Below are positions 1 to 64,000 of a DNA stretch of 64,000 nt, in pieces. A program made the position numbers and the translations under genes. The notes under the pieces were generated by a model. It worked only from the letters and a program-made list of their open reading frames with translations, made no database searches and was not told the DNA's origin. Position 1 is the first letter of the stretch, and each line of letters opens with the position of its first letter. Source of the stretch: Mucilaginibacter sp. PAMB04168 (GTDB taxonomy: Bacteria; Bacteroidota; Bacteroidia; Sphingobacteriales; Sphingobacteriaceae); NCBI RefSeq assembly GCF_039634365.2, contig NZ_CP155079.2:3596001-3660000 (forward strand). Reading direction: 5' to 3'.

Positions 1-605
1 TTCTGCCAGGTGGCCCATGGGTTTAAGGAGCGAAAGATCCCATTGACTTTCGCCCAGTACATGGCGCGGTTCATGCCATAGGCAATCCCCCGCAGTATGT
101 GCATTTGGGTAGCGATATGATTAAGCAGCTTACCTCGCTCTCCTGAATCCATCAGGTTATCGTTGCCGCCTTTTAACACAAAGGCCCCAACATCGGCAGC
201 CAGCAGTGTCGCACGGGTCTGAAAGTCACGGGCACCTTGCTCAGCAAATAGTAACAGGGCGGGATTGGAACGGGCCAGCTTTACCGCGGACTCCACATCT
301 TTGACAATATCAATTCCACAGTCCGCTATTTCTTTGACCGTGTTGAGGTTGTTCATAATGGAAGCCACCTGGCTCAATCCCTGATAGATCCGGCTTTGCA
401 GATTGTTGACCACGACCAGTTGACCACTCACGGCCATTTGACCACGCTGGATCAGATCAAGTCTACTATTGGTCGTATTCAGCTGACCATTGATCGTGGA
501 AGAGTTAGCGGCTATGGCCGCTGAAACAGCCGGATCCACTACGAGGGTCTGGGCTGATGCCATACAAAAGCTAGCACTTAGCAGAAGGGTTAAAAAGATT
601 TTCAT
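1..605 (-). CDS. Secreted conjugative-transfer protein, TraI position (3' end cut by window edge)
   Basis: An open frame starts at the ATG at 605 and runs off the left edge with no stop, giving at least 201 residues. It opens with a clear signal peptide (MKIFLTLLLSASFCMASAQ), so the product is exported to the periplasm or outer membrane. The mature part is helical and rich in Ser, Asn, Leu and Gln, as expected of a coiled-coil-like conjugation accessory protein. It overlaps the end of traG by 4 nt and is the next gene of the operon, the slot held by TraI/DUF4141 in Bacteroides conjugative transposons. The assignment to that role rests on position, signal peptide and length; I do not recognise the sequence family itself. 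Confidence 0.7.
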   Translation of the reverse strand, partial: MKIFLTLLLSASFCMASAQTLVVDPAVSAAIAANSSTINGQLNTTNSRLDLIQRGQMAVSGQLVVVNNLQSRIYQGLSQVASIMNNLNTVKEIADCGIDIVKDVESAVKLARSNPALLLFAEQGARDFQTRATLLAADVGAFVLKGGNDNLMDSGERGKLLNHIATQMHILRGIAYGMNRAMYWAKVNGIFRSLNPWATWQ

Positions 606-3025
606 GCCAGGTAATGCTGATTGATGTAAGTGATAAAAGCGGACAAGGATATACCGCTTTCCTGATAATCGCTGATAAAAGCATCAACTCCCTTTCTATA
701 GTTCCCAAACCTTTTGATGTAGGTCTCCACTGCAGTCTTTTCCGGCTTTTCGGTCGTATAGCTGAGGTATTGTGCCAGCGACACCTCCACACCATAAACC
801 TCCCCAACAGCACCACGACGGATGTAAACTTCCTTGAAGCGGCCACGTCTTTCGGTGTTGTCCAGTTGGTTAATGGTAAAGATTTTTCGCCGCTCGGTTT
901 CATTGATGGATAATAAGGCAGCTATCTCCTGGTAGTTGTCTTTGAACTTGGTCTGATCCAGCAGGCAGATGGTATCCGAGTTGTTGATAATACTATCCTT
1001 GACGACCGCGTTCCCGATAATATCGCCCAGTTCCTGGGTCACCACGATCGCTTCTCCCCAAAACTTCCGCACCGTTTTATAGAGATATAATAAGTAGCCG
1101 GCCATGAGGGGACTGGCAATGGCCTTCCAGGCTTCTTCAACCACCAGGGTCTTTCTCCGATCGGACCGATACCGCATCTTTTGCAGGAACACATCCATGA
1201 TGATCAGCGTGACTATAGGAAATAGAATCTTGTGCTCCTTAATCGAATCGATCTCAAAAACAATAAAGCGTTCTGTAAATAGGGACTGATCGGCGTCCTT
1301 GTTCAGGATCGGTGCAAACTCGCCACCTTTGTAAAACTTCTTCAGTACATAGCGGAATTCATCAAAGTCAAATGGAATCCTTTCCAGCTCCTTGATCTCC
1401 GGGATCTTGACTAAGGCAAACTCATAAAAAGTATCAAATTTCAATTCACCCCGGGCTGCAAAGAACTGGCTGTAATAAGCCGAGATCACCTGCGCTATAA
1501 CATCCCGTTCAACCGTACTGAAGGTACCATCCGCCCCTTTCCAGGCCACCCCGATCAGCGTACAGAGAAAATCTTTTTTTTCAATGTTGTACTCTTCCTC
1601 GGCTATCCGAAATGGATTCATGGTGATAGGTGCCTGATCCGTATAGGTGATGTACTTGCCTTGGTAATAGGAACATAGGCCCGAATAGGAATGGCCGGTA
1701 TCAACGATCACCATGTCCATATTGTAGAGCATATACTGCTCGATCAGGGCATTCATGAAAAAGCTTTTCCCTGAACCACTGGGCCCCAACACGAACTTGT
1801 TCCGGTTATTGATCCGGCCCGTCCGCATCGGCAGGTCAGCCGGGTCCATGCGAACAGGGATACCCTGCCTGTCCGTGAAGCGGATCAAAAATTCGGAGGG
1901 TTCGTCTTTAGGCAGCGACTCTTTAAAGAAAAAGCACAAGGCCGCGTCAGCCGTCGTTAAAAACCAGTCATAACCTTTGAGTTCTACCCCATTTCCCGGT
2001 AATGCACTACGAAATAGTTCCAGCTGATTGTAGGCGTTCTTACTGGGAATAACACCCAGATGAAAAAGGGAACTTTCCACAAAGTTGGCGGCTTTTGCGA
2101 GCGCAGTCGGCTGGGCACAAATCATCACAGTAAAGTGACAGTTAACTAAGCGCTGGCTTTCCCTGGCGACATCATTCAGCAGCTGGTCAATGTCTTCCAC
2201 GCATAATTGATTGGCAGGGTCCGGTATACCGGCATGCCGCTTTTTCTTTTGTTCCAGTTTACGCAGGGTACCAATCTGATTAGGGATATCAATAAGTTGA
2301 TTAAATACGATGACTTCGCTACCGGGCACATTAAACAAAAAGGAAAGAAAATCGACCGGAAAGCCGCGGATACTTTCCTTCTCATTTAGTTCATTATAAC
2401 TGGAAACACTTGGGGGCAGGTCAATACTATCGGGGTTCACCAAACTGATGCAGCGGACCGTCTTGTCGCCCATGCCGATCTCCGTAGCCGAGGGAGACAA
2501 ATTATTCAAAGTAATCACCGGACTGTCAAATGACATACTGAGCATTTTCAATACCAGCTGATTCAATTGTGGTTCCCGGAGGTCTTTGCCTGTCGGCAAA
2601 ATTTCCAGCACCTTGGCGACGATTTGCCGGAATTCGCGCAAAAGCCTCGCGTCATAGACATAGAAGGCACCTTTTTTCAGCTGCCTGGTAATGGTCAGAT
2701 AAGTGCTGATCTGCAAGCAATCTCTTCCTTTAAAATGAGCATTATACTGCTGTTGCAGAAATTCATCTGCATGGCCCGGATCATAGGGGGAACGGCTGAT
2801 CACATCCAGCTTTTGCAGCAGGTAACCATCACCCAGGATCTTGACCACATTACTCAGCAGGTGATGAAATTCATCGTACCCTGCCGGATGGGCGGAATAC
2901 CGAACCACCGGGTTGGTCATTTCGATCACCACCGATAATTCACCGGCATTGCCGATCAGCAGGTCGAAATCCACGCCTTTATCCACCCCAGCATAAGGAA
3001 TGTTAAATAAGTTTTTTACGGCCAT
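602..3025 (-). CDS. traG: TraG, VirB4-type conjugation ATPase
   Basis: The VirB4/TrbE-like ATPase that powers the type IV secretion apparatus of Bacteroides-type conjugative elements, at the inner membrane. About 807 residues. The N-terminal TraG domain begins at MAVKNLFNIPYAG. The Walker A loop GPSGSGKS is near residue 412 and the Walker B segment LVVEEAW near residue 627, followed by the QELGDII and NNSDTICLLDQ region typical of VirB4 proteins. An in-frame GTG/ATG extension to 3109 exists, but those residues lie inside traF and do not resemble TraG, so I chose the ATG at 3025. It overlaps traF by 23 nt and the next gene by 4 nt, so the genes are translationally coupled. Length is normal for the family, with no sign of decay. 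Confidence 0.95.
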   Translation of the reverse strand: MAVKNLFNIPYAGVDKGVDFDLLIGNAGELSVVIEMTNPVVRYSAHPAGYDEFHHLLSNVVKILGDGYLLQKLDVISRSPYDPGHADEFLQQQYNAHFKGRDCLQISTYLTITRQLKKGAFYVYDARLLREFRQIVAKVLEILPTGKDLREPQLNQLVLKMLSMSFDSPVITLNNLSPSATEIGMGDKTVRCISLVNPDSIDLPPSVSSYNELNEKESIRGFPVDFLSFLFNVPGSEVIVFNQLIDIPNQIGTLRKLEQKKKRHAGIPDPANQLCVEDIDQLLNDVARESQRLVNCHFTVMICAQPTALAKAANFVESSLFHLGVIPSKNAYNQLELFRSALPGNGVELKGYDWFLTTADAALCFFFKESLPKDEPSEFLIRFTDRQGIPVRMDPADLPMRTGRINNRNKFVLGPSGSGKSFFMNALIEQYMLYNMDMVIVDTGHSYSGLCSYYQGKYITYTDQAPITMNPFRIAEEEYNIEKKDFLCTLIGVAWKGADGTFSTVERDVIAQVISAYYSQFFAARGELKFDTFYEFALVKIPEIKELERIPFDFDEFRYVLKKFYKGGEFAPILNKDADQSLFTERFIVFEIDSIKEHKILFPIVTLIIMDVFLQKMRYRSDRRKTLVVEEAWKAIASPLMAGYLLYLYKTVRKFWGEAIVVTQELGDIIGNAVVKDSIINNSDTICLLDQTKFKDNYQEIAALLSINETERRKIFTINQLDNTERRGRFKEVYIRRGAVGEVYGVEVSLAQYLSYTTEKPEKTAVETYIKRFGNYRKGVDAFISDYQESGISLSAFITYINQHYLA

Positions 3026-3290
3026 AATGGTTGAGGATAAAAATTCGGGTGTCACGACGTTTGCTATGCAATCCGCCTTTTTGCTTGTGTGCCGTAAAAA
3101 GCAGGCCACCCAGGATGCAACTAATCAGCATAACTGCGCCTAGCCACATACTGACTAACGACATGAGCAACGCGCCGGAGACCAGGCCGCTTAACAGGGA
3201 GGCAAGGCCCCAGTAGATAAATTTTCCCTGGAAGCCTTTAAATACAAGGGGTTTTTGAAGCCCCTTGTAAACAGCAAATCTCCTGGGCAT
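3003..3290 (-). CDS. traF: TraF, DUF4133 conjugation membrane protein
   Basis: Small inner-membrane component of the Bacteroides-type mating-pair apparatus, analogous in size and topology to VirB3. 95 residues from the ATG at 3290. It starts MPRRFAVYKGLQKPLVFKGF, the basic GLxKPLxFKG entry typical of DUF4133, followed by two adjacent hydrophobic segments at about residues 27-47 and 50-70, then a basic tail. A longer frame to 3401 would run through traE and was rejected; the chosen ATG lies 2 nt after the traE stop. The order traE-traF-traG is the classical one. Only the exact start is uncertain. Confidence 0.9.
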   Translation of the reverse strand: MPRRFAVYKGLQKPLVFKGFQGKFIYWGLASLLSGLVSGALLMSLVSMWLGAVMLISCILGGLLFTAHKQKGGLHSKRRDTRIFILNHYGRKKLI

Positions 3291-3292
3291 TT

Positions 3293-3598
3293 TTAAAGGC
3301 CGAAGAATGATTTGATAACCAGCGCGGAAACTACAAGGAATACGCAGGAACCACCCCATCCCATCAGTTCCTTGTTGATGTCCTGATCTCCGGAGTTCCA
3401 TTTGGAGTACACCCGGATGGCGCCGACAATGCCGACGATACCCCCGATCACCAAAGTGATATTCGTGACCGGATCAACATAGGTCTTTAAAGTAGAGGTG
3501 GCCGTATTCAGGCCAGCTACACCGCTTTGAGCAAGTACAGGAAAAGAAAGGGCAAGCATTAAAGCCGATGCCCAAAGCTTTTTGGTTTTAGAAAACAT
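3293..3598 (-). CDS. traE: TraE, DUF4134 conjugation pilin-like protein
   Basis: 101-residue DUF4134 protein, the small exported membrane protein of Bacteroides-type conjugation systems, comparable to VirB2 pilin subunits in size and topology. It has a signal sequence (about residues 1-23, ending VLAQ), a short helical part containing STLKTYVDPV, a hydrophobic segment ITLVIGGIVGIVGAIRVYSK, the polar SGDQDINKE loop, and a second hydrophobic segment ending in KSFFGL. The IGAIRVY-KW-SGDQD arrangement is diagnostic of the family. It is directly upstream of traF. About 240 nt without a gene separate it from a second DUF4134-like gene. Confidence 0.9.
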   Translation of the reverse strand: MFSKTKKLWASALMLALSFPVLAQSGVAGLNTATSTLKTYVDPVTNITLVIGGIVGIVGAIRVYSKWNSGDQDINKELMGWGGSCVFLVVSALVIKSFFGL

Positions 3599-3840
3599 TA
3601 ATATTGGAGAAAAAATCGAGGCGGAGATCTTTTAGCGCAGCCGGGAAAGCGGCGTGGTATGATAAAAAGCGTTCAGATCACGAACAACGCTTCGGTGTTA
3701 TACCCATGATAATTACTGTAATTTACCAGAAGGCAGGGCAAATCACGCTGACCTATCTGGCCAGCAAATTGAGCAGTAAAGAGACCGGAAACTTTTAGTG
3801 GCCGCCGGGAGACGACCATGGCCACAGAGCCAAATGGCGT

Positions 3841-4131
3841 TTAAATTCCGAACAACGCCCTCAAAAACACGCCGGATAACAGTACAAAAAGGGCGGCATA
3901 AAACCACGCTGCAACGGCGACGTCGACGTGATGCTTACCATCCTGCCAGTTTTTATAGACCGATACTGCACCGCATAGTCCCAGCAAGGTAGCGATGACC
4001 AGTGCACAGTCAAATGCAGAGAAATAGGTAGAAACCAACTCCTGTCGTGCTTGCTGCATTTCAGCAATACCGGGTTGTGCAATCACATAAAACCCGGATA
4101 GCAGCAGCCCAAGAGTAACCATCATTTTCAT
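3841..4131 (-). CDS. Second DUF4134/TraE-like protein
   Basis: 96 residues with the same plan as TraE: signal sequence ending VIAQ, a helix with QQARQELVSTYF, a hydrophobic segment followed by GAVSVYKNWQDGKHHVD, and a second hydrophobic segment ending LRALFGI. The spacing, the V-Y-x-x-W-x-x-G loop and the C-terminal xxFGI/xxFGL end match TraE closely, so this is a diverged paralogue. It follows the gene at 4134 with 2 nt spacing, so it belongs to the tra operon. It may be an alternative pilin-like subunit; that role is inference. The loop is HHVD where the TraE paralogue has QDIN. Confidence 0.8.
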   Translation of the reverse strand: MKMMVTLGLLLSGFYVIAQPGIAEMQQARQELVSTYFSAFDCALVIATLLGLCGAVSVYKNWQDGKHHVDVAVAAWFYAALFVLLSGVFLRALFGI

Positions 4132-4133
4132 GG

Positions 4134-4418
4134 TCAGAAACTGACTGCCCTGATATAGTCGATGGCGTCCTCCCTGGCAAGGTTGAACGTTTGCTTCAGG
4201 CTCGTACCCCCGGAAGAAACCACCGGAGACGCCCTTATATTTCCGGACGGCTCATCTGGTACATTCTTCACCGTTTCTCCATCTTTTACAAAGGTTAATT
4301 CTCCTGTTTCATCGTCACCCAATGAACGTTTACCGGCTCTAAAATCCCAGGCAAGCAATGCGGAATAATAAGCGGTATAAATACCGAAAAGCCAGATGGC
4401 AAAATTGATCCAGTTCAT
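4134..4418 (-). CDS. Small single-TM protein of the transfer operon
   Basis: 94 residues. One N-terminal transmembrane helix (about residues 5-25, rich in aromatic residues, ending LLAWDFRAGKR) is followed by an acidic, flexible tail (GDDETGELTF, then a Ser/Pro/Gly stretch) and a final amphipathic helix. Its place between the DUF3408 protein and the TraE-like proteins, with a 4-nt overlap upstream and 2 nt downstream, is where TraD-like small proteins lie in related elements. I do not recognise a named domain. A membrane anchor or adaptor role in the mating apparatus is inferred from position only. Confidence 0.7.
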   Translation of the reverse strand: MNWINFAIWLFGIYTAYYSALLAWDFRAGKRSLGDDETGELTFVKDGETVKNVPDEPSGNIRASPVVSSGGTSLKQTFNLAREDAIDYIRAVSF

Positions 4419-4771
4419 AAATCTGTATTTTGAATATAGTGTTTAATGGTGCTTTTAATTTCCGGATGGGTATCCAGTACATGTTGGACAGCGAAGGCAA
4501 CGAACTTGGTGATATCCGTCCCCGTCGCCATTTTAAATTTGGTCAGGGTGTCTACTGTCTTCTTATCGAAACGGACGTGCACCATGTTTTTATGGAGGGC
4601 GTTGTCATAGGTGGCAATGGCCTGTATGATGTCGGGCAATCTGGGAGTTGCTTCATTCTTTAACTTGCGTACAGCGGGCGCGCGGGCTTTAGGAGGCACT
4701 TCTGTCGCTCTTGCAACCGGTTTACCCAATTCCTCGCGGATCTGATCAGCCAGTGATTTCATTTTTTCCAT
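4415..4771 (-). CDS. DUF3408 / TraB-like ribbon-helix-helix-type protein
   Basis: 118 residues. A disordered N-terminal third rich in Pro, Ala and basic residues is followed by a compact domain with VHVRFDKKTVDTLTKFKMATGTDITKFVAFAV, the strand-helix-helix pattern of DUF3408 proteins that accompany ParA in Bacteroides-type elements. The beta-strand MVHVRFD and the helices after it look like a ribbon-helix-helix DNA-binding fold. It overlaps the ParA gene by 13 nt. By analogy with ParA/ParB-like pairs it may bind element DNA or centromere-like sites and partner the ATPase, or act as a transfer-operon regulator; both are inferences. Confidence 0.8.
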   Translation of the reverse strand: MEKMKSLADQIREELGKPVARATEVPPKARAPAVRKLKNEATPRLPDIIQAIATYDNALHKNMVHVRFDKKTVDTLTKFKMATGTDITKFVAFAVQHVLDTHPEIKSTIKHYIQNTDL

Positions 4772-5385
4772 AAGCGTTCTGCAAATATTTCTTCAAACAC
4801 AGGGTAGATAACCGGGATGAGAGAGACAGGGGTATGAAAGGTGGTGATCCTCTGAAAGTCCACCCGGTCAGGAATGGGAGCGGTTATCTTGCCCAACTTT
4901 TGCAGCTGGACATTGACCTCGGTCATGATCTCAAATTTGGCATTGGCCTTGATCCGGTTAGGCACAAAGACGACTTCTACCCTGGGGTTCACTTTTTTGA
5001 GTACTACGGTAAAGAGTACCGTGGACTGGTAAGTGAATTCATCATAAGCAAATGGACAGATCACCAGGTCTGCCGATTCGAATACGGGTAATAGGCCGTC
5101 GTCATCCAGCTTACCGGGCAAGTCGATCAATAGAACATGATCTGCATTTTGATTTAAAACATGGTATACAATAGGGAAACTTTCCAGCGTCGCAGGAACG
5201 ACTTCGTAGGGTTCCTCATTTTCCAAAATTTTTGCTTTGTCAAATTTTTGGGAAATGGACTGCTGGTAATCCATATCAATAATGGACGCTTTCGATTTCC
5301 GCGCGATCGTAATGTAATTTGCCGCCAGTACGGCCAGCGTACTCTTCCCGACTCCGCCTTTCTGGTTTCCAATGATGGTAATCAT
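4759..5385 (-). CDS. ParA/MinD-family ATPase (TraA-like)
   Basis: 208 residues. The deviant Walker A is at the very start (GNQKGGVGKST, residues 6-16), followed by SIIDMDYQQS (Walker A') and DHVLLIDLPG (Walker B), the usual ParA core of about 200 residues. These proteins bind ATP and DNA and partition or position plasmids and conjugative elements; in Bacteroides elements this gene is called traA. It lies 18 nt downstream of the relaxase and overlaps the DUF3408 gene. No N-terminal HTH is present, so it is a small ParA of the plasmid type Ib/TraA class. The start is fixed by the motif position. Confidence 0.92.
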   Translation of the reverse strand: MITIIGNQKGGVGKSTLAVLAANYITIARKSKASIIDMDYQQSISQKFDKAKILENEEPYEVVPATLESFPIVYHVLNQNADHVLLIDLPGKLDDDGLLPVFESADLVICPFAYDEFTYQSTVLFTVVLKKVNPRVEVVFVPNRIKANAKFEIMTEVNVQLQKLGKITAPIPDRVDFQRITTFHTPVSLIPVIYPVFEEIFAERLWKK

Positions 5386-5403
5386 AAAATATTTAATTAT
5401 CCC

Positions 5404-6357
5404 TTAGCGGGTGTTTGTTCTGGCCTGTTTTTTACGGTGGCGGTTCCGGCCCAGGATAGCCTCATCATCAATATCATCCGCCATCCAAATCGGACCGATA
5501 TAAGCGGCGGTCTCATGACCAGATGACTCCATATTACTTAGCGGAAGTTCCCACGCACTCGTTTGCTCCGGTATTTGCGCAGAAAGGTACTTTAGCGACA
5601 ATACCTCACTCCCCTTAAAGACCTGCTTGGTGGCGTGGTCCAGGATGGTATAACCATAAGGGGCTTTCCCTTCCGCCGCATGAAATACCAATTCCACCTG
5701 GTAATGACTTTCAAGCAGTTGCCGATAACCTGCGGCATCCTTATGTGCCCATAACAAGGCTTTAAGCTCTCCTATCCTGAATTTGTCAGGCCGATATGCA
5801 GCTATATGCTTTTCCAGTTTCTGCTCATCAAAATCACTGCCCATATAACCTTTACTTTCCAGGATCAGGTAAAATTGCGCTCTGGTGCTAAAAGCGTATT
5901 GCAGGGCAAAATCGTACCCGAGGACCTTATTCAAGCTGGCCGATGCCCTTAGATATTCATAAGCACTGTTGATCTTTCTGCCGTCCTTTCCAATCCGGGT
6001 CGTCACTAAGTGCAGATGGTTGTTACTCGTGTCTTTATGAAATATAGCCAGGTAGGGTTGTTGACCGTAACCCATTTCCTCCATCCAAAGTGTTGCGATC
6101 GCTGTGAGCTGACCCTTATCGTACTCCTTTCCTTTAGCCGACAGGACTGCATGAAATTGCGCCTTTTCGATCCGCGTATTGACGGACGATACCATTTGCA
6201 GGTAATTAATAAAATCCTGCGGGCGCAGGTTTTGAAAGGCCTGCAAAGGACCAAACCCGGAAATCTTCATAAGTTCTCCTGTATTGCGGTCCACTTTATC
6301 CGTGTTATAACGTACGGCCGGAAAACCGGAAACGTTCTTAAGGATTTTAACGATCAT
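5404..6357 (-). CDS. MOBP-like relaxase/mobilisation nuclease
   Basis: 317 residues. The protein nicks DNA at oriT and leads the transferred strand. The visible signature is the metal-binding histidine motif NNHLHLVTTRIG (HxH followed by VTTR) near residues 112-123, with a preceding FHAVLSAKGKEY strand and Tyr18/Tyr candidates in the N-terminal segment for the nicking tyrosine. It resembles the MobB/relaxase proteins of Bacteroidetes mobilisable elements. The C-terminal half carries no recognisable helicase or primase domain and ends in a basic tail (RNRHRKKQARTNTR). It is downstream of the MobC-like gene across a 561-nt spacer and immediately upstream of ParA. Confidence 0.88.
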   Translation of the reverse strand: MIVKILKNVSGFPAVRYNTDKVDRNTGELMKISGFGPLQAFQNLRPQDFINYLQMVSSVNTRIEKAQFHAVLSAKGKEYDKGQLTAIATLWMEEMGYGQQPYLAIFHKDTSNNHLHLVTTRIGKDGRKINSAYEYLRASASLNKVLGYDFALQYAFSTRAQFYLILESKGYMGSDFDEQKLEKHIAAYRPDKFRIGELKALLWAHKDAAGYRQLLESHYQVELVFHAAEGKAPYGYTILDHATKQVFKGSEVLSLKYLSAQIPEQTSAWELPLSNMESSGHETAAYIGPIWMADDIDDEAILGRNRHRKKQARTNTR

Positions 6358-6918
6358 AAAATTATTCAGGCATCATCCGTTCAGGCGAACCCTATCAATC
6401 CAGGTTGTAAACTTTATGGTGGCGAAGGTATAGTGATTAAAAACCGCGCGGATAGCTATCTATCACGAGAGCCACCTATCTGCTGATCTGTCAACGCGCT
6501 ACCGGCTCATCTGATTGCCCGCTATTACCTGATTCAGGTAAACTTCTATCAGCCTATCCTTAGCGCTAAAGAGCTGTTGAGCTGTTTAGCGCTGTATCAA
6601 GGAATCATTGGTTCTTTAAATCCGTATAAACAGGTATTCTCCTACCCGTATATCCAAATAGCAGCACCATTACATAGCTGTGTGTCGGAGTAGCTTCATA
6701 ATGAGAAACATGGTGAACGCGTTATCCATCCATCAAAATAGCCGTATAACGCCATCCACCGTGAACAGTGTAACCTGCTCACCCTATATCCTGGAAACGC
6801 CATAAATCAATGACCATATAAGAATATATCCGGGTAACAATAGAACCAGCTAACCACCTGCCTGAGTAACTGAATAGCTGATGATCCATCTATTGTCGGT
6901 TATCAGAAAGTAACGAAA
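6358..6918. other. 561-nt non-coding spacer between relaxase and MobC-like gene
   Basis: No frame of convincing length in either strand. It is rich in short inverted repeats: TTACCTGA-t-TCAGGTAA at 6525-6541 and AGCGCTAAA / TTTAGCGCT at 6562-6593, plus many scattered GGATA and TATCC words. Such spacing inside a mob operon is unusual; it may hold a second relaxase-binding site, a plasmid-type regulatory region or a decayed gene. Confidence 0.6.
6562..6593. repeat. 9-bp perfect inverted repeat with duplicated loop
   Basis: Arms AGCGCTAAA (6562-6570) and TTTAGCGCT (6585-6593) enclose a 14-nt loop made of two copies of GAGCTG. Each arm also contains the palindrome AGCGCT. The structure lies about 200 nt upstream of the relaxase start on the coding strand, a place where relaxosome binding sites or an operator would be expected. 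Confidence 0.55.
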
Positions 6919-7329
6919 TCATCGGCCCGCGAGCCGGATTACCTTTCGAAAAACAATCTCCAGGCGCTGCTGGAGGTCCAGATACTGCTCAAAAAGCTGG
7001 TTAAATTTTTCTGCTACATAATAGGGGACCTGCCCTTGCAATTTCATGATATTGGCATGCCTGGCCAACTGGTTGATATTATTGCCGACCCGGGCCATCT
7101 CCGCCCCCAACGCATCCATCTGGCTGATGAGCTCCCTGGTATTAAGGAGCATCCGCTCAGAACCGTTGAGCAACCGCACCCTGACTAATTCGGTTTTGGA
7201 AACACCCAGCGTTCGTTCCATAGTCAAAACCAGGTCGTATTCGGTTTGGGTAAATCTGGCATCAATTTTCCTGGTGCGCTTCTCGCGCTCCAGTTTGGGC
7301 CTTTCAGCTAACTTTCTTTGATCAGCCAT
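6919..7329 (-). CDS. MobC-like relaxosome accessory protein
   Basis: 136 residues. A basic N-terminal part (KLEREKRTRKIDARFTQTEYD) forms the strand and first helix of a ribbon-helix-helix DNA-binding domain, and the segment ALGAEMARVGNNINQLARHAN is the well-conserved MobC (relaxosome) core, followed by a long C-terminal helix (FNQLFEQYLDLQQRLEIVFRKV). MobC proteins bind oriT and help the relaxase melt and nick it. The gene is the first of the mob genes and starts about 30 nt from the multi-hairpin oriT candidate, which fits that job well. Confidence 0.85.
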   Translation of the reverse strand: MADQRKLAERPKLEREKRTRKIDARFTQTEYDLVLTMERTLGVSKTELVRVRLLNGSERMLLNTRELISQMDALGAEMARVGNNINQLARHANIMKLQGQVPYYVAEKFNQLFEQYLDLQQRLEIVFRKVIRLAGR

Positions 7330-7358
7330 TAGAAAAATGAGTTGCGAATTTTTTATAT

Positions 7359-7438
7359 CCTCCCCGGAGGGGCAAGATTCTTTTGGGCAGGATAAAATTC
7401 GGGAAGCGAATTTTTGTCCGACAAAAAGACATCTTGCC
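7359..7438. other. Candidate origin of transfer (nested inverted repeats)
   Basis: In 80 nt there are four inverted repeats: CCTCC/GGAGG around 7359-7370, an outer pair GGCAAGAT (7371-7378) with ATCTTGCC (7431-7438), AAATTCG (7395-7401) with CGAATTT (7407-7413), and TTTTTGTC (7411-7418) with GACAAAAA (7420-7427). The block sits directly upstream of the MobC-like gene and downstream of the primase-like gene, the normal place for oriT. No nick site can be read from sequence alone. Confidence 0.6.
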
Positions 7439-7560
7439 TTTCCAAAAACAAGGTGGTTTTAGTATTCAATTTAACTGTTAGACTGCACTGACTTGAAGGT
7501 TCGCAGGCTCGAAGGCGATAGGATATCCAAGGAAAACCTAAACCCAAAAAGCCGCAACGC

Positions 7561-8520
7561 CTACCGGTGAATCTGCACCTGTGATTTTGAATAACAATCT
7601 GTGGCCTGCCTTTGTTCAACGACAACCAGGTTGAGTGCGTCCGTTATTTTATCATTATAATCATTAAAACCGCTGTAAGTGCCCGACCGGTCGGTAGCGT
7701 AAGGCAATGATTTGATAAATTCCCGGGACGCCAGCAGCCCAGGGTTATCCCGATCAAAATAGATATCCAGCGTTGAAAATGCTTTAGCCTTTCCAATGCC
7801 TGCATTCAGTCTGGAAAGCGAATTGAGTACAATGACACTATGGTCCGCCAGGGGATGCTCCAATTTCCAGCTGAGGTAATTGATAAAGCCTTCAAAGACT
7901 ACTGCTTTTTTTTCGTGACCGGAAATAAAGGTAATAGCCTTGCTGCCCAGGCAACCTTTAAAGTATTTGTTGCGGACCTCCCAGCCGGACATCTCATTTT
8001 GCCACCCGGCAGCAAAAAAATGTTTTCGTATGCCTTTCGAGTCTTCTACGTAATAGTAAACTTCGGATAGACACTTTTTACCCACATCCCAGACGCCACG
8101 GCTTTTTAAGTAACCGGTTATAGCCGGATGGGTACCGATCGGCTTAATCTGTTCAACCACATAATTAGGGATTTGAACTGCACTTCGGGGACGGCTCCCG
8201 GTAAGGGCAGCGGAATGCGGTTCAACAGGCTTGATGGAAAGTACTTGTTGAATTTTGTGTACGACCTCCTTGAACCCTAGGTCTTTCCAATAGGCCAAGC
8301 CAAAGTCAATGATGTTACCACCTTTACCGGTACCATGATCAAACCAGACACCGAGGTCGTCATTAACACAGAAGGAAGGTACACGATCACCTTCCCTGAG
8401 CATGCTGTTATACATATTTTCCTTACCACGGTGAGGGATGGGTTCGTATCCCAGATGACGAAGCAGGGTTACTAAAGAAGCTTGCTGCTTGAGCTCCTGT
8501 GCATTTAATAGATTGGACAT
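7561..8520 (-). CDS. Primase-like TOPRIM protein of mobile elements
   Basis: 319 residues. The N-terminal part (Y-N-S-M-L-R-E-x-D-R-V-P-S-F-x-V and WFDHGTGKGGNIIDF, residues about 38-80) matches the zinc-finger-like domain of Bacteroidetes mobile-element primases, but without the usual CHC2 cysteines. The C-terminal half is a TOPRIM fold with the acidic motifs KAVVFEGFINYLS (near residue 210) and LDIYFDRDNPG (DxD, near residue 252). It probably makes primers for the transferred strand or for element replication in the recipient. It is the first gene of the mob region, separated from mobC by the oriT candidate. The family is usually 300-320 residues, so it looks intact. Confidence 0.85.
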   Translation of the reverse strand: MSNLLNAQELKQQASLVTLLRHLGYEPIPHRGKENMYNSMLREGDRVPSFCVNDDLGVWFDHGTGKGGNIIDFGLAYWKDLGFKEVVHKIQQVLSIKPVEPHSAALTGSRPRSAVQIPNYVVEQIKPIGTHPAITGYLKSRGVWDVGKKCLSEVYYYVEDSKGIRKHFFAAGWQNEMSGWEVRNKYFKGCLGSKAITFISGHEKKAVVFEGFINYLSWKLEHPLADHSVIVLNSLSRLNAGIGKAKAFSTLDIYFDRDNPGLLASREFIKSLPYATDRSGTYSGFNDYNDKITDALNLVVVEQRQATDCYSKSQVQIHR

Positions 8521-9338
8521 ATTCGTATATTTAAATTAATACTCGTTGATTGCAGGCTGTATTGCAGTTTTCCAGAGACCCGATTCTGCTGCCAGGACAA
8601 TAAGAAGCGCGATATCCTGACCAGCACCTGACCCGCTATTGAGGCGTATGGCGTCATATCGCTCATACTCCGTTGCCTTTCCGGAGTGAGATCATGCTTG
8701 GTGCTGTTTCGTGTTCAACGCTTTTTTTCCGCCAAGCGGGCTCATTGAAGTCAGGGTCTATTTTCAGCACTGATCCAGCGTAGTTGAGGAATTCCATCTA
8801 GAAACTCAGCGCTAAAATTCGTCCGGGTCGAAAATTTGGCATTGTCAGTACCGGCAGCGGGTAACGATCCCGATCAATTCGCTTCTGCCGGTTTATAATT
8901 CGGGACTAATCACGTCGGCATCTACATGCCGGGCTCTCGCCTGCCAATGCGTTCTCGGTTCGATCATCGTCTCCCCTTCGCAAAATTTCCTGGTGCTAAC
9001 AGGATAATGCTTCGTCCCCCTACGTCAAAGAACTCAGGCTATTCAGCCTTACCGATCTGCCAGGGGCAGGTCAGTCTACCGTTACTGGTTGCAGCGACTG
9101 CTTGCAACTTCGTCCGGTCATTTTCCTCTGATAAACATTAATGAGCCCGTTGCTAATCCAGCAATCTGCAGCTCCGCCGCCATCAAACCGGTAAGCATTG
9201 GTCTTTGAATAGCCGTCCCCAACAAGCCCGGAAACACCTCTAACCGCTTTAGGGCCATGTGATGTTCCAAGACTCAGCAAAGCAGCTATTCCTTGATGCT
9301 CATTGAGATCAAAGTTGGGGTAATTGGAAAAAGGTTTG

Positions 9339-9362
9339 TCGGTAGTTCATAGGTAGTACCGA
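9339..9362. repeat. 24-bp palindromic repeat, copy 1
   Basis: The sequence has TCGGTA at its left end and GTAGTACCGA at its right end, giving TCGGTA/TACCGA arms. A near-identical copy with the same arm spacing lies 221 nt away at 9560. The repeated dyad upstream of no obvious gene, close to rteC, suggests binding sites for a regulator or recombination directionality factor. Confidence 0.6.
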
Positions 9363-9559
9363 TGAAAAAATATTTCAAAAAAGAGAAACTTGAACTTTAA
9401 ACCACAGTAATCAGACGAATAGCGCTTGGCCTGTAATCCCAAGGGGGGTTGAGTCGATTAAAAAACCTTATGAGCATTCTCATAGTGGCTTTTACGCCCG
9501 GATGTCCCGTTCCCTAGAATGACTAAAAAGCGGGGTTTGAGGTCATAAAAAGATGCTTC

Positions 9560-9583
9560 TCGGTATTACGTCGGTAGTACCGA
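9560..9583. repeat. 24-bp palindromic repeat, copy 2
   Basis: Same plan as the copy at 9339: TCGGTA, T in the eighth position, six variable bases, then GTAGTACCGA. Conservation of the two ends with a diverged centre is the usual picture for a protein-binding dyad rather than for chance similarity. Confidence 0.6.
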
Positions 9584-9626
9584 AAGGTCAAAATTGCCGC
9601 TATGCTTAACGCCATAGCCAGCGGGT

Positions 9627-9651
9627 AAAAAAAAAGGCGGTAGAACCGCCT
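9627..9651 (-). terminator. Rho-independent terminator of rteC
   Basis: On the minus strand, AGGCGG-ttcta-CCGCCT forms a 6-bp GC-rich stem with a 5-nt loop followed by a run of nine T. It lies 47 nt after the rteC stop. Confidence 0.85.
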
Positions 9652-9697
9652 GTTATGGATGTGATAAAAAAACTTCTTTGACTACTTGGATAGGACT

Positions 9698-10537
9698 TCA
9701 ATGGGTGTCTTGTTCGAGTTTCTTCCTTAAAGCATCGCTCATTTGATCGAGGTATTTTGTTGTGCTTATTCTCTTTCTCCTTTCCATTTCCGTGAACCTC
9801 TTTTGAACATTACCTAAATTAACGTCCAGCTGGCTTTCCAGCCAGCGGACGATCTGACTTAAAGTAGCATTTCCATGATTCAATTGCCCGGTAAGCCAGA
9901 TACCATAGGCAACCTCAATGATATTGATCACGTCACCGGTCCAACGCAGTTTTTCTGTCTCATCACTTAAGATGTGGAGGGTGTTTCCGTGCTCAGGCTT
10001 TAACCTCTCAATTTCTCTCAGAATAAATAATTGAATCCGTTCTAAGCCTATGAACTTAGAATATAAGCAGGATACGGGAGTAGAAAAATCACTCTCGACA
10101 TCGGGTATTTCAGGTATGGGCAAAGCAAGACTCCCTGATCCTCTCACAAAAAAAAGGTGATCCAGTTCATCGAACCCGTTCTTATAGTACTGGTAGTAGA
10201 AAGCATTTCGCCTGAACACACTTTGGATAGAAACCAATTCTTCGTCCAGGTATTTCACCTGCGCCTTAGCGGTTCCCGTAGGCTTGTAATTTAAGATACT
10301 GAATCGCAAGCCTTCTTCGATCCGGCAGGCTTCAATCTGCGGTTTGACTTCCTTGAAAATAGAGATTTCATCTTGCTCGCCGACCTGATCATGGTCGAGA
10401 AAGTTTTTTAAATCAGATAAAGCTTTATCTGTTATTTTGACGGCGCCATTAAACCTGCCCAGCGGGGATTCAATAGAGGCATTTTCGGAAAGGTTCTCTC
10501 TTAGCTCATTCAACAACTTTTCAAATGGTGTATTCAT
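9698..10537 (-). CDS. rteC: RteC-family regulator of excision/transfer
   Basis: 279 residues. The C-terminal part contains LRWTGDVINIIEVAYGIW, then NHGNATLSQIVRWLE and NVQKRFTEMERRKRISTTKYLDQM, which is the conserved RteC core (K/R-WTGxxxxLVE-Y, NHGxA, R-S-RKxxRTKFLD). In CTnDOT, RteC activates the excision operon; the C-terminal winged-helix part binds DNA. Here it is a single gene without rteA/rteB two-component partners in the window. It has its own terminator and is separated by a gap from the peptide locus to the right, so it likely marks the right border of the transfer module. Confidence 0.92.
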   Translation of the reverse strand: MNTPFEKLLNELRENLSENASIESPLGRFNGAVKITDKALSDLKNFLDHDQVGEQDEISIFKEVKPQIEACRIEEGLRFSILNYKPTGTAKAQVKYLDEELVSIQSVFRRNAFYYQYYKNGFDELDHLFFVRGSGSLALPIPEIPDVESDFSTPVSCLYSKFIGLERIQLFILREIERLKPEHGNTLHILSDETEKLRWTGDVINIIEVAYGIWLTGQLNHGNATLSQIVRWLESQLDVNLGNVQKRFTEMERRKRISTTKYLDQMSDALRKKLEQDTH

Positions 10538-10655
10538 GGTATTTATGGATTGATGTTACGGCAATTTTAAAATCAAAATGAAAAGAAATGGGCTGACCGA
10601 AGCCATGCCTGAACTGGGCAGCACGGATTCTATTAAGGTATCGGGGAATGTATGA

Positions 10656-12068
10656 TTACTTATTGCTCAACGTTGAGGTTAAAGCGGTTTGGAACTGTAC
10701 AGCAGCATCTGCTCCTTCCGCAATAACAGCCACTGCGTTGCATATTTTAGGCAGAAGCGTGCTGCATAAATAGCTAAGGATGACCACCAGCATGAATGTG
10801 GAATAGTCTATGCTTTCTACTTGCATATGCCATAAGGCGATGGTGAAAACCAGGATCACATTTATCGTTCCCAATATTTCATTCGTCAGTCCCTTGATGC
10901 CGGATTTTACAGCCAATAGCCGGGTCTGATTGATATTCAGATCGTGATTGGTCTGATGAAACTTAAGGTTCAGGCCTAAAGGGCTATTCAAACCGTTCTT
11001 ATGTAATTGATCAATATCCTTTAGTAGCAGATTTTCCGTAGCTGCAGACAGGTGATTCAGATGAGCGAAGGAATAGCTGTTGTGCGCCAGGCCGCGGTAA
11101 GTAACAGACCCGATGACAAGTAAAAAAATGAAATTGATCAAAGCGGCCCAGGGAAGAAGATAGGCAACCGCAGATAGGAAGAAAATCAACAAAGCCCCCT
11201 CCGACAGAACCGTTGAAATTATTTCACAAGCCGCCTGCTGTATTTTTTGAATATCCCTGAAATTATTTCTTAGGCTATAAGGTGTAATTCTTGGATGATT
11301 GCCGGGCCGGCATTGAAACAACAGCCTCATATAAGCTGACATCAGTTTTTGATTGACGGACATATTTAATCTGATCATGAGGTATTGCCGCAAGAAGGCA
11401 CAAAGGCTTTTAGATACGCTGATCAGGAAAAGCAGGATGACAACAGCTACAATGACATTAGTTTTGAAGAAGTAGCTATTGTTCATCCCTTTTTGCAAAA
11501 CCCACGACATCGCTAAACCAAAAGATGCAGTAGCCAGGGTGAGCAGAGGCACGATGATCCAAAAGCCGGCGGGAAACGCTCGGAGCATGAAGAGCCAGTG
11601 CCAGGGTGAACGGCGAAAGGCGCTCAGGTCCATCTTCAGGTGGTCAAAATATAAAGCGGCTTTGCTAACCCAAATTAGGTCCAATTCATTTTCTGTAAGG
11701 TAATAAACCTGTTTTGCCGGGTCGGCCATCAGGTACCGGTAGGAATTGCCGGACATCTTGCTTCCATAACAAACCTGGTAGTGATATAGCCCATGTTCAG
11801 TTTGCGTATGCAGAATGCACGGCCTGTCGAGTTTCCGCAGAAAGTCGAGTTCCATTTCGACAGATTGTGCTGAATAACCACTGGCAGATGCGATAGATTG
11901 CATTTCGAGTAGGGACAGGCCACCCTCTTCCACTCGAATATCATGGAGATGAGTATACAATTGAGATTGTCCGGAGAAATTGAAAATCATGCCCAGACAG
12001 GCAAGTCCGCAGCTTTCCTCGCTTAATTGCCTGATAAAGGACCGCTTGATCAAATGAATATTATACAT
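10656..12068 (-). CDS. C39 peptidase fused to ABC-exporter membrane domain, no ATPase domain
   Basis: 470 residues. The N-terminal C39 peptidase domain has the catalytic Cys20 in QLSEESCGLACLGM, His96 in HYQVCYG and Asp116 in ADPAK. These enzymes cut leader peptides after a double glycine. From about residue 160 there are some six transmembrane helices of the ABC type 1 exporter fold (first one around WIIVPLLTLATASFGLAMSW). Family members of the ComA/LagD type are about 700-730 residues and end with an ATP-binding domain; this protein stops right after the last helices. I searched the 118 nt downstream and found no frameshifted continuation. It is 31 nt downstream of the membrane protein gene at 12100. 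Processing the double-glycine peptide encoded at 13492 is the natural inference. Confidence 0.85.
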   Translation of the reverse strand: MYNIHLIKRSFIRQLSEESCGLACLGMIFNFSGQSQLYTHLHDIRVEEGGLSLLEMQSIASASGYSAQSVEMELDFLRKLDRPCILHTQTEHGLYHYQVCYGSKMSGNSYRYLMADPAKQVYYLTENELDLIWVSKAALYFDHLKMDLSAFRRSPWHWLFMLRAFPAGFWIIVPLLTLATASFGLAMSWVLQKGMNNSYFFKTNVIVAVVILLFLISVSKSLCAFLRQYLMIRLNMSVNQKLMSAYMRLLFQCRPGNHPRITPYSLRNNFRDIQKIQQAACEIISTVLSEGALLIFFLSAVAYLLPWAALINFIFLLVIGSVTYRGLAHNSYSFAHLNHLSAATENLLLKDIDQLHKNGLNSPLGLNLKFHQTNHDLNINQTRLLAVKSGIKGLTNEILGTINVILVFTIALWHMQVESIDYSTFMLVVILSYLCSTLLPKICNAVAVIAEGADAAVQFQTALTSTLSNK

Positions 12069-12099
12069 GTTTAAATATTTGCAGGTTCAACTTAAAAGC

Positions 12100-12741
12100 T
12101 TATCCATGACTAGGGAAATACATGATTGCGCAGAAGCAAACGACGACCATCCAGATCAATAAGGCAGGCAGGTAACTGGCCAAAACGAGCCGCAGTGAGC
12201 GCCGATAATCCAAATGGGTAAGTTGGCTGATCCCGAAAGCCAATAAGAACCAGTAGGACACCTCAAATACATTCAAGGTCTGCAACGGATAGTACCAGTC
12301 AGCTGGTACCGCGGGAAAAAGCGAGAGCGCGGACAGCAGATACAACCGGTGCCAATCCAAAAGCGTTCCATGGGGATAGTAATGACGAAACCACCAGATT
12401 TTAACAACCGCCGCCAGCAAGAATATGGCTTCACAAATCGTCACCATATGGAGGATCACTCCATATGGGATCAGGTGGTCGGCAATGTAGAGTGCGGTGT
12501 ACAGAATCAATGCAATCAGGCATAATTTGAACAACAGGTAGAAGCCGGTCACTATATATATCCATTTTTGAAGACCCGCAAACAGCAGAATATCCTGGCC
12601 CGGCAGTACCGCCAGCGGGTGGCCGTTTTCAGCGAAAAAATTATTTGTAAGGATTGTCCTGTTGGACGCACTAATGATGGCCAGCGTGAGCCCCAAAATT
12701 GCGCCCAGGCTAATTAAATTGGACTTTTTAATGAAATTCAT
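12100..12741 (-). CDS. Polytopic membrane protein of the peptide locus
   Basis: 213 residues with about six hydrophobic segments (near residues 10-25, 50-75, 75-100, 105-125, 135-150, 160-180 and 185-208). I do not recognise a family; the general look is that of Yip1-like or small integral-membrane proteins. It is cotranscribed with the C39 peptidase/permease gene 31 nt downstream. Immunity protein, exporter subunit or membrane scaffold are all possible roles. The C-terminus is short and cytoplasmic or periplasmic (MYFPSHG). Confidence 0.7.
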   Translation of the reverse strand: MNFIKKSNLISLGAILGLTLAIISASNRTILTNNFFAENGHPLAVLPGQDILLFAGLQKWIYIVTGFYLLFKLCLIALILYTALYIADHLIPYGVILHMVTICEAIFLLAAVVKIWWFRHYYPHGTLLDWHRLYLLSALSLFPAVPADWYYPLQTLNVFEVSYWFLLAFGISQLTHLDYRRSLRLVLASYLPALLIWMVVVCFCAIMYFPSHG

Positions 12742-12845
12742 TGCCTAAAAATTTTAGGTAAATTTCAGCTGGCAACAGGTCAAACACAATTACTCAGAGT
12801 TGTAAAATACAGTTTCAGGTTATTGGATTATATGAATTTTTTGCT

Positions 12846-13457
12846 ATGATATCGACTATTATGAAGACCTTCCTGTCAGCCCCCATATGTTATGGGCTCA
12901 TGGCCATCATCACGCTGGTAAGTTTATGTGCTTTAAAAGATCAGAAATTGTTCTTCCATTTGGTGTTGCACCCCAACGGAGTTATAGAGTCGAAAGAATA
13001 CTATCGGTTAATAACAGGCGATCTGGTGCATAATGACCTGATTCATTTCCTGATTAACCAAATCATGATGTTTACTTTCGGTGCCAGGCTGGAAAATCAT
13101 TTACTGCTGACCACCAACCAAGGCAGCCTAAGTTTTCTGATTATCTATCTGAGCAGCTGCCTGAGCGCAAGCCTGTTTACCACGACCCGCCATTGGCGGG
13201 AACCGGATTATTCAAATGCCGGCACGTCAGGAAGCATTATCGGATGCATGCTGGGATATGTCATGGTTCAACCGGACATCATCGCATTTTATCTGCCGGT
13301 CGTTGGAGGGATCAAAAACATCTATGGAGGGCTGATCTGTATTATCGCTTATATGATTTACCAGTTCAGATCTGACCGGGCAAATATCAATCATGAAGTT
13401 CATTTTTTCGGCGGCTTAGGCGGGATCTTAGCAACCTGGATATTAACTGGTAATTAA
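12846..13457 (+). CDS. Rhomboid-family intramembrane serine protease
   Basis: 203 residues, six predicted transmembrane segments. The catalytic motif is GTSG at 126-129 (Ser128), with the partner histidine in NHEVHFFGGLGG (His186), and the HxxxN element of rhomboids in HFLINQ (His67, Asn71). YRLITGDLVHNDLIHFLINQ is a strong rhomboid match. The enzyme cleaves membrane-anchored substrates. It is on the plus strand, nested between minus-strand genes of the peptide locus, so it has its own promoter. A role in peptide maturation or immunity is a guess from context; a housekeeping-type rhomboid carried as cargo is the alternative. Confidence 0.88.
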   Translation: MISTIMKTFLSAPICYGLMAIITLVSLCALKDQKLFFHLVLHPNGVIESKEYYRLITGDLVHNDLIHFLINQIMMFTFGARLENHLLLTTNQGSLSFLIIYLSSCLSASLFTTTRHWREPDYSNAGTSGSIIGCMLGYVMVQPDIIAFYLPVVGGIKNIYGGLICIIAYMIYQFRSDRANINHEVHFFGGLGGILATWILTGN

Positions 13458-13485
13458 AGAAAGAACCGGGAGTCAATCCCGGTTC
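13452..13485 (-). terminator. Terminator after the double-glycine peptide gene
   Basis: GAACCGGGA (13463-13471) and TCCCGGTTC (13477-13485) form a perfect 9-bp stem with a 5-nt loop. On the minus strand it is followed by TTTCTTTAATT. It begins 6 nt after the peptide stop codon, and may also stop transcription from the rhomboid gene on the other strand. Confidence 0.75.
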
Positions 13486-13491
13486 CTAAGC

Positions 13492-13665
13492 TTACCAGAT
13501 AGCCAGACAGGAAGGTCCTGTGGCAGCAGCGACCGCACCGATCACGGCGCCCGCACCACCAAATAACCCGCCCACGGTAGCAGAAAAGACGATGTTATAG
13601 CCGCAACTAGCCGCTGTTGTACCGCCTTTAAGTTGTCTCGCTCTTTCATCCGAGAGATTCTTCAT
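13492..13665 (-). CDS. Double-glycine-leader peptide, bacteriocin-like precursor
   Basis: A 57-residue frame below the usual size cut-off. The first 15 residues, MKNLSDERARQLKGG, are a typical class II leader (charged, helical, with Leu at -12 and Leu at -4 before the Gly-Gly). The predicted 42-residue core starts TTAASCGYN, has a glycine-rich hydrophobic middle with several GxxxG motifs (VGGLFGGAGAVIG), and ends GPSCLAIW. Two cysteines, near the two ends of the core, could form a disulphide or thioether ring. A C39 peptidase gene lies on the same strand and a strong terminator follows at once. The product is probably a secreted antimicrobial or signalling peptide. The frame and leader are read directly; activity is inference. 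Confidence 0.8.
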   Translation of the reverse strand: MKNLSDERARQLKGGTTAASCGYNIVFSATVGGLFGGAGAVIGAVAAATGPSCLAIW

Positions 13666-13730
13666 ATTATCAATTTAAGTTTCTTCCCACCATTGGGAAT
13701 TGATCTAAAGATCCGCCGCGCATCGCTGGT

Positions 13731-13756
13731 TAACTATTACTTCAAATAGTAAGTTA
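13731..13756. promoter_or_regulatory. Candidate operator between peptide gene and XRE regulator
   Basis: Overlapping dyads TAACT...AGTTA (13731-13756), ACTATT/AATAGT (13733-13750) and TTACT/AGTAA (13737-13752) lie in the 128-nt divergent intergenic region, 38 nt from the regulator start and 66 nt from the peptide start. A binding site for the XRE protein controlling both genes is the simplest reading. Confidence 0.4.
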
Positions 13757-13793
13757 GTACTTTTACCTTTAGGATAAATCGAAATAAAGTAGT

Positions 13794-14141
13794 ATGCAAA
13801 ACATTGGAGACAGAATCAGGGCCGCAAGACTGGAAAAAAACTACACGCAGTTTTACATGGCCTTTATGTTAGATATTTCGCAAGCATCTTATTCCAAGAT
13901 TGAGCGAAATGAGACCAAGCTGACCTTGCCGCGTATTTATGAAATTGCAGAAATACTGGAAATATCGCCGTTCGTCCTCATGCCCAAACCTAAATATGGG
14001 GTAGGAATCGATTACCATTTCGTCTGGCGAACTTGGTTGAAGCTTCGTAAATTCTGGACGCATGGGATAGCCAGAAAAAAGGAGGAAGCTGTCAGAATGA
14101 ATATTCTTTACAGGGACATATCCAACACTAATGAAGTGTAA
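13794..14141 (+). CDS. XRE-family transcriptional regulator
   Basis: 115 residues. The HTH occupies residues 4-60 (IGDRIRAARLEKNYTQFYMAFMLDISQASYSKIERNETKLTLPRIYEIAEIL); recognition helix around QASYSKIER. The C-terminal 55 residues are basic and do not match a ligand-binding domain. It is transcribed away from the double-glycine peptide gene and faces the HTH and kinase genes, so it is the likely local regulator of the peptide locus. Autoregulation through the dyad at 13731 is inferred. Confidence 0.88.
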   Translation: MQNIGDRIRAARLEKNYTQFYMAFMLDISQASYSKIERNETKLTLPRIYEIAEILEISPFVLMPKPKYGVGIDYHFVWRTWLKLRKFWTHGIARKKEEAVRMNILYRDISNTNEV

Positions 14142-14220
14142 TTTACAATCGTAAGTTTTAGCCACAGTTCGGTATATACGTCAATTTAATCTAATTAAAC
14201 CTAGATAAATTGAACAGGTA

Positions 14221-14427
14221 ATGGATTTTTTATCTTACGAAAAGCGGCTGAACTACATCCTGGAATTAATGAGTAAGGGCCGTTTCGGTTCTTTGGAAGC
14301 CGCCGCCTTGCGTTTTGGTTGCAGTTCGCGCACGGTCAAGCGCATGCTTAATGTGCTCAGGGAAAAGGGTCACGACATCCGGTACAACCGTCAGCAAAAA
14401 AAATATTTCATAAAAAAAGATCAGTGA
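14221..14427 (+). CDS. Small helix-turn-helix protein
   Basis: 68 residues consisting of a single winged-helix/HTH_11-like domain: EKRLNYILELMSKGRFGSLEAAALRFGCSSRTVKRMLNVLREKGHDI, with a DeoR-like recognition helix (SSRTVKRML) and a basic C-terminal wing (NRQQKKYFIKK). There is no effector domain, so it is probably a simple DNA-binding factor. It lies 51 nt upstream of the kinase gene on the same strand, and similar small HTH proteins commonly precede operons in Bacteroidetes accessory loci. Confidence 0.8.
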   Translation: MDFLSYEKRLNYILELMSKGRFGSLEAAALRFGCSSRTVKRMLNVLREKGHDIRYNRQQKKYFIKKDQ

Positions 14428-14450
14428 CAATCTCTGTCCTTAAGCGGCTA

Positions 14451-14458
14451 TAGCTTTG
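14451..14458 (+). promoter_or_regulatory. Candidate Bacteroidetes -7 box
   Basis: TAGCTTTG fits the Bacteroidetes -7 consensus TAnnTTTG exactly and lies 20 nt before the start of the LanKC-like gene. I see no convincing -33 TTG element, so this is weak. Confidence 0.3.
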
Positions 14459-14478
14459 TATTGTAGACCAGCATTAAA

Positions 14479-15861
14479 ATGAACAGGACATTTCACTTCC
14501 AACCAATGAGCTATCATGCACTGCTGAAAGCTGAGCAAGTTTCTTTCCAGGAGGATGCGCGGTATTTAACGGCCGGCACCATCAAACAGACCTGCGGATT
14601 CGTCCTGTTCATCAGTTGTCGTGCACTTGACACACCAGAGATGCTCAAACAATGCCTTCCTGTAACCCGGCAAACCGAATGCCCGTTTATCCTGGTTAAA
14701 AATCAAAATCTACAATACCAATTGAACTCCGGCTCATTTGGTAATGAGATCGCAGGCAAAGTGCTATCGTTATACCCGGCTGACCGGTCTACGCTTTCGA
14801 TACTGATCAAAGAACTGGTCGGTCTTACAACTCAGCTTAAAGGGCCGCAGATTATCAACGCACAGCGTTTAAGCCAGGTGGTCTACATTCAAAAAGCGGA
14901 AAAGCATACCGACGGTTTTCGATACAGCATGCCTAAACCGAGAGACATACCCTACAGCATCCCACTAATTTACCTGAAGAAGGAAAAGCCGAACCGTCTT
15001 CTAGGTAATTACTACCTGCCTGTTCAATTACTGGGTGCGACACCGAAAGGGAAAATCTTTAAGGCGATCAATCTGAGAAAGCTCAAATTCGAGTGGTGTT
15101 TGATTAAACAAGGTAATGCCGTTGCCTTGGACGACCAATTCGACCGGGATATGAAGGATCGTCTGAAATGGCAAAAAGCGGTATTGGAGAGGATAAAAGA
15201 CAAGGTCTATACACCGGGCTATCTTGACTATTTTGAAAAAGCGGAAAACACTTATCTGGTCATTGACTACGTGGAAGGCAAGTCCTTAGGGCAAGAGGTG
15301 CGCAACGCAATGAAGGGTACAACGGTATGGAAAGAATTTCCTATACATAAGAAAGAGCAGTTACTGAACTGGTATCAGCAAGCTGTCGGCTTAGTAGACT
15401 CGATCCATCAGGAAGGGTTTGTGCACAGAGACATCACCGACAGTAATTTTATGATCGGGAACGATGGCCGTTTATGCATCATCGATTTCGAGCTTAGCTA
15501 CAGCCTCCGTGAACAGCAGCCTGACCCTCCCTATTTGCTTGGCACATTCGGTTATGCCTCACCTGAACAGTTGCATTATCAGTATCCGGACATCCGGGAC
15601 GATGTCTATTCCTTAGGTGCCTTGCTCAGTTTCGTTTTGACGGGTTGTCAACCCTATGAGTTTTTGAACACACCGCTGACAGTCGTCCGATCAAAAATTG
15701 TTCGGCTTACCGGAAGTGACCTGCTGGCGACATTGGTATGCCGATGTATTCAACCCACGAGAAAAGCCCGGGCCAGCTTATCAGCTATTAAAGAGGCGAT
15801 CACAATCTATTTAGAAAATTTAGCACAGCGAAAATATGAAACGTCTACCATGGCTGTATGA
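14479..15861 (+). CDS. LanKC-like protein: lyase-like N-domain plus Ser/Thr kinase, no cyclase
   Basis: 460 residues. The C-terminal half is a protein kinase: WCLIKQ with the ATP lysine near 208, VIDYVEG hinge, HRDITDSNF near 315, IIDFE near 333 (DFE in place of DFG, as in LanKC kinases), GTFGYASPEQ and DDVYSLG. Residues about 45-180 follow the N-terminal domain of class III lanthipeptide synthetases: a strand-helix repeat with PFILVKN, NSGSFGNEIAGKVLSLYPAD and LVGLTTQLKGPQIIN-QRLS. The residues I would expect for phospho-Ser/Thr elimination (K-x-H in the first strand and K in PFKF) read VLF and PFIL, so the lyase looks inactive. The LanC-like cyclase domain is missing. It overlaps the MauE-like gene by 26 nt. 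It may phosphorylate a peptide or act as a regulatory kinase. Confidence 0.75.
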   Translation: MNRTFHFQPMSYHALLKAEQVSFQEDARYLTAGTIKQTCGFVLFISCRALDTPEMLKQCLPVTRQTECPFILVKNQNLQYQLNSGSFGNEIAGKVLSLYPADRSTLSILIKELVGLTTQLKGPQIINAQRLSQVVYIQKAEKHTDGFRYSMPKPRDIPYSIPLIYLKKEKPNRLLGNYYLPVQLLGATPKGKIFKAINLRKLKFEWCLIKQGNAVALDDQFDRDMKDRLKWQKAVLERIKDKVYTPGYLDYFEKAENTYLVIDYVEGKSLGQEVRNAMKGTTVWKEFPIHKKEQLLNWYQQAVGLVDSIHQEGFVHRDITDSNFMIGNDGRLCIIDFELSYSLREQQPDPPYLLGTFGYASPEQLHYQYPDIRDDVYSLGALLSFVLTGCQPYEFLNTPLTVVRSKIVRLTGSDLLATLVCRCIQPTRKARASLSAIKEAITIYLENLAQRKYETSTMAV

Positions 15862-16279
15862 GGTATTCACCTATCTGCTTGCGTTACTGTTCTTATTCAC
15901 AGCGCTCAGTAAGTTAGTGGATTTCCAAAAGTTCGTCAAGCAAATGAATAACCAGGTTTTCCCTAAAGCTGTTTCCGCTGCTTTGGTCATCCTGGTGCCA
16001 CTTATAGAACTGATCGCCACAGCTTTGCTGGTGCGGATCAAAACCAGGATGACAGGTTTATGGCTTTCCCTGGCACTGATGTCCGCATTCACTGTTTACG
16101 TTGGCTTGGTTACTTTAAGGGTTTTTCCGAGGGTACCCTGCTCGTGTGCCGGTGTCTTCGAAAAAATGTCGTGGGGCCAGCATTTACTCCTCAATATGAT
16201 GTTCACCCTGATAGCTTTCGCGGCTATCCTCCTAGGCAGAATTCAAGACCGGGTCAGCACCCCAGGTGTTACCCAATAA
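15836..16279 (+). CDS. MauE/DoxX-like redox-associated membrane protein
   Basis: 147 residues with four transmembrane helices. It follows the MauE/DoxX pattern of Bacteroidetes: Y-LLALLFLFTALSKLVDFQKF, PLIELIATALL near residue 60, and the cysteine motif PCSCAGVFEKMSWGQHLLLN near residue 100 (Cys-Ser-Cys). These proteins are thought to pass electrons or help form disulphides in exported proteins. It is translated from within the end of the kinase gene (26-nt overlap) and is followed 74 nt later by a DUF6520 peptide, a pair that recurs in Sphingobacteriaceae. It could assist oxidation of cysteine-containing peptides in this locus. Confidence 0.85.
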   Translation: MKRLPWLYEVFTYLLALLFLFTALSKLVDFQKFVKQMNNQVFPKAVSAALVILVPLIELIATALLVRIKTRMTGLWLSLALMSAFTVYVGLVTLRVFPRVPCSCAGVFEKMSWGQHLLLNMMFTLIAFAAILLGRIQDRVSTPGVTQ

Positions 16280-16353
16280 AATATTCATTGCGCAACGAAT
16301 CAGGAGAAGCCGAAAACCTGGGTTAGAGTAGGCATTATTTCAGGACGTAACTT

Positions 16354-16650
16354 ATGTTTAAAAACAACAAGAGCCTTTTACAAAGGGCTCGCATCGCCAT
16401 GTTAGCGATCGTAACCATTTTAGGTATCAGTGGTGCATTTGCCATGAAAGCGCCCGAGCACAAACAAGCTTCCACTTATGGAGTAGTGCGTGCAACCGTT
16501 GGCGGCTGGATCGTAACCTCAGCAGCCGGTGATTGTGACCTTAACCTTCCGCAAACCTGTAAGGTCGAGAGCGAACAAGCGCCGGATGAAAACGGTTTCA
16601 TCCCTAACGCTGCAGTAATGGAAACTCAACCGGGCGCATTTATTCAATAA
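16354..16650 (+). CDS. DUF6520-type small secreted protein
   Basis: 98 residues. N-terminal signal-type hydrophobic segment (ARIAMLAIVTILGISGAFAMKAP), then a Thr/Ser/Gly-rich stretch and two cysteines in GDCDLNLPQTCKVESEQ, the arrangement of DUF6520 family members (about 85-100 residues). The function of the family is unknown; it regularly accompanies MauE-like and TlpA-like genes, which suggests a redox-matured exported peptide. Here it ends the kinase-MauE unit and is followed by a strong terminator at 16655. It could be the substrate of the locus, though it lacks a double-glycine leader. Confidence 0.8.
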   Translation: MFKNNKSLLQRARIAMLAIVTILGISGAFAMKAPEHKQASTYGVVRATVGGWIVTSAAGDCDLNLPQTCKVESEQAPDENGFIPNAAVMETQPGAFIQ

Positions 16651-16654
16651 TGCG

Positions 16655-16694
16655 AAAAGAGGCTGTATCATTGATGAAATGATCAGCCTCTTTT
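16655..16694 (+). terminator. Rho-independent terminator ending the kinase-MauE-DUF6520 unit
   Basis: AAAAGAGGCTG (16655-16665) pairs with CAGCCTCTTTT (16684-16694), with further pairing inside the loop (ATCATT/AATGAT). It begins 5 nt after the DUF6520 stop and ends in a T-run; the symmetric A-run makes it potentially bidirectional. Confidence 0.85.
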
Positions 16695-16823
16695 ATATGT
16701 GAAAGACGAATGACACAGCTAACCCACGCTGCTGTTCCTAAATTTCATCGGAGGGTCAGCAGATACTTCTTTCTTGTAAGAAAAGAAGCAAATAAAACGA
16801 AAGAACTCACCTTGATAGCTTTT

Positions 16824-17516
16824 CTATGTCACTTGCCAAATCGCGCCGACGTAAGGCGTCGGGTAGTCTGTTGATATCACAGATATGGCCAGGCATTCCG
16901 TTCTAATTTGATCTGGAAGAGATAACGATTTTGTTGCATCTATCGGTTTGTACTCATCCAGATAAGATTGATAAATTTTTATATAATTTAGTTTGCTTGC
17001 ATTATTAACGACGAACTTCTGCTCTTTTCCAACCTCATATCTAAACCATTCCGTAAAAACGCCCTCCGGATCAGGTAATTTTTTCGAATATCCCGTTGGT
17101 CGTGCTTCAGGAATACTTTGAAAGTTTTGTATAAAATCCGCGAGTGGTCCGGCCATTAAAAAATAGCCGTTTCCCCCTAATTCCGAAATCAAATATAACC
17201 TAATCAAGTCATGGAAGATGCGGTTTTGTTCTGATTCATATTTAGTACTGTTTTTTGCTCTTTTAAATTCAAAAGCATTTTCAATACCATCCCCTGAAGC
17301 ATCCGTCGTCACCAAATCAATGCTTCTTTTAAGAAATTCAGGGTGAGGATATTCTAATTTAATCCTGTTTAAAGGGAATTCCAACCCGGTCAAATAATCA
17401 GCAATTGGATATTTCAATGAAGATTCGTCAATCATGAAATTACGTCCTACCCTGTCTTGGTAACTCAGATAATATGTAGCCGAATGAAGTAGCTTATTAA
17501 AATCTATCTTGATCAT
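16824..17516 (-). CDS. PD-(D/E)xK-nuclease-like hypothetical protein
   Basis: 230 residues, not a family I can name. The pattern RSIDLVTTDASGDGIENAFEFKRAKN (Asp67, then Glu83-Phe-Lys85) with an upstream helix bearing Glu31 is what a PD-(D/E)xK nuclease core looks like. No transmembrane segment or signal peptide. It overlaps the 83-aa gene by 4 nt (ATGA) and belongs to a three-gene minus-strand unit with a DUF4238 protein. A restriction-like or abortive-infection role is inferred from the motif and from the neighbourhood. The fold assignment rests on a few residues only. Confidence 0.55.
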   Translation of the reverse strand: MIKIDFNKLLHSATYYLSYQDRVGRNFMIDESSLKYPIADYLTGLEFPLNRIKLEYPHPEFLKRSIDLVTTDASGDGIENAFEFKRAKNSTKYESEQNRIFHDLIRLYLISELGGNGYFLMAGPLADFIQNFQSIPEARPTGYSKKLPDPEGVFTEWFRYEVGKEQKFVVNNASKLNYIKIYQSYLDEYKPIDATKSLSLPDQIRTECLAISVISTDYPTPYVGAIWQVT

Positions 17517-17764
17517 AAATGATGTATATCTGAGTCAAACGTCGTTTGGTCCATATCGTTGAGACCAAAGATGATTACTCTTACCCAAGGATTATCCATG
17601 TTAGCGTCGATAAATTCATTGTAGCCCTCATTCAAAACATAAAGACTTACTGCTTGCCTAAGGTGTGGTACAGGATCGCCCGGACCAGTATAAATAAAAA
17701 TTGCCGTCTTGGTTCTTCCCCCGTTTGTTGACGCTTCCCGGAAATTAATATTCGGTATTTTCAT
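17513..17764 (-). CDS. 83-aa hypothetical protein
   Basis: A short alpha/beta protein: TKTAIFIYTGPGDPVPHLRQAVSLYVLNEGYNEFIDAN followed by VRVIIFGLNDMD. Two predicted strands (AIFIYTG, VRVIIFG) flank helices. It starts 41 nt after the DUF4238 gene and overlaps the nuclease-like gene by 4 nt, which argues that it is real and cotranslated. It might be an antitoxin, a regulatory partner or a specificity factor for the nuclease-like protein. Confidence 0.65.
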   Translation of the reverse strand: MKIPNINFREASTNGGRTKTAIFIYTGPGDPVPHLRQAVSLYVLNEGYNEFIDANMDNPWVRVIIFGLNDMDQTTFDSDIHHL

Positions 17765-17805
17765 GATTCAAATAAAACTGATAATAGGTGATTACTATCG
17801 GATAA

Positions 17806-18726
17806 TTATAAATATTCTTTAAAGTTATACAATATATTGAACCAGGTCATATGAAAACCTTTTGCTCCACCTTTGTTTTTAAAACCATTGTAAGTTTCAA
17901 CTATAAATTTCAATCGTTCTTTACTGCCACATGCTATGTGTCGTTCGGCCAGGTCTAGCAGCGAAACATCTCTCGCACTGGAAAAATCGGTTAAAAACCT
18001 GTTAATCTTCATAACATCACCATTCGTCAGAAAACTAATTATTTCATCCCTGTCGATGCGACTAAAATAAACAAGTGTCAGTTCACCAGTTATAGGAAAG
18101 ATGAAATCTCCGAATTGCCTTCCGTCATCGAAGGTGGTTTCTATAAATGGGCAGTCGCCTATGAAGGAAGTATGAGCCGGGGTCGGGATTATGAAACTGT
18201 GGGTCAATATTCTTTTGTAATCTTCTTTAGAACGGAATAGCTGAAAGGCCAGCAGGATTCTTTTTAACTCATGCTGCATATCAAGCCCGAACAGTTCTTC
18301 AATTTCAAAATTAAATGGAATACCTTCAAAAGATTTCAGGCCTAATCCTAGTTGCCCGGCTGAATAGTTTTCTTTTACGACGTTAAACGATTGATCGTAC
18401 TGAGGGACACGCCATTTGGTTAAATAGGCAAAAAAAAGTAACTTCTTGTAGTGAATATCTGACACTTCGCCATTCTCGGTGATTTTCTTTAAGATACTCC
18501 CGTATTCCGCATCTAAATTGCTATATATACGTTCGATAACGTCGTCTTTTATCCCGTCGAGATTTTCAAAGGTATTCCTGTCCTTCTTGACGAAAAGATT
18601 CACCGGATTGGTGGGGTAAAATATCGCGTCGATCTTGTCGTAAACCTGAATCAGGTTTTCATTTTCTGAAAAATGTTTTGTATAAAATTCTGAAATGTAA
18701 TGATGCCTGCGGGATTTTTTTGCCAT
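17806..18726 (-). CDS. DUF4238 protein
   Basis: 306 residues. The N-terminus MAKKSRRHHYISEFYTKHFS is the hallmark of DUF4238 (K-H-Y-I/V-P/S-x-F-Y-L-K/H-F). The rest contains LTKWRVPQYDQ, and HTSFIGDCPF followed by FIFPITGELTLVYFSR, also typical of the family. DUF4238 proteins are cytoplasmic, of unknown activity, and often sit in defence islands or beside toxins. It heads the three-gene minus-strand unit reaching down to 16824. The His-His-Tyr element at residues 8-10 might be catalytic. Confidence 0.8.
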   Translation of the reverse strand: MAKKSRRHHYISEFYTKHFSENENLIQVYDKIDAIFYPTNPVNLFVKKDRNTFENLDGIKDDVIERIYSNLDAEYGSILKKITENGEVSDIHYKKLLFFAYLTKWRVPQYDQSFNVVKENYSAGQLGLGLKSFEGIPFNFEIEELFGLDMQHELKRILLAFQLFRSKEDYKRILTHSFIIPTPAHTSFIGDCPFIETTFDDGRQFGDFIFPITGELTLVYFSRIDRDEIISFLTNGDVMKINRFLTDFSSARDVSLLDLAERHIACGSKERLKFIVETYNGFKNKGGAKGFHMTWFNILYNFKEYL

Positions 18727-19359
18727 CTTTTTGCGGTTAGAATTTATTATTGCAGGATAACAGCTCAGTGGTATCTTAATCGTTACTAAAATGAATTTTC
18801 ATTTGATATGCAAAATAAGCTTGAACGTGAATTGCATACCCTCGTAAGTGCAAGTTTTCCTGCAGTATTCAATGTCTCCAGGAAAAACTCGCGCTGTTAC
18901 GCAATTGACAAATGTAAACCATACCAAACTAAGTGCCTGCATTGATATGCATCAATTGGAAACAACATTGCCGCCTACTAATTTAAAGATTCGTTTTGAT
19001 GCGTAGAGTGTATTTGAAAAATATCAAATTCTTAAAGAGAACACAGACGATGACTAATCTTGATGGTATAAATAGCTAAGTTTGAAACATTCGTTAAAAG
19101 AATTTTTACCGGATGCATTTAATATTTATTCAAAATGCCTGGACTTAAGAACCCTATGCTGAATCAGACCTAAGCCAACTGCTGGAGAAGATTACGAACA
19201 TGTATTGAAGTAAAAAAATTAGTGGACACTTAACATTGTATATGCCTTGCTTTTTTCTAATCATTAACTGCAATGTGCATTTCAACCGGAATGTTCATTT
19301 ATAAAAAATTTAGTTAGATAGATTTTATTATTGAGTTTTATATCATATTTTTAGTTACT
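18727..19359. other. 633-nt AT-rich intergenic region
   Basis: No supported gene. A 45-codon plus-strand frame at 18808-18945 (MQNKLERELHTLV...) could be a small protein but shows no family pattern. Around 19080-19210 broken frames read like the end of a decayed gene. The promoters for the divergent DUF4238 and two-TM genes must lie here. Confidence 0.4.
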
Positions 19360-20466
19360 ATGGATCAAATACCTAAGTCAGAACCTGCAAAGCCGATTGA
19401 AAAGATCTCGCAGTGGTGTGTTGAGCATCCCATACTGAGTATTTTGGCTGGATTATTATGCATTCTTGCTGGATTGTATATTAATGAATTATACAGCGTT
19501 CATACCACGGAAGCCGGCCTTAAATGGTTAACCAATGTGCATTGGTCCGCTGTTTTTTACCATTTTTTGGTGATTTTAGGTGAAGCAATTGTTGTAATGT
19601 TCTTCCTGCATGTGTTTATAGAAAAAGTGAACAGCCATGCCCATCATGAGCAAAGCCGCGAAGCAATACGCCATATGGAGAGCTTAAGCGCAGCTATTCT
19701 TACTGATAAGAAAAATGAAATTGAAAAGGTCTTCGGAGACTTAATTCAGACCTTCACCACCGAGGGCCGGCAAACAGTTGAGGCATTAAAAGTCAATTTG
19801 TTTGCTGCCATTCTTGAAGACAAGATGCCCGCTGAAGTTGTTAAGGTTATTCTGGAAAATGACTTTTTTAACACCCATATTTTAAGAAGAAATCTTAAGG
19901 TGGAATACGTACTCAAGGAAATCAAGGAGAAAAGTTTAATCATTGAGCAGCGAATATCATTTGACATGCAATACATTTCTGGTAAGGAAGAATTTATCGA
20001 GTACCTGATGCCATTTTCTCTAAGTGATACGCCACTCGCTTCTTATACTTTTATAGAGGCTAGCTTCAAAACCTTATCTGCTAGTAATGATTCCGAGTAC
20101 GTCAAACTCAATCAAACGGACAACTTTCAGGTTAGAGAATATGGCAAGAATAGAGAAAAGGATTCCTTCGAGTTATCCAAGCCCATCATGATTGCAAAAA
20201 ATGAAACAATTACTGTTGAACAAGTAATGCATGCAGAGTATCTTCTAGATGATAAAGGTATGTTCGATAGTTATCACGTAAACAACCATACGGTTGATGT
20301 AACAGTAGTATTTGATTTGCCGCCAGAGTTTGATGTAGCTCTGTATCCAACTTTTCCGGAGAAATTTTTACCGCCAGTACGTACATTACATAACAGGCGA
20401 AGTTATGATAGAATAAAATTTCTTGTTCCTGGCCAAGGATTTGGATTTTCGATAAAAAAACAATAA
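19360..20466 (+). CDS. Two-TM membrane protein with large cytoplasmic domain
   Basis: 368 residues. Two N-terminal transmembrane helices (about residues 27-45, ILAGLLCILAGLYI, and 66-87, FYHFLVILGEAIVVMFFLHVF), then a long helical linker (HAHHEQSREAIRHMESLSAAILTDKKNEIEKV) and a C-terminal domain of about 170 residues rich in beta strands. The layout of short membrane anchor plus sensor domain resembles membrane effectors of anti-phage systems (CBASS/SMODS-associated types), but I see no nucleotide-binding motif. It is a single gene between an intergenic region and a strong terminator. Unknown function; a membrane-bound sensor or effector is one inference. Confidence 0.65.
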   Translation: MDQIPKSEPAKPIEKISQWCVEHPILSILAGLLCILAGLYINELYSVHTTEAGLKWLTNVHWSAVFYHFLVILGEAIVVMFFLHVFIEKVNSHAHHEQSREAIRHMESLSAAILTDKKNEIEKVFGDLIQTFTTEGRQTVEALKVNLFAAILEDKMPAEVVKVILENDFFNTHILRRNLKVEYVLKEIKEKSLIIEQRISFDMQYISGKEEFIEYLMPFSLSDTPLASYTFIEASFKTLSASNDSEYVKLNQTDNFQVREYGKNREKDSFELSKPIMIAKNETITVEQVMHAEYLLDDKGMFDSYHVNNHTVDVTVVFDLPPEFDVALYPTFPEKFLPPVRTLHNRRSYDRIKFLVPGQGFGFSIKKQ

Positions 20467-20573
20467 CTTTATGTTGTTGTTAGAGTCATAATACTGTTGA
20501 AACAAATACTAACAATAAGAATGTTATGCCAGTAGGAAGTTAATCATCGGAATGTAGTTTTATCTACATATAG

Positions 20574-20611
20574 AACAGTGAAGCAATTAGATTGCTTCAC
20601 TGTTTATTTTT
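20574..20611 (+). terminator. Strong Rho-independent terminator
   Basis: AACAGTGAAGCAA and TTGCTTCACTGTT form a perfect 13-bp stem with a 5-nt loop, followed by TATTTTT. It ends the two-TM gene about 110 nt after its stop. Confidence 0.85.
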
Positions 20612-21044
20612 ACATTACTTTTTTTATAGTTTCTTTTAAGTGGAAACGGCTGTTGGTGGCTATTCCAGATGTGTTTCTCCTCCTATTCTATTGCAGCCAA
20701 AGTATTACCTCTAAAAGCCTTAACTTGGCTTCTATTGGCGTCTTGTCACACCGCTTGCCAAATTATTTAATGGATTCATCTTTAATCTGTTTTATGCCTT
20801 GTGATTAACACTGGGAAACTTAGGCCTATTGATTACAAAACGACCTATGTCATTAAACAGCAACTTTTTTACAAGCCCAATTAGTATTATGCTGGTGTGA
20901 CGGCTAAGTGTGCCTATTGATAAAAAAGCTTCAAGGCCGTTAACCCGGCCGCCATTGACGCGCTTTGACTTCTGATTTTGCACATAGGAATTAGTATAAT
21001 CCGACAAAGATGTTAGCGTCACCCCTAAAAACACTATATAACAT
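20612..21044. other. Region without a supported gene between two terminators
   Basis: Frames at 20578-20808 (plus) and 20792-21034 (minus) are open but match nothing I know, and both run into the hairpins at the borders. They may be remnants of older insertions. Confidence 0.4.
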
Positions 21045-21078
21045 AAAAAGCCGCCAATTCGTATGATTTGCGGCTTTT
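21045..21078 (-). terminator. Terminator after the Pro-Gln-repeat gene
   Basis: AAAAGCCGC and GCGGCTTTT form a 9-bp stem with a 15-nt loop. The T-run follows on either strand; for the minus strand it ends the unit at 21126-22993, about 50 nt after the stop. Confidence 0.8.
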
Positions 21079-21125
21079 CCTTTTCTTTTACAATACCTTT
21101 GTAGGTATTAATCTATAAGCATTGA

Positions 21126-22103
21126 CTACGGCCTCACCGGAAAGTAATGCTGACGGTAATCTTCCGCCGCACGATGAATCCGCTCTCGGGCTTGCATTAC
21201 CCTGTTAGATTCGGTAATCTTACGTTCATAATCGTTCAATGCACTGTCCAACCGGTTTAACTGTACGGTGAGTTCCTGCCGAAGTTGAGCCTGTTCGGCC
21301 GGCATATTCATGATGCCTTCCAATGACTGAGCCAGATTATAAAGAGAATTCATGAATTCATTGACCGGTCCGTGATAATCTATTACGTCATTCTTCATCT
21401 GTTCAAATATTGCCTCCTGAACTGCTCTTTGATCCAGTTGTCCGCTTTTTGCAATTTCCATCAAAACGGCATAGGTGTACCAAGTAGCAATTGCCGGTAA
21501 CTGAGCGCCAGGGTGTGTTTGTATTGCGAAACTTAATATATCTCTAACCCGATCCGCAATGGCTACAGTAAATCCAGCTACTTGACCAAGGTGAAGTGCG
21601 CCAGCAGTTGTGTGCCAAGTGGCATCCTGCAACAGTTCATTTTTGATGTCCAATATATCCTGCCTAGCTGAAATACTTCGGGCCCGTTCTTGTAAAGCTT
21701 CGCGATAGGTCGCATCAATACCAGCAAGACGTAATTGATCAAAAGCCGCAACGTAAAGGTCGTATTGCGCTCTTTGCGCAGCTAACTGGGCAGCCTGTTC
21801 CCTCGCACGCCGTTCTTCTGGTGTCTCTGGGGCGGGCTGTCGAGGAATCTGCGGCGGACGCCCGGGTTGCGGCTGCGGATGATAACCTCCGTATTCAGGC
21901 GGTTGTGGCTGGGGTTGCGGTTGCGGTTGTGGCTGGGGTTGCGGTTGTGGCTGGGGTTGCGGCTGCGGCTGCGGCTGGGGTTGCGGCTGCGGCTGGGGCT
22001 GGGGTTGGGGTTGTGGTTGAGGCTGTGACGGCTGCCTTGGAAACCATGGTCCACCCAAAAATCGGATTGCCTGAATGGTCCATGTGTTAAAAGTTAAATT
22101 CAT
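21126..22103 (-). CDS. Pro-Gln-repeat protein, C-terminal helical domain
   Basis: 325 residues. After a short N-terminus (ends GGPWFPRQPS) comes an almost pure Pro-Gln alternation from about residue 27 to 68, then a Pro-rich linker (YHPQPQPGRPPQIPRQPAPE) and about 240 residues of helical sequence without a known domain (RAREQAAQLAAQRAQYDLYVAAFDQLRLAG; later AQLRQELTVQLNRLDSALNDYERK). No signal peptide. The first 20 residues could be a short leader, since PQ-type spacers often join domains that cross an envelope. It overlaps the acetyltransferase gene by 4 nt. Possible structural or secreted protein; function unknown. Confidence 0.75.
   Translation of the reverse strand: MNLTFNTWTIQAIRFLGGPWFPRQPSQPQPQPQPQPQPQPQPQPQPQPQPQPQPQPQPQPQPQPQPQPPEYGGYHPQPQPGRPPQIPRQPAPETPEERRAREQAAQLAAQRAQYDLYVAAFDQLRLAGIDATYREALQERARSISARQDILDIKNELLQDATWHTTAGALHLGQVAGFTVAIADRVRDILSFAIQTHPGAQLPAIATWYTYAVLMEIAKSGQLDQRAVQEAIFEQMKNDVIDYHGPVNEFMNSLYNLAQSLEGIMNMPAEQAQLRQELTVQLNRLDSALNDYERKITESNRVMQARERIHRAAEDYRQHYFPVRP
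21900..22025. repeat. Hexanucleotide repeat encoding Pro-Gln
   Basis: About 20 tandem copies of a 6-nt unit (GGTTGC/GGCTGC/GGTTGT/GGCTGG on the plus strand), arranged in longer 12- and 18-nt periods. Because the unit is a multiple of three, copy changes would alter length but keep the frame. Confidence 0.9.
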
Positions 22104-22993
22104 GATTCGTCGGTTATATGTTTAATGTTCGTTTCGTCGATACCCGTTAATTTATGCCAGGTTTGTCTAGTATGCGCTAACTTAAAACCATGTGCGGTAA
22201 ATATTTGTGCTGATTGACTCTGGGGAATGACAGCTACAGCGGCATACTGACAACCTTGCTTTTTCGCTAGTTGTAATCTTGCTTGTGTAAGAACAGAGTG
22301 GACTCCTTTTCCCCGGTGTTCTTTAACAACACTGCCATTCATTAACAATGCTATATTCTCGTATACAAATAAGCAAGCGGTGCCCACCGGTTTATCGCCA
22401 ATGTCAGCTGCAAGCGCGGTAAACTTCCCGCTCTTAACTAACGCTTGGCCGTACCTGGTTATAAATTGGACCGCTTCCGGTGTCTGGTCGGCCCAGCCGG
22501 CAACGGAAGCTTTCGCCCAGTACAAAGCGTCTTTAGTCGTTAGCACCTTGATGGTCAATTCAGGTATTTCCTTCGACAAGGAATCCTCTGTGAGAGGTTT
22601 GTATAATAAATGGATTTCTTGCGTGCACTCATAAATTCGCCGTCTGAGTTCTTTAAAAATCGCCCCGCCTGTTACAGCGCTCATTTCCAAAACAGTATTC
22701 GAACCGCGGGTTGCAAAAAAATTTTCGACTTCATCAAGTAAGTCCTGAGCGTGTGTATTCGAACTAAACAAAAAGCAACGAGTCAACGGGCAATCCCGGC
22801 CATTAAAAAAACTCATAGAGCAATCAGTGATTCCCAATATAGGATCAGGAGAAACGATACGTTCTTCCATAAAAGGGAAAAGCGCAGCCATAGCTGCTGC
22901 TTCAATTTTTTGAAGACGTAAATGAGTATTTGGATCCATCGAAGCAGACAATTGAGCCTGTATTTGCATAGTAACACCCGGAAACTGATTCAC
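22100..22993 (-). CDS. GNAT-family N-acetyltransferase
   Basis: 297 residues. The GNAT fold is in the C-terminal 130 residues: GKFTALAADIGDKPVGTACLFVYENIALLMNGSVVKEHRGKGVHSVLTQARL, with the acetyl-CoA pyrophosphate loop RGKGVH near residue 229, then QSAQIFTAHGFK. The N-terminal 150 residues are a second, degenerate GNAT-like or unrelated domain. The protein probably acetylates an amine of a small molecule or protein. It is the upstream gene of a two-gene unit with the Pro-Gln-repeat protein (4-nt overlap), which suggests the repeat protein may be the substrate or partner. The start at 22993 gives MNQFPGVTMQIQ; a start at residue 9 is also possible. Confidence 0.85.
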   Translation of the reverse strand: MNQFPGVTMQIQAQLSASMDPNTHLRLQKIEAAAMAALFPFMEERIVSPDPILGITDCSMSFFNGRDCPLTRCFLFSSNTHAQDLLDEVENFFATRGSNTVLEMSAVTGGAIFKELRRRIYECTQEIHLLYKPLTEDSLSKEIPELTIKVLTTKDALYWAKASVAGWADQTPEAVQFITRYGQALVKSGKFTALAADIGDKPVGTACLFVYENIALLMNGSVVKEHRGKGVHSVLTQARLQLAKKQGCQYAAVAVIPQSQSAQIFTAHGFKLAHTRQTWHKLTGIDETNIKHITDES

Positions 22994-23259
22994 CTTTTGT
23001 ATGTAAGGATAGCTGCCCCTTACCGCACAAGGTAATGGTTATCAATAAACTAACTTACAACTACTCAACGGAATTTCCTAATTTGTGATGATTATTGAAT
23101 CATTTTTTAAAATACGATCATTTTCCGGTGATGAAGGTGCGTCATTAAACAACAGCATGAGGTAAGGCAATTCGTTTAAATTAAAGAAATAGAGGGTGAT
23201 CATGATTTGTGATATACCCCCTATATTTTAACGGCTATTTATCGCGCACTTAAAATTGC

Positions 23260-24759
23260 TTAAATTTTCAGGAGGGCATTTATCCTTTTTGTCAATTCTT
23301 CAGCAGTCAGTGAACTGGGATCGCCAAAAAGGACAATATTTCCTTGACGGTCTATCAGTACTGGCTGGGGATAGGACCTGACTTTGTAGTGCTGGATTAC
23401 CGGATCCTGGTCCCCCACATTTCCGGTGCTAAGATTACACACCTCAGTCGAGGTATATTTCAGGCTTTTAATACTTCCCAGCCAGATTCGCTTACTCCTA
23501 TCCACATTAATCGCAATAAAGGCTACATTTGGATTGTTGTGAAATCGTTTTTCGACCTTGGACAGGTGATCTGAAAAATACTTCACGCACATACCACAAC
23601 CGGTAAACCAGAAATCCAGGAAGATAACCTTGCCTTTGAAATCACTTAAGGAACGCTTGAGCCCTTTATCATCGTAAAGTGTGAAATTATAAGCTGGTAC
23701 ACCAGTTAGATGGGTTTGGTATTTGGCTAAAAAGCTCGCGTACACTTTGTCGGTTACTTGGTTCACCGCATTTTCGTAGATCTTATTGTAGTTGACGATA
23801 TGGTAATTATATAAGTTAAAGAAGAGGCAGATGATCCGCTCTTTAAAAATCCCCTGGTAGTTACTTGGTAACACCTCATAGAGTTCGTCATAATCTACTT
23901 CCGCCTTATTTTGTCGAAGTTTTTCAAGATAGAGCCGGTACTGCAGATAATACGTGGATAAAATCTTGCTTCTTGCAGTTAATGGCGGTTCCAGATCAGC
24001 TTCCAGCATGGAAAAACTTGCATAAAAGTTGCTCCGCTTTACGGAATCCAGCTTGCTGACTTTAGATTTGAGCAGCCTCACCTTGGTGATCTGCACAGAC
24101 GAAACCCAGTCTGTTTGAAGCAGATCATGGGCAACGGTGCTCATTTCCCCGGCTTGATTTTGTATGTATGCTATACCGGACCTAACCTGCCGGCTTAAGG
24201 TGTTGGAAACATTATAGCTGCCGTCTGCATGAATATAATTGCTAACCCTGAAATGGACCATCGTATCCAACACGATACGGGTACTGTACTTTACCGATCC
24301 GGTACCGGAAAATTTCAGATCATAATCGAAAATATTATTGAAAGCCGGCTGGGCATTAATCCTATTGATCGACAGGTGAATATCATCCCCTCTTTCTGCA
24401 AAGGCATTACTCAATATCGTAAAATCAAAAAATGTCGCTAATTTCTTCGGATTGTTCACCTTAATAATTCCCAGATTGAAGTAGTTAACCTCATCCTTCA
24501 CCGGAAATTCAAACGGGTATTCCCCCTGTCTATCTTTTACGACTTTGTAAATCCGCGTTTCCCCAACGGACACATCGAACAGCGCCTTATCGAATACCTG
24601 CAAAGCAAGGGTATCGGACGGAGCAGCATCAGCGCAGGTAATACGTATTTTGGCCATCTCGCCAGGATGGTTGGAAGCAAGATCAGGATAGGCGTAAGCA
24701 GCGGTCAGGCCCGGCAACAAAAAGGCTAAGGCCATTGATAGTCTTAAAATCAGGTTCAT
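23260..24759 (-). CDS. TlpA-like periplasmic thiol-disulphide oxidoreductase
   Basis: 499 residues. Signal peptide MNLILRLSMALAFLLPGLTAAYA. The C-terminal thioredoxin domain of about 140 residues has the active site FWFTGCGMCVKYF with CGMC near residues 387-390, then AFIAINVDRSK and the cis-proline region RSYPQPVLIDRQGNIV. The N-terminal 350 residues are a substrate- or ligand-binding region seen in long Bacteroidetes TlpA proteins. A frame extends to 24843 inside the SusD gene; I chose the ATG at 24759, 10 nt after the SusD stop, because it begins the signal peptide. It is the last gene of the SusC-SusD-TlpA operon and reduces or oxidises cysteines of exported proteins. Confidence 0.88.
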   Translation of the reverse strand: MNLILRLSMALAFLLPGLTAAYAYPDLASNHPGEMAKIRITCADAAPSDTLALQVFDKALFDVSVGETRIYKVVKDRQGEYPFEFPVKDEVNYFNLGIIKVNNPKKLATFFDFTILSNAFAERGDDIHLSINRINAQPAFNNIFDYDLKFSGTGSVKYSTRIVLDTMVHFRVSNYIHADGSYNVSNTLSRQVRSGIAYIQNQAGEMSTVAHDLLQTDWVSSVQITKVRLLKSKVSKLDSVKRSNFYASFSMLEADLEPPLTARSKILSTYYLQYRLYLEKLRQNKAEVDYDELYEVLPSNYQGIFKERIICLFFNLYNYHIVNYNKIYENAVNQVTDKVYASFLAKYQTHLTGVPAYNFTLYDDKGLKRSLSDFKGKVIFLDFWFTGCGMCVKYFSDHLSKVEKRFHNNPNVAFIAINVDRSKRIWLGSIKSLKYTSTEVCNLSTGNVGDQDPVIQHYKVRSYPQPVLIDRQGNIVLFGDPSSLTAEELTKRINALLKI

Positions 24760-24769
24760 GTTGAAATGG

Positions 24770-26170
24770 TTATCTTGGGTTCTGTTGTATATTGTTGACC
24801 GTAACTTCCTCGTTTGGGATAGGCAGTGTATAGCGGTTTTCATTGGGCAGTAGTTGAATAGTTTTGTTATTCGTCGTCCTGGACAGGGTCACAGCAAACG
24901 GTGGCTCCAGATTGAGCCTGCGAAGGTCTTCCCAGCGTAGATTGCCCGTATAGGGCATTTCTTTGCGTCGTTCCTCGATAATTTTCAGGATCAGACCCAC
25001 TTGGTCTATTGTACTATAAGGCTTAAACGAAGAGGTGGCATACCGATTTTTCAAAAGCAGGTTGAGATCCTTCAGCGCATCGTTCAACTGACCAGACCGG
25101 GCCAGGCATTCCGCACGAATGAGGTACAGCTCATCTGTGGCGATGCCGTCAAAGTTGTAGGACTGGGCGGAATAACTGCCTTTAAAAATACTTCTGGCTG
25201 TAGCATCCAATGTGTAGAACATCGCCTTCCGCAGGTCGTTGCTTTCATATTTACTTAAAAGTGATGGCGATACCCTGGCCCTGGCAGTCGTGGATGACCA
25301 CACCGTGGAAGTACCATAGGTCATGGTATAGAAGATAATCTCCGGATGTCCTTTAGCATAAGTAGGAAATGGATTCGTTGCAACCATGGGAAGGGTATTA
25401 TAGTCGAGTAAGGCACCGTAGCTTTTCAAGGCATTATCGGCATAGATTAAGGCATTGTTATAATCCTGCATCGCCAGATAGACCTTTGCCAGCAAAGCGT
25501 TTGCGGCAACCGATGACGGCCGCGTTCTGTATTGGGGCGTTTCCGGAAGTAACAAAACTGCTTCTTTCAGGTCGTTGATAATTTGCTGGTAGGTTTGGGA
25601 TACGGTTCCCCTACCCGGTTTTTCATCGACATTCGAACTTAACTTCAATGGTATTCCGGGACCTGAATTATCCTTTTGTGACTGATATGGTGCACAAAAC
25701 AATTGTGCCAATCTATAGTGGCCAAAAGCACGGTAAAACAGCGCTGACCCTTTGATATTGTTGTAGGACTGGCTGACAGATCCGGTCTGGTCGGGTAATC
25801 CGTCCAGAACGATATTCGCGTAAGCGATTTGCTGATAGTTGAATGTCCAGTCGTTACACCGCTGACCTTCCAGGAGGTCCGCTGCCCATAAATAAGCATT
25901 TTTTGAAATCGGGTCCAAGGCATTCAAGGTAGCATCATCGATAACGATGTTGTCGGTGCCGACTAGCCCCAGGATTGACCCGTAAGAGTTCATGACTTGT
26001 GCGTTATCCAGGACCGCTTGCAGGTCTGATAGCGACTTTGGCGTAACCTGTCTCTTGTTACTTTTCACATCAAGCCAATCCTCCTGCTTACAGCCGGAGA
26101 TCATCAACAAGGATAGGGCAAAGATCAAGCAGGCCTGATGAATTGTGTAACCAATACTAAGATATTTCAT
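24770..26170 (-). CDS. RagB/SusD-family nutrient-binding lipoprotein
   Basis: 466 residues. Lipoprotein signal ending LSLLMISGC (Cys27, lipobox), then the SusD core: WLDVKSNKRQVTP, a TPR-like helical stretch with KGSALFYRAFGHYRLAQLFCAPY, NALLAKVYLAMQDYNNALIYADNAL, and the C-terminal GNLRWEDLRRL. The protein sits on the outer surface and hands a ligand (glycan or peptide) to the SusC-like channel. It lies 12 nt downstream of the SusC gene and 10 nt upstream of the TlpA gene. The substrate cannot be told from sequence; without glycoside hydrolases nearby, a peptide or metal complex is as likely as a glycan. Confidence 0.92.
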   Translation of the reverse strand: MKYLSIGYTIHQACLIFALSLLMISGCKQEDWLDVKSNKRQVTPKSLSDLQAVLDNAQVMNSYGSILGLVGTDNIVIDDATLNALDPISKNAYLWAADLLEGQRCNDWTFNYQQIAYANIVLDGLPDQTGSVSQSYNNIKGSALFYRAFGHYRLAQLFCAPYQSQKDNSGPGIPLKLSSNVDEKPGRGTVSQTYQQIINDLKEAVLLLPETPQYRTRPSSVAANALLAKVYLAMQDYNNALIYADNALKSYGALLDYNTLPMVATNPFPTYAKGHPEIIFYTMTYGTSTVWSSTTARARVSPSLLSKYESNDLRKAMFYTLDATARSIFKGSYSAQSYNFDGIATDELYLIRAECLARSGQLNDALKDLNLLLKNRYATSSFKPYSTIDQVGLILKIIEERRKEMPYTGNLRWEDLRRLNLEPPFAVTLSRTTNNKTIQLLPNENRYTLPIPNEEVTVNNIQQNPR

Positions 26171-26181
26171 GTTCTGGTGTA

Positions 26182-29100
26182 TTAGAAGATTGCGTTAAAA
26201 CCCAATGATAAGGTGAATGGAACAGGAAGTGAATGAGAATAGGGTGAGATCGCCGGGTCGATGTTGCTCTTATTAGCCCGCCAGAGAATCCCAAGATTAG
26301 AGGCGTAGGCGAAGACGGAAAGTTGCCTGAATGAGCGCATCAACATTTTATGTCTAGCGAGGTCATAACTCAACCTGACATCCTGCAATCGGATATGGTC
26401 CCCTTTTTCTACTAATGCCGAGGAATACTGATAGAAAAGATTTCGGTTCGTATTAGCCGGATACACGACCGACGGCACAGACGTATTCACTTCGTCTCCG
26501 CCCTTTTGCCAGCGACGAAGATAATCAACGTGTACACCATAATTGGAGGAGATTAAGTCACCCAGATTTAGTGAAGTTGATGGTCTCCGGAAATAAAACC
26601 CCGTCTCGTAAGTGATCAGAAAGGACAGGTTAAAGTTGGCAAAAGAAAGATCATTACGCAACGAGCCATACAAGACCGGGCGGGCAGAACCGTGATAAAT
26701 GAGGCTATCTGGCATGAAATTGTTAACGATGCCCGAATAATTTTTACTTACCTGCCCGTTCAAAACCCCGAGCGGATCGCCGTTAACCGGATCAAGTCCT
26801 TTCCAATCATAGCTGAAAATACTATATAGCGACCTGCCCACGACCGGCACTCCCCCACTGACCTGGAAGCTGGTACTCGTAGGGGTGGCATTATAGGAAA
26901 CGACTTTATCCTTCTGATAATTGAGCAGTAAGGTTGTGTTCCAGTGCAATGCCCCTGTTAAATTTCTGGAGGTCAGGCTCAGGTCCAGCCCTTTAGTGCT
27001 CGTGCTGGCTGAATTGCCAAAATAGCTGGTGAAGCCGGAAGAAGCAGTAAGCGGTACATTTTCAATCAGGTCTTCCCCTTTTTTAAGGTACAGGTCAACT
27101 GTGCCCGAGAGGCGGTTGCTTTTAGTGGCAAAATCAATTCCAAAATTCGAGTTTTTGACGCGTTCCCAGCTGAGCGAAGGATTAGGTGCGGTCAAGGAAA
27201 CGATGGAAGTGGCTCCCGTCAACGAATTGGCCGAATAGTTACCGGTCACATATGCCGATCCATTATAAACGTTTCCATTGAAGCCGTACGAGAACCTGAA
27301 CTTCAACTTCGGCAACCAGTCACTGTTGTAAAACGATTCTTTGCTGATGTCATAGGCGGCGCCGGCGGACCAAAGGGGTGTCACTCTCTGATTAGTGCGG
27401 ACCCCGAAGATATTTGCACCGTCCTTTCTGGCACTTACAGAAAGGGTATAAATGCTATTGAAATTATAGGCTGCATTTGCAAAATAGGAGATGTACCTAT
27501 TTTCCGTTCCCGAAACGGTTCCATCTACGGCAGGAATGCGTGAGGTACCGGTGGGGTTGACCACCAAAAAATCGGCATAATTGATTAGGCCGGCAGAGGT
27601 ACCGAACTCGTCATCATAACCATATGAGGTGCGGTTAAAGCCGGAGTTGGTGGTTTGCCGGATCTCGGTCCCGGCAATGGCAGTAACGTTATGAACCTTA
27701 CTGATGGTTTTGTCTATGCTGAGCACGCCCCTGAAATTGTGGGAATAGAGGTTGTGATTGCCAATGTCCAAGATCCCTCCTACCGGCACCTGATAGGTAG
27801 CCGCACGTGTGGTCGGGTTAATGATGGTGAACCGGTTGATCTGGTTCCTGGCGGCATAAGTCTGAACGTTCTGGTAATTATAAGGATCCACCTGCTGCCG
27901 CTCGCTTTGATATTGCAGGTCTGCTGCCAGGAACGGCCTGATTTTGTAACGGGCGCCTATCCTAAAGGTAAGATCCTGTACCTTGGTATAATTGCTGGCC
28001 AGGGACAACTCGTCCAAGGGACGATATTGCCAATCCAGAAAGCCATTGGCCATCGCTCCCGACGCATAAGCAGGGTTGTAATCTTTGACGACGGATAAGT
28101 GGTTGCCCTCATCATCAGTAAATCTGGCGTATGGGTACAGTCCTGAAAACGGCGTTCCTACACTAACACCCGAACCCCAGGAAAAACTGTTATTAACGTC
28201 CGTCCGGTTCTGACTATAATTCAGCCCGGTGGTCAGTTGTAGGTTTTTGAAGGGTTCGTAGATGTTTAAGGCATTAACAGTTACACGGCTGAATTCATTT
28301 CGGGATAATCGATCCTCGTTATTATCGTACCCGACAGAAAGGGAGTAGGAATTGTTGTTACCGCCGCCACGGATATTGGCGGCATATTGCTGCTTTAGGG
28401 ACGATCGGTATAGGTACTTCTCATAATCGTTCCGAACGTCATAAGCGCTTAACGCATTGATCTGGTTGTTTAATTCGAGCTCGGTGATCGCACCTGTATT
28501 CCGTTGGTTTAAAAAATAAACAACCGGTGAAAGTGGCGATTTAGCTAGATTATTTAGATAAGAGTTAAAAAATCCTTTTTTAAAGAGATCGGTTTCGACC
28601 GCGATATAATCTAAAGTTGGCAAAAAGTTTTGGTCATACCGCAAATTAGGTTTGTTTTGACGTGTCACGTTTGCGGTAACCTCAACGGTTAACGGTTGGC
28701 TTTTCATACCTTTCTTCGTGGTCAGAACAATCACACCGTTACCTGCCCTTGCGCCCCAAATACTTGCGGCAGCAGCATCTTTCAATATCGTGATGCTCTC
28801 AATATCGTTGGGATTGATGTTGCTGATGTTTCCCTCGTAAGGAAAGTTATCGATCACGATCAGCGGATCGCGGCTGACGTTGGGCGACAAGGTACTTTCC
28901 CCCCGGATATTGATGCCCAAGTTACGGTCGTAGGGTGTCCGGGAGATGGTATTGGTGGTTTGTCCATTAAAGCGCAGGCCGCTGGCAATGCCATTCAATC
29001 GCTCGAGAATATTAACGCCGGGGCTGCGGTTAATGAGTGTTCGGTCAACCTGTACAAAGGAGCCGGTAGCTCTCTCTTTGGGTAAGGTCTGGTAACCGGT

Positions 29101-29487
29101 GGAGACCATGACGGCTGCTAAGATCGCAGAATCCGGTTGCAGGAATATCTCAAAAGGTCGCTTAGTTGTCTGGTCGTATCTAAAATTAACGGTTCGATAG
29201 CCAACGAAAGAAACACTCAGCACACCCGCCCTTGAGGTAGGTATCAAGCTAAATTGTCCGTCTGCCCCGGTGTTAGCAGTACTGCCATTTTGTAGCTTAA
29301 CCGTAGCGCCTTGTAAAGGGGCTTTGTTAACGATGTCTGCCACTTTCCCGGAAATGGGCGGCAGCCTTTGCGCCGTTGCCCTCAGCAAGAACATACAACA
29401 TAAGATGTTAATAATAAGTGTTTTGTAAACAATGATTTGTTTGGGGAATTGACATAGCAATCCCCTCACGCATTTTTTGGTGTTCAT
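26182..29487 (-). CDS. SusC/RagA-family TonB-dependent outer-membrane transporter
   Basis: 1101 residues. Signal peptide ending LLRATAQ, a carboxypeptidase-regulatory-like domain (SGKVADIVNKAPLQGATV, then LSVSFVGYRTVNF), and a plug with VMVSTGYQTLPKERATGSF and INIRGESTLSPNVSRDPLIV, DIESITILKDAAAASIWGAR, GVIVLTTKKG. A beta-barrel of about 700 residues follows, ending SLGFNAIF with the final aromatic residue of outer-membrane proteins. It imports a ligand delivered by the SusD partner with TonB energy. It heads the SusC-SusD-TlpA unit. The complete plug signature and C-terminus show the gene is intact. Confidence 0.95.
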   Translation of the reverse strand: MNTKKCVRGLLCQFPKQIIVYKTLIINILCCMFLLRATAQRLPPISGKVADIVNKAPLQGATVKLQNGSTANTGADGQFSLIPTSRAGVLSVSFVGYRTVNFRYDQTTKRPFEIFLQPDSAILAAVMVSTGYQTLPKERATGSFVQVDRTLINRSPGVNILERLNGIASGLRFNGQTTNTISRTPYDRNLGINIRGESTLSPNVSRDPLIVIDNFPYEGNISNINPNDIESITILKDAAAASIWGARAGNGVIVLTTKKGMKSQPLTVEVTANVTRQNKPNLRYDQNFLPTLDYIAVETDLFKKGFFNSYLNNLAKSPLSPVVYFLNQRNTGAITELELNNQINALSAYDVRNDYEKYLYRSSLKQQYAANIRGGGNNNSYSLSVGYDNNEDRLSRNEFSRVTVNALNIYEPFKNLQLTTGLNYSQNRTDVNNSFSWGSGVSVGTPFSGLYPYARFTDDEGNHLSVVKDYNPAYASGAMANGFLDWQYRPLDELSLASNYTKVQDLTFRIGARYKIRPFLAADLQYQSERQQVDPYNYQNVQTYAARNQINRFTIINPTTRAATYQVPVGGILDIGNHNLYSHNFRGVLSIDKTISKVHNVTAIAGTEIRQTTNSGFNRTSYGYDDEFGTSAGLINYADFLVVNPTGTSRIPAVDGTVSGTENRYISYFANAAYNFNSIYTLSVSARKDGANIFGVRTNQRVTPLWSAGAAYDISKESFYNSDWLPKLKFRFSYGFNGNVYNGSAYVTGNYSANSLTGATSIVSLTAPNPSLSWERVKNSNFGIDFATKSNRLSGTVDLYLKKGEDLIENVPLTASSGFTSYFGNSASTSTKGLDLSLTSRNLTGALHWNTTLLLNYQKDKVVSYNATPTSTSFQVSGGVPVVGRSLYSIFSYDWKGLDPVNGDPLGVLNGQVSKNYSGIVNNFMPDSLIYHGSARPVLYGSLRNDLSFANFNLSFLITYETGFYFRRPSTSLNLGDLISSNYGVHVDYLRRWQKGGDEVNTSVPSVVYPANTNRNLFYQYSSALVEKGDHIRLQDVRLSYDLARHKMLMRSFRQLSVFAYASNLGILWRANKSNIDPAISPYSHSLPVPFTLSLGFNAIF

Positions 29488-29586
29488 TTTTATACGTTAT
29501 AAAGTTTTGGATTTATGTTTTGAGTTGTATAGGGCAGGCCTGACTACTCCGGTGGGGAGATGAGCAGTCGCCAGGTCAAAACATGC

Positions 29587-29871
29587 TTAAGATTCATGAT
29601 TTGAGTCCTCCGGTGATTTAGGGTTCGATTCGCTGGCTTGATGCTCAAGGTACGCAGCGTCGACCAATTCGTTCAATTGGTCGAAAAATAGGGCTAATTC
29701 CTGGTCTGAGACCTCTGCCTTGATTGTACAGTCCTTCAATGCCCAGCATTGAAAGACCTTCCAAAACAATAGTTTGGCAGAGTCAGGCGTGTGTTTCCTG
29801 AAGAAAGTAGCCATCACCTCCTTAAGAGGCGGTCCTGAAGAAAAACTGTTATTGGTTAATATCGCTTCCAT
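29587..29871 (-). CDS. 94-aa hypothetical protein upstream of SusC
   Basis: 94 residues, helical: PLKEVMATFFRKHTPDSAKLLFWKVFQCWALKDCTIK, then LALFFDQLNELVDAAYLEH and an acidic Ser/Pro tail. No signal peptide or membrane segment. It lies about 100 nt upstream of the SusC start on the same strand. Short proteins of this look (with FW-K-FQ-W) recur upstream of SusC operons in Sphingobacteriaceae. Their function is unknown; a small regulator or accessory factor of the uptake operon is an inference. Confidence 0.7.
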   Translation of the reverse strand: MEAILTNNSFSSGPPLKEVMATFFRKHTPDSAKLLFWKVFQCWALKDCTIKAEVSDQELALFFDQLNELVDAAYLEHQASESNPKSPEDSNHES

Positions 29872-29902
29872 ACTTCAAGAACTAAAGTTGGCCGCATAAA
29901 AA

Positions 29903-30050
29903 CGCCATAGGCGTGGACTCAACTCATCGACTTGGGGCACGTGAGAAGGCCTTGCACGACAAGCGAGCCCACACCTATGGCGTGGGCATTCACTTACCGT
30001 CTCGTGCAGGGAAATTTCTCACGTTTTCAAGTCGAGACAAAAGCGACTGC
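29903..30050. ncRNA. Structured inverted-repeat element, possible RNA or mobile miniature
   Basis: CGACTTG (29928), ACGTGAGAA (29939) and TTGCACGA (29952) recur as reverse complements in the opposite order at TCGTGCA (30002), TTCTCACGT (30016) and CAAGTCG (30028), making a long hairpin of about 107 nt. The apical part holds CCCAC...GTGGG, and CGCCATAGG (29903-29911) also pairs with CCTATGGCG (29974-29982), giving two alternative folds. It is next to the SusC operon's small gene. It may be a structured leader, a small RNA or a MITE-like element; strand is not known. Confidence 0.5.
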
Positions 30051-30101
30051 TTAAATCTTTAGATATTAAGTATCGCAAAACAAATATAAATAAAATTTAG
30101 A

Positions 30102-30123
30102 TTGTATACCCGTAGGTATACAA
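30102..30123. promoter_or_regulatory. Perfect 22-bp palindromic operator
   Basis: TTGTATACC-cgta-GGTATACAA has perfect 9-bp arms and lies 45 nt before the TTG start of the small XRE gene, in an AT-rich promoter-like stretch. This is a typical autoregulatory site of small XRE proteins. Confidence 0.75.
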
Positions 30124-30168
30124 ATTTTATAAAATAACTTTTCATCTTGATGCCTTAATCAAATACGG

Positions 30169-30423
30169 TTGGATCACCTTCAAAAATTACAGGAAGCATT
30201 TGGGAACCATTTGAGAAAGCTTCGCGAAGATCGCGGACTTTCCTTACGAGATTTGGCGACAAGATCTGATTTACATTATAATAAAATTGGCCAAATCGAA
30301 TTAGGAAAGACTAACTTAAAATTATCGTCAATTATTGCGTTAGCCGAGGGACTGGAGATTGAGCCAAAAGAATTACTCAATTTTAATTTTCAACTTACAA
30401 TATCAGAGAAAGTAGCTCATTAA
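30169..30423 (+). CDS. Small XRE-family regulator
   Basis: 84 residues forming a single XRE HTH (FGNHLRKLREDRGLSLRDLATRSDLHYNKIGQIELGKTNLKLSSIIALAEGLEIEPKELLNF). The recognition helix is around HYNKIGQIE. There is no ATG in frame after the upstream stop and none inside, so a TTG codon at 30169 must be the start, which is unusual. The palindrome at 30102 is its likely operator. It resembles the solitary HTH gene found at the edge of many Bacteroidetes genomic islands, and the gene at 62062 is a relative with the same length and layout. Confidence 0.85.
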   Translation: MDHLQKLQEAFGNHLRKLREDRGLSLRDLATRSDLHYNKIGQIELGKTNLKLSSIIALAEGLEIEPKELLNFNFQLTISEKVAH

Positions 30424-30939
30424 ATACATAAATGATTTTTGCTTAAATTGGGCAAATCAACTTATCTATATCCAGAACTAAAGCGATTCGCTTTCCTGTG
30501 AATCGAAGTTAAAAAAGCTTAAAAATGTATGGGGTATACTGATTCTACTTAATTCATTAAGATAGCAGTACCTTATACAACAATTTACTATATGGAACTG
30601 GTTCGAGTCTTATTCTGACTACCGAATATAATTGTAAGCAATCTATCATGGTAGCCCCAACAGGACTATTATCGAACCGCTTGGTGGCCGATTTGCAAAT
30701 CTGCGCTGCTATTTGATGGGGTTTAGAGGCCAGCCTGAGGAGGCTATGTCCATATTAAGATATCCAAAGGCTGGGCATTTTTTCAGCCGTATTTATGTAT
30801 GAAATGACTTTTAGCACTTACAAAAACCTACCTTAGACATTTAGAAACCAGCTAATTGGAGAAGAGTTGACGGCCAATGATAATAAGATATGTCGCATTT
30901 GAAACGTAAGCAATCTGATCTAGGTATCGCACAAGCTGA
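30424..30939. other. Region without a supported gene
   Basis: Short broken frames only. A frame beginning at the ATG near 30893 (MSHLKRKQSD...) stays open into the next gene's region in another phase and could be a frameshifted N-terminus of the 31-kb gene. Confidence 0.4.
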
Positions 30940-31017
30940 ACTCGAAGCTATCTTAGTCTGCTTACAAACCTTTATGGTGAAGCCTGGCTGGAAACAAAGG
31001 GAACCAATCCGATCCAG

Positions 31018-32244
31018 TTGCTATGGCAGCGGAACGACGAACTCGCTACATCGGAATTATTTAGTTTAGGCTTTTCCATAAGGACACTAATTGAGAAAGA
31101 CCGGAAATGGACTTTGCAGCAGGTTAAGGCTACAAAGTTCGGTGATAAAATAAATAGGCAAGGTGCTCTTTTTGAACTTTGTGGACTATTGATTTTAGAC
31201 GGAAACGAACATTATGTTTTGCCAGCAAAAGACAATCAGCCAGGTTTTGATGGCGTTTTGACAATTAGTGCTCAACAGCAAATGCGTATTTCTATCAAAA
31301 ATTATGGAATTTCCGAACGCCATCGGATCTTCCTGACAAAAGCCTCGATTTTAGAGCAGGACATTGTAAGATTATTGAAAAAATATAATTATCCGCCTGC
31401 CACGGTGATGATAGATAGTCCGGTGGTGTATCCTGAAAAGAAAGAATGGGAGTTATTGGATAAGCAACTCGAGAATATTTTTGCAATTAAGCGAAATGAT
31501 TCCGAACCATTTACGGCTATAACTGAGGGGGTGAACGTTTTCTGGACAATTATTATTCATAAAACAGCTGATACTGGGATGAAGTACCATCCTTCTTTTA
31601 ATACTTACACTGCAATCATCACCTCCGCGTATCACCCAAACGAACATTTGAATTTATTCAATAAGCTTGAAGACGCCTGCGCTAACTTGGTCAAACATTC
31701 AAGGGCTGAAAGCGAAGAATTAATCAACTCATTATTGCTGCACCTGCCTGTGTCTGCATCTCTTGAAAAATGTGAAGAATGGATAAAGGATTTTTTTATA
31801 GCTTATCCCGAAAAGCCGATTACGATGGTTATGCTTTATCAGCCAGCCGTTGCATTGGATATAACTACAAATGTCACGCTCATTCAACATAGCTACCGGA
31901 TTTATGTAAACAATGAAAAATTTGGTCGATGGAATACGGCTGCCACTAATTTTACTTTTACGATACCTATCGGAAGGGTGTCCACCTCGCCTACAATTGA
32001 CATGATCGTTGCAGAATATCCAAACGGTGAAAGAAATACTATTAGTGTTAACCACCGATATTTTTATCAGCGGGGCCAACATTATTTGCGAATGGAACCT
32101 GACGGCAAAGGCGGTTTTGTAGGGAATATTCAAAAATTGGGTTCAGGCATGTTCACCAATGTAGTGGTAGAGGTCCCTGGACAGCCAGGACAGGCGGTTA
32201 TCGGTGGGAAATTTGCTCCTACCGATGATTTACTAATCTTGTAA
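31018..32244 (+). CDS. Hypothetical cargo protein with uncertain N-terminus
   Basis: 408 residues from a TTG codon. The same frame is open back to about 30940 and reads GEAWLETKGTNPIQL just before that TTG, which looks like coding sequence continuous with LLWQRNDELATSELF, so the true start is probably further upstream or was lost by a frameshift. The segment RQGALFELCGLLILDGNEHYVLPAKDNQPGFDGVL contains Glu-Leu and Asp-Gly-Val-Leu with a following Lys (MRISIKNYG); ISIKN may be the core of a PD-(D/E)xK nuclease (F-E-L ... P-G-F-D ... x-I-K). No named family. Second half is beta-rich. It precedes a 134-aa gene. Confidence 0.6.
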   Translation: MLWQRNDELATSELFSLGFSIRTLIEKDRKWTLQQVKATKFGDKINRQGALFELCGLLILDGNEHYVLPAKDNQPGFDGVLTISAQQQMRISIKNYGISERHRIFLTKASILEQDIVRLLKKYNYPPATVMIDSPVVYPEKKEWELLDKQLENIFAIKRNDSEPFTAITEGVNVFWTIIIHKTADTGMKYHPSFNTYTAIITSAYHPNEHLNLFNKLEDACANLVKHSRAESEELINSLLLHLPVSASLEKCEEWIKDFFIAYPEKPITMVMLYQPAVALDITTNVTLIQHSYRIYVNNEKFGRWNTAATNFTFTIPIGRVSTSPTIDMIVAEYPNGERNTISVNHRYFYQRGQHYLRMEPDGKGGFVGNIQKLGSGMFTNVVVEVPGQPGQAVIGGKFAPTDDLLIL

Positions 32245-32349
32245 ACAATAAAGTTGCGCTGTTCTAATATAGAAAGATGCTCCTCAACTGAAACTTTGTG
32301 AACCTTTTGAGTATCATTTGAATATATAAATGCAAATAACCAGTGTATT

Positions 32350-32754
32350 ATGAAAATTTATTCATCTGAACAACTTGCCGTGAATGTAATGGCAAACGCA
32401 CATCGCAAATACCCAGACGCCAATGGAATTTATGAAAAATTTAAAACGGGGTTAAAAAGGAAAGCTCAGGCATTGATCAGCCAAAAACTTTTGCCCGTTG
32501 AACTCGAAAGCAAAGGCCGGGTGCTAGCTAGTATGGCCTATAGTCAGTTTCGCCGCTTTCCAGCTGAGGCTATCGAACTAAATTTAAGCCGAGCCTTACT
32601 AAATGAAGCTGAAAGGTCGGGTATTAATTTGGAAGACCACCAGGCTTATTTCGACGGTATAGCCGACGATATGGTCAAAGCTGCTATTAAGCAGATTTAC
32701 AAGCCTTATAAAGATGAAGTGAACAAGTTTAAATCGAAGTTGCGCAAAAGATGA
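32350..32754 (+). CDS. 134-aa hypothetical protein
   Basis: 134 residues, helical and basic: EQLAVNVMANAHRKYPDANGIYEKFKTGLKRKAQALISQKLLPVE, then ADDMVKAAIKQIYKPYKDEVNKFKSKLRKR. No membrane segment. Basic C-terminal end would suit nucleic-acid binding. It follows the 408-aa gene by 105 nt on the same strand and may form a unit with it. I do not recognise it. Confidence 0.6.
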   Translation: MKIYSSEQLAVNVMANAHRKYPDANGIYEKFKTGLKRKAQALISQKLLPVELESKGRVLASMAYSQFRRFPAEAIELNLSRALLNEAERSGINLEDHQAYFDGIADDMVKAAIKQIYKPYKDEVNKFKSKLRKR

Positions 32755-32971
32755 ATTGAAACTATTTTTAATGAGACGTTTTGTTTAATACCTCTACTCA
32801 AGATTTTTCTACTGTCAAATTTTAAGAAAATCATCTGATAGTAAAGCAGCGCCGCTCACCGAAGTAGTGCTAACTTGCGGCTTGGAAAATGGCCCTGGCT
32901 GGAAGGATTTCGACCCAATAATTGATAATCTTAGAGTTTTGAGCGATGTAACTTGAACTGTTAAAGTGTAA

Positions 32972-33003
32972 ATAAGGCGAAACTGCTCATCGTTTCGCCT
33001 TAT
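32972..33003 (-). terminator. Terminator after the KilAC gene
   Basis: ATAAGGCGAAAC (32972-32983) and GTTTCGCCTTAT (32992-33003) form a 12-bp stem with an 8-nt loop, followed on the minus strand by TTTACACTTT. It lies 11 nt after the stop of the KilAC gene. Confidence 0.75.
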
Positions 33004-33014
33004 GTAATTATACT

Positions 33015-33344
33015 TTAATTTTGCACTTTCGGCTCGTTCGAGAAATTGTTTTTTAAAGATTGCTTAATCGCATCGATACCTAAATCTGAAACCAACGTTA
33101 CAACAGATTTAAACAATAATTGACCATATTTACCACGTACATCTTTAATGGTTACTTTAAATAAGGCTCTATCAATATAAATTTGATAGGGAATATTGTC
33201 ATCCATTAAGAAGCCTTGTTCCCTAAGGTATTTAAATAATTTTGTACGGCCCATTTGAGCATTTACTAATTTCGCTGCAGTTTTCATATCATACCAATTT
33301 TGGTAAGCAGCTCTCTGATTTTGAATAAAACTTAAATTTTGCAT
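33015..33344 (-). CDS. KilAC (phage antirepressor C-terminal) domain protein
   Basis: 109 residues from the ATG at 33344. YDMKTAAKLVNAQMGRTKLFKYLREQGFLMDDNIPYQIYIDRALFKV matches the KilAC/ANT domain found at the C-terminus of phage antirepressors: a winged-helix DNA-binding unit. A longer frame to 33404 begins with MHMSRASGALLARKK, which I consider non-coding. Normal antirepressors have an N-terminal Rha/BRO domain of 100 residues or more, so this is either a minimal KilAC protein or a phage remnant. It may be the trigger or regulator of the adjacent genes. Confidence 0.8.
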   Translation of the reverse strand: MQNLSFIQNQRAAYQNWYDMKTAAKLVNAQMGRTKLFKYLREQGFLMDDNIPYQIYIDRALFKVTIKDVRGKYGQLLFKSVVTLVSDLGIDAIKQSLKNNFSNEPKVQN

Positions 33345-33552
33345 AAAATAAAGAGTCGTTTTTTTTCGTGCCAATAGAGCACCCGACGCTCGACTCATAT
33401 GCAACTAATCCGCCATCGCGAAAATGGCAGCAAAGCTTATAAGCTATACAACAGTTAAAGAATCTTCCAATGACAGCACGGCAGCTACAGGGACATTTAA
33501 AAAAAGGTAGATTATTAAATTTATGTAAGCTTTCCCTTAAGCTTAAGCTATC

Positions 33553-35064
33553 CTATAATGTCTTCCCGTCGGCCATTTTACTGACAAGTTCATCTATCAT
33601 CTTTTTTTGAGGAGTTAGCTTTCCTTCTTTCACGCTTTTAAGGCTTTGTGGCCAATTACTTAGAGCTTTCCCTTTCGGATCTTTGAAAATGTATTCAATT
33701 TTCCTCAAAAACACCGCTGACCCGTATTGGCAATCCAATAATCCCTTATCTTCAAGCAGTTTGAAGAGATATAGTAAGGTGACTTTATTTACTACACTAC
33801 CACTTTTCGGCTTATCTATCCATTTAAAGCCTAACGCCGATGGTGGATTGCCACCATCAAATGCTTGTGAAAAAATGGTAAGTTCTACATTGTCTATAAA
33901 TATAGTATTTAGTCCGTCATGCAAAACAGTGGTAAGACGGGCTGCAGATGCTGGATCCTTCCAAAGGAAAACACCAGGCCTTGGTGCTGATATTTGTAAA
34001 ATTGCTGGAGACTCTTTAAGTTGGTAAAGTTTGGAGTCTTTTAAGCATGCTGATAATAACTCATCGTCTTCTGGATTAGGGCAGAAGCTTTTGTATTTTT
34101 CATAGCAATACTTTATTAATCCCCTAATTGGCTTTAGTACGTCGGTGTATTTCAGTAATGAAGTAGTTCGATCATACGTTCCTAATAGATATCTTAGTTT
34201 ATCTAAGGTGAGTTTGAAAAAAAACACTGTTGCTTCTTCATTTAGCAAGCCATTTACATGCTGATCTATCAAAGTTTTACATTTCAAAAATTCCTTGCTT
34301 AGCTGATTGAGTAGAACATCACTAAACTTTTGCGTATAAGTTTCCCATTCTCCGGTTAAGGGATCGATATCGCCAAAAGTTTTAGTTTCAGTATTTGGAT
34401 CGTAAGATAGGTGCTCATATCCGTCATAATCTTCCTCACTTGGCTTAAAACTGTTCCTTAATTGGATAATACCACTATTGCAGATTAAAAACTCAAAGCG
34501 GCATAACGGGTTCTCTTTTGTCGCCTCATTAGGGTCAGTTATCATATTAGGTGGTAAAGGAAAATCAACTTGATTTGAAGCCTTGACATTATCCCGTAGA
34601 CCTTCCAAAAAATACTTAAACTTAAAATTATACATATCAAGCGCTTTAAGAAATTCTTGCGCATCTATATTGCCAAGGGTCTTAATCTTAAATATTTCGT
34701 CGTCTGAAATATCAATGAAGCTAAACTCTGAATGTTCGACAACGCCACCTGTATTTTTTGACAGCATTTTCGCCGTTAATTCTAATTCAGTCAAATGGCG
34801 AGTGATAAAGTCAAGTTTTTTTGCTCTCTCGTAGTTTTGAAATAATGCAACTTCAATCTCTTCACTTGCAAGCTTAAATGATACAGCTAAAGACTTTTTG
34901 TACTTATCACTGCGTTCAAAGTAATTAAATCTAATATCCTCTTGTAGGCCACCACTCACAGGGTTAGGTTCTGTTTTAAGAGTTAAATTAGCTTGTTGAG
35001 TAAGATCTAAAAATTCGCGAAAATGATACCCCAACTTTTGTCCTTCGTTATAAAATGATGTCAT
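33553..35064 (-). CDS. 503-aa hypothetical protein
   Basis: 503 residues, no membrane segments, strongly acidic in the middle (FKPSEEDYDGYEHLSYDPNTETKTFGDIDPLTGEWETY). The C-terminal part contains KWIDKPKSGSVVNKVTLLYLFKLLEDKGLLD, similar in plan to the W-x-G-S-x-x-x-L-x-Y-L-F element of RteC-like and phage-associated winged-helix regions in Bacteroidetes. It is on the minus strand, divergent from the restriction-modification gene with 212 nt between them, and has no close neighbour on its own strand. The function is unknown. Confidence 0.6.
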   Translation of the reverse strand: MTSFYNEGQKLGYHFREFLDLTQQANLTLKTEPNPVSGGLQEDIRFNYFERSDKYKKSLAVSFKLASEEIEVALFQNYERAKKLDFITRHLTELELTAKMLSKNTGGVVEHSEFSFIDISDDEIFKIKTLGNIDAQEFLKALDMYNFKFKYFLEGLRDNVKASNQVDFPLPPNMITDPNEATKENPLCRFEFLICNSGIIQLRNSFKPSEEDYDGYEHLSYDPNTETKTFGDIDPLTGEWETYTQKFSDVLLNQLSKEFLKCKTLIDQHVNGLLNEEATVFFFKLTLDKLRYLLGTYDRTTSLLKYTDVLKPIRGLIKYCYEKYKSFCPNPEDDELLSACLKDSKLYQLKESPAILQISAPRPGVFLWKDPASAARLTTVLHDGLNTIFIDNVELTIFSQAFDGGNPPSALGFKWIDKPKSGSVVNKVTLLYLFKLLEDKGLLDCQYGSAVFLRKIEYIFKDPKGKALSNWPQSLKSVKEGKLTPQKKMIDELVSKMADGKTL

Positions 35065-35276
35065 TCAATTGTTTTAGATAAGGTTCTTCTTTCCACACTA
35101 TATACCTAAGCAACCAGGTATAACTAACATTGCTAAAATCTGCGTCAAATAGAATCCTAACGCAATTGATTTTGGGCATATCGTTAAACCGTTAATATTA
35201 CAAATGACATAGCCTATATTCTACACTGACTTAATTTATTTAATGAAAGATAAGACTTTTATATTATTTTTCCAGA

Positions 35277-37670
35277 ATGAAACTTTTTGACCGGTTGCAG
35301 AATGCAACAAGCGAGGAAGACGTTAAAGACATTTATATAAAAGCCTTAGGACTGAAAGAATATCAAAAAAACTTAATAGATATTCAGACAAAAGAAATAT
35401 GGTTCGAGGCTAAGCAAAACTCAAAGCTATCAAGCTATGAAATGTTCACTCAGTTAATGCACTACGTACAAGATGCACTTAACAAGGGCGATTATATTCC
35501 ACCTTTTTTGGTTGTAATGGATACTAGGAAAGCAGCTATAATGAAAAGCGTTGATGTTCTGCCTTTTTTAGCCAAAAAAACGATAAAATGGGGTAAGTCT
35601 GCAAGCGGTTATACACAAGATGCTTTAGATGCAATATCTGCTCATATAGGAACGCATTTTGTTTCATTCAAAATTGAGACTCATGAAGATGAGTTTATAA
35701 GCACAGTCAAAAACGCCATTAAAAATGGTGATATTATTAGAACACCTATTACCCCAGATAACCTCAAACAAGTATTTGATAAATGGGTATCAATGATTGG
35801 TAGAGAAATAAAAGGGGTAGCAGAAGAAAATTACGCTTTGCTGTTTTTTGCGGATATCATGCACGATGGAACAATTTCAACACATCAAAATTTACCAGCT
35901 GAACTCTTACATAAGAATGGTGCTCCTGTATTTAATTTAGGTAACATCAATTATGAATTAGGAAATAAAGAAGGATATCGACAGTTTTGGGCCATTTACA
36001 ACAAACCACCTAAGGCCGAGTACCGAAACTATTTGCTGGAAAGACGTGATACATTAATCGCTTTAGATGAACGTAGTTTCAAAGGTGCTTATTACACACC
36101 CTTAGTTGTCGTTGATAAGGCATATGACAAATTAGAAGAAAGTTTGGGAGTTAATTGGCAGCGAAATTATGTTGTTTGGGATATGTGTTGTGGAGTCGGA
36201 AACCTTGAAGTCAAGCATAGCAATCCACGCAATATTTATATGAGTACTTTGGATCAAGCCGACATTGATGTTATGAAAGCAACGAAGACCTGCGTTGCAG
36301 CGCAAAGATTTCAATATGATTACTTGAACGATGACATCAATGAGTTTGGAGAAATTGACTACAACATAAGTAATAAAGTCCCATTCGGGCTGCGACAAGC
36401 AATTGCTGAAGGTAAAAAAATCTTGGTATTAATAAATCCTCCGTATGCAGAAGCGGCTAATTCTCTAGGAAACGAAGCTAAAACAGATGTTGCTGCCACA
36501 AAGGTGGGTAGATTGATGAATAAGACAGCATATGGTTATGCAGCTAGAGAATTATTTATACAATTTGTCGCCCGTATAACAAAGGAGATTCCGAACGCAA
36601 CATTGGCAATGTTTAGTACGCTTAAGTATGTAAACTCACCAAATTTTGAAAAATTCCGACAAGTTTGGAATGCTGAATATTTGGGTGGCTTCATTGTACA
36701 CAGCAAAGTATTTGAAGGTTTAAAAGGGAATTTTCCAATAGGGTTTTTAATTTGGAAAACAAGTCAAATTGGATTGGCAAAAAAGTCAATTATAGACATC
36801 TCTGTTGAAGTATTGGATAAAAATGCAGTAGCTATAGGTGAAAAACATTTCTACAACTTCCCAAACATTCATTTGTTAACTAATTGGATAGGCCGACAAA
36901 AACCTAACAACATAGAGGCCATCCCATTAATTAACGCTGTAACACCTACTACGCAAATCAAGGGGGTAAGACGTACGACTTGGGCAGACAATGCAATTGG
37001 CCACATGTTATCAGATAGTAATGACTTACAAAATGCTCTTCATACCGGACTATTTTCCTCAGTCCATAGCATAGGTCATAAAGGTGGCTTTTTTGTCACA
37101 ACAGAAAATCTTTGGCAATCGGCGGTTATATTTTGCGTTCGTCGTCTCATTAAACCAACTTGGTTAAATGATCGAGATCAATTTTTACAACCGACAAAAC
37201 CGTTATCGACAGAATTTAAGAACGATTGTTTAGTTTGGATGCTCTTTAACGGAAGTAACCTTACTGCAAGCGCAGATGATCTTGATTGGAATGGCCGGAA
37301 ATGGTCGATTGTTAATCACTTTATTCCATACACTGAAAGTGAGGTAAACTCTCCTGATAGATTCGAATCAGATTTCATGGTCGAATTTATGAGAGACTTG
37401 CAGTTTTCGAGCGAAGCCAGTAGTGTTTTAGATCAAGGAAAAAAACTTTGGCAGGCTTACTTTGATTATGTCGATGTTAGAAGTGTAAGAGATAAATTAA
37501 AATTAAATAGACCTGACGTTGGATGGTATCAAATAAGAAAAGCATTACAATCACGGAATGCAAGCGGAGATTTCCCTACGGTTAGTTTTGCTGATTTTGA
37601 AGTAGTATATAAGTTGCTTTCGGAAAAGTTACGGCCACTTGTTTATGAATATGGATTTCTTAAAAGTTAG
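35277..37670 (+). CDS. Type IIG-like restriction-modification enzyme (adenine methyltransferase)
   Basis: 797 residues. N-terminal endonuclease-like part: DIQTKEIWFEAKQN (Asp35 ... Glu44-x-Lys46) with HYVQDALNKGDYIPPFLVVMDTRK. A helical connector leads to the methyltransferase core: GAYYTPLVVVDKAYD, motif I VVWDMCCGVGNLE near residue 300, and motif IV INPPYAE near residue 387 (NPPY for N6-adenine methylation). The C-terminal 400 residues would be the target-recognition domain. The order nuclease-methylase-specificity in one chain is the type IIG (Eco57I-like) plan. The protein would both modify self DNA and cut foreign DNA. No partner is needed, although the overlapping four-gene unit to the right is convergent with it. 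Confidence 0.82.
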   Translation: MKLFDRLQNATSEEDVKDIYIKALGLKEYQKNLIDIQTKEIWFEAKQNSKLSSYEMFTQLMHYVQDALNKGDYIPPFLVVMDTRKAAIMKSVDVLPFLAKKTIKWGKSASGYTQDALDAISAHIGTHFVSFKIETHEDEFISTVKNAIKNGDIIRTPITPDNLKQVFDKWVSMIGREIKGVAEENYALLFFADIMHDGTISTHQNLPAELLHKNGAPVFNLGNINYELGNKEGYRQFWAIYNKPPKAEYRNYLLERRDTLIALDERSFKGAYYTPLVVVDKAYDKLEESLGVNWQRNYVVWDMCCGVGNLEVKHSNPRNIYMSTLDQADIDVMKATKTCVAAQRFQYDYLNDDINEFGEIDYNISNKVPFGLRQAIAEGKKILVLINPPYAEAANSLGNEAKTDVAATKVGRLMNKTAYGYAARELFIQFVARITKEIPNATLAMFSTLKYVNSPNFEKFRQVWNAEYLGGFIVHSKVFEGLKGNFPIGFLIWKTSQIGLAKKSIIDISVEVLDKNAVAIGEKHFYNFPNIHLLTNWIGRQKPNNIEAIPLINAVTPTTQIKGVRRTTWADNAIGHMLSDSNDLQNALHTGLFSSVHSIGHKGGFFVTTENLWQSAVIFCVRRLIKPTWLNDRDQFLQPTKPLSTEFKNDCLVWMLFNGSNLTASADDLDWNGRKWSIVNHFIPYTESEVNSPDRFESDFMVEFMRDLQFSSEASSVLDQGKKLWQAYFDYVDVRSVRDKLKLNRPDVGWYQIRKALQSRNASGDFPTVSFADFEVVYKLLSEKLRPLVYEYGFLKS

Positions 37671-37805
37671 CAGGGTAAACTTTCGTTAGCAACAATGGGG
37701 ATTCTATATTAAAAATAATTCAAGATGATTAAAAAAAAATAATGTTTCCTAACACTATTTAAATGATTTGTTCATGCACAAGCTAAAAGGACTCCAAAAG
37801 CAGCT

Positions 37806-38249
37806 CTAAAAGAAGTGTGCAATTTCTTTAGTTTTATTTAAATAGGACTGAATTTTTCCATCTTTTGTTATTAATGGAACTTCCATTTGTAGTGCTGATG
37901 ATAAAATTATCTTATCGTGATTTTCAATTTTAATGCCGTAGTCATTAATTCTGCTGAAGACCTCTACGACCTCTTCTTCGATCCCCTTAATTTCTACATC
38001 GGAGTTATCTATGAGGGGTTTTAATATTGTGTACTTAAACTCCTCCGATCTTTCGTCTGTTCTAAGTTGTTTTTCAAATACTTCAATTAAAACAATGCTC
38101 GGAATAATTAGCTTATAATTTGGAAAATCTGGGCTTAGACATTTATCAATTATATTTGAAGCTCTAGCAGATAAAATTCGCTTTTCACCAAAGAAGGCAT
38201 TGAAATAATTTATAAATCCGACGGTATCAATAACGAAAAGTTGATGCAT
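37806..38249 (-). CDS. PIN-domain nuclease, last gene of the four-gene unit
   Basis: 147 residues. PIN fold with the acidic residues expected: Asp8 in VIDTVGFINYF, Glu in SIVLIEVFEKQL near 72, Asp115 in NHDKIILSSAL and Asp129 in LITKDGKIQ. PIN nucleases cut RNA and are common toxins and defence effectors. The start overlaps the 128-aa gene by 23 nt. Length fits a PIN toxin of the VapC kind, but the partner upstream does not resemble VapB, and the gene belongs to an operon with an ATPase, so an effector activated by the ATPase is more likely than a plain toxin-antitoxin pair. Confidence 0.8.
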   Translation of the reverse strand: MHQLFVIDTVGFINYFNAFFGEKRILSARASNIIDKCLSPDFPNYKLIIPSIVLIEVFEKQLRTDERSEEFKYTILKPLIDNSDVEIKGIEEEVVEVFSRINDYGIKIENHDKIILSSALQMEVPLITKDGKIQSYLNKTKEIAHFF

Positions 38250-38613
38250 AATTGTTGTCAGAAAAGTCTTGTTGGACGTGTATCAAAATTTCTTCGAGAT
38301 TCATAGTCATTTTAGATCTACTATAACTAAATAGATACTCTATAAAATCTCTATTAAATTCTTGATAATCATAATTGCCAGTTTCAGTTAATCTATAGTA
38401 TAAATTTATTTCATCTCCAGTATAATCGCCACTGTTTATTCGCCGTTGCAAAAATGAAGTAAAAAAGTAGTTTATCAGCGTTACTTTAAAATCCCAGCTG
38501 CCTGCTCCTTCAATTACTGCATTTAAGTCTTCGTCTTCTATAGGATCCGTTGCATTATTTTCAATAAATTTAAAAAAAACTTCTAATTTATTTTTATCCA
38601 AGCAATAGTTCAT
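38227..38613 (-). CDS. 128-aa hypothetical protein of the four-gene unit
   Basis: 128 residues, strongly acidic and helical (EVFFKFIENNATDPIEDEDLNAVIEGAG; WDFKVTLINYFFTSFLQRRI; FIEYLFSYSRSKMTMNLEEILIHVQQDF). No signature I recognise. It overlaps the ATPase gene by 4 nt and the PIN gene by 23 nt, so its stoichiometry is probably tied to theirs. It could be an inhibitor of the PIN nuclease or an adaptor between ATPase and nuclease. Confidence 0.65.
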   Translation of the reverse strand: MNYCLDKNKLEVFFKFIENNATDPIEDEDLNAVIEGAGSWDFKVTLINYFFTSFLQRRINSGDYTGDEINLYYRLTETGNYDYQEFNRDFIEYLFSYSRSKMTMNLEEILIHVQQDFSDNNYASTFRY

Positions 38614-40016
38614 TTTTGTTGTTTCACTTTATCAGCCAAATTTAACGATGGTGTTGATGATATGCTTTTTACTGCTTCTTCAGGTTCGACCTGTCTTTCT
38701 TTGCTGAAAAATGCCGCAACTAACTCTTCATCAATTTCAGCTGCATTTGAGTTTATTCCAAATTCTACAAGATTGTTGGCATTTTGTAAGATTCTCGAAA
38801 TATTCATTTCAGAGTTATTTGCAATTATCGTTATGCTTTTTGAATTGAATGGATATAAATCGTCACCCTCATAGACACCTTCTCTATATTCATTAAGATA
38901 CTTCTTCACCAGTTTAATGGCATGCTTATCAGTGATTTTTTCAAAATTTATTATATGCCTAGCCTGTCCGTTACCAGATATTGAAACACGTTGTTCCATA
39001 CCCGCCAAACTCCACGCTTCTTGGATAAGCCTTGGAACGCCAGCATGTAAAGCAATAATGAAATTGTAAAACCCTATTCTAGAGTTTTGATAGCTGCCAT
39101 CAAAAAGAACTGTTCTTAATTGTATCGCAAAATCTTTCTTCTGCATAGCACTTTGAAAATCAGGAATTCTTTCAAAATCATCTATTAAGACATAGGACCC
39201 GTTAAAACCTGCAGCTATAAAGAAGTTCACCAAGTGAGTAAAAACGAACTCAAGTTTTAACTTCTCATTACGAATTGATTTAAAATAATTTTCAAAATCT
39301 TTCTGACTTATAAGTTTAGTTAAAATCGTTAAATCTTTTAGTAACGGAAAATCTGCTGGAAGAGATGATAGATTCGAATTTTCTAAGATTTTTTCTGTTA
39401 TTTCCCTTTTATAGTAGGGTATATTATTCTTAAACCATTCGTCGTCAGTTAATTTTACAACAATGTCCTCGTCAGAACTAAAGTGCTCTTCAGCATTAAA
39501 ATCCTGCCAACCTAATTTATCAATTGCTTCATATCTTAATATCGCCAAACATTCGCTAATTATATTGCTTTTTATTAAGGCATTAAAGAAATAGTCAACG
39601 AATCTTTCAAAAGTCTTTACGGAACCACCACCATCTGGAGAAAAATAAATTGAAAAACACTTATTGCTGTCGTGTGATAAATCCAAACTATAATCCTTAT
39701 TAATCAATCTCATTAGGTTTACAAGGAAGCTCGTTTTGCCATTACCACGACCGATATATGATGTATCTGATAAAAAACCCAATCTTAGGTGATCCGGATT
39801 ACTCTGTGCAACTTCAAGAAAATTGCTTGCCAACTTTTTGTATTCTTCTTCACGAATTGATTCTTCGTAAATAGAACCGTTATATTTTTTTTCTGGCGAG
39901 CTTTCGTTAACCGAGGCCATTGTTGGAAATGGATTTTCGCTTAATTGATAGCTACTATATTTATTGGCGTTCTCGACACTAAATGAAGAACTTGCTTTTT
40001 TTAATATTTTACTCAT
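38610..40016 (-). CDS. AAA/P-loop ATPase of the four-gene unit
   Basis: 468 residues. A P-loop GRGNGKTSFLVNLMRLI near residue 89 and Walker B YVLIDDFERI near residue 275, with a sensor-like stretch GVPRLIQEAWSLAG. The layout resembles ORC/BrxD-like regulatory ATPases rather than ABC or ParA types. An N-terminal 85-residue region without motif and a C-terminal region (RILQNANNLVEFG, then a Ser/Lys-rich tail) flank the core. It overlaps the upstream 428-aa gene by 8 nt and the downstream gene by 4 nt. In a defence setting it would sense or signal and control the PIN nuclease; that is inference. Confidence 0.75.
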   Translation of the reverse strand: MSKILKKASSSFSVENANKYSSYQLSENPFPTMASVNESSPEKKYNGSIYEESIREEEYKKLASNFLEVAQSNPDHLRLGFLSDTSYIGRGNGKTSFLVNLMRLINKDYSLDLSHDSNKCFSIYFSPDGGGSVKTFERFVDYFFNALIKSNIISECLAILRYEAIDKLGWQDFNAEEHFSSDEDIVVKLTDDEWFKNNIPYYKREITEKILENSNLSSLPADFPLLKDLTILTKLISQKDFENYFKSIRNEKLKLEFVFTHLVNFFIAAGFNGSYVLIDDFERIPDFQSAMQKKDFAIQLRTVLFDGSYQNSRIGFYNFIIALHAGVPRLIQEAWSLAGMEQRVSISGNGQARHIINFEKITDKHAIKLVKKYLNEYREGVYEGDDLYPFNSKSITIIANNSEMNISRILQNANNLVEFGINSNAAEIDEELVAAFFSKERQVEPEEAVKSISSTPSLNLADKVKQQK

Positions 40017-41295
40017 TGTTAATTAAATCAATTGCAATAATATTTCTTTGTTTTCCTTCAATTATAATTGGATCTCTTGTGAGGTACATTGCTTTTGTTT
40101 CAAAGGGTAACCTGTCTGCTTCAAGCGAAATCTTTATTCTTAGTTTGTTTTTTAGGTTGAGCTGGTATGCGTGCCCCAAAAACTCGGTAAATGTTCTGTA
40201 AGACAATTTCAACTTGTAACAAACAATTTCTGCAAGATCAGGTAAGTTTATAAAATAACTCCTATTAGACCGTTTTAAATCGAAATATGAATTATAAATT
40301 TCTTGTATAAAGCTTTCTTGAAACGTTGACCATTTTGGCTCGTGAATATATAACTTTTCATCATTGAAATATTTATATATTCTTTTAAAGTCGTTTGAAG
40401 CTTCCCCGTTAAAAATTATGGAAACTGGATAAACTATTTTACCGCTGAAGGTAGGATAAAATTCAGTAGTATTTAAAATTCCTATTTGCTTAGCCCTGTA
40501 AACCCAAATGTCAAAATAACTAAGACTTACCTTTATATTGTATATTTCTCTCAAGAAATAATTAAGCCAATAGTCACGTATTCGCTTTATTATAACATTG
40601 TAGTCCTTCATCATTATTTTTTCAAAATCACTATTGCCTATTAAATTACTTTCTCTTAGTCTTAGTATCAACTTTTCATTCGCACTTTTGAGATCGTATT
40701 GAATATTGAGGTGAATGCTGATATCATGCTCTAGCTTTTGAACTAATTTTATAGTGTACTGTATAATGTCACCTGTTTTTGATAGCGAATTTTTTTGAAT
40801 ATGTAATTTTAATGGGGAATAAATCGGAAAAATCAGCATCCCTCCATTGTTAGGATTGATATTATAAAATGACGTAATAAAATAATAAAACCCATTGGAT
40901 TCACTTTCGATAAGTTTAAACACCTGTTCGTTAAAACTCTCAGAGCCTTTGACCTCATAGGTATTTAAAAGCTTTGTGCCTTTTGTTGTTAGAGTAAATT
41001 GATTAGTAACCGTACTTTCAATCAATCCATAAATAGCACACTCTTCGAGCACTTCTTTAAAGGTATATTTATACCTTCCCAACTGCTTATTCGTAAGTTC
41101 TTCCGCTGCAATGCCAATTTTCTTATATCTAGATTCACCTAATGATAGATTCTCTTTCAAGGTTTTAAAATGTTCAAATACCGCATTTACATTTTTAAAT
41201 TTTTCAATGCTTTTTAAAAGGATATAAAAATACTCCAAGAAGTAAAACTTTTTGGTATCGGTTAACCTAGGAGTCATATGACTGAATATATCCAT
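40009..41295 (-). CDS. 428-aa hypothetical protein, first gene of the four-gene unit
   Basis: 428 residues. The N-terminal 110 residues look like tandem winged-helix segments (LTDTKKFYFLEYFYILLKSIEKF; YKYTFKEVLEECAIYGLIESTVTNQFTLTTKGTKLLN, ending in a typical wing). The rest is alpha/beta without a recognised family, with many Tyr/Phe residues. The C-terminus is FETKAMYLTRDPIIIEGKQRNIIAIDLIN. It starts the operon, and its coding end overlaps the ATPase start by 8 nt. A DNA-binding or target-recognition subunit is the natural guess. Codon use is AT-rich, like the rest of the 38-41 kb block. Confidence 0.65.
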   Translation of the reverse strand: MDIFSHMTPRLTDTKKFYFLEYFYILLKSIEKFKNVNAVFEHFKTLKENLSLGESRYKKIGIAAEELTNKQLGRYKYTFKEVLEECAIYGLIESTVTNQFTLTTKGTKLLNTYEVKGSESFNEQVFKLIESESNGFYYFITSFYNINPNNGGMLIFPIYSPLKLHIQKNSLSKTGDIIQYTIKLVQKLEHDISIHLNIQYDLKSANEKLILRLRESNLIGNSDFEKIMMKDYNVIIKRIRDYWLNYFLREIYNIKVSLSYFDIWVYRAKQIGILNTTEFYPTFSGKIVYPVSIIFNGEASNDFKRIYKYFNDEKLYIHEPKWSTFQESFIQEIYNSYFDLKRSNRSYFINLPDLAEIVCYKLKLSYRTFTEFLGHAYQLNLKNKLRIKISLEADRLPFETKAMYLTRDPIIIEGKQRNIIAIDLINNE

Positions 41296-42074
41296 GATAA
41301 GTATTTCGAGTAATGCACTAATAGTACAACAAATAATTCAAATTATAAAAGCATTATAGAGGCAATAAGCTAACGAATTCATGTTTTAATATTATTAATC
41401 CTCTTATGTATTTGATAGTTAGATTTTAGATGAATCCATACCAATATGGAAACAGGCTTACTTTTAATCCTTTCTACGTTTTTCTTAAGCAAGGCATGTT
41501 TTTCGTGTTACAAAAACGCTTCGCCGGTTATATATCAGGAGTGACCACATTTACGCATCACTTTGTTCAGCAATTGGGTAATCTTTCCCTAGTAACAATT
41601 AACAGACTATTGATAAATACTGTATTAAATTCAAAGATACTATCAATAATGGGGCAACCTACGTAATCCTGCTGATTCCTAAAGCTTTTGGGTCGTTTCA
41701 CAGAATCAATATACCAAACCGCGAAAATCAGACCGGCAACCGCAATCTGGCATTGAGTTATGAAACGGATATCTAAAAAGTGGCAGCCTCTCCGGTGACT
41801 TCTTAGGATTTCTTCGCTCTTCGCCAAGCGTGGTTGCTTGAATAATCTTTCCTTTTATATAATAATTCTCTACATAGGGCTTCCGATTGCCTTGATCATA
41901 ATGCTATTTTTCGCTTCTTGTCCGCATGGCAGTAAGGTTGAAATAGGGCTTCCCTGCACTAATGTGATGCTATCATTCAATCTGATCCTTTTTGATCGTA
42001 TTTGAAAACACCGTATCCAGAATTTGAAAAATTATAGTTAATCTTTTAAGAGAAATGATAACTAAAAAAACGAC
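41296..42074. other. 779-nt AT-rich intergenic region
   Basis: Overlapping short frames on both strands (41430-41666 plus, 41567-41827 minus) show no family pattern. The region should hold the promoter of the four-gene unit just left of it and a promoter for the gene at 42075. Confidence 0.45.
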
Positions 42075-42395
42075 ATGTTAACCGACAACACCCTTATTCG
42101 GGCGCATATTATTCAGAAATTTCTCTTATTGTTGAATCATCAAATCTCACAGATGAGCCACATTTTTTCCAGGAACGAGCCAATACAAAAAGAAGACGAA
42201 GAAAATATTTTTGATCGGTATTACAGTTACATCGAAGAGCTCAACGCAGATTTGAGTGAAGGTCCCGATAGTGCTCTAATATGCTTAAATAATGCGCTGA
42301 TTATAGCAGAGCGTAATCTTACTGACCTGATATATGCCTTCGATGTTCCAGACAAAAAAAGACCTACGTCGGACACCTCATTCATGGGTGCCTGA
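42075..42395 (+). CDS. 106-aa hypothetical protein
   Basis: 106 residues, acidic and helical: IQKFLLLLNHQISQMSHIFSRNEPIQKEDEENIFDRYYSYIEELNADLSEGPDSALICLNNALIIAERNLTDLIYAF. No membrane segment or motif. A strong terminator starts inside its last codons, which supports it as a real, monocistronic gene. I do not recognise the family; a small antitoxin-like or regulatory protein is possible. Confidence 0.6.
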   Translation: MLTDNTLIRAHIIQKFLLLLNHQISQMSHIFSRNEPIQKEDEENIFDRYYSYIEELNADLSEGPDSALICLNNALIIAERNLTDLIYAFDVPDKKRPTSDTSFMGA

Positions 42396-42415
42396 CAGCC
42401 TGGCACCCTATTTTT
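42386..42415 (+). terminator. Terminator overlapping the 106-aa gene stop
   Basis: GGGTGCC (42386-42392) and GGCACCC (42402-42408) form a 7-bp GC-rich stem with a 9-nt loop, followed by TATTTTT. The stem begins before the stop codon of the gene. Confidence 0.75.
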
Positions 42416-42429
42416 GAGACAATCGCTTT

Positions 42430-43483
42430 TCTGCCGTCGCGTGTTGAATCCCTGGCGTACGCTGTTTGGGGCTTATCGCTTATCCCGGGTCAACAAAAAT
42501 TGGGAAGCAATTCGCTTCAGTTCTTCGCCGTGTTCATCGGGCCGTCAATTGATTTTGAAGATATTGAACCACATCGACAGTCTTTAGACGAATCTCAGGC
42601 TTTCAAGTAGGCCCGAAGGGCAGCTTACGGACAATCTTAGGTCAAATGGGACCTGAACGACGGTTTCGAAAAGATAAAGGCCTTTGCCAAATACAAGCTC
42701 TTCTCTATTGAAGGTGATGAGCTTTCGGCCCCTTCGAACATCGACAGTCTAATCGATATCTCCAAACAACCCGATTTATCCTCACTATACCGAACGTTCC
42801 GGCGCAAAACAGATGAAGATTTTAAGGAAGCATGGTATGCTTACGATTAAAACACCCGAAATGGAACCATTGGCAGTTCCTTTTCTCGAATTAATTTACA
42901 CCTTTGCCACAGTGGTTCAAGGCATAGATCCCGAACGAATTGAGATATCTATCTATGACTGGGGCACCGGCTCGAAATGGGCAAGGTTAAAAATTTGGTT
43001 CAATTCACTTCTTGCCAAAGAGGAAACTAAAAAAATCCTTGAAAAAGCCAAAATTGCTGCCTATGCAGAACTGTTTGACAAGCGCATCAACGAAGCGGAA
43101 CTTTCACGTGCAGAGTCAGAAAAGCTAAAGAAGGAGGCGCTGCAGTTGCCAGGAGCCACCCATATTGACGAACATCACCGGCTTGATTTAGAAATGAAGC
43201 GATTGGCAGTCGCAGAGAAGGCAATGCAATTGCAGGAAAAAGCACTTGAAATCAAAATGAAAGAACTGGATGCGGTAATAAGATATCGGAGCTCATCAGT
43301 AAGAAAGTCCTGAATACCGACAGCACTTTGGAGATTCAAATCAATAATCTTCTGCACTATGACACCGAGGCAAAAAATCCGGATGGTACGCAATTGGACA
43401 TCATTGATGCAAAGGGTACCTTTCGTCCCCGAAAGTCACCAGAAGAAGGTGCCACAGATGAAAATTCAAAGCGTTCCTTATGA
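42430..43483 (+). pseudogene. Frameshifted hypothetical gene
   Basis: One coding trace passes through three reading frames. Around 42641-42840 it reads KWDLNDGFEKIKAFAKYK and EDFKEAWYAYD before a stop. The middle part, 42813-43313, reads TIKTPEMEPLAVPFLELIYTF to KMKELDAV, with a coiled coil (AEKAMQLQEKALEIK). The end continues in another frame as GNKISELISKKVLNTDSTLEIQ to a stop at 43483. An even earlier portion (SLAYAVWGLSLIPGQQK) may start near 42430. At least two frameshifts are needed, so the gene is dead unless the assembly is wrong. Family not recognised. Confidence 0.65.
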
Positions 43484-43876
43484 TACACAGTAATCACCTG
43501 ACGTCACTATCAACTTGCGCTTTGAATAGTTAATAAATTAGACTCTACTGCATTTCAAATATCGTGATATAAGCTATAGAGTCTCATTTACGTCTAGACG
43601 AGTATAGTATTTGAATATGGAACATGGCGGCTGCTTATAACCTCATAAATGTTAGGAGTCTGGCCCTTTTTCGCCATTGCTGAATGACTAATTGCTAGAA
43701 TATTTTTAACCAAGCTAAAGCTAACTTATTCTGTCAGCTACAACCCTCATTCTATCCTCATGTACCAACGCCATTTCCTCGTGTCTTAGCGCTTGCCTTC
43801 ATAACAGATTTGCTCAATAGGAATATAGCATGAATCCTCTCTTGAAGGATAATTGTTTGAAGAGCAGTTCGCTCGC
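43484..43876. other. 393-nt region without genes
   Basis: No supported frame and no strong hairpin; AT-rich. Confidence 0.45.
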
Positions 43877-45451
43877 TTAGAGCTTTGAATCTCTAATTTT
43901 TTTGACTACGCCCTGGGCCTTGAGATTTGACAACTTCTCGTAGGCAACGCCCACCTTAACCGACCATTCTCCGGACGTGGGTTCCAGAAATCCAGCTACC
44001 CTTTTGGCCATGACTTCGACATATTCTATCGATGTCGGTTCACAGAACTGATCATCTTCCATATGGTCGGGGTCACATCTCTCGGTTCCGACATGACGCT
44101 GAATATAGGCCGCTAATTGCTTATAGGCATCTTTGTAGTGCAATTTTGCTTTACGTCCCTGATTCAGCATTTCGTAACTTTTGCCAAGCCGGACGGACAC
44201 CGCACTATATCCAATCAGATGATCATAATCATCAATTGCCTTTCCAGCTGCCCGAAACGAAGATCGCAGATCAGCATAAAGAATTGCGGCATCATTGAAG
44301 TTCCGGCTTAAAAACGTACAATCTGCGTAAAGAAGGGCCGCGTACCTTTCTTTGCGCTCTACCGACACCCAAACATGCGGGGAATACTTGATGTAACCGT
44401 GTGACGCCTGGTTCAGCTCACGTTTGAATTCATCTGCATGATTCCAATTATCTCCAACCGTAAGCGGGAAATAGTTGTCTATTTCCGCTAAAAAGTTCAT
44501 TTCATTGAGTGACTGCGTATATAACCGCTGTTCAAACTCCGAACCGGATTCATGTGGAACGGGATACGGCGAATGCGTCTGGAAAAGCACCTGCACCGTT
44601 TGTTCCACGGAAAAAGGCAGGTAATTATTAGAGTAATTATATATTGTCCGTAAGGGAGAACCAAAGAAATGATAAGGCTTGATATTGATCAACTTTCCGG
44701 CAGAAAGAATGCTTTCCAAAGGTGGCATATGCTTTAACTCGATAGCATACTTTTTCCCTATTTCTTCTTTAAGTTCATTAAAAAAGTTCCTGTTTACGGG
44801 AACGCCCAAGGTATGAAGTTCTTTAATTGCGGTCGCTACAGCATATTCATAGATGGTGACAGAACGATGATACAACGCCATCGTGAAGTGCGCGAACGCA
44901 CTACTTTCCGTCAGCAAATCATCGATTGATAATTTATGTTCCGTGCTCGCATTGATGTGAATCTGAAAAAGCGTGTAGAACCGATCAAACATCTCGGTCT
45001 TGGAACGAAGATCATGATATAAATTCGCCAGAGCGTCTGACCTGCCAGCTAACACCTGGATTGCGATACGCTCATTGAAATCATCAGGTAATGGACTGGA
45101 GTAAAAGCGGTTCGTTAGAAAATCCAATAATCCGGGATAAATATTCGTTTTCTCATGAAGAAACCCTGCAACAGCAGTTCGGTAAGTGACGGAAAAGCTG
45201 GCGTCCATCAACTCAAGTGCTTCTTGTAAAGCTTCCTGCTGAACCGATTCAATTAATAACTTTTCGACAAGTTCCGTTTCGTTTTCGTACTCGATTTGCT
45301 TAAACTCCGGCCGGATAGCCCGCAGTTGAGAAAATATATATCCATCCAGCTTCTCCGTGAAGCCGGTGGAACCATCAAACAAATGGAACCCGTCATGCTT
45401 TGAAACCAAGGCCCCGTTCACAGAACCGGCCAAATACGCTTTCATGCCCAT
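43877..45451 (-). CDS. 524-aa hypothetical protein, TPR-like C-terminal part
   Basis: 524 residues, soluble. The C-terminal third contains helix pairs such as RYAALLYADCTFLSRNFNDAAILYADLRSSF and LIGYSAVSVRLGKSYEMLNQGRKAKLHYKDAYKQL, which look like tetratricopeptide repeats. The N-terminal half is unassigned (KAYLAGSVNGALVSKHDGFHLFDGSTGF). The gene starts at the stop of the zinc-ribbon gene, so the two are translationally coupled. It may be a scaffold or sensor working with its zinc-ribbon partner. Confidence 0.65.
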   Translation of the reverse strand: MGMKAYLAGSVNGALVSKHDGFHLFDGSTGFTEKLDGYIFSQLRAIRPEFKQIEYENETELVEKLLIESVQQEALQEALELMDASFSVTYRTAVAGFLHEKTNIYPGLLDFLTNRFYSSPLPDDFNERIAIQVLAGRSDALANLYHDLRSKTEMFDRFYTLFQIHINASTEHKLSIDDLLTESSAFAHFTMALYHRSVTIYEYAVATAIKELHTLGVPVNRNFFNELKEEIGKKYAIELKHMPPLESILSAGKLINIKPYHFFGSPLRTIYNYSNNYLPFSVEQTVQVLFQTHSPYPVPHESGSEFEQRLYTQSLNEMNFLAEIDNYFPLTVGDNWNHADEFKRELNQASHGYIKYSPHVWVSVERKERYAALLYADCTFLSRNFNDAAILYADLRSSFRAAGKAIDDYDHLIGYSAVSVRLGKSYEMLNQGRKAKLHYKDAYKQLAAYIQRHVGTERCDPDHMEDDQFCEPTSIEYVEVMAKRVAGFLEPTSGEWSVKVGVAYEKLSNLKAQGVVKKIRDSKL

Positions 45452-46318
45452 TTAATATTCCTCAACAATAAACTTGGTTTTAAGTTCTTCATACTGAGCA
45501 AGAACCTTTTCATTAAATCCTTTTTTTAAAGATAGCGGAATTTTTATTTTCTCAACAACGGCCTTTACAATATTACCATAAATATACAATTCCATAAAGT
45601 CATCATTCGCCCTATTCCCATCGGAATAAAGTATTATTGACGCTGCCTGATCACTGGTTAGCCCGGGAACCACCCTATCTTGGCATTTCACGAGTGCCAA
45701 CTGGTGTCTGTTCCGCCAGGGAGCCATCGATCCCGGTGGCAAGGGCATTTTGTGATTCCAGCCCTGGGCAACGGCTTCATCAACAAAGACGTAGGAATTT
45801 TTCTCTAGAAGGCTCGTTCTGGGTTCAATCGCTTTGGTCTTCAAAATAATCGAAACTTTCCCATAAGAAATTAATCCACTTTCATTTAACGACAAAGCCG
45901 CGTAAATGATATCGATATGGGAACCAAATAAGTAACTTTCCACGATGGAACGTTGCAAATCGTTTTCAAAATCTGCCCGTTGCCGCAATCCTTCTATCAC
46001 AATCCGACGATAACTCTGATAGGAACGGTCTCGATGCATTAACCAATCCCATAGAAAAGGAAAGTCGAGATTAATTACCGCTTTCCCTTTGACCAGTACC
46101 TCATTTTCGAGAAAGTCACCCTCTGATGTTAAGCTTCGGTTAGTAAGCGTTTCTTTGGCCTCTTTATACCGTTTTTCAAGCGTAAACACTTCGGTCTTCA
46201 GCAGGGCTCGCCTAATGTTAACCGTTTGAGCAAACGGATGACCGCATGCAGCGCAAACGCTTTCCGAAATGTTAGTATTTACATGACAGACAGGACAGGG
46301 GAATTCGTAATAAGGCAT
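45452..46318 (-). CDS. Zinc-ribbon protein, first gene of a two-gene unit
   Basis: 288 residues. A zinc ribbon at the start (Cys8, Cys11 in FPCPVC; Cys22, Cys25 in VCAACGHPF), a helical linker, then an alpha/beta domain (residues about 100-200) with IVESYLFGSHIDIIYAALSLNESGLISYGKVSIILK and SLLEKNSYVFV. The YGK-V-x-I-x-L-K and NSYVF elements resemble, faintly, enzymes of the ADP-ribosyltransferase kind, but I would not assign this. It is directly coupled to the 524-aa gene. Both are absent from common families I know, and the pair lies in a defence-rich area. Confidence 0.65.
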   Translation of the reverse strand: MPYYEFPCPVCHVNTNISESVCAACGHPFAQTVNIRRALLKTEVFTLEKRYKEAKETLTNRSLTSEGDFLENEVLVKGKAVINLDFPFLWDWLMHRDRSYQSYRRIVIEGLRQRADFENDLQRSIVESYLFGSHIDIIYAALSLNESGLISYGKVSIILKTKAIEPRTSLLEKNSYVFVDEAVAQGWNHKMPLPPGSMAPWRNRHQLALVKCQDRVVPGLTSDQAASIILYSDGNRANDDFMELYIYGNIVKAVVEKIKIPLSLKKGFNEKVLAQYEELKTKFIVEEY

Positions 46319-46469
46319 ATAATAAGTGACCGTAAAATAGGGATATAAATCTTGAGCACAAAATATAAATTTATGCTTTATAAGAATCTAATATTGACTA
46401 CAGAGCGGTGACAGCAACAAAATCGAAACGGAGTTCACTGGCGAGAAACACCAGACACTTTATCCGCAC

Positions 46470-47618
46470 CTAATAACTGTAGCTCAAACTCACCATCTCC
46501 AAGTATCGTCTTCGTAACACTTCATGCGTCATCCCTTCCGTATTGGCCAGTTTCACGAAGGATTTTACTATCCCCTCCCGCGTCCGCCAGTCAAAGGAAT
46601 AAACGAGCGTCTCCTTAATTAAAGTCACTTTAATCGGGATTGGCATGCGCAGTTCATGTGCCCGCTGCAACATCACCATCCTGCAACAGGTGGCATGATA
46701 CTCCGCGTCGGTCAGTTCACCGGATTGCAGGCGATGCGCCAGTTTCAACAACTGGCAACGGCGTAAATCCAACACCGGCTTGTGCTTCTTTCGCTTGACC
46801 TTTCCTTTCTTCACTTTCAAATCCGCTAACAACATGTCTTCGCTGTAATCAGGATACCTTTCCCGTATCTCCGCTAAAGCAAAAAGCTTATTACGGGCAA
46901 ACACCCGCCTCACGAAATTCTTGCGGGAGCGTTCCTGTGACAGGAATACCTTCCGGTCAATGACGGCCTCGGTGATAACCGCTTTCTCCCCGGGCGGCAA
47001 AACGGTATTCTTAAACAGCTCCCGCAGCAGAACCAAAACGGCGGGCCGCTTCTCCCCTTCCTTTTCCTGGTCTAGCATCTCCGAAATTTCATGAGCGGTC
47101 AGGCTGTCCCCCCTTGCCACCAGTTCACCTAAGTATGCGCTGACCCCATCACCGCCTGCAACCGGTTTGGCTGCAGCAACCGCTTCTGTATTAACTCCCA
47201 GCGGGTACTTCTCCCTGTATCCTGACAACTCGTCCAGAAATGCGGCACCCCTGCCGGGGCTTTCGTGATCCAATTCGGCAGCTTCCTTTTCTTCCGCATA
47301 CAGCAGCTTGTCCCAATCCTCGTACTGGTAATAACAAAGCCGCGTATCAAAATGATGATACTCGATTTCCCCGCGATTCATGGGGCGGGACAGGAACGGC
47401 AGTGTGTGGAACAAACCCATCGGCCTACGGTTGCGGTCGCACCAGACCTCGGCGTGCATGAACACGTAAATGCGGGGCGGATACTTGGTTTGCGGCTTGA
47501 AGTAATAAGCCACGCGGCCACCAGTTTTGCGCGGCTGGGCATTCACGCGGTCGAACTCCGCCTGCTCCCGGGCGGTCATGACATAGCCTTCCTTGATCTT
47601 GACCATAGCGTTCAGCAT
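46470..47618 (-). CDS. Basic hypothetical protein of the PRTRC-like module
   Basis: 382 residues. The N-terminal part contains YVFMHAEVWCDRNRRPMGLFHTLPF and HHFDTRLCYYQYEDWDKLL; the middle is Gly/Ala/Glu-rich; the C-terminal half is basic (KVKKGKVKRKKHKPVLDLRRCQLLKLAHRL; YSFDWRTREGIVKSFVKLA). No transmembrane segment. It overlaps the 68-aa gene by 7 nt and ends the GC-richer PRTRC/DUF932/SSB module. Family not recognised; the basic patches suggest nucleic-acid contact. Confidence 0.65.
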   Translation of the reverse strand: MLNAMVKIKEGYVMTAREQAEFDRVNAQPRKTGGRVAYYFKPQTKYPPRIYVFMHAEVWCDRNRRPMGLFHTLPFLSRPMNRGEIEYHHFDTRLCYYQYEDWDKLLYAEEKEAAELDHESPGRGAAFLDELSGYREKYPLGVNTEAVAAAKPVAGGDGVSAYLGELVARGDSLTAHEISEMLDQEKEGEKRPAVLVLLRELFKNTVLPPGEKAVITEAVIDRKVFLSQERSRKNFVRRVFARNKLFALAEIRERYPDYSEDMLLADLKVKKGKVKRKKHKPVLDLRRCQLLKLAHRLQSGELTDAEYHATCCRMVMLQRAHELRMPIPIKVTLIKETLVYSFDWRTREGIVKSFVKLANTEGMTHEVLRRRYLEMVSLSYSY

Positions 47619-47818
47619 TCAGGTTGCCTTTCGGCCAATTTCAACAATTTTTGGTAGAGGTCTTCCCAGTAGGCGTTTTGCCTTTCCTGTAAGGCCAGGT
47701 ACCGTTTCCCTCTCAGGCGATAATTTCGGTGGTCATCGGCTTGCATCAGGGCAAGGTTTAGATCTTTAACCTCCACGGCCTCGCCGTTCAGGTCATGAAC
47801 AATGAACTCGTCTTGCAT
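47612..47818 (-). CDS. 68-aa hypothetical protein
   Basis: 68 residues: an N-terminal strand (EFIVHDLNGEAVEVKDL) and a helical part (LALMQADDHRNYR, LALQERQNAYWEDLYQKLLKLAE). The tail QxxYWEDLYQKLLKL is seen in small proteins that accompany PRTRC-type genes in Bacteroidetes elements. It overlaps the downstream gene by 7 nt and lies 21 nt from the PRTRC E-like gene, so it is part of the same operon. Function unknown. Confidence 0.65.
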   Translation of the reverse strand: MQDEFIVHDLNGEAVEVKDLNLALMQADDHRNYRLRGKRYLALQERQNAYWEDLYQKLLKLAERQPEC

Positions 47819-47839
47819 TTCAACTTACTTTGATTCCTC

Positions 47840-48085
47840 TTACCAGCACAGGCTGGCCGTTTGCTGTACCGGCACAGCGATGGCTTCAAAGAACCCGTTA
47901 TCCAGTTCCTCGGCCGTACCCTGCAAAATCATGGGCGGTATCAGCCGGGCTGCACCGTCACCGCCGTGGGCGGCGGTGAACAGGACGGATACCGTAAAAT
48001 TATGCTTGTCGTCGGTCTGAATGGTCAGTTTCCAGTTGCCGGGAGTGTGAGCGGTAGCGATATGATTAAAAAAGTCGGTTTTCAT
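47840..48085 (-). CDS. PRTRC system protein E-like, short form
   Basis: 81 residues from the ATG at 48085. FNHIATAHTPGNWKLTIQTDDKHNFTVSVLFTAAHGGDGAARLIPPMILQGTAEELDNGFFEAI matches PRTRC protein E of Bacteroidetes elements (MxxxFFxxI, W-x-x-xIQ-D, IPPM-L-GTxEExDxGFF). Full-length members continue after VPVQQTA for 60-100 residues; this one stops at SLCW. The partner genes C (ubiquitin-like), B, F and ThiF-like A are not seen next to it. A longer frame to 48217 runs into the YubB-like gene and was rejected. The function of PRTRC is unknown but is tied to plasmids and conjugative elements. Confidence 0.75.
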   Translation of the reverse strand: MKTDFFNHIATAHTPGNWKLTIQTDDKHNFTVSVLFTAAHGGDGAARLIPPMILQGTAEELDNGFFEAIAVPVQQTASLCW

Positions 48086-48089
48086 GGTC

Positions 48090-48566
48090 TTAGTCGGTGA
48101 GGTCATTGATTTGTTGTTTGCGCCGAATGAGCATATCCAGTATCTCCTCGCTGCTTTCGTAGGTACAGCCTTCAAAGTGGTAAAGGCCGGTTTCGGGGTC
48201 AAGGTCGTAGTGGTCAAAGTCGCTGTTATCCAGATCAGTGATGGTCATGATGCCGTCCTGATAAATTGCTACCCCGTAAACGCTGCTGCTGGTCTCGGCA
48301 TAATAGTGCCGGAAATCTGCGCCGAAATGCTCCGACACTTTGACGAGGTGGTCGGTATTGGGAACCCATTTTGTAGCGTAATACAGTACGTCCTCTTCCC
48401 AGGCGATGTCAAAGAAATAACCATCCTGCTCGCGGATAAAAGGAGGAAGCTGTCCGTCTCCTGTATGTTCGGCAAGGGCTGCCATTTGCAAAAAAAGAGT
48501 TTGGATTTTTAAAAGCTGCGCAGGTTCTGCCTGGAACACGACGCTGTTAGAACACCAGTTGGCCAT
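48090..48566 (-). CDS. YubB/DUF1281 ferredoxin-like protein
   Basis: 158 residues. MANWCSNSVVFQA is the classic start of the DUF1281/YubB ferredoxin-like (Api92-like) domain of phages and plasmids, followed by FIREQDGYFFDIAWEEDVLYYATKWVPN and the EHFGADFRHYYAETSSSVYGVAIYQDG strand-helix repeats. It is a small soluble protein of unknown role in mobile elements. It lies 4 nt upstream of the PRTRC E-like gene and 67 nt after the DUF932 gene. Confidence 0.85.
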   Translation of the reverse strand: MANWCSNSVVFQAEPAQLLKIQTLFLQMAALAEHTGDGQLPPFIREQDGYFFDIAWEEDVLYYATKWVPNTDHLVKVSEHFGADFRHYYAETSSSVYGVAIYQDGIMTITDLDNSDFDHYDLDPETGLYHFEGCTYESSEEILDMLIRRKQQINDLTD

Positions 48567-48633
48567 AGCGGTAAATTATTATTCGTTTAAATAAAGGCAG
48601 GTTTCAAGGCTTGGCCTGCATGCCCTTAGGCTC

Positions 48634-49704
48634 TTAATTGAACATTAAAAGGTTATCGCCTAAGTGTTTGGAAAAGTCCATGCACAAATCAAAAGCGGTT
48701 TGCGCACGTTGTTTGGCTGTGCCCTCGATAATGGACTTGAACTTGGCGTCCCCGTCCTTGTAGGTGCGGACGTTCTGAAAGTAGCCCGTGATGGCATTGT
48801 AGGCACCAAAGACCGTTCCCGCCGTGGTGTCCATTTGCTGTGTCGGGCTGCTTAGGGCATACTCATAAACCCGCTCTACGGAATTGGTGTAGTAACCCGA
48901 CAATTCTTCGGTCTTGCCTGATGTCAGTTTGTTCAGCGTTTCCTTATTGGGAGCCATCGCCACTTGAATCAGTCTTTTGACCTCGCTGTCGGTAATGCGC
49001 ACTTTCGCCCAATGGTTAAACACCGCTTCGAGTTCATGTCCTAAGTTGGACGTGACGCCCATGAGCGTGTGCGCCTGTTTCAGGCGGTCGTTCGCCGATG
49101 CGGTGTGCCGTATCCTGATGGTTCCTGATAAATTGCGCATCGCTGCATTCAGCGTGTTGTTACAAACTACGCGGATGGGTGTAAAAGCTGCGGTGATGCT
49201 GCCCAAACCGTCATGGGAAGTGGTCAGGAACAGGTATTTTTCAATGAAGTCGTCATGACCGACACGGATGTAGCCAGGCAGCTTGGCGGTGATGAATATG
49301 CGCTCGCCTTTGCCTAACGCACCGGCGGTCTCGTACAGGATACCATCTCCCCCGCCAACGATGGCATCGAAAAAGGTAAAGGCATCTGTGTTCTGTACGA
49401 TTTCGTAGTCCTTGCCGACCACGCCTAACACCTGCTCGGTATCCGTGCGGATGGTGGCAAAGTAGTTAGGGACTTCGATTTCAGGAACAAGGAAGTCACG
49501 GTCAGGGTCGCCGGTATAGTTCTCCGTATCGTAGGTGAACAGGGGGCGTTTCTCAACCGTATAGTCCAGCCCCGCAAAGCGGATAGCCTCCGCGCTGGTC
49601 GGGTATTGTTCGACAATAGTCCCCAGGCCGTGCCATGCCCTTTCTTTGACACTGAAAAAGCTGTATTCGCCTGTGTTTTCGTTTTGATTAAGGTGATGTG
49701 CCAT
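48634..49704 (-). CDS. DUF932 phage/plasmid-type protein
   Basis: 356 residues with the standard features: ERAWHGLGTIVEQYPTSAEAIRFAGLDYTVEKRPLF at the start, GVVGKDYEIVQNTDAFTFFDAIVG, ERIFITAKLP, LTTSHDGLGSITAAFTPIRVVCNNTLNAA (the conserved THDGSGSVxAxFTPIRVVCxNTL motif), then QAHTLMGVTSNLG. DUF932 proteins are widespread in plasmids and phages and probably take part in replication or recombination. It is the second gene of this module after ssb. Confidence 0.92.
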   Translation of the reverse strand: MAHHLNQNENTGEYSFFSVKERAWHGLGTIVEQYPTSAEAIRFAGLDYTVEKRPLFTYDTENYTGDPDRDFLVPEIEVPNYFATIRTDTEQVLGVVGKDYEIVQNTDAFTFFDAIVGGGDGILYETAGALGKGERIFITAKLPGYIRVGHDDFIEKYLFLTTSHDGLGSITAAFTPIRVVCNNTLNAAMRNLSGTIRIRHTASANDRLKQAHTLMGVTSNLGHELEAVFNHWAKVRITDSEVKRLIQVAMAPNKETLNKLTSGKTEELSGYYTNSVERVYEYALSSPTQQMDTTAGTVFGAYNAITGYFQNVRTYKDGDAKFKSIIEGTAKQRAQTAFDLCMDFSKHLGDNLLMFN

Positions 49705-49758
49705 GATGTGTTAATTGTTACGGTCGTTTAAAACTGCATGAATAAATAAAAGTGGATG

Positions 49759-50163
49759 TTAGAAAGGCAGGTCGTCATCCTCGGGCGGTGTACCGCCTGA
49801 AGCAGCAGGCATGGACTTTTCTTCTTCGGGTTGCGCTGAAGCGGTGGTTTTAGCAGCCGTACCGCTGTACAGCTTAACGGTATCAACGCTGCAGGTGAGG
49901 CTGGCCTGTATCCTGCCCGTTTTGTCCGTCCATGCTTCTGCTTCGATAAGGCCGTTGACTTCCACGATGGCACCTTTAGTAAGGTCGATGGCCAGCCCGG
50001 GGTTGACCCAATAGGCACAGCGGATAAAAGAGGTCTTCTCGCGCTTCTCCCCTTCGCGGGTCTTGTAGCGTTTGTTAACGGCTACGGTAAAGGCCGTTAC
50101 TTTTTTATCATGTTTGACTTGCCTGACTTCAGCGTCTGCGGTTAATCTTCCTGTGAACTGCAT
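49759..50163 (-). CDS. ssb: Single-stranded DNA-binding protein
   Basis: 134 residues. OB-fold SSB with MQFTGRLTADAEVRQVKHDKKVTAFTVAVNKRYKTREGEKREKTSFIRCAYW, then GAIVEVNGLIEAEAW and the acidic C-terminal tail DDDLPF that recruits replication and repair partners. The longer frame to 50214 adds KGKRTNYLFFKPSK, which is not SSB-like, so the ATG at 50163 is preferred. It begins the module transcribed leftward to 46470. Mobile elements bring their own SSB to protect the transferred strand. Confidence 0.93.
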   Translation of the reverse strand: MQFTGRLTADAEVRQVKHDKKVTAFTVAVNKRYKTREGEKREKTSFIRCAYWVNPGLAIDLTKGAIVEVNGLIEAEAWTDKTGRIQASLTCSVDTVKLYSGTAAKTTASAQPEEEKSMPAASGGTPPEDDDLPF

Positions 50164-50739
50164 AATTTTCGAGGGTTTAAAGAATAAATAATTTGTCCGC
50201 TTTCCCTTTCCCATTGACTTTTGCCTGATTATTTTTTAAAAGACAAAAGGGAAAAAAGAAAGCAATGAGAATTGCCGGGGAGAGAAGCAAGGAAAAAACG
50301 GAATAAGTGCCGGAGGCTGAAGACGGGAGGAACGAGCGGCTGAATTATGCCGGATTTTTACTTGCCGTCCCAACGCTGATTACCGGCAAGACATTAGCTG
50401 CCCTTTTTACCCGTTGGCTTAAAAAATGTTCAACCAAACAATTTCTGCCATCCGGCTACGCAAAAAATGCCGGAATGGAAGCCTGCGCAGGTATACCCGG
50501 GAAAGCGGCGCGGCGCGCGGTATGCCGCAGCAGGTGGAAATGATGGCTTTTTTAAACGTCCAGCCGGCAGGCTTGCAGCGGAGCGAAAGTGTGCCGGCTT
50601 TAATGCAAAGCATCAGCGATAGCCGCGGCATCCTTTTCAAAGAAAAGATACAGCAGATAGCGCGGCCCGAAGGGGATGCCGGAAGGTTGCCCCATGTATT
50701 TTTTCTGAATGGTAATTCGGAGCGTCTTGCATCTCGACC
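50164..50739. other. Gene-poor region upstream of ssb
   Basis: GC-rich, with overlapping short frames on both strands (for example 50307-50543 plus) that show no family pattern. Probably holds the promoter of the ssb-DUF932 unit. Confidence 0.45.
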
Positions 50740-50868
50740 TTTCAATTGATACCCAGATACAGCTCTTGCGCCTAGAGCTTCGAGACACCTAAGAATAGTA
50801 GATACCGCCATTGCGTTCTGAGTATGTACGGTTCCTTCCAATTGCGCGATTGTAAAAATTAATCGCGG
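50740..50868 (-). pseudogene. Remnant of an XRE-type regulator
   Basis: The minus strand reads IAQLEGTVHTQNAMAVSTIL followed by RCLEALGARAVSG, which matches the second half of an XRE HTH (recognition helix TIAQLEGG, then TLLRCLEALGA). A stop codon precedes it after only a few residues, and no first half of the domain is found upstream, where base composition changes to AT-rich. The gene has been cut, probably by insertion of the block that starts near 50870. Confidence 0.6.
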
Positions 50869-50964
50869 CTATGGGTTGTTGAATTACTAATTATTCACTT
50901 AGTTGCGTATGATAACTTTGAAAGATTGTCCAACTTAACTCCCGCTAGTTAAAGCCTGATTCCG

Positions 50965-53553
50965 ATGAATAGATTATTTGCAAGCAACAAAGAAAACTGG
51001 CTTCTGAAATTACGTCGTTTTATAACGCACAGATATTTGATAACTTTTGGATTTCCGGTGCTAATACTTCTTTTAATCCACGGCTTATTAGAGTCATTCT
51101 TCAGTACTGTCTTGGTAGTCCCCATCTTATCCAACATCAGCACATCGCTCTCCAATGATTGTATTTTCGCGCTGTTGGCGCTTTATATTTTTATACTGTT
51201 CCTTTCCAGAGTAAAAGACTTCGTTCCTTCCACCAGTGCTTTACTTTTACAATTCCTACTCGCTGCAGCTTACCTGTACTACCGCTTTCAGCCAGGGAAA
51301 CCTTGGTACTTCTACTCTTTTGATACGATAAAGCCACTGTATTACGCTGACTTACTTCTTGAACTGTTGGTGTTCAACAGTATAATCTTGCTGATATATT
51401 TAAATAAAAAAAAAGAAATCAAAGGTGGCGGAGGCTTCTTCGACGACACCTCTCTTGGGCAGACCAAGCCGGATAAATTGAATTACGAAGCTTATGTGAG
51501 GAATATTGTGAACCGGATTGAGGTCACCTCATCTGAAACTGCAATCGCTATTGGGATCAATGGTAAATGGGGCAGCGGCAAAACGTCCTTTTTTGATTTG
51601 ATGAAAAGGTCGATGTCAAAACAGCAGATCATATCGGTAAACTTTGATCCCTGGAATTCACTATCACCTAATGCCATCATCAAGGACTTTTTTGATACAG
51701 TACAATCAGCGATACGTCCATTTCATTCGCAATTACCTCGGCTGCTTAACAACTATACAGACAAACTCATTAATCTTCATGACGAAGGATGGGGAAAAGC
51801 GATCAGCGAATTCAAGGCGCTTGTCGTCTCCGAGCCATCACTCAATTCTTTATATGAAGAAATCAATAAAGCAATAAAGGCCATCGATAAAAAAATTGTC
51901 GTTTACATTGATGATCTGGACCGGTTGGACAATGATGAAATTGCTGAAGTGATCCGTTTGATCCGAAACACAGCAAACTTCAGCAATACTTTCTTTATAG
52001 TTGCCTATGATCGCAATTACGTGATTGCCGCACTTAAAGCGAAAAATGCATTCAACCATTCTAATTTTCTTGAAAAGATCTTTCAGATGGAAATTAACTT
52101 GCCCTTTTTTGATGAAAAGGTTATCCGTCAAAGCCTTGCGGAACAATTAAAAACCTTTTACGATCCAGCCTATCATAAAGAGATTGAAGCGGAAATCGTT
52201 GGTACTCCAAGCGCCTCACCCTATTACTTCAAGGGCTGGATAGAAACATTACGCGACGTCAGCAGGCTAAGTAACGGCCTTACATTGAATCTAAATGATC
52301 TCTTAAAAGAAGTCGTTTTTTCTGAATTCATACGCCTTGAGATTTTACGTCTAAAATTCCCGTCGGTTCATGAATCACTTTATCAAAAAACTGACCTCTT
52401 CTTTGACCAGGTCGACACAAATACCTCTAAAGGTTATATACTGAAATCCATAAATGATGACCGCGGGAAAAAACATCAACTGACCAAAGAATCATCTGAA
52501 TTCGAATTGTACCTCCGTACGAATGCAAGCCGTTTAGGAATCGAGCAGGAGGAAATTTTTAAGGTGGTCGAATATGTTGACGATCTATTTGGCGAAAGCA
52601 AATTAACAGCAAGATTCCGAAGCCACCTTTCTGTGGTCTATCCCAGTCGTTTCAGACTGTACTTTGCTTACAGCCTTATTGATGGAGCTTTGTCCGAAGC
52701 AGAATTTACCAAAGCCCGTAGCGCCGGCGCTGACAGTCTGATCCAACAAATTGATAAGTGGAGGGATAGTGGATCAAGTTATGATGTTTACCGAAGGTTT
52801 CTACAGATCAAGACGTTTGACGACCGAAAAGATTTTGAAACTATCGTCGAGGGCATTCTATATTTTGCGCGTCAGCCCAGTAATGGAGGACAATATGGAT
52901 TCGATCATAAGCCATTGGCAGCAATCTTAAGTGATCACGAAAACCGGAACTCGAAAAGATTTTATAACGGAGACCACGAAACTTATGTCAATTATGTAAG
53001 AACCCTGTTTGATCGTGCACGTTCACCTTATACGTTTGATATCAATTTTTTAGAGCATCTAAATAAAGAATTTAATGATTCGTTCCCCATTGGAAAACAA
53101 GAGCGTCTCGGAATATGTCTTCATTACCTTGAAAAATACGCTAATTCAATAAAGTCATGGGACAATAATATGTGGGATCTATTTCATTCATGTTCTTATA
53201 AGGAATGGACATCAACCGGTGGAAACGCTCACAAAAGCGAAACAATTTATCCGGATGAATGTAAAAAAATCATGGTTTCAGCAGTCCGCCAGCATTTAAC
53301 CAGCTTTATGGAAGCCATTATTGTTTTTGCTCCGTTTTCCAAAACCCACATGTATATAAGTGAAGTTGTTGAAACAATTTTTGGAAGTTACGATGCTTTC
53401 GGTGATTTCCTTGATTCTATGGATGACACTTTTTATAACCATCTAAGAGAGTTTAAGAAATTTTTCAAGATTTTAAGAGATAGCGATTTCAAAAACGCTG
53501 TACCCTATCATTTTGAATCGCTGCACCCCAAACCACGAGGACATTTTGATTAG
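50965..53553 (+). CDS. KAP-family P-loop NTPase, membrane-anchored
   Basis: 862 residues. Several N-terminal transmembrane helices (about residues 25-50, 55-75, 82-105, 130-145) precede the KAP NTPase: Walker A NGKWGSGKTSFFDLM near residue 200, ISVNFDPWNSLSPNAI and Walker B VVYIDDLDRLDNDE near residue 313, then FFIVAYDRNYVIAAL. The insertion of transmembrane segments at the N-terminus is characteristic of many KAP proteins. These are linked to phage exclusion (PifA-like) and ion or membrane responses. It stands alone on the plus strand, right after the XRE remnant and before a zeta-type toxin pair. An anti-phage role is inferred. Confidence 0.85.
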   Translation: MNRLFASNKENWLLKLRRFITHRYLITFGFPVLILLLIHGLLESFFSTVLVVPILSNISTSLSNDCIFALLALYIFILFLSRVKDFVPSTSALLLQFLLAAAYLYYRFQPGKPWYFYSFDTIKPLYYADLLLELLVFNSIILLIYLNKKKEIKGGGGFFDDTSLGQTKPDKLNYEAYVRNIVNRIEVTSSETAIAIGINGKWGSGKTSFFDLMKRSMSKQQIISVNFDPWNSLSPNAIIKDFFDTVQSAIRPFHSQLPRLLNNYTDKLINLHDEGWGKAISEFKALVVSEPSLNSLYEEINKAIKAIDKKIVVYIDDLDRLDNDEIAEVIRLIRNTANFSNTFFIVAYDRNYVIAALKAKNAFNHSNFLEKIFQMEINLPFFDEKVIRQSLAEQLKTFYDPAYHKEIEAEIVGTPSASPYYFKGWIETLRDVSRLSNGLTLNLNDLLKEVVFSEFIRLEILRLKFPSVHESLYQKTDLFFDQVDTNTSKGYILKSINDDRGKKHQLTKESSEFELYLRTNASRLGIEQEEIFKVVEYVDDLFGESKLTARFRSHLSVVYPSRFRLYFAYSLIDGALSEAEFTKARSAGADSLIQQIDKWRDSGSSYDVYRRFLQIKTFDDRKDFETIVEGILYFARQPSNGGQYGFDHKPLAAILSDHENRNSKRFYNGDHETYVNYVRTLFDRARSPYTFDINFLEHLNKEFNDSFPIGKQERLGICLHYLEKYANSIKSWDNNMWDLFHSCSYKEWTSTGGNAHKSETIYPDECKKIMVSAVRQHLTSFMEAIIVFAPFSKTHMYISEVVETIFGSYDAFGDFLDSMDDTFYNHLREFKKFFKILRDSDFKNAVPYHFESLHPKPRGHFD

Positions 53554-53730
53554 TTAAATCAAGTTATCGTTAGTAAGCTGCTAATAGAGGTTTAAGTTTA
53601 GTCTCCATGGATTATGCAAGGCGGAAATTGCAACAGTCTCCATATAAAAAAGGATTATTGATTTTAAGAATTTACGATACGTCATCAGGTATATACGTTG
53701 TAATTAAACACCAAAACCTTATATTTGTAT

Positions 53731-53970
53731 ATGGCAAAACAAAGATTCGTACCTATTTTCGAGCGTTCCTTGGCTGAACAACAAGAATTGGTATTACCTC
53801 AAATAGCCAGGATCCAGCAGGAAAATCTTAACCGCGGGTTGTATAATAGTTACCGGGATAAGGAGTTTGATTCAAAGGATATAGTTGTTCGCATTTATGC
53901 AAACCGCAGGGAGGTCGTGCAGATCGATGCTGCTTCAGGCCAAACTAAAACCGTGAAAGTCATTCGTTAA
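53731..53970 (+). CDS. Partner (putative antitoxin) of zeta-type toxin
   Basis: 79 residues. MAKQRFVPIFERSLAEQQELVLPQIARIQQENLNRGLYNSYRDKEF; basic, helical, with a C-terminal strand (VVQIDAASGQTKTVKVI). The start at 53725 (TTG) is less likely than the ATG at 53731. The stop overlaps the toxin start (TAATG), the usual arrangement of an antitoxin followed by its toxin. It does not look like epsilon; it may bind the kinase domain as in other zeta-type systems. Confidence 0.75.
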   Translation: MAKQRFVPIFERSLAEQQELVLPQIARIQQENLNRGLYNSYRDKEFDSKDIVVRIYANRREVVQIDAASGQTKTVKVIR

Positions 53971-54575
53971 TGCCGGCTCCCCAGCTGTACGTTTTTGCGG
54001 GTCCCAATGGCGCAGGAAAAAGCACGTTAGCGGAAAGCATGCTTCCTCCCGGTACACCTTACTTTGACGGTGATATTAAGTTCTCTTCGTTAAAGAAGAC
54101 TTTTTATGATCTCGATGATGCCCTTTTATGGGAAGCCTTGAACGAACAGCATTTTCCGGATTGGAGGCAAGCGCAAATTGCATCACGCCATGACACCGCA
54201 TTCGAAACAAACTTTCGGGATGTCGGTGTAATGACTTCGATAGCAGAATTCACATCTGCCGGATATGAATCACGCCTCGTATTCATGGGATTGGATAGCG
54301 TTGAGGCAAGTATAGAGCGGGTGAAACTACGTGTGGCAAAAGGCGGCCACGATGTTCCTATAGAATACATCAATATTAATTTTAAAGAGAGCCTGCGTAA
54401 TCTGGATCGCTTTTATGACCGGTTCAACTCAGTTCATATCTATCAGAATTTCCAGTCAGCGGGTTTTGAGTACCATATTACACCTTTAATAACGCTGAAG
54501 GCCGGCAAAGTTACGGAGCGCGCGAAGGATCTACCAGACTGGGCTATTCACTTCCTCCGCAACACTGGCAATTAA
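53970..54575 (+). CDS. Zeta-toxin-family P-loop kinase
   Basis: 201 residues. Walker A AGPNGAGKSTLAESML at residues 10-25, PYFDGDIKFSS near residue 34 (substrate-binding Asp region), then HDTAFETNFRD and LVFMGLDSVEASIERVKLRVAKGGHDVP. Zeta-type kinases phosphorylate UDP-N-acetylglucosamine and block cell-wall synthesis; the arginine near the end of a helix (R in IERVKLRVAKGGH) fits the family. It is translationally coupled to the small upstream partner. Likely a toxin-antitoxin or defence pair rather than a housekeeping kinase. Confidence 0.85.
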   Translation: MPAPQLYVFAGPNGAGKSTLAESMLPPGTPYFDGDIKFSSLKKTFYDLDDALLWEALNEQHFPDWRQAQIASRHDTAFETNFRDVGVMTSIAEFTSAGYESRLVFMGLDSVEASIERVKLRVAKGGHDVPIEYININFKESLRNLDRFYDRFNSVHIYQNFQSAGFEYHITPLITLKAGKVTERAKDLPDWAIHFLRNTGN

Positions 54576-54920
54576 GCCGATCATCCAACCTTCTTTTCCT
54601 TAATAAAATACGGTGACGATCAACGGTTCAACGCCTGTTCGAATTCGGTCCGCTATCAATGATGACTATGTAACCGAAATACCACAGACGGTGCTTTGAG
54701 TTAGGAAATAGTGATGACCCCGTATAAAATACAAGCCGGTCTCAGCAACTTCACTATCCAAAAGCTGTTATGATTTCTATTAACCAACAGAACTCCGCGA
54801 TTAATTCGTTCCAGCACATAAAAACAATTAAATGATTCTGCCTGTCGCATTGGACTGCGTTATAATCTGCACATCATTTAAAGAAAAATATTAAATTGAG
54901 CATCCAATTATATCAACTGC
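54576..54920. other. 345-nt region without genes
   Basis: No supported frame; AT-rich, likely promoter region of the nuclease-STAND gene. Confidence 0.45.
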
Positions 54921-57900
54921 ATGCCTGATATTAACGATGAATATCCTACTGTTACACAAGCACTAAACAGCCCGGTGGCACTAGCGAACAAGCCTTTTCC
55001 GTATGACGGAATCGCCGATGCCAGGAGATTCGAGGAATTGGTCTATAGTATATTCAAGCAAGCTATCTCAGAGAAGAGTTTTCGAGATTTCGATGAAATT
55101 AGCCTGATGTCAGGCGTCAGAGATTATGGCCGGGACTGCGCGTTAAAAAAGAATGGAAAGAATTATGGCCTCATCCAATGTAAAAAATATACAAAATCAT
55201 TAAACAAGTCCGATTTCGGAGAGGAAATAGTGAAGTTCGTGTTGTACACATTGTTGGATAAAACCCTGATGTTCGATGAAGAGGATTTCGAATACTTTAT
55301 TTGCGCGACCAGCAATTTCACCCATGAGTGCGGAGAATTCATCGACGGTTTCCGGCAGCGAATTTTCACAGAGCCACAACTACACAACTGGATCGAAAAG
55401 AATCTGAAAAGTCCGACCCTCCGGCCGTTGCAAATCACGGATTATGAATCGGAACTGCATCGTAAACTGTCGCTGATCAAATTAACGAAGATCACCAGTC
55501 AGGATTTAGATCAATTACTTATTAAGAAAAGCTTTCAACATTTGATCCCGCTGTTTTTTGAAGTGAGGACTATAACCGTGGGGCAAGAAGTTGTTGGAGG
55601 TAATAGTAAGGCACGATTAAAACAAACCAGTGAACTTCGCGAATATCTTCACCGGGGCTCCGTATCATTGAACTTTGAGAAGGACCAGTTCGAAGGAATT
55701 CCTGCTTCCCATATTTCCAGACAGGAAACCACTATGCTGCTAGATTGGATAACGTCCCATCCCTCAAAAGACGAAGAGGGGAAAGACAAAAACATTTGCC
55801 TGCTTTCCGGCAACGCAGGTATGGGCAAGACGGTCATTCTAAAGGACCTTTACCAGGCACTTGTAGAAGCGGATATCGCCGTTCTGGCGCTCAAGTCGGA
55901 TAAACTATACGCCAACAACATCAGGGAACTACAGGATAAGTTGGGCGTCGGTATACCGGTGTACGATCTGATAGAGCAATGTAAGCAAATCTTCAAAAGG
56001 ACCGTCATTGTAATAGATCAGATCGATGCGTTGTCCCAATCCATGTCAACCGACCGGAACTACATCAATGTATATAAAGCTATCATAGACCGCTATACAC
56101 ACGATTCGGATGTTAAAATCGTTATTTCCGTAAGAACCTTCGACCTTCACTTTGATCCATCTTTGCGCGTCTATCGGAAGATGAAAAATGTCATTGTAAA
56201 GCGGTTGGATGAAGAGACAGTTTTAATGCAGTTGAAAAAAATCGGCATTGAAAAGCGAGCACTTTCAGGCAAACTATTGGACTTGTTGAGGACACCGAAT
56301 CACCTAAACGTGTTCTCTTTGATCCACAGGCCGGGTAACAGTAGCCTCAGCGCTACCTCCATCCAAGGACTATACATGGAACTCTGGCGGCAAAATGTAC
56401 TCGCAGTACCGTATCAATCGTTACTTAAACCGAAAGGGTTGAAGGCACTTTTGTATAATGTTGCCCATCAGATGTTCAAGGAGCAGCGGATTGCTTTGAG
56501 CGAACACATTTTCGAGGACAGCCATCAAGAACTTCTTTACCTGGTTAGTTCCCGGCTACTCACCAGGGACAACGCCCAGATACAGTTTTTTCACCAAACG
56601 TTCTATGACTTCGTCTTTGCCAAGCGTTTCGTAGAAGAAAGCAACAACCTTAAAGACTACATATTCAGTCAGGAGCAATCCATCCACATCCGTTCTGCCG
56701 TAAAGATGATCTTAACCTACCTAAGGGAGTATGCACCTAACGAGTATGTTAAAGGGGTGAGGGAGATAATGGAAGACCAAAATGTCTTATTTCATATTAA
56801 GCATTTGACTTTATCAGTCATAGCTTACACAGACGATCCATTGCTGGAAGAGATAAGTCTGGCAACGGAACTGATCGGCAAGTCACTCGCCTATAACACC
56901 GTATTTTTTGAACATGTTGCTTCTCCGAAGTGGTTCGCGCCCGCTTTAGCGCAGCATTTTTTTGACGATCTTCTGGCAGAAGCAGCTCCCCTCCCCTATG
57001 CCTTCATCGATCATAACCCGGATGGTGAGCAGGCAAAAATCGACTTAATTTATAACCGGAATACCCGCCTTGACTTTCTGAAACGCCAGGTCCTGGATAA
57101 CTATGAACCGGCCTGGGATTTTTTGCTGAGAACCAAGTGGAAAACGGTCATTAAAAATGTACTTTACGATGTCACCAACTGGCATAACCCCAAAGCTTTT
57201 CAAGTTTTAGAACAATGCAAAGATTTTGAGGAGCCTGACGACTTTATCTATCATAGGATATTGAAACATGTCGCCGTCGATTTTCCGGAATATGCATGGG
57301 ACCGCATCAGCAATGACCTGTTGTCTGACAGTTATAAAGCCAAGTCCACCAACAGGGATTTTCACGAAGAACACGTATTGAAAGACCTGGCGGCCTCTAT
57401 CCCCGAAAAGATGATTGAAACGCTCAGTAATATCATCGAGCGAAAGATCGATCCAGTTGCCTATGGTGACCGAATCATCCTGGATGATTATCACTTCAAC
57501 AACGTCGATCTCCAGGACGAAGATAGTCTGGAGGGGCCGCAGTATATTTATCGTTTGCTCGCCGTTTGCCTGCGGCGCGCTGCAGCAAAACGGTCACCAC
57601 AATTTCTAGCGTACGTAAGCGCGCATACCACCAGCAAACTTGAGCCGATACTCCGGCTGCTGATTTTTGCCATAAAGACCAACGAATCGTTGTATGCCCA
57701 GGAAATTTTCAACCTTTTCACTCACTTACATGACAACAGGCATTTGAAGGGCGAAGATGATTTCAATAGTGAATTCAGAGAAATCTTTAAAACCGGGTTC
57801 GAGTTCTTAAGCGACACCCAACGCGGGCAAATTATAGACAAATTGAAGGTCTTAAAGGTAAAGGATGAAGCGTATGTTTTTCCTAAAGTGAACGACCGGG

Positions 57901-59513
57901 GACCAGTCCGGGTCTCTTATGTCGGCAAAGCAAAATGGGCTTATTACCGGTGCTTACCGGCCGCAGTGATCGATGCGGATCAAACGTTGAAGGTCCAGTT
58001 TGGCGAACTTAGCCGGAGGTTTCCGGACTTTGATGACAAAATCCGATCTGGACGAACGATCGCAGGCATGGTGCGCCCCCCCCTCCCACATCAAGCGTAT
58101 GAACGGATGTCTGAAGATCAATGGATACGGTCCTTTCACAAGTATATCAGTGACAGAGATTGGCCGAGGCGTGAGGACTTTCTGAAGGGAGGCTTGCATG
58201 AACATGCTTTGGGCTTTAAGGAGGCCGTGACAAAAGATCCCGGTCCAAGCAAGATAAGGTTGATTGACTATGTGCTTGAACATAACGAAATTCCAAATAC
58301 TTATGCTATCTATGGCATTTGGGGCCTGACGGACAGCAATATAGAACCGCTCCCGGAGATACAGGTGATCAATCACCTGTTCAAAAGACTGCTGTCAACA
58401 GGTGATTACGATAGGGAGTTAACTGTTTGTATCTCCACTGCCCGCTTCCTGTTGCGAAACGAATGCAATGATGAGCAGGTCATTACCTTTCTTATCGATC
58501 TTACCAAACAGCCAGCCTACGTTCCATCGGTCATCAGGCCTGAAAACGACGAGGAAAAGGCTGACCGTCTTCTAAGCCGGGCAATCAACGATGTTCCCAG
58601 TTCGGCTGCCTACGGTCTGGTCTACGTAACCGATCCGGCATTCGAAGACCTGATTTTTGCCGAATTAAGCAACTTGCTTAGTAAAGGGAACCGCGAAATG
58701 AAGGCCGGGATCTACTACCGGTATGCACATTTAATGAAGCTCAACGGTGAAAGGGCCTTTGAGCTCTTTGTAAACACACTAAGCGCGGAAGCTGACAATG
58801 ACATCCTCAGTTCCGCCATCTGGTCGCTCCAGTACCTCGGGAACTATGATTTTTTTCGTCTGAACCCGATCTATCAAAAGCTGATCAACTCCCGAGATCT
58901 GAAAGCAGATAATTTACGAAACGTTTTTTCTATTCTATTCTTCTCCTATTTGCTGGATAAGCAAGGCGCAGACCGTTTACTGTGGGATATGTTGGATCAG
59001 CATATAGCCATTCGTCGCTGGGCGATCACCCAGGCGGCAGAGCACTATTACTTCAATGATTCTGCACCTTCCAAATCACATGGACTTTTGTTGCACCTTG
59101 CCAATCTGCCTGAAGATGGTGAAGCAGATAATTCCGAATGGCGCTTTATCAAGTTTGATCACATACCGGTAAGCGAAATAGCAGACGTGCTCGAAAGCTA
59201 TATCTCATCCTCCCGCTTCGCCATCTCTGACAACCTTGTTAGTTATCTTACCGACCAGTGCAGTAATTCGCCATTCATCTGCATAGACCTATTTAATCTG
59301 ACCATCAAACAGTATACAAAGTGTGAAAGAAAAAATAATCTTCACCGGGAGATTGAAACAACAAAGTTCGTCATTGGTGCATTTAATGCCTTGAAAGGCA
59401 ACGATGAATCGAGTAAGAAAATGCGGATGACGTTGCTTGAGGCATTCGACACCATTTTAAAGGACGTTCGCTTGCGGAATCAGACAGACAAAGTGCTTGA
59501 AGAGCTACTTTGA
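54921..59513 (+). CDS. Nuclease-STAND NTPase, Avs-type defence protein
   Basis: 1530 residues. N-terminal Mrr-like PD-(D/E)xK nuclease (RFEELVYSIFKQ near 37; RDYGRDCALKKNG with Asp72 and LIQCKKYTK with Gln86-x-Lys88). A STAND-type NTPase follows, with Walker A LSGNAGMGKTVILKDL near 297 and Walker B TVIVIDQIDAL near 362, a sensor stretch and LMQLKKIGI. The rest (about 900 residues) is a helical repeat sensor array, FFHQTFYDFVFAKRF onward. The layout fits antiviral STAND (Avs) proteins, which recognise conserved phage proteins and then degrade DNA. Size, order and single-gene operon fit. It is convergent with an OLD nuclease at 59633. The target is unknown. Confidence 0.85.
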   Translation: MPDINDEYPTVTQALNSPVALANKPFPYDGIADARRFEELVYSIFKQAISEKSFRDFDEISLMSGVRDYGRDCALKKNGKNYGLIQCKKYTKSLNKSDFGEEIVKFVLYTLLDKTLMFDEEDFEYFICATSNFTHECGEFIDGFRQRIFTEPQLHNWIEKNLKSPTLRPLQITDYESELHRKLSLIKLTKITSQDLDQLLIKKSFQHLIPLFFEVRTITVGQEVVGGNSKARLKQTSELREYLHRGSVSLNFEKDQFEGIPASHISRQETTMLLDWITSHPSKDEEGKDKNICLLSGNAGMGKTVILKDLYQALVEADIAVLALKSDKLYANNIRELQDKLGVGIPVYDLIEQCKQIFKRTVIVIDQIDALSQSMSTDRNYINVYKAIIDRYTHDSDVKIVISVRTFDLHFDPSLRVYRKMKNVIVKRLDEETVLMQLKKIGIEKRALSGKLLDLLRTPNHLNVFSLIHRPGNSSLSATSIQGLYMELWRQNVLAVPYQSLLKPKGLKALLYNVAHQMFKEQRIALSEHIFEDSHQELLYLVSSRLLTRDNAQIQFFHQTFYDFVFAKRFVEESNNLKDYIFSQEQSIHIRSAVKMILTYLREYAPNEYVKGVREIMEDQNVLFHIKHLTLSVIAYTDDPLLEEISLATELIGKSLAYNTVFFEHVASPKWFAPALAQHFFDDLLAEAAPLPYAFIDHNPDGEQAKIDLIYNRNTRLDFLKRQVLDNYEPAWDFLLRTKWKTVIKNVLYDVTNWHNPKAFQVLEQCKDFEEPDDFIYHRILKHVAVDFPEYAWDRISNDLLSDSYKAKSTNRDFHEEHVLKDLAASIPEKMIETLSNIIERKIDPVAYGDRIILDDYHFNNVDLQDEDSLEGPQYIYRLLAVCLRRAAAKRSPQFLAYVSAHTTSKLEPILRLLIFAIKTNESLYAQEIFNLFTHLHDNRHLKGEDDFNSEFREIFKTGFEFLSDTQRGQIIDKLKVLKVKDEAYVFPKVNDRGPVRVSYVGKAKWAYYRCLPAAVIDADQTLKVQFGELSRRFPDFDDKIRSGRTIAGMVRPPLPHQAYERMSEDQWIRSFHKYISDRDWPRREDFLKGGLHEHALGFKEAVTKDPGPSKIRLIDYVLEHNEIPNTYAIYGIWGLTDSNIEPLPEIQVINHLFKRLLSTGDYDRELTVCISTARFLLRNECNDEQVITFLIDLTKQPAYVPSVIRPENDEEKADRLLSRAINDVPSSAAYGLVYVTDPAFEDLIFAELSNLLSKGNREMKAGIYYRYAHLMKLNGERAFELFVNTLSAEADNDILSSAIWSLQYLGNYDFFRLNPIYQKLINSRDLKADNLRNVFSILFFSYLLDKQGADRLLWDMLDQHIAIRRWAITQAAEHYYFNDSAPSKSHGLLLHLANLPEDGEADNSEWRFIKFDHIPVSEIADVLESYISSSRFAISDNLVSYLTDQCSNSPFICIDLFNLTIKQYTKCERKNNLHREIETTKFVIGAFNALKGNDESSKKMRMTLLEAFDTILKDVRLRNQTDKVLEELL

Positions 59514-59632
59514 TCGGCTCCCGGTTCCCATACTAACTAACACGGGAGTGGGTATGCTTGAAAGCGATACCTCATTTCACCTCGTTGATTTGTCAAACAG
59601 CCATAGCACTTAATTCCGCTTTAGTTTAATAA

Positions 59633-61696
59633 TCATCTGCCTTTATAGTTCTTACCAGCTATGAATTGATATATTTCTCCGACAATGTTTCGTAGCGGTT
59701 CTGACGCTTCAAGTTCAGGCCACAGAATCTCCTTTGCCATCACCTTACGGTGCACGAAGCCTGCGATCCCTCTTTTATACCGGTACTCCAAGGTTCCGTT
59801 GCCCTGCAATTTCTCAATTTTAAGCTCAACTCCTTTCTTAAAAATTTTGCCCTGAAAATGTGCACCCAGTTTAATCTTGTTATCGAAATCTAGCGCCTCT
59901 GAAATCTTCTCCGGATCGCAACTCACCTCCTCCAAAAAATATTTCCCCCAGACGGAAGGCGGGAGCAGGTTTTCTATCTCCGGCCCCACCGTGTGCCGGT
60001 AACGGAAGTTATTCCGATTGATTGCCAGAAACGGTTCATGTTTTTCATCATTCATGTCATGATCTGCCAATACAAATACATTGGAGTTAAGAAAGTAGCT
60101 GTCGATCTTCTCCAAAAGGCTTTCGTCTTCCGGAGAAAAATCTTCGTCAAAACTGTAGTGTGCCAGGTTCTTACCACCGTATTCAATGAAAGCGTAATTT
60201 AAACCCTCTTTTGGCCGGTAACATTCAGCACCCAGATGGTTAAGGTAAGCGAATAAGAACGCCTTTAAATACAGCCGATCAGTGATACCCTCGACCCAAA
60301 GCGTACAATTACTGATCAGAACGGAAGTATTGAGAACGCCCAGCATTTCCAGGGTACTGTGTTCGTTACCATTGATCGTTTTGATGAGTGATGCTTTTTC
60401 ATCTTTCCGGTTAAAGACGAAGATCTCCAGACCCGCATTGCTGAGCAATGCTTCGGAAAGAATATGGTTGGAATGTGTATTGATAAAGTACTTCAGACCC
60501 TTTTTGAGCAAATGCTCATTCGCGGCCAAGGCTTGAATAAAGATGAGCTGGTAACCAGGATGCAGGTGGTCCTCAGGTTCATCGATCAGTACCCAGCTGC
60601 CGTCACGTGCGGTAAATATGGGCAACAGCATGGCAATAATGCTCTGAACACCATCACCGAGGTCGTGAATGGATATGTCTTCCAGTTCGCCAGGCAGACT
60701 GATATGAATATGTTCGTTTGCAGCGTTGTGTGAACGTCTGGCTACAATGTGCACCTCCTGCCCCTGGTAGAAAGTATCACCTACAAATTTTTCGAAGGCA
60801 TTAAAGTTCCGAATATCCTCACGGCTACCGTTACGAGCGAGGCCAATCTTTTCATATAAGGCGAGACCTGTCTCGATAGAGACTTTGTTGTCATCAGGCA
60901 AGTGATATTGCTTCTTGATCGTGGTTTGGAACAGATCCTCCTTTAACCCTTCCAATCTCCTGGCTGTACGCAACACCGGGATGTAAATTATCTGCTTAAA
61001 TTCCCTTCCAAGCCCGATACTTTGAAGCGCTTCTACACAGATCCGAACCTCCTTTAACAGCGTAAGTCTCTCGGTCCAGCACGGGACATATGCTGCAGGA
61101 TTTACCCCAGGAATACCATAGCGAAGGCTATATAGAAACTCGTCGCCGCTGCTTACATTCATGTGTTTACCATCATGACGAGCAAGATGCTGATAAATCA
61201 TAATGGCCATGTTTATCACTTCGGCCAATTCCGTGACTTGATCCTCAAATGCCTGAAAAGATTCATGTGTGGCCATATTGATGAGCTGATCGCCCAAATT
61301 TTGCAAGGCAACTCTTAAAGAAAGGGCATCCAAATCATTGCTGCCGGCCTTTCGATGGAAATACGATTTAATCTTACCTTGGTGGATATTCGTCTCGTTC
61401 AGATTGTCCAGCGATAGCGCAAGCCATTTGTTTTCCCACACCTCATCCGGACCGCCAGCCGGACGAACTAAAATGCGTGATGTCTGCCAATAAAGTTGAT
61501 TGAGGTCGCCATTATAAGTAAAAAGCATTTGATGTTCCTGCCGGATGATATGACGTAGGAAACGGCTTTTACGGGAATTATTGGCTCCGACAATGATATT
61601 AAGCTCATTGATATCGCCCAAAAAGAGAGCAGGGTCGTTTCCTTGAAAATACTCCTGTTCATTCTTATCAGGATTCGTAATGCGAATAAAATTCAT
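59633..61696 (-). CDS. OLD-family ATPase-TOPRIM nuclease
   Basis: 687 residues. ABC-type ATPase with an unusual Walker A GANNSRKSRF near residue 36 (Arg where Gly is usual), signature-like LGDGVQSII near 342, Walker B WVLIDEPEDHLHP near 369 and H-loop FINTHSNHIL near 405. The TOPRIM domain follows: LWVEGITDRLYLKAFL near 468 and VFVLADHDMND near 538. Class 1 OLD proteins are nucleases that act against phages, alone or with a partner helicase. No helicase partner is next to it, so a solitary class 1 OLD is likely. It is convergent with the STAND gene, 119 nt between stops. Confidence 0.87.
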   Translation of the reverse strand: MNFIRITNPDKNEQEYFQGNDPALFLGDINELNIIVGANNSRKSRFLRHIIRQEHQMLFTYNGDLNQLYWQTSRILVRPAGGPDEVWENKWLALSLDNLNETNIHQGKIKSYFHRKAGSNDLDALSLRVALQNLGDQLINMATHESFQAFEDQVTELAEVINMAIMIYQHLARHDGKHMNVSSGDEFLYSLRYGIPGVNPAAYVPCWTERLTLLKEVRICVEALQSIGLGREFKQIIYIPVLRTARRLEGLKEDLFQTTIKKQYHLPDDNKVSIETGLALYEKIGLARNGSREDIRNFNAFEKFVGDTFYQGQEVHIVARRSHNAANEHIHISLPGELEDISIHDLGDGVQSIIAMLLPIFTARDGSWVLIDEPEDHLHPGYQLIFIQALAANEHLLKKGLKYFINTHSNHILSEALLSNAGLEIFVFNRKDEKASLIKTINGNEHSTLEMLGVLNTSVLISNCTLWVEGITDRLYLKAFLFAYLNHLGAECYRPKEGLNYAFIEYGGKNLAHYSFDEDFSPEDESLLEKIDSYFLNSNVFVLADHDMNDEKHEPFLAINRNNFRYRHTVGPEIENLLPPSVWGKYFLEEVSCDPEKISEALDFDNKIKLGAHFQGKIFKKGVELKIEKLQGNGTLEYRYKRGIAGFVHRKVMAKEILWPELEASEPLRNIVGEIYQFIAGKNYKGR

Positions 61697-61796
61697 CTGG
61701 TGCTAGATTACTTCTGACAGCCATATCTCATTTAAGTATATGAATGCCATTCAAACATAACTATTTGTAGTAAGCCAGCAAAGTGCAATAATGGTC

Positions 61797-61922
61797 TTAC
61801 CGCGTAAAGCAATAGACGATCAACCACAGCAACAATACCCCTATCGCAAAAAGGAACTGTTCACGGCTCCTGCGCTTGAGCCTATCCCGTTTCTGAACGT
61901 AAGTGTTGCTTTCTTTCACCAT
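61797..61922 (-). CDS. 41-aa single-TM protein
   Basis: A 41-residue frame too short for the usual cut-off: MVKESNTYVQKRDRLKRRSR, then EQFLFAIGVLLLWLIVYCFT. A basic N-terminus with seven Arg/Lys in a row of 12 is followed by a 17-residue membrane helix and a short end. Net charge and topology (N-in) look real. A reverse-strand frame at the same place (61791-62009) lacks such features. It lies between the OLD gene and the XRE regulator. Small membrane-active or phage-sensing peptide is conceivable. Confidence 0.5.
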   Translation of the reverse strand: MVKESNTYVQKRDRLKRRSREQFLFAIGVLLLWLIVYCFTR

Positions 61923-61997
61923 GACCAACCTTACCAGGAAGATTTAGGACTGTTCCTGCGAATAGTCAGCTGCCCCGGTCAGGCTAAAAATACAAAC

Positions 61998-62017
61998 TGT
62001 GGGTTTTAAAACCAACA
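61998..62017. promoter_or_regulatory. Candidate operator of the XRE gene
   Basis: GGTTTTAAAACC (62002-62013) is a perfect 12-bp palindrome extended by TGT/ACA ends. It lies 45 nt upstream of the ATG of the XRE gene. Confidence 0.45.
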
Positions 62018-62061
62018 CTTTTAAACCGTCAAAAAACAATTTTCGCTATCGAACACCATCC

Positions 62062-62286
62062 ATGTATAGCGAAGCGCAACAAGAAAATTTAATTAGATTC
62101 GGTAAGCACCTGGAAATGCTGCGTAAACGTAATAAGTTATCCTTTCGTAAACTCGCACAGCGCTGTGACATTGATTACAGCAATTTGAAGAAATATGAAA
62201 AGGGAGAAGTAAATATCTCTATGCTTTCACTGATAGATCTCGCGAACGCATTGGGTGTGACAACGAAGGAATTAATGGACTTTTAG
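62062..62286 (+). CDS. Small XRE-family regulator
   Basis: 74 residues from the ATG at 62062. XRE HTH: RFGKHLEMLRKRNKLSFRKLAQRCDIDYSNLKKYEKGEVNISMLSLIDLANALGVTTKELMDF. It is very close in layout to the regulator at 30169 (same F-G-x-H-L-x-x-L-R start, NL-KYEKGE in place of KIGQIELGK), so both may belong to one family of island-edge regulators. An in-frame GTG start at 61999 would add 21 residues and overlap the operator palindrome, so I prefer the ATG. Confidence 0.85.
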   Translation: MYSEAQQENLIRFGKHLEMLRKRNKLSFRKLAQRCDIDYSNLKKYEKGEVNISMLSLIDLANALGVTTKELMDF

Positions 62287-62902
62287 TCAAAAATCGCAAC
62301 TTTCATTTTGATATCACGGGTGATTGAGCGCAGTACGGAGCTGCCAGATGACAATGATGGCCCTTAATCGCTTGCTTCTGTATTCACCTAGTTAATGACA
62401 CAACGCCTATACAGTTCGTCAAATTCCATTAATTTTTGTGACTGATGTCGCTGCCTATGTAATGCAAGAAACCGCTAAGCGTTGCGCTATGTTCGGCTCA
62501 CGATGAACTGTGCATTAGAACCGAGATCCGGTAAGATTACTTCCATAGAACGGTTATTAATTAAATCATGAAGCGATTTCTTCAACTCCGAAAATAGAGT
62601 CTTTAATCAATTATCTCCGCATTGACCACGACCGTTTGACCGAGAATATTACTGGAACCTAGGGTAACTAGACTTATTAAAGACATTTCAAAGGAGTTCT
62701 TTTGCTATGGCGTTATTCGCCTGTTCATTATGGATATGCTATAATCCTCTTACTTCAAAACGGTTTCACTGTTCTCTTAAAAGATTGCAACCATGGTACA
62801 CCAAGGTTTCTTATATAAGTTTGATTGTTAAATTTCGAAACCTAGATACAAAGGGGAATATTTTGTCCCCTTTGTCCAATAGCTACTAGTATCCCTGACG
62901 AG
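62287..62902. other. 616-nt AT-rich intergenic region
   Basis: No supported gene. ACAAAGGGGA (62848-62857) and TCCCCTTTGT (62866-62875) form a 10-bp hairpin 28 nt beyond the stop of the small basic gene on the minus strand; it lacks a T-run, so it is a weak terminator or a processing site. Confidence 0.5.
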
Positions 62903-63049
62903 TTAACGCTTTTCACCCGGTTTGTGGATATGCGGTTTAAGTCCTGGATGCTTCGGTTGACTCGGAGGATCGACACGCCTTCTTCTGTCATCCGATCCAT
63001 CCTCTTTTTTAGGCTTTGGCCCCGGTTTAATTGCTTCGGTTTGTTTCAT
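62903..63049 (-). CDS. 48-aa basic proline-rich protein
   Basis: A 48-residue frame: MKQTEAIKPGPKPKKEDGSD, then DRRRRVDPPSQPKHPGLKPH and a short GEKR end. Strongly basic, Pro-rich, without hydrophobic segment. Likely disordered and nucleic-acid binding, or a small secreted peptide with no signal. The regular coding look (no rare-codon breaks) and the hairpin after it support expression, but I cannot name a family. Confidence 0.45.
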   Translation of the reverse strand: MKQTEAIKPGPKPKKEDGSDDRRRRVDPPSQPKHPGLKPHIHKPGEKR

Positions 63050-63170
63050 GAGTTGTAATTAAATGATGCTTTTACCAGTAAAAATAAGAGTCCTGTTAAA
63101 CCTATTTTTACGGAAACCCGTAATCAGTCTATGATGTTACCGCCGTATTCAGAACCATATACCATACAGA

Positions 63171-64000
63171 TCAACTTACACCCAATCTGGATTGTAATTG
63201 CCCGATGTGCAAAATGAAGTTTGCAAAATTATCCATAGCTCCCTTCTTGGAAGTTGTAAGTACTTCATAAACCCCAGTTTCTGAACGAAGTGTATATTCC
63301 GAATAGGCACAGATTGGGATTTGACGGTTATTACTAAAACGCCGGTCGGGGCCCCCGCTTTTATTTACATAACGCCAGGTCTGATCTACTACCTGCGCAT
63401 CACGGGGCAGACTCTCATCCTCGATAAAACGAGTGGTTGATCCGCTGATCTGGATATTTCTATAGAACACCGCAGCAAAAGTATTACCACGCTTGATCAA
63501 CAGTCGCTCCGGAAGGAAGTAAAGCTCCAAATTGCTCAGCTTCAGATAAGGAATGGAAATATTGGTCGAAAAAAATCGCAACGGTACCCTATGTGCAGCG
63601 ATTCCGCCGATCGGTGTCCGTTTGATCAGCTGCCCTGCGCCCGCATTACGTTTAAAATCCGAGGTGCGGTGTGTATTAAGATACTGCCAGATCTTGGCCG
63701 ATCCAGAAAATGTTGTGAAATGTCTGCCGAATTCCTGATAGGCCTTTTGAAACTCTTCGTCCATTTCATAATATAATTCCATTTGCAACCGCTTCTTATC
63801 TACCCTGTTTAACCAGCCGATAAGCAGGATAAAAAACACACAGCCCGCAAGAAGTTCATAACCGGCATAATTATTAGAGAGGACCAATACTTCGGAATTT
63901 ACCTGGTCATGATGGATATGCTCGATGGTCGTGAACCGGCGGCTAATGTAACCCACCGTGTCTTTAAAAATAACTTTTATCCATTTGCTGTCTGAAGGGT
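63171..64000 (-). CDS. Conserved membrane protein (5' end cut by window edge)
   Basis: At least 261 residues from an in-frame GTG at 63956; the frame continues without a stop to the right edge (SKWIKVIFKDTVGYISRRF), so the true start is beyond the window. SH3-like strands at the start (VGYISRRFTTIEHIHHDQV), one membrane helix (GCVFFILLIGWLNRV), then a soluble domain with QYLNTHRTSDFKRNAGAG, PYLKLSNLELYFLPERLLIKRG, RFIEDESLPRDAQVVDQTW and RRFSNNRQIPICAYSEYTL. This pattern is widely conserved in bacteria but its function is unknown to me. It is transcribed leftward from outside the window. Confidence 0.75.
   Translation of the reverse strand, partial: PSDSKWIKVIFKDTVGYISRRFTTIEHIHHDQVNSEVLVLSNNYAGYELLAGCVFFILLIGWLNRVDKKRLQMELYYEMDEEFQKAYQEFGRHFTTFSGSAKIWQYLNTHRTSDFKRNAGAGQLIKRTPIGGIAAHRVPLRFFSTNISIPYLKLSNLELYFLPERLLIKRGNTFAAVFYRNIQISGSTTRFIEDESLPRDAQVVDQTWRYVNKSGGPDRRFSNNRQIPICAYSEYTLRSETGVYEVLTTSKKGAMDNFANFILHIGQLQSRLGVS

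Follow-up and report, generated by a model that had tools for sequence, protein, structure and literature searches.

In the window, by which we mean the whole 64,000-nucleotide stretch of Mucilaginibacter sp. PAMB04168 DNA that was analysed, a conserved gene for a short peptide with a Gly-Gly (GG) leader belongs to a recurrent module that encodes, in order, a C39 protein, a five-transmembrane (5-TM) protein termed mem213, a rhomboid protease, the peptide and an XRE regulator (Table 1). Gene content indicates that in Mucilaginibacter this module is carried by a conjugative element. We lean, with modest confidence, toward reading it as a bacteroidetocin-like class II peptide module, resident in this genus on a conjugative element and derived in the way its product would be matured or exported. 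Relative to known systems, the rhomboid, the missing ATPase domain of the C39 protein and the mobile-element home were not found described.

Table 1. Features of the peptide module and its surroundings, with positions numbered from the first nucleotide of the window.
Feature	Position	Strand	Remarks
rteC, conjugative-element regulator	9698..10537	-	PF09357, 179 bits; beside the cassette in 22/22 same-genus loci
C39 peptidase with ABC membrane domain, no nucleotide-binding domain	10656..12068	-	470 aa; PF03412, PF00664
5-TM membrane protein (mem213)	12100..12741	-	AlphaFold model pLDDT 86, five long helices; in 28/28 cassette loci
Shared-motif copy between 5-TM gene and divergent rhomboid gene	12800..12818	-	
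Rhomboid intramembrane serine protease	12846..13457	+	203 aa; PF01694, 62.9 bits; convergent with peptide gene
Terminator-like hairpin between convergent peptide and rhomboid genes	13461..13487	-	11-pair stem, T-rich tail
GG-leader peptide gene	13492..13665	-	57 aa; leader 13621-13665; 42-aa mature part 13495-13620; conserved frame
5'-UTR hairpin	13684..13699	-	5-bp stem, 6-nt loop; 19-34 nt before ATG; covariation
Conserved operator/promoter-like block, peptide/XRE intergenic region	13729..13779		limits by eye; motif shared with 12800-12818
XRE-family regulator, divergent from peptide gene	13794..14141	+	PF01381, 46.6 bits; beside peptide in 27/28 loci
68-aa HTH protein (hth68), conserved neighbour	14221..14427	+	all 22 same-genus loci; mean pairwise identity 0.66
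MauE-type membrane protein, possible thiol/disulfide partner	15836..16279	+	PF07291, 103.5 bits; in 25/27 stretches searched

A first-pass annotation had placed a 57-residue peptide gene at these same coordinates without stating its strand, which is minus. The translation, MKNLSDERARQLKGG / TTAASCGYNIVFSATVGGLFGGAGAVIGAVAAATGPSCLAIW, divides into a 15-residue leader ending in GG and a 42-residue remainder in which Gly and Ala abound; the cysteines are residues 21 and 53 of the precursor. The leader, glycine-rich core and two cysteines that the annotation had named are thus plain in the sequence. Because matches were recovered in 10 of 100 relatives and in 25 of 399 family genomes, the latter from 5 of 25 genera (own genome counted in both searches), the frame is not a chance one. 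Named matches comprise 12 Mucilaginibacter records, one from Daejeonella and two from metagenome-assembled Bacteroidia/Bacteroidetes. A peptide profile matched 17 of 300 order genomes, all of them already among the family-genome matches, and found no match beyond the own genome in 296 phylum genomes; plasmid searches with the peptide and with mem213 gave no match.

The alignment covers 23 of 28 peptides (L043, L044, L048, L053 and L061 are missing) and contains 15 invariant columns, namely M1, C21, G32, G33, F35, G36, G37, G39, G43, A47, A48, G50, P51, C53 and L54, which take in the two cysteines as well as the majority of positions in a GG(L/F)FGG turn and a GPxCL end. The end of the leader varies in five loci (L016, L045, L047, L051 and L052), where it reads AG or has a single or shifted G. 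Conservation of frame and leader in related loci, on which the annotation had made its proposal depend, was found for both in the 23 aligned peptides. Within the core (residues 21-57, 20 loci), difference rates at codon positions 1, 2 and 3 are 0.20, 0.14 and 0.65, and pN/pS is 0.23 (190 pairs). These values indicate that the 57-residue frame is real and under purifying selection. That it is instead a chance open frame over a regulatory region, never translated, has its small size alone to speak for it and is refuted by conservation, since the codon-position pattern, the low pN/pS and invariant residues that hold down to 42% identity all stand against it; we consider this explanation negligible.

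Mean pairwise identity of the peptide across 20 same-genus loci is 0.67 (leader 0.57, linker 0.20, core 0.74). The corresponding same-genus values for its neighbours are 0.66 for hth68, 0.53 for XRE, 0.43 each for mem213, rhomboid and rteC, 0.39 for MauE and 0.28 for C39, with fewer pairs behind the rhomboid and XRE figures. The core thus appears conserved above its putative exporter, which in our judgement is atypical of an arms-race weapon. Pfam gave a weak match of the peptide to Bacteriocin_IIc (PF10439; 18.2 bits, below the 27.1 cut-off), a family matched by 4 of the 23 aligned members at E up to 0.1; stray weak matches among the same members were to DUF6861 (three), MccV (one) and Bacteroid_pep (one). 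The structure model of the peptide, of low confidence (pLDDT 57), only suggests a leader helix, a helix, a GG break and another helix.

The module was followed through 28 loci, consisting of the window, 26 further stretches and L061, a 6-kb contig, and mem213 is present in every one. A C39 gene is found in 26 (none in L053, none seen in the short contig L061), and XRE adjoins the peptide in all except L019. The rhomboid gene is intact in 26 of the 28. The exceptions are L037, where none was found, and L011, whose copy is frameshifted. This copy lies at L011:8830-9439, where the rest of the cassette, peptide included, looks intact. The C39 peptidase/permease, membrane protein and divergent XRE regulator that had been placed around the peptide are all there; that picture was right in outline and overlooked the rhomboid gene and the missing ATPase domain of the C39 protein. 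As a separate observation, L053 carries a run of three Gly-rich peptides with GG leaders and paired cysteines (L053:7594-9111). Next to them are mem213, a rhomboid and a gene that looks thioredoxin-like, its CxxC noted by eye, in a genome, G135, without a C39 match.

The C39 protein had been taken for an exporter, and its protease and membrane domains agree with this, but it has no nucleotide-binding domain (NBD). The catalytic residues Q14, C20, H96 and D116 are invariant in 24 of 24 aligned rows, drawn from 26 C39 proteins, and are kept in all 22 aligned NBD-less proteins. The domain is missing from 24 of the 26 C39 genes, that is from the window and 23 of 25 others, whereas L051 and L052 keep the ATPase. 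A pattern scan together with an NBD profile built from ten full-length relatives, the latter run on six-frame translations of the 28 loci with the whole 64-kb window included, found the domain in L051 and L052 only, and not in the window or the 25 other cassette loci. A separate ATPase was not found in the stretch covered. The protein resembles peptidase-containing ABC transporters (PCATs), which export bacteriocins, in its N-terminal C39 peptidase with intact catalytic residues and its ABC membrane domain, and differs from them in stopping before the NBD.

Among the 25 host genomes searched for C39 proteins, that of the window gave this C39 protein as its only match, and G034, G178, G295, G426, G423 and G100 likewise have a single one; 17 of the 25 hosts have two to nine C39 proteins, many of them full-length, and G135 has none. 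A helper full-length C39 exporter was therefore not found in at least seven genomes, where an unlinked ATPase could still serve. A scan of genome contigs with the C39 protein, by exact short peptides, gave 19 pattern matches and no relative, a result not to be read as absence. The ratio of membrane-domain to protease-domain identity is 0.63 in 20 NBD-less rows versus 0.85 (12 rows) and 0.89 (10 rows) in full-length proteins, a weak indication, in sets that differ in overall divergence, that lack of the NBD goes with a faster drift of the membrane domain in relation to the protease domain. A C39 tree of 36 rows sets 20 same-genus NBD-less proteins apart (92/89), with L047 and L048 falling elsewhere; loci L135-L142 gave no row. 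Because its branches are very long, its root is a midpoint root and L047 and L048 lie elsewhere, the tree fits one or several losses of the ATPase alike. L179 and L194, considered as further NBD-less C39 genes, were rejected, being split genes with the NBD in the next open reading frame, unlike the cassette.

No Pfam family was found for mem213 (Yip1 is touched by one of 21 members at E 0.02, the alignment covering 21 of 28 proteins), and nothing convincing emerged from fold searches (best Foldseek E 3.7; best Z 5.7), which does not by itself establish a new fold. Its profile matched 20 of 296 genomes at the level of the phylum and 13 of 151 at that of the family, own genome counted in both. 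From these searches we collected 20 mem213 loci outside the cassette set, namely 17 of 21 non-own places from the phylum search and three from the family search. A C39 gene is present in twelve, each of which also carries a GG-type short open reading frame with cysteines, as judged by script and then by eye; ten of these C39 genes are full-length (704-737 residues), and the two in L179 and L194 are split. No rhomboid was found in any of the 20. The mem213 family thus often accompanies GG peptides in Bacteroidota, and it is not confined to peptide modules, because in the remaining eight loci both a C39 gene and a plausible GG peptide are lacking.

The rhomboid gene is placed between the peptide and the C39 operon. 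Because Gly126, Ser128, His186 and Asn71 are invariant in the 22 aligned rows (of 26 intact rhomboids; L043, L044, L051 and L061 are missing), the protein should, on sequence grounds, be an active intramembrane protease. It is like other rhomboid proteases in its domain match, GxS serine, catalytic His and conserved Asn, and unlike them in being encoded beside a short GG-leader peptide with which it co-varies; the best NCBIfam model is that of rhombosortase, TIGR03902, at 31.9 bits versus a cut-off of 84. Across 17 loci, and controlled for rteC, peptide distances follow those of the rhomboid (partial r 0.52, p 0.0002) and of XRE (0.48, p 0.002), and do not follow those of C39 (0.02), mem213 (-0.06), hth68 (0.16) and MauE (0.07). 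The correlation could come from physical linkage of the three adjacent genes. To our knowledge, bacterial rhomboid proteases have had few natural substrates assigned to them. The peptide, short and highly conserved, is a candidate substrate that lies beside its likely protease and co-varies with it, and the pair is therefore directly testable.

Intramembrane CAAX-type proteases serve as immunity proteins for class II bacteriocins. The present arrangement is similar in that an intramembrane protease is encoded with a putative class II bacteriocin, and different in that it is a rhomboid serine protease rather than a CAAX metalloprotease. By this analogy we conjecture that the rhomboid may be an immunity factor.

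Upstream of the peptide, the alignment reveals a short hairpin in the 5' UTR, a block that was chosen by eye. Over 26 rows (25 distinct), 99.2% of 125 cells are paired and 5 of 5 pairs have changed on both sides; the covariation score was reached by 0 of 500 shuffles, and sliding the partner by 1-3 columns lowers pairing to 61-70%. Left out of this count were L053, where there is no such hairpin, and L061, which has a similar 17-nt hairpin. In the own genome the pattern occurs exactly here only, with one further place at three mismatches. The case for the hairpin rests on covariation because the window's 43-nt 5' UTR, folded alone, is only weakly better than shuffles (z -1.4).

Beyond the other end of the gene, the strong terminator that had been described as following the peptide at once is borne out as a stem of -17.5 kcal/mol, with 0 of 200 shuffles as low, but terminator-like sites in the region (2) are not in excess of shuffles (1.5). 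G+C-rich hairpins occupy the equivalent place in most related loci, as judged by eye. The two divergent intergenic regions share a 19-base motif, which, trained on the rhomboid/mem213 region from a seed picked there by eye and applied to 21 of 28 loci, gave 14.5 in the peptide/XRE region versus 4.8 in mononucleotide shuffles and 1.8 in coding controls; it is present at p up to 0.05 in 19 of the 21. The near-duplicates L043 and L044 were left out of the motif test, as were L019, L051, L052, L053 and L061. A sigma-70 scan was uninformative (3 found versus 2.9 in shuffles). Bacteroidota promoters differ from the sigma-70 type.

The surroundings are those of a mobile element. A TraG-type ATPase, a relaxase, a NikA/MobC-like protein, a ParA-like ATPase and a primase-like gene lie at 602-8520 of the window, and with rteC the span 602-10537 holds parts typical of Bacteroidota conjugative elements (PF19044, PF03432, PF21983/PF05713 and PF09357). 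The primase-like gene has a DnaG zinc ribbon at 21.1 bits, below the 24.9 cut-off, and its family is represented in 91 of 149 genus genomes. Of the 22 same-genus cassettes, 20 (all but L012 and L046) also have genes of the primase-like, mobilisation, relaxase or ParA type nearby. No rteC was detected with the module in L047, L048, L051, L052 and L053, which are outside the genus, or in the short contig L061. Related elements also exist without the cassette: in 32 such loci, which were drawn from the higher-scoring places among those listed for the primase-like family, lie away from peptide matches and so show existence, not frequency, the C39, mem213, rhomboid and peptide genes were found in none and rteC in five. 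Two of these cassette-free stretches, L115 and L131, are truncated by contig ends, and another of the 32, L129, belongs to the window's own genome.

The closest known systems are the bacteroidetocins. According to Coyne et al. 2019 (PMC6671954), a bacteroidetocin region encodes a 5-TM protein, the peptide, in most cases a thiol oxidoreductase, and a C39 ABC transporter, with GG leaders of 15-16 residues and mature peptides of 42-48 residues; bacteroidetocins A and B have 15 + 42 residues and four cysteines. The same paper states that deletion of the 5-TM, peptide or oxidoreductase gene weakens the toxin and that neither the 5-TM protein nor the oxidoreductase confers protection. Bacteroidetocins act on BamA (PMC8546649) and are characterised by killing of Bacteroidales through it. 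The module in the window has in common with these systems a 15-residue GG leader, a 42-residue mature part, at least two cysteines, a 5-TM protein, a C39 protein, a possible thiol enzyme nearby (the putative MauE type) and a Bacteroidota host. It is unlike them in its two cysteines, where A and B have four, its very Gly/Ala-rich core, its ATPase-less exporter, the rhomboid and XRE neighbours and the conjugative-element home. The putative kinship of mem213 with the bacteroidetocin 5-TM protein is drawn from its five long helices and from the frequent company of GG peptides, in 12 of 20 loci. Because the ATPase-bearing exporter is absent and the likeness rests on layout rather than sequence, we do not file the peptide as a bacteroidetocin.

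The first-pass annotation had called this a kind of peptide rarely described in the family. Bacteroidetocins are reported in PMC6671954 from four classes of Bacteroidetes, and the general kind is therefore already known in the phylum; what was not found described is the combination of rhomboid, missing ATPase and mobile-element home. The module did not appear in the literature searched (Bacteroidota GG-leader bacteriocins, rhomboids, and rteC/pheromone), although the output of genome-wide mining, for example by IIBacFinder (PMC12648078), may include the peptide, and the word rhomboid did not occur in the accessible part of a paper on Bacteroidales RiPP clusters (PMC10352776). If the preferred reading holds, it would extend bacteroidetocin-like systems to Sphingobacteriaceae and to mobile elements, and an ATPase-less peptide exporter would raise the question of how GG peptides mature or move without a motor.

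Under the bacteroidetocin-like reading, XRE would control both divergent intergenic regions. The C39 domain would remove the leader by cutting behind G15 on the cytoplasmic side of the membrane, with the 5-TM protein perhaps helping, and the 42-residue product would close a C21-C53 disulfide, aided by a thiol enzyme such as MauE. Because no ATPase is attached, passage through the inner membrane would have to depend on an unlinked ATPase, the proton-motive force or the 5-TM protein. The glycine-rich helices of the product might then enter membranes and harm competitors, and cleavage of the peptide inside the membrane by the rhomboid could provide self-protection or a second maturation step. Several findings weigh against this reading. 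The peptide core is conserved (0.74) beyond what is usual for a weapon, export is unexplained without an ATPase, and the peptide is intact in both L037 and L011, where the rhomboid is missing and frameshifted, respectively. No immunity gene was recognisable. The two cysteines in place of the four of bacteroidetocins A and B, the eight mem213 loci that lack a C39 gene and GG peptide, and the possible origin of the peptide-rhomboid-XRE correlation in linkage count on the same side.

In a rival reading the peptide is not exported at all. The NBD-less C39 protein would be only a membrane-tethered protease, and the hairpin would stay in the inner membrane of the host, where the rhomboid would tune or destroy it as part of a membrane-stress signal or of an addiction or exclusion device of the element. 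The lack of an NBD in 24 of 26 C39 genes, the sole C39 match in the window's genome and in six further hosts of 25, the faster relative drift of the NBD-less membrane domain (0.63 versus 0.85 and 0.89, in sets differing in divergence), the highly conserved core and the co-variation of rhomboid and peptide are all consistent with it. However, ten mem213 relatives stand beside a full exporter, the rhomboid-bearing L051 and L052 keep theirs, further C39 proteins, many of them full-length, are present in 17 of the 25 hosts, and an unlinked ATPase may serve; on this evidence we think the peptide unlikely to be retained. Slightly less doubtful, and still offered tentatively, is a two-protease membrane system without ABC export, in which a disulfide-closed Gly-rich hairpin, once freed by a C39 protein kept only as a tethered leader peptidase, would lie in the inner membrane and be cut there by a dedicated rhomboid, making the module a weapon, exclusion or addiction device of the conjugative element with the rhomboid as immunity. 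The peptide might also act as a secreted signal by which transfer of the element is controlled and which XRE or RteC would read. The association with rteC in 22 of 22 same-genus loci and with other conjugation genes in 20 of 22, the conserved core and the co-variation of XRE with the peptide would fit such a role, but six loci (L047, L048, L051, L052, L053 and L061) have the cassette without a detected rteC, and the element does not need the cassette, because related elements without it exist, 5 of 32 with rteC. XRE, moreover, has HTH domains only in Pfam and no sensor domain, and a 42-residue hydrophobic peptide is in our judgement an unlikely ligand; we regard a transfer signal as quite improbable. 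Of the two roles proposed in the first-pass annotation, bacteriocin or pheromone, the sequence speaks for a GG-leader class II bacteriocin-like peptide as the best reading, and the pheromone is left without positive evidence.

Several neighbouring genes drew our attention in their own right. The conservation of hth68 nearly equals that of the peptide. A protein encoded at 14479-15861 combines RamC_N and kinase domains, resembling class III/IV lanthionine synthetases without the LanC cyclase, and full-length versions with LanC adjoin MauE genes in L038 and L129. The latter locus is a second related element in the window's genome, near 1.6 Mb, which lacks the cassette and has the full LanKC-like gene and MauE. 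Beside MauE in the window, 16354-16650 encodes a 98-residue exported-looking protein with a sub-threshold DUF6520 match, and similar proteins occur in L012 and L015. Farther along, an open reading frame at 21126-22103 has a long Pro-Gln repeat near its N-terminus.
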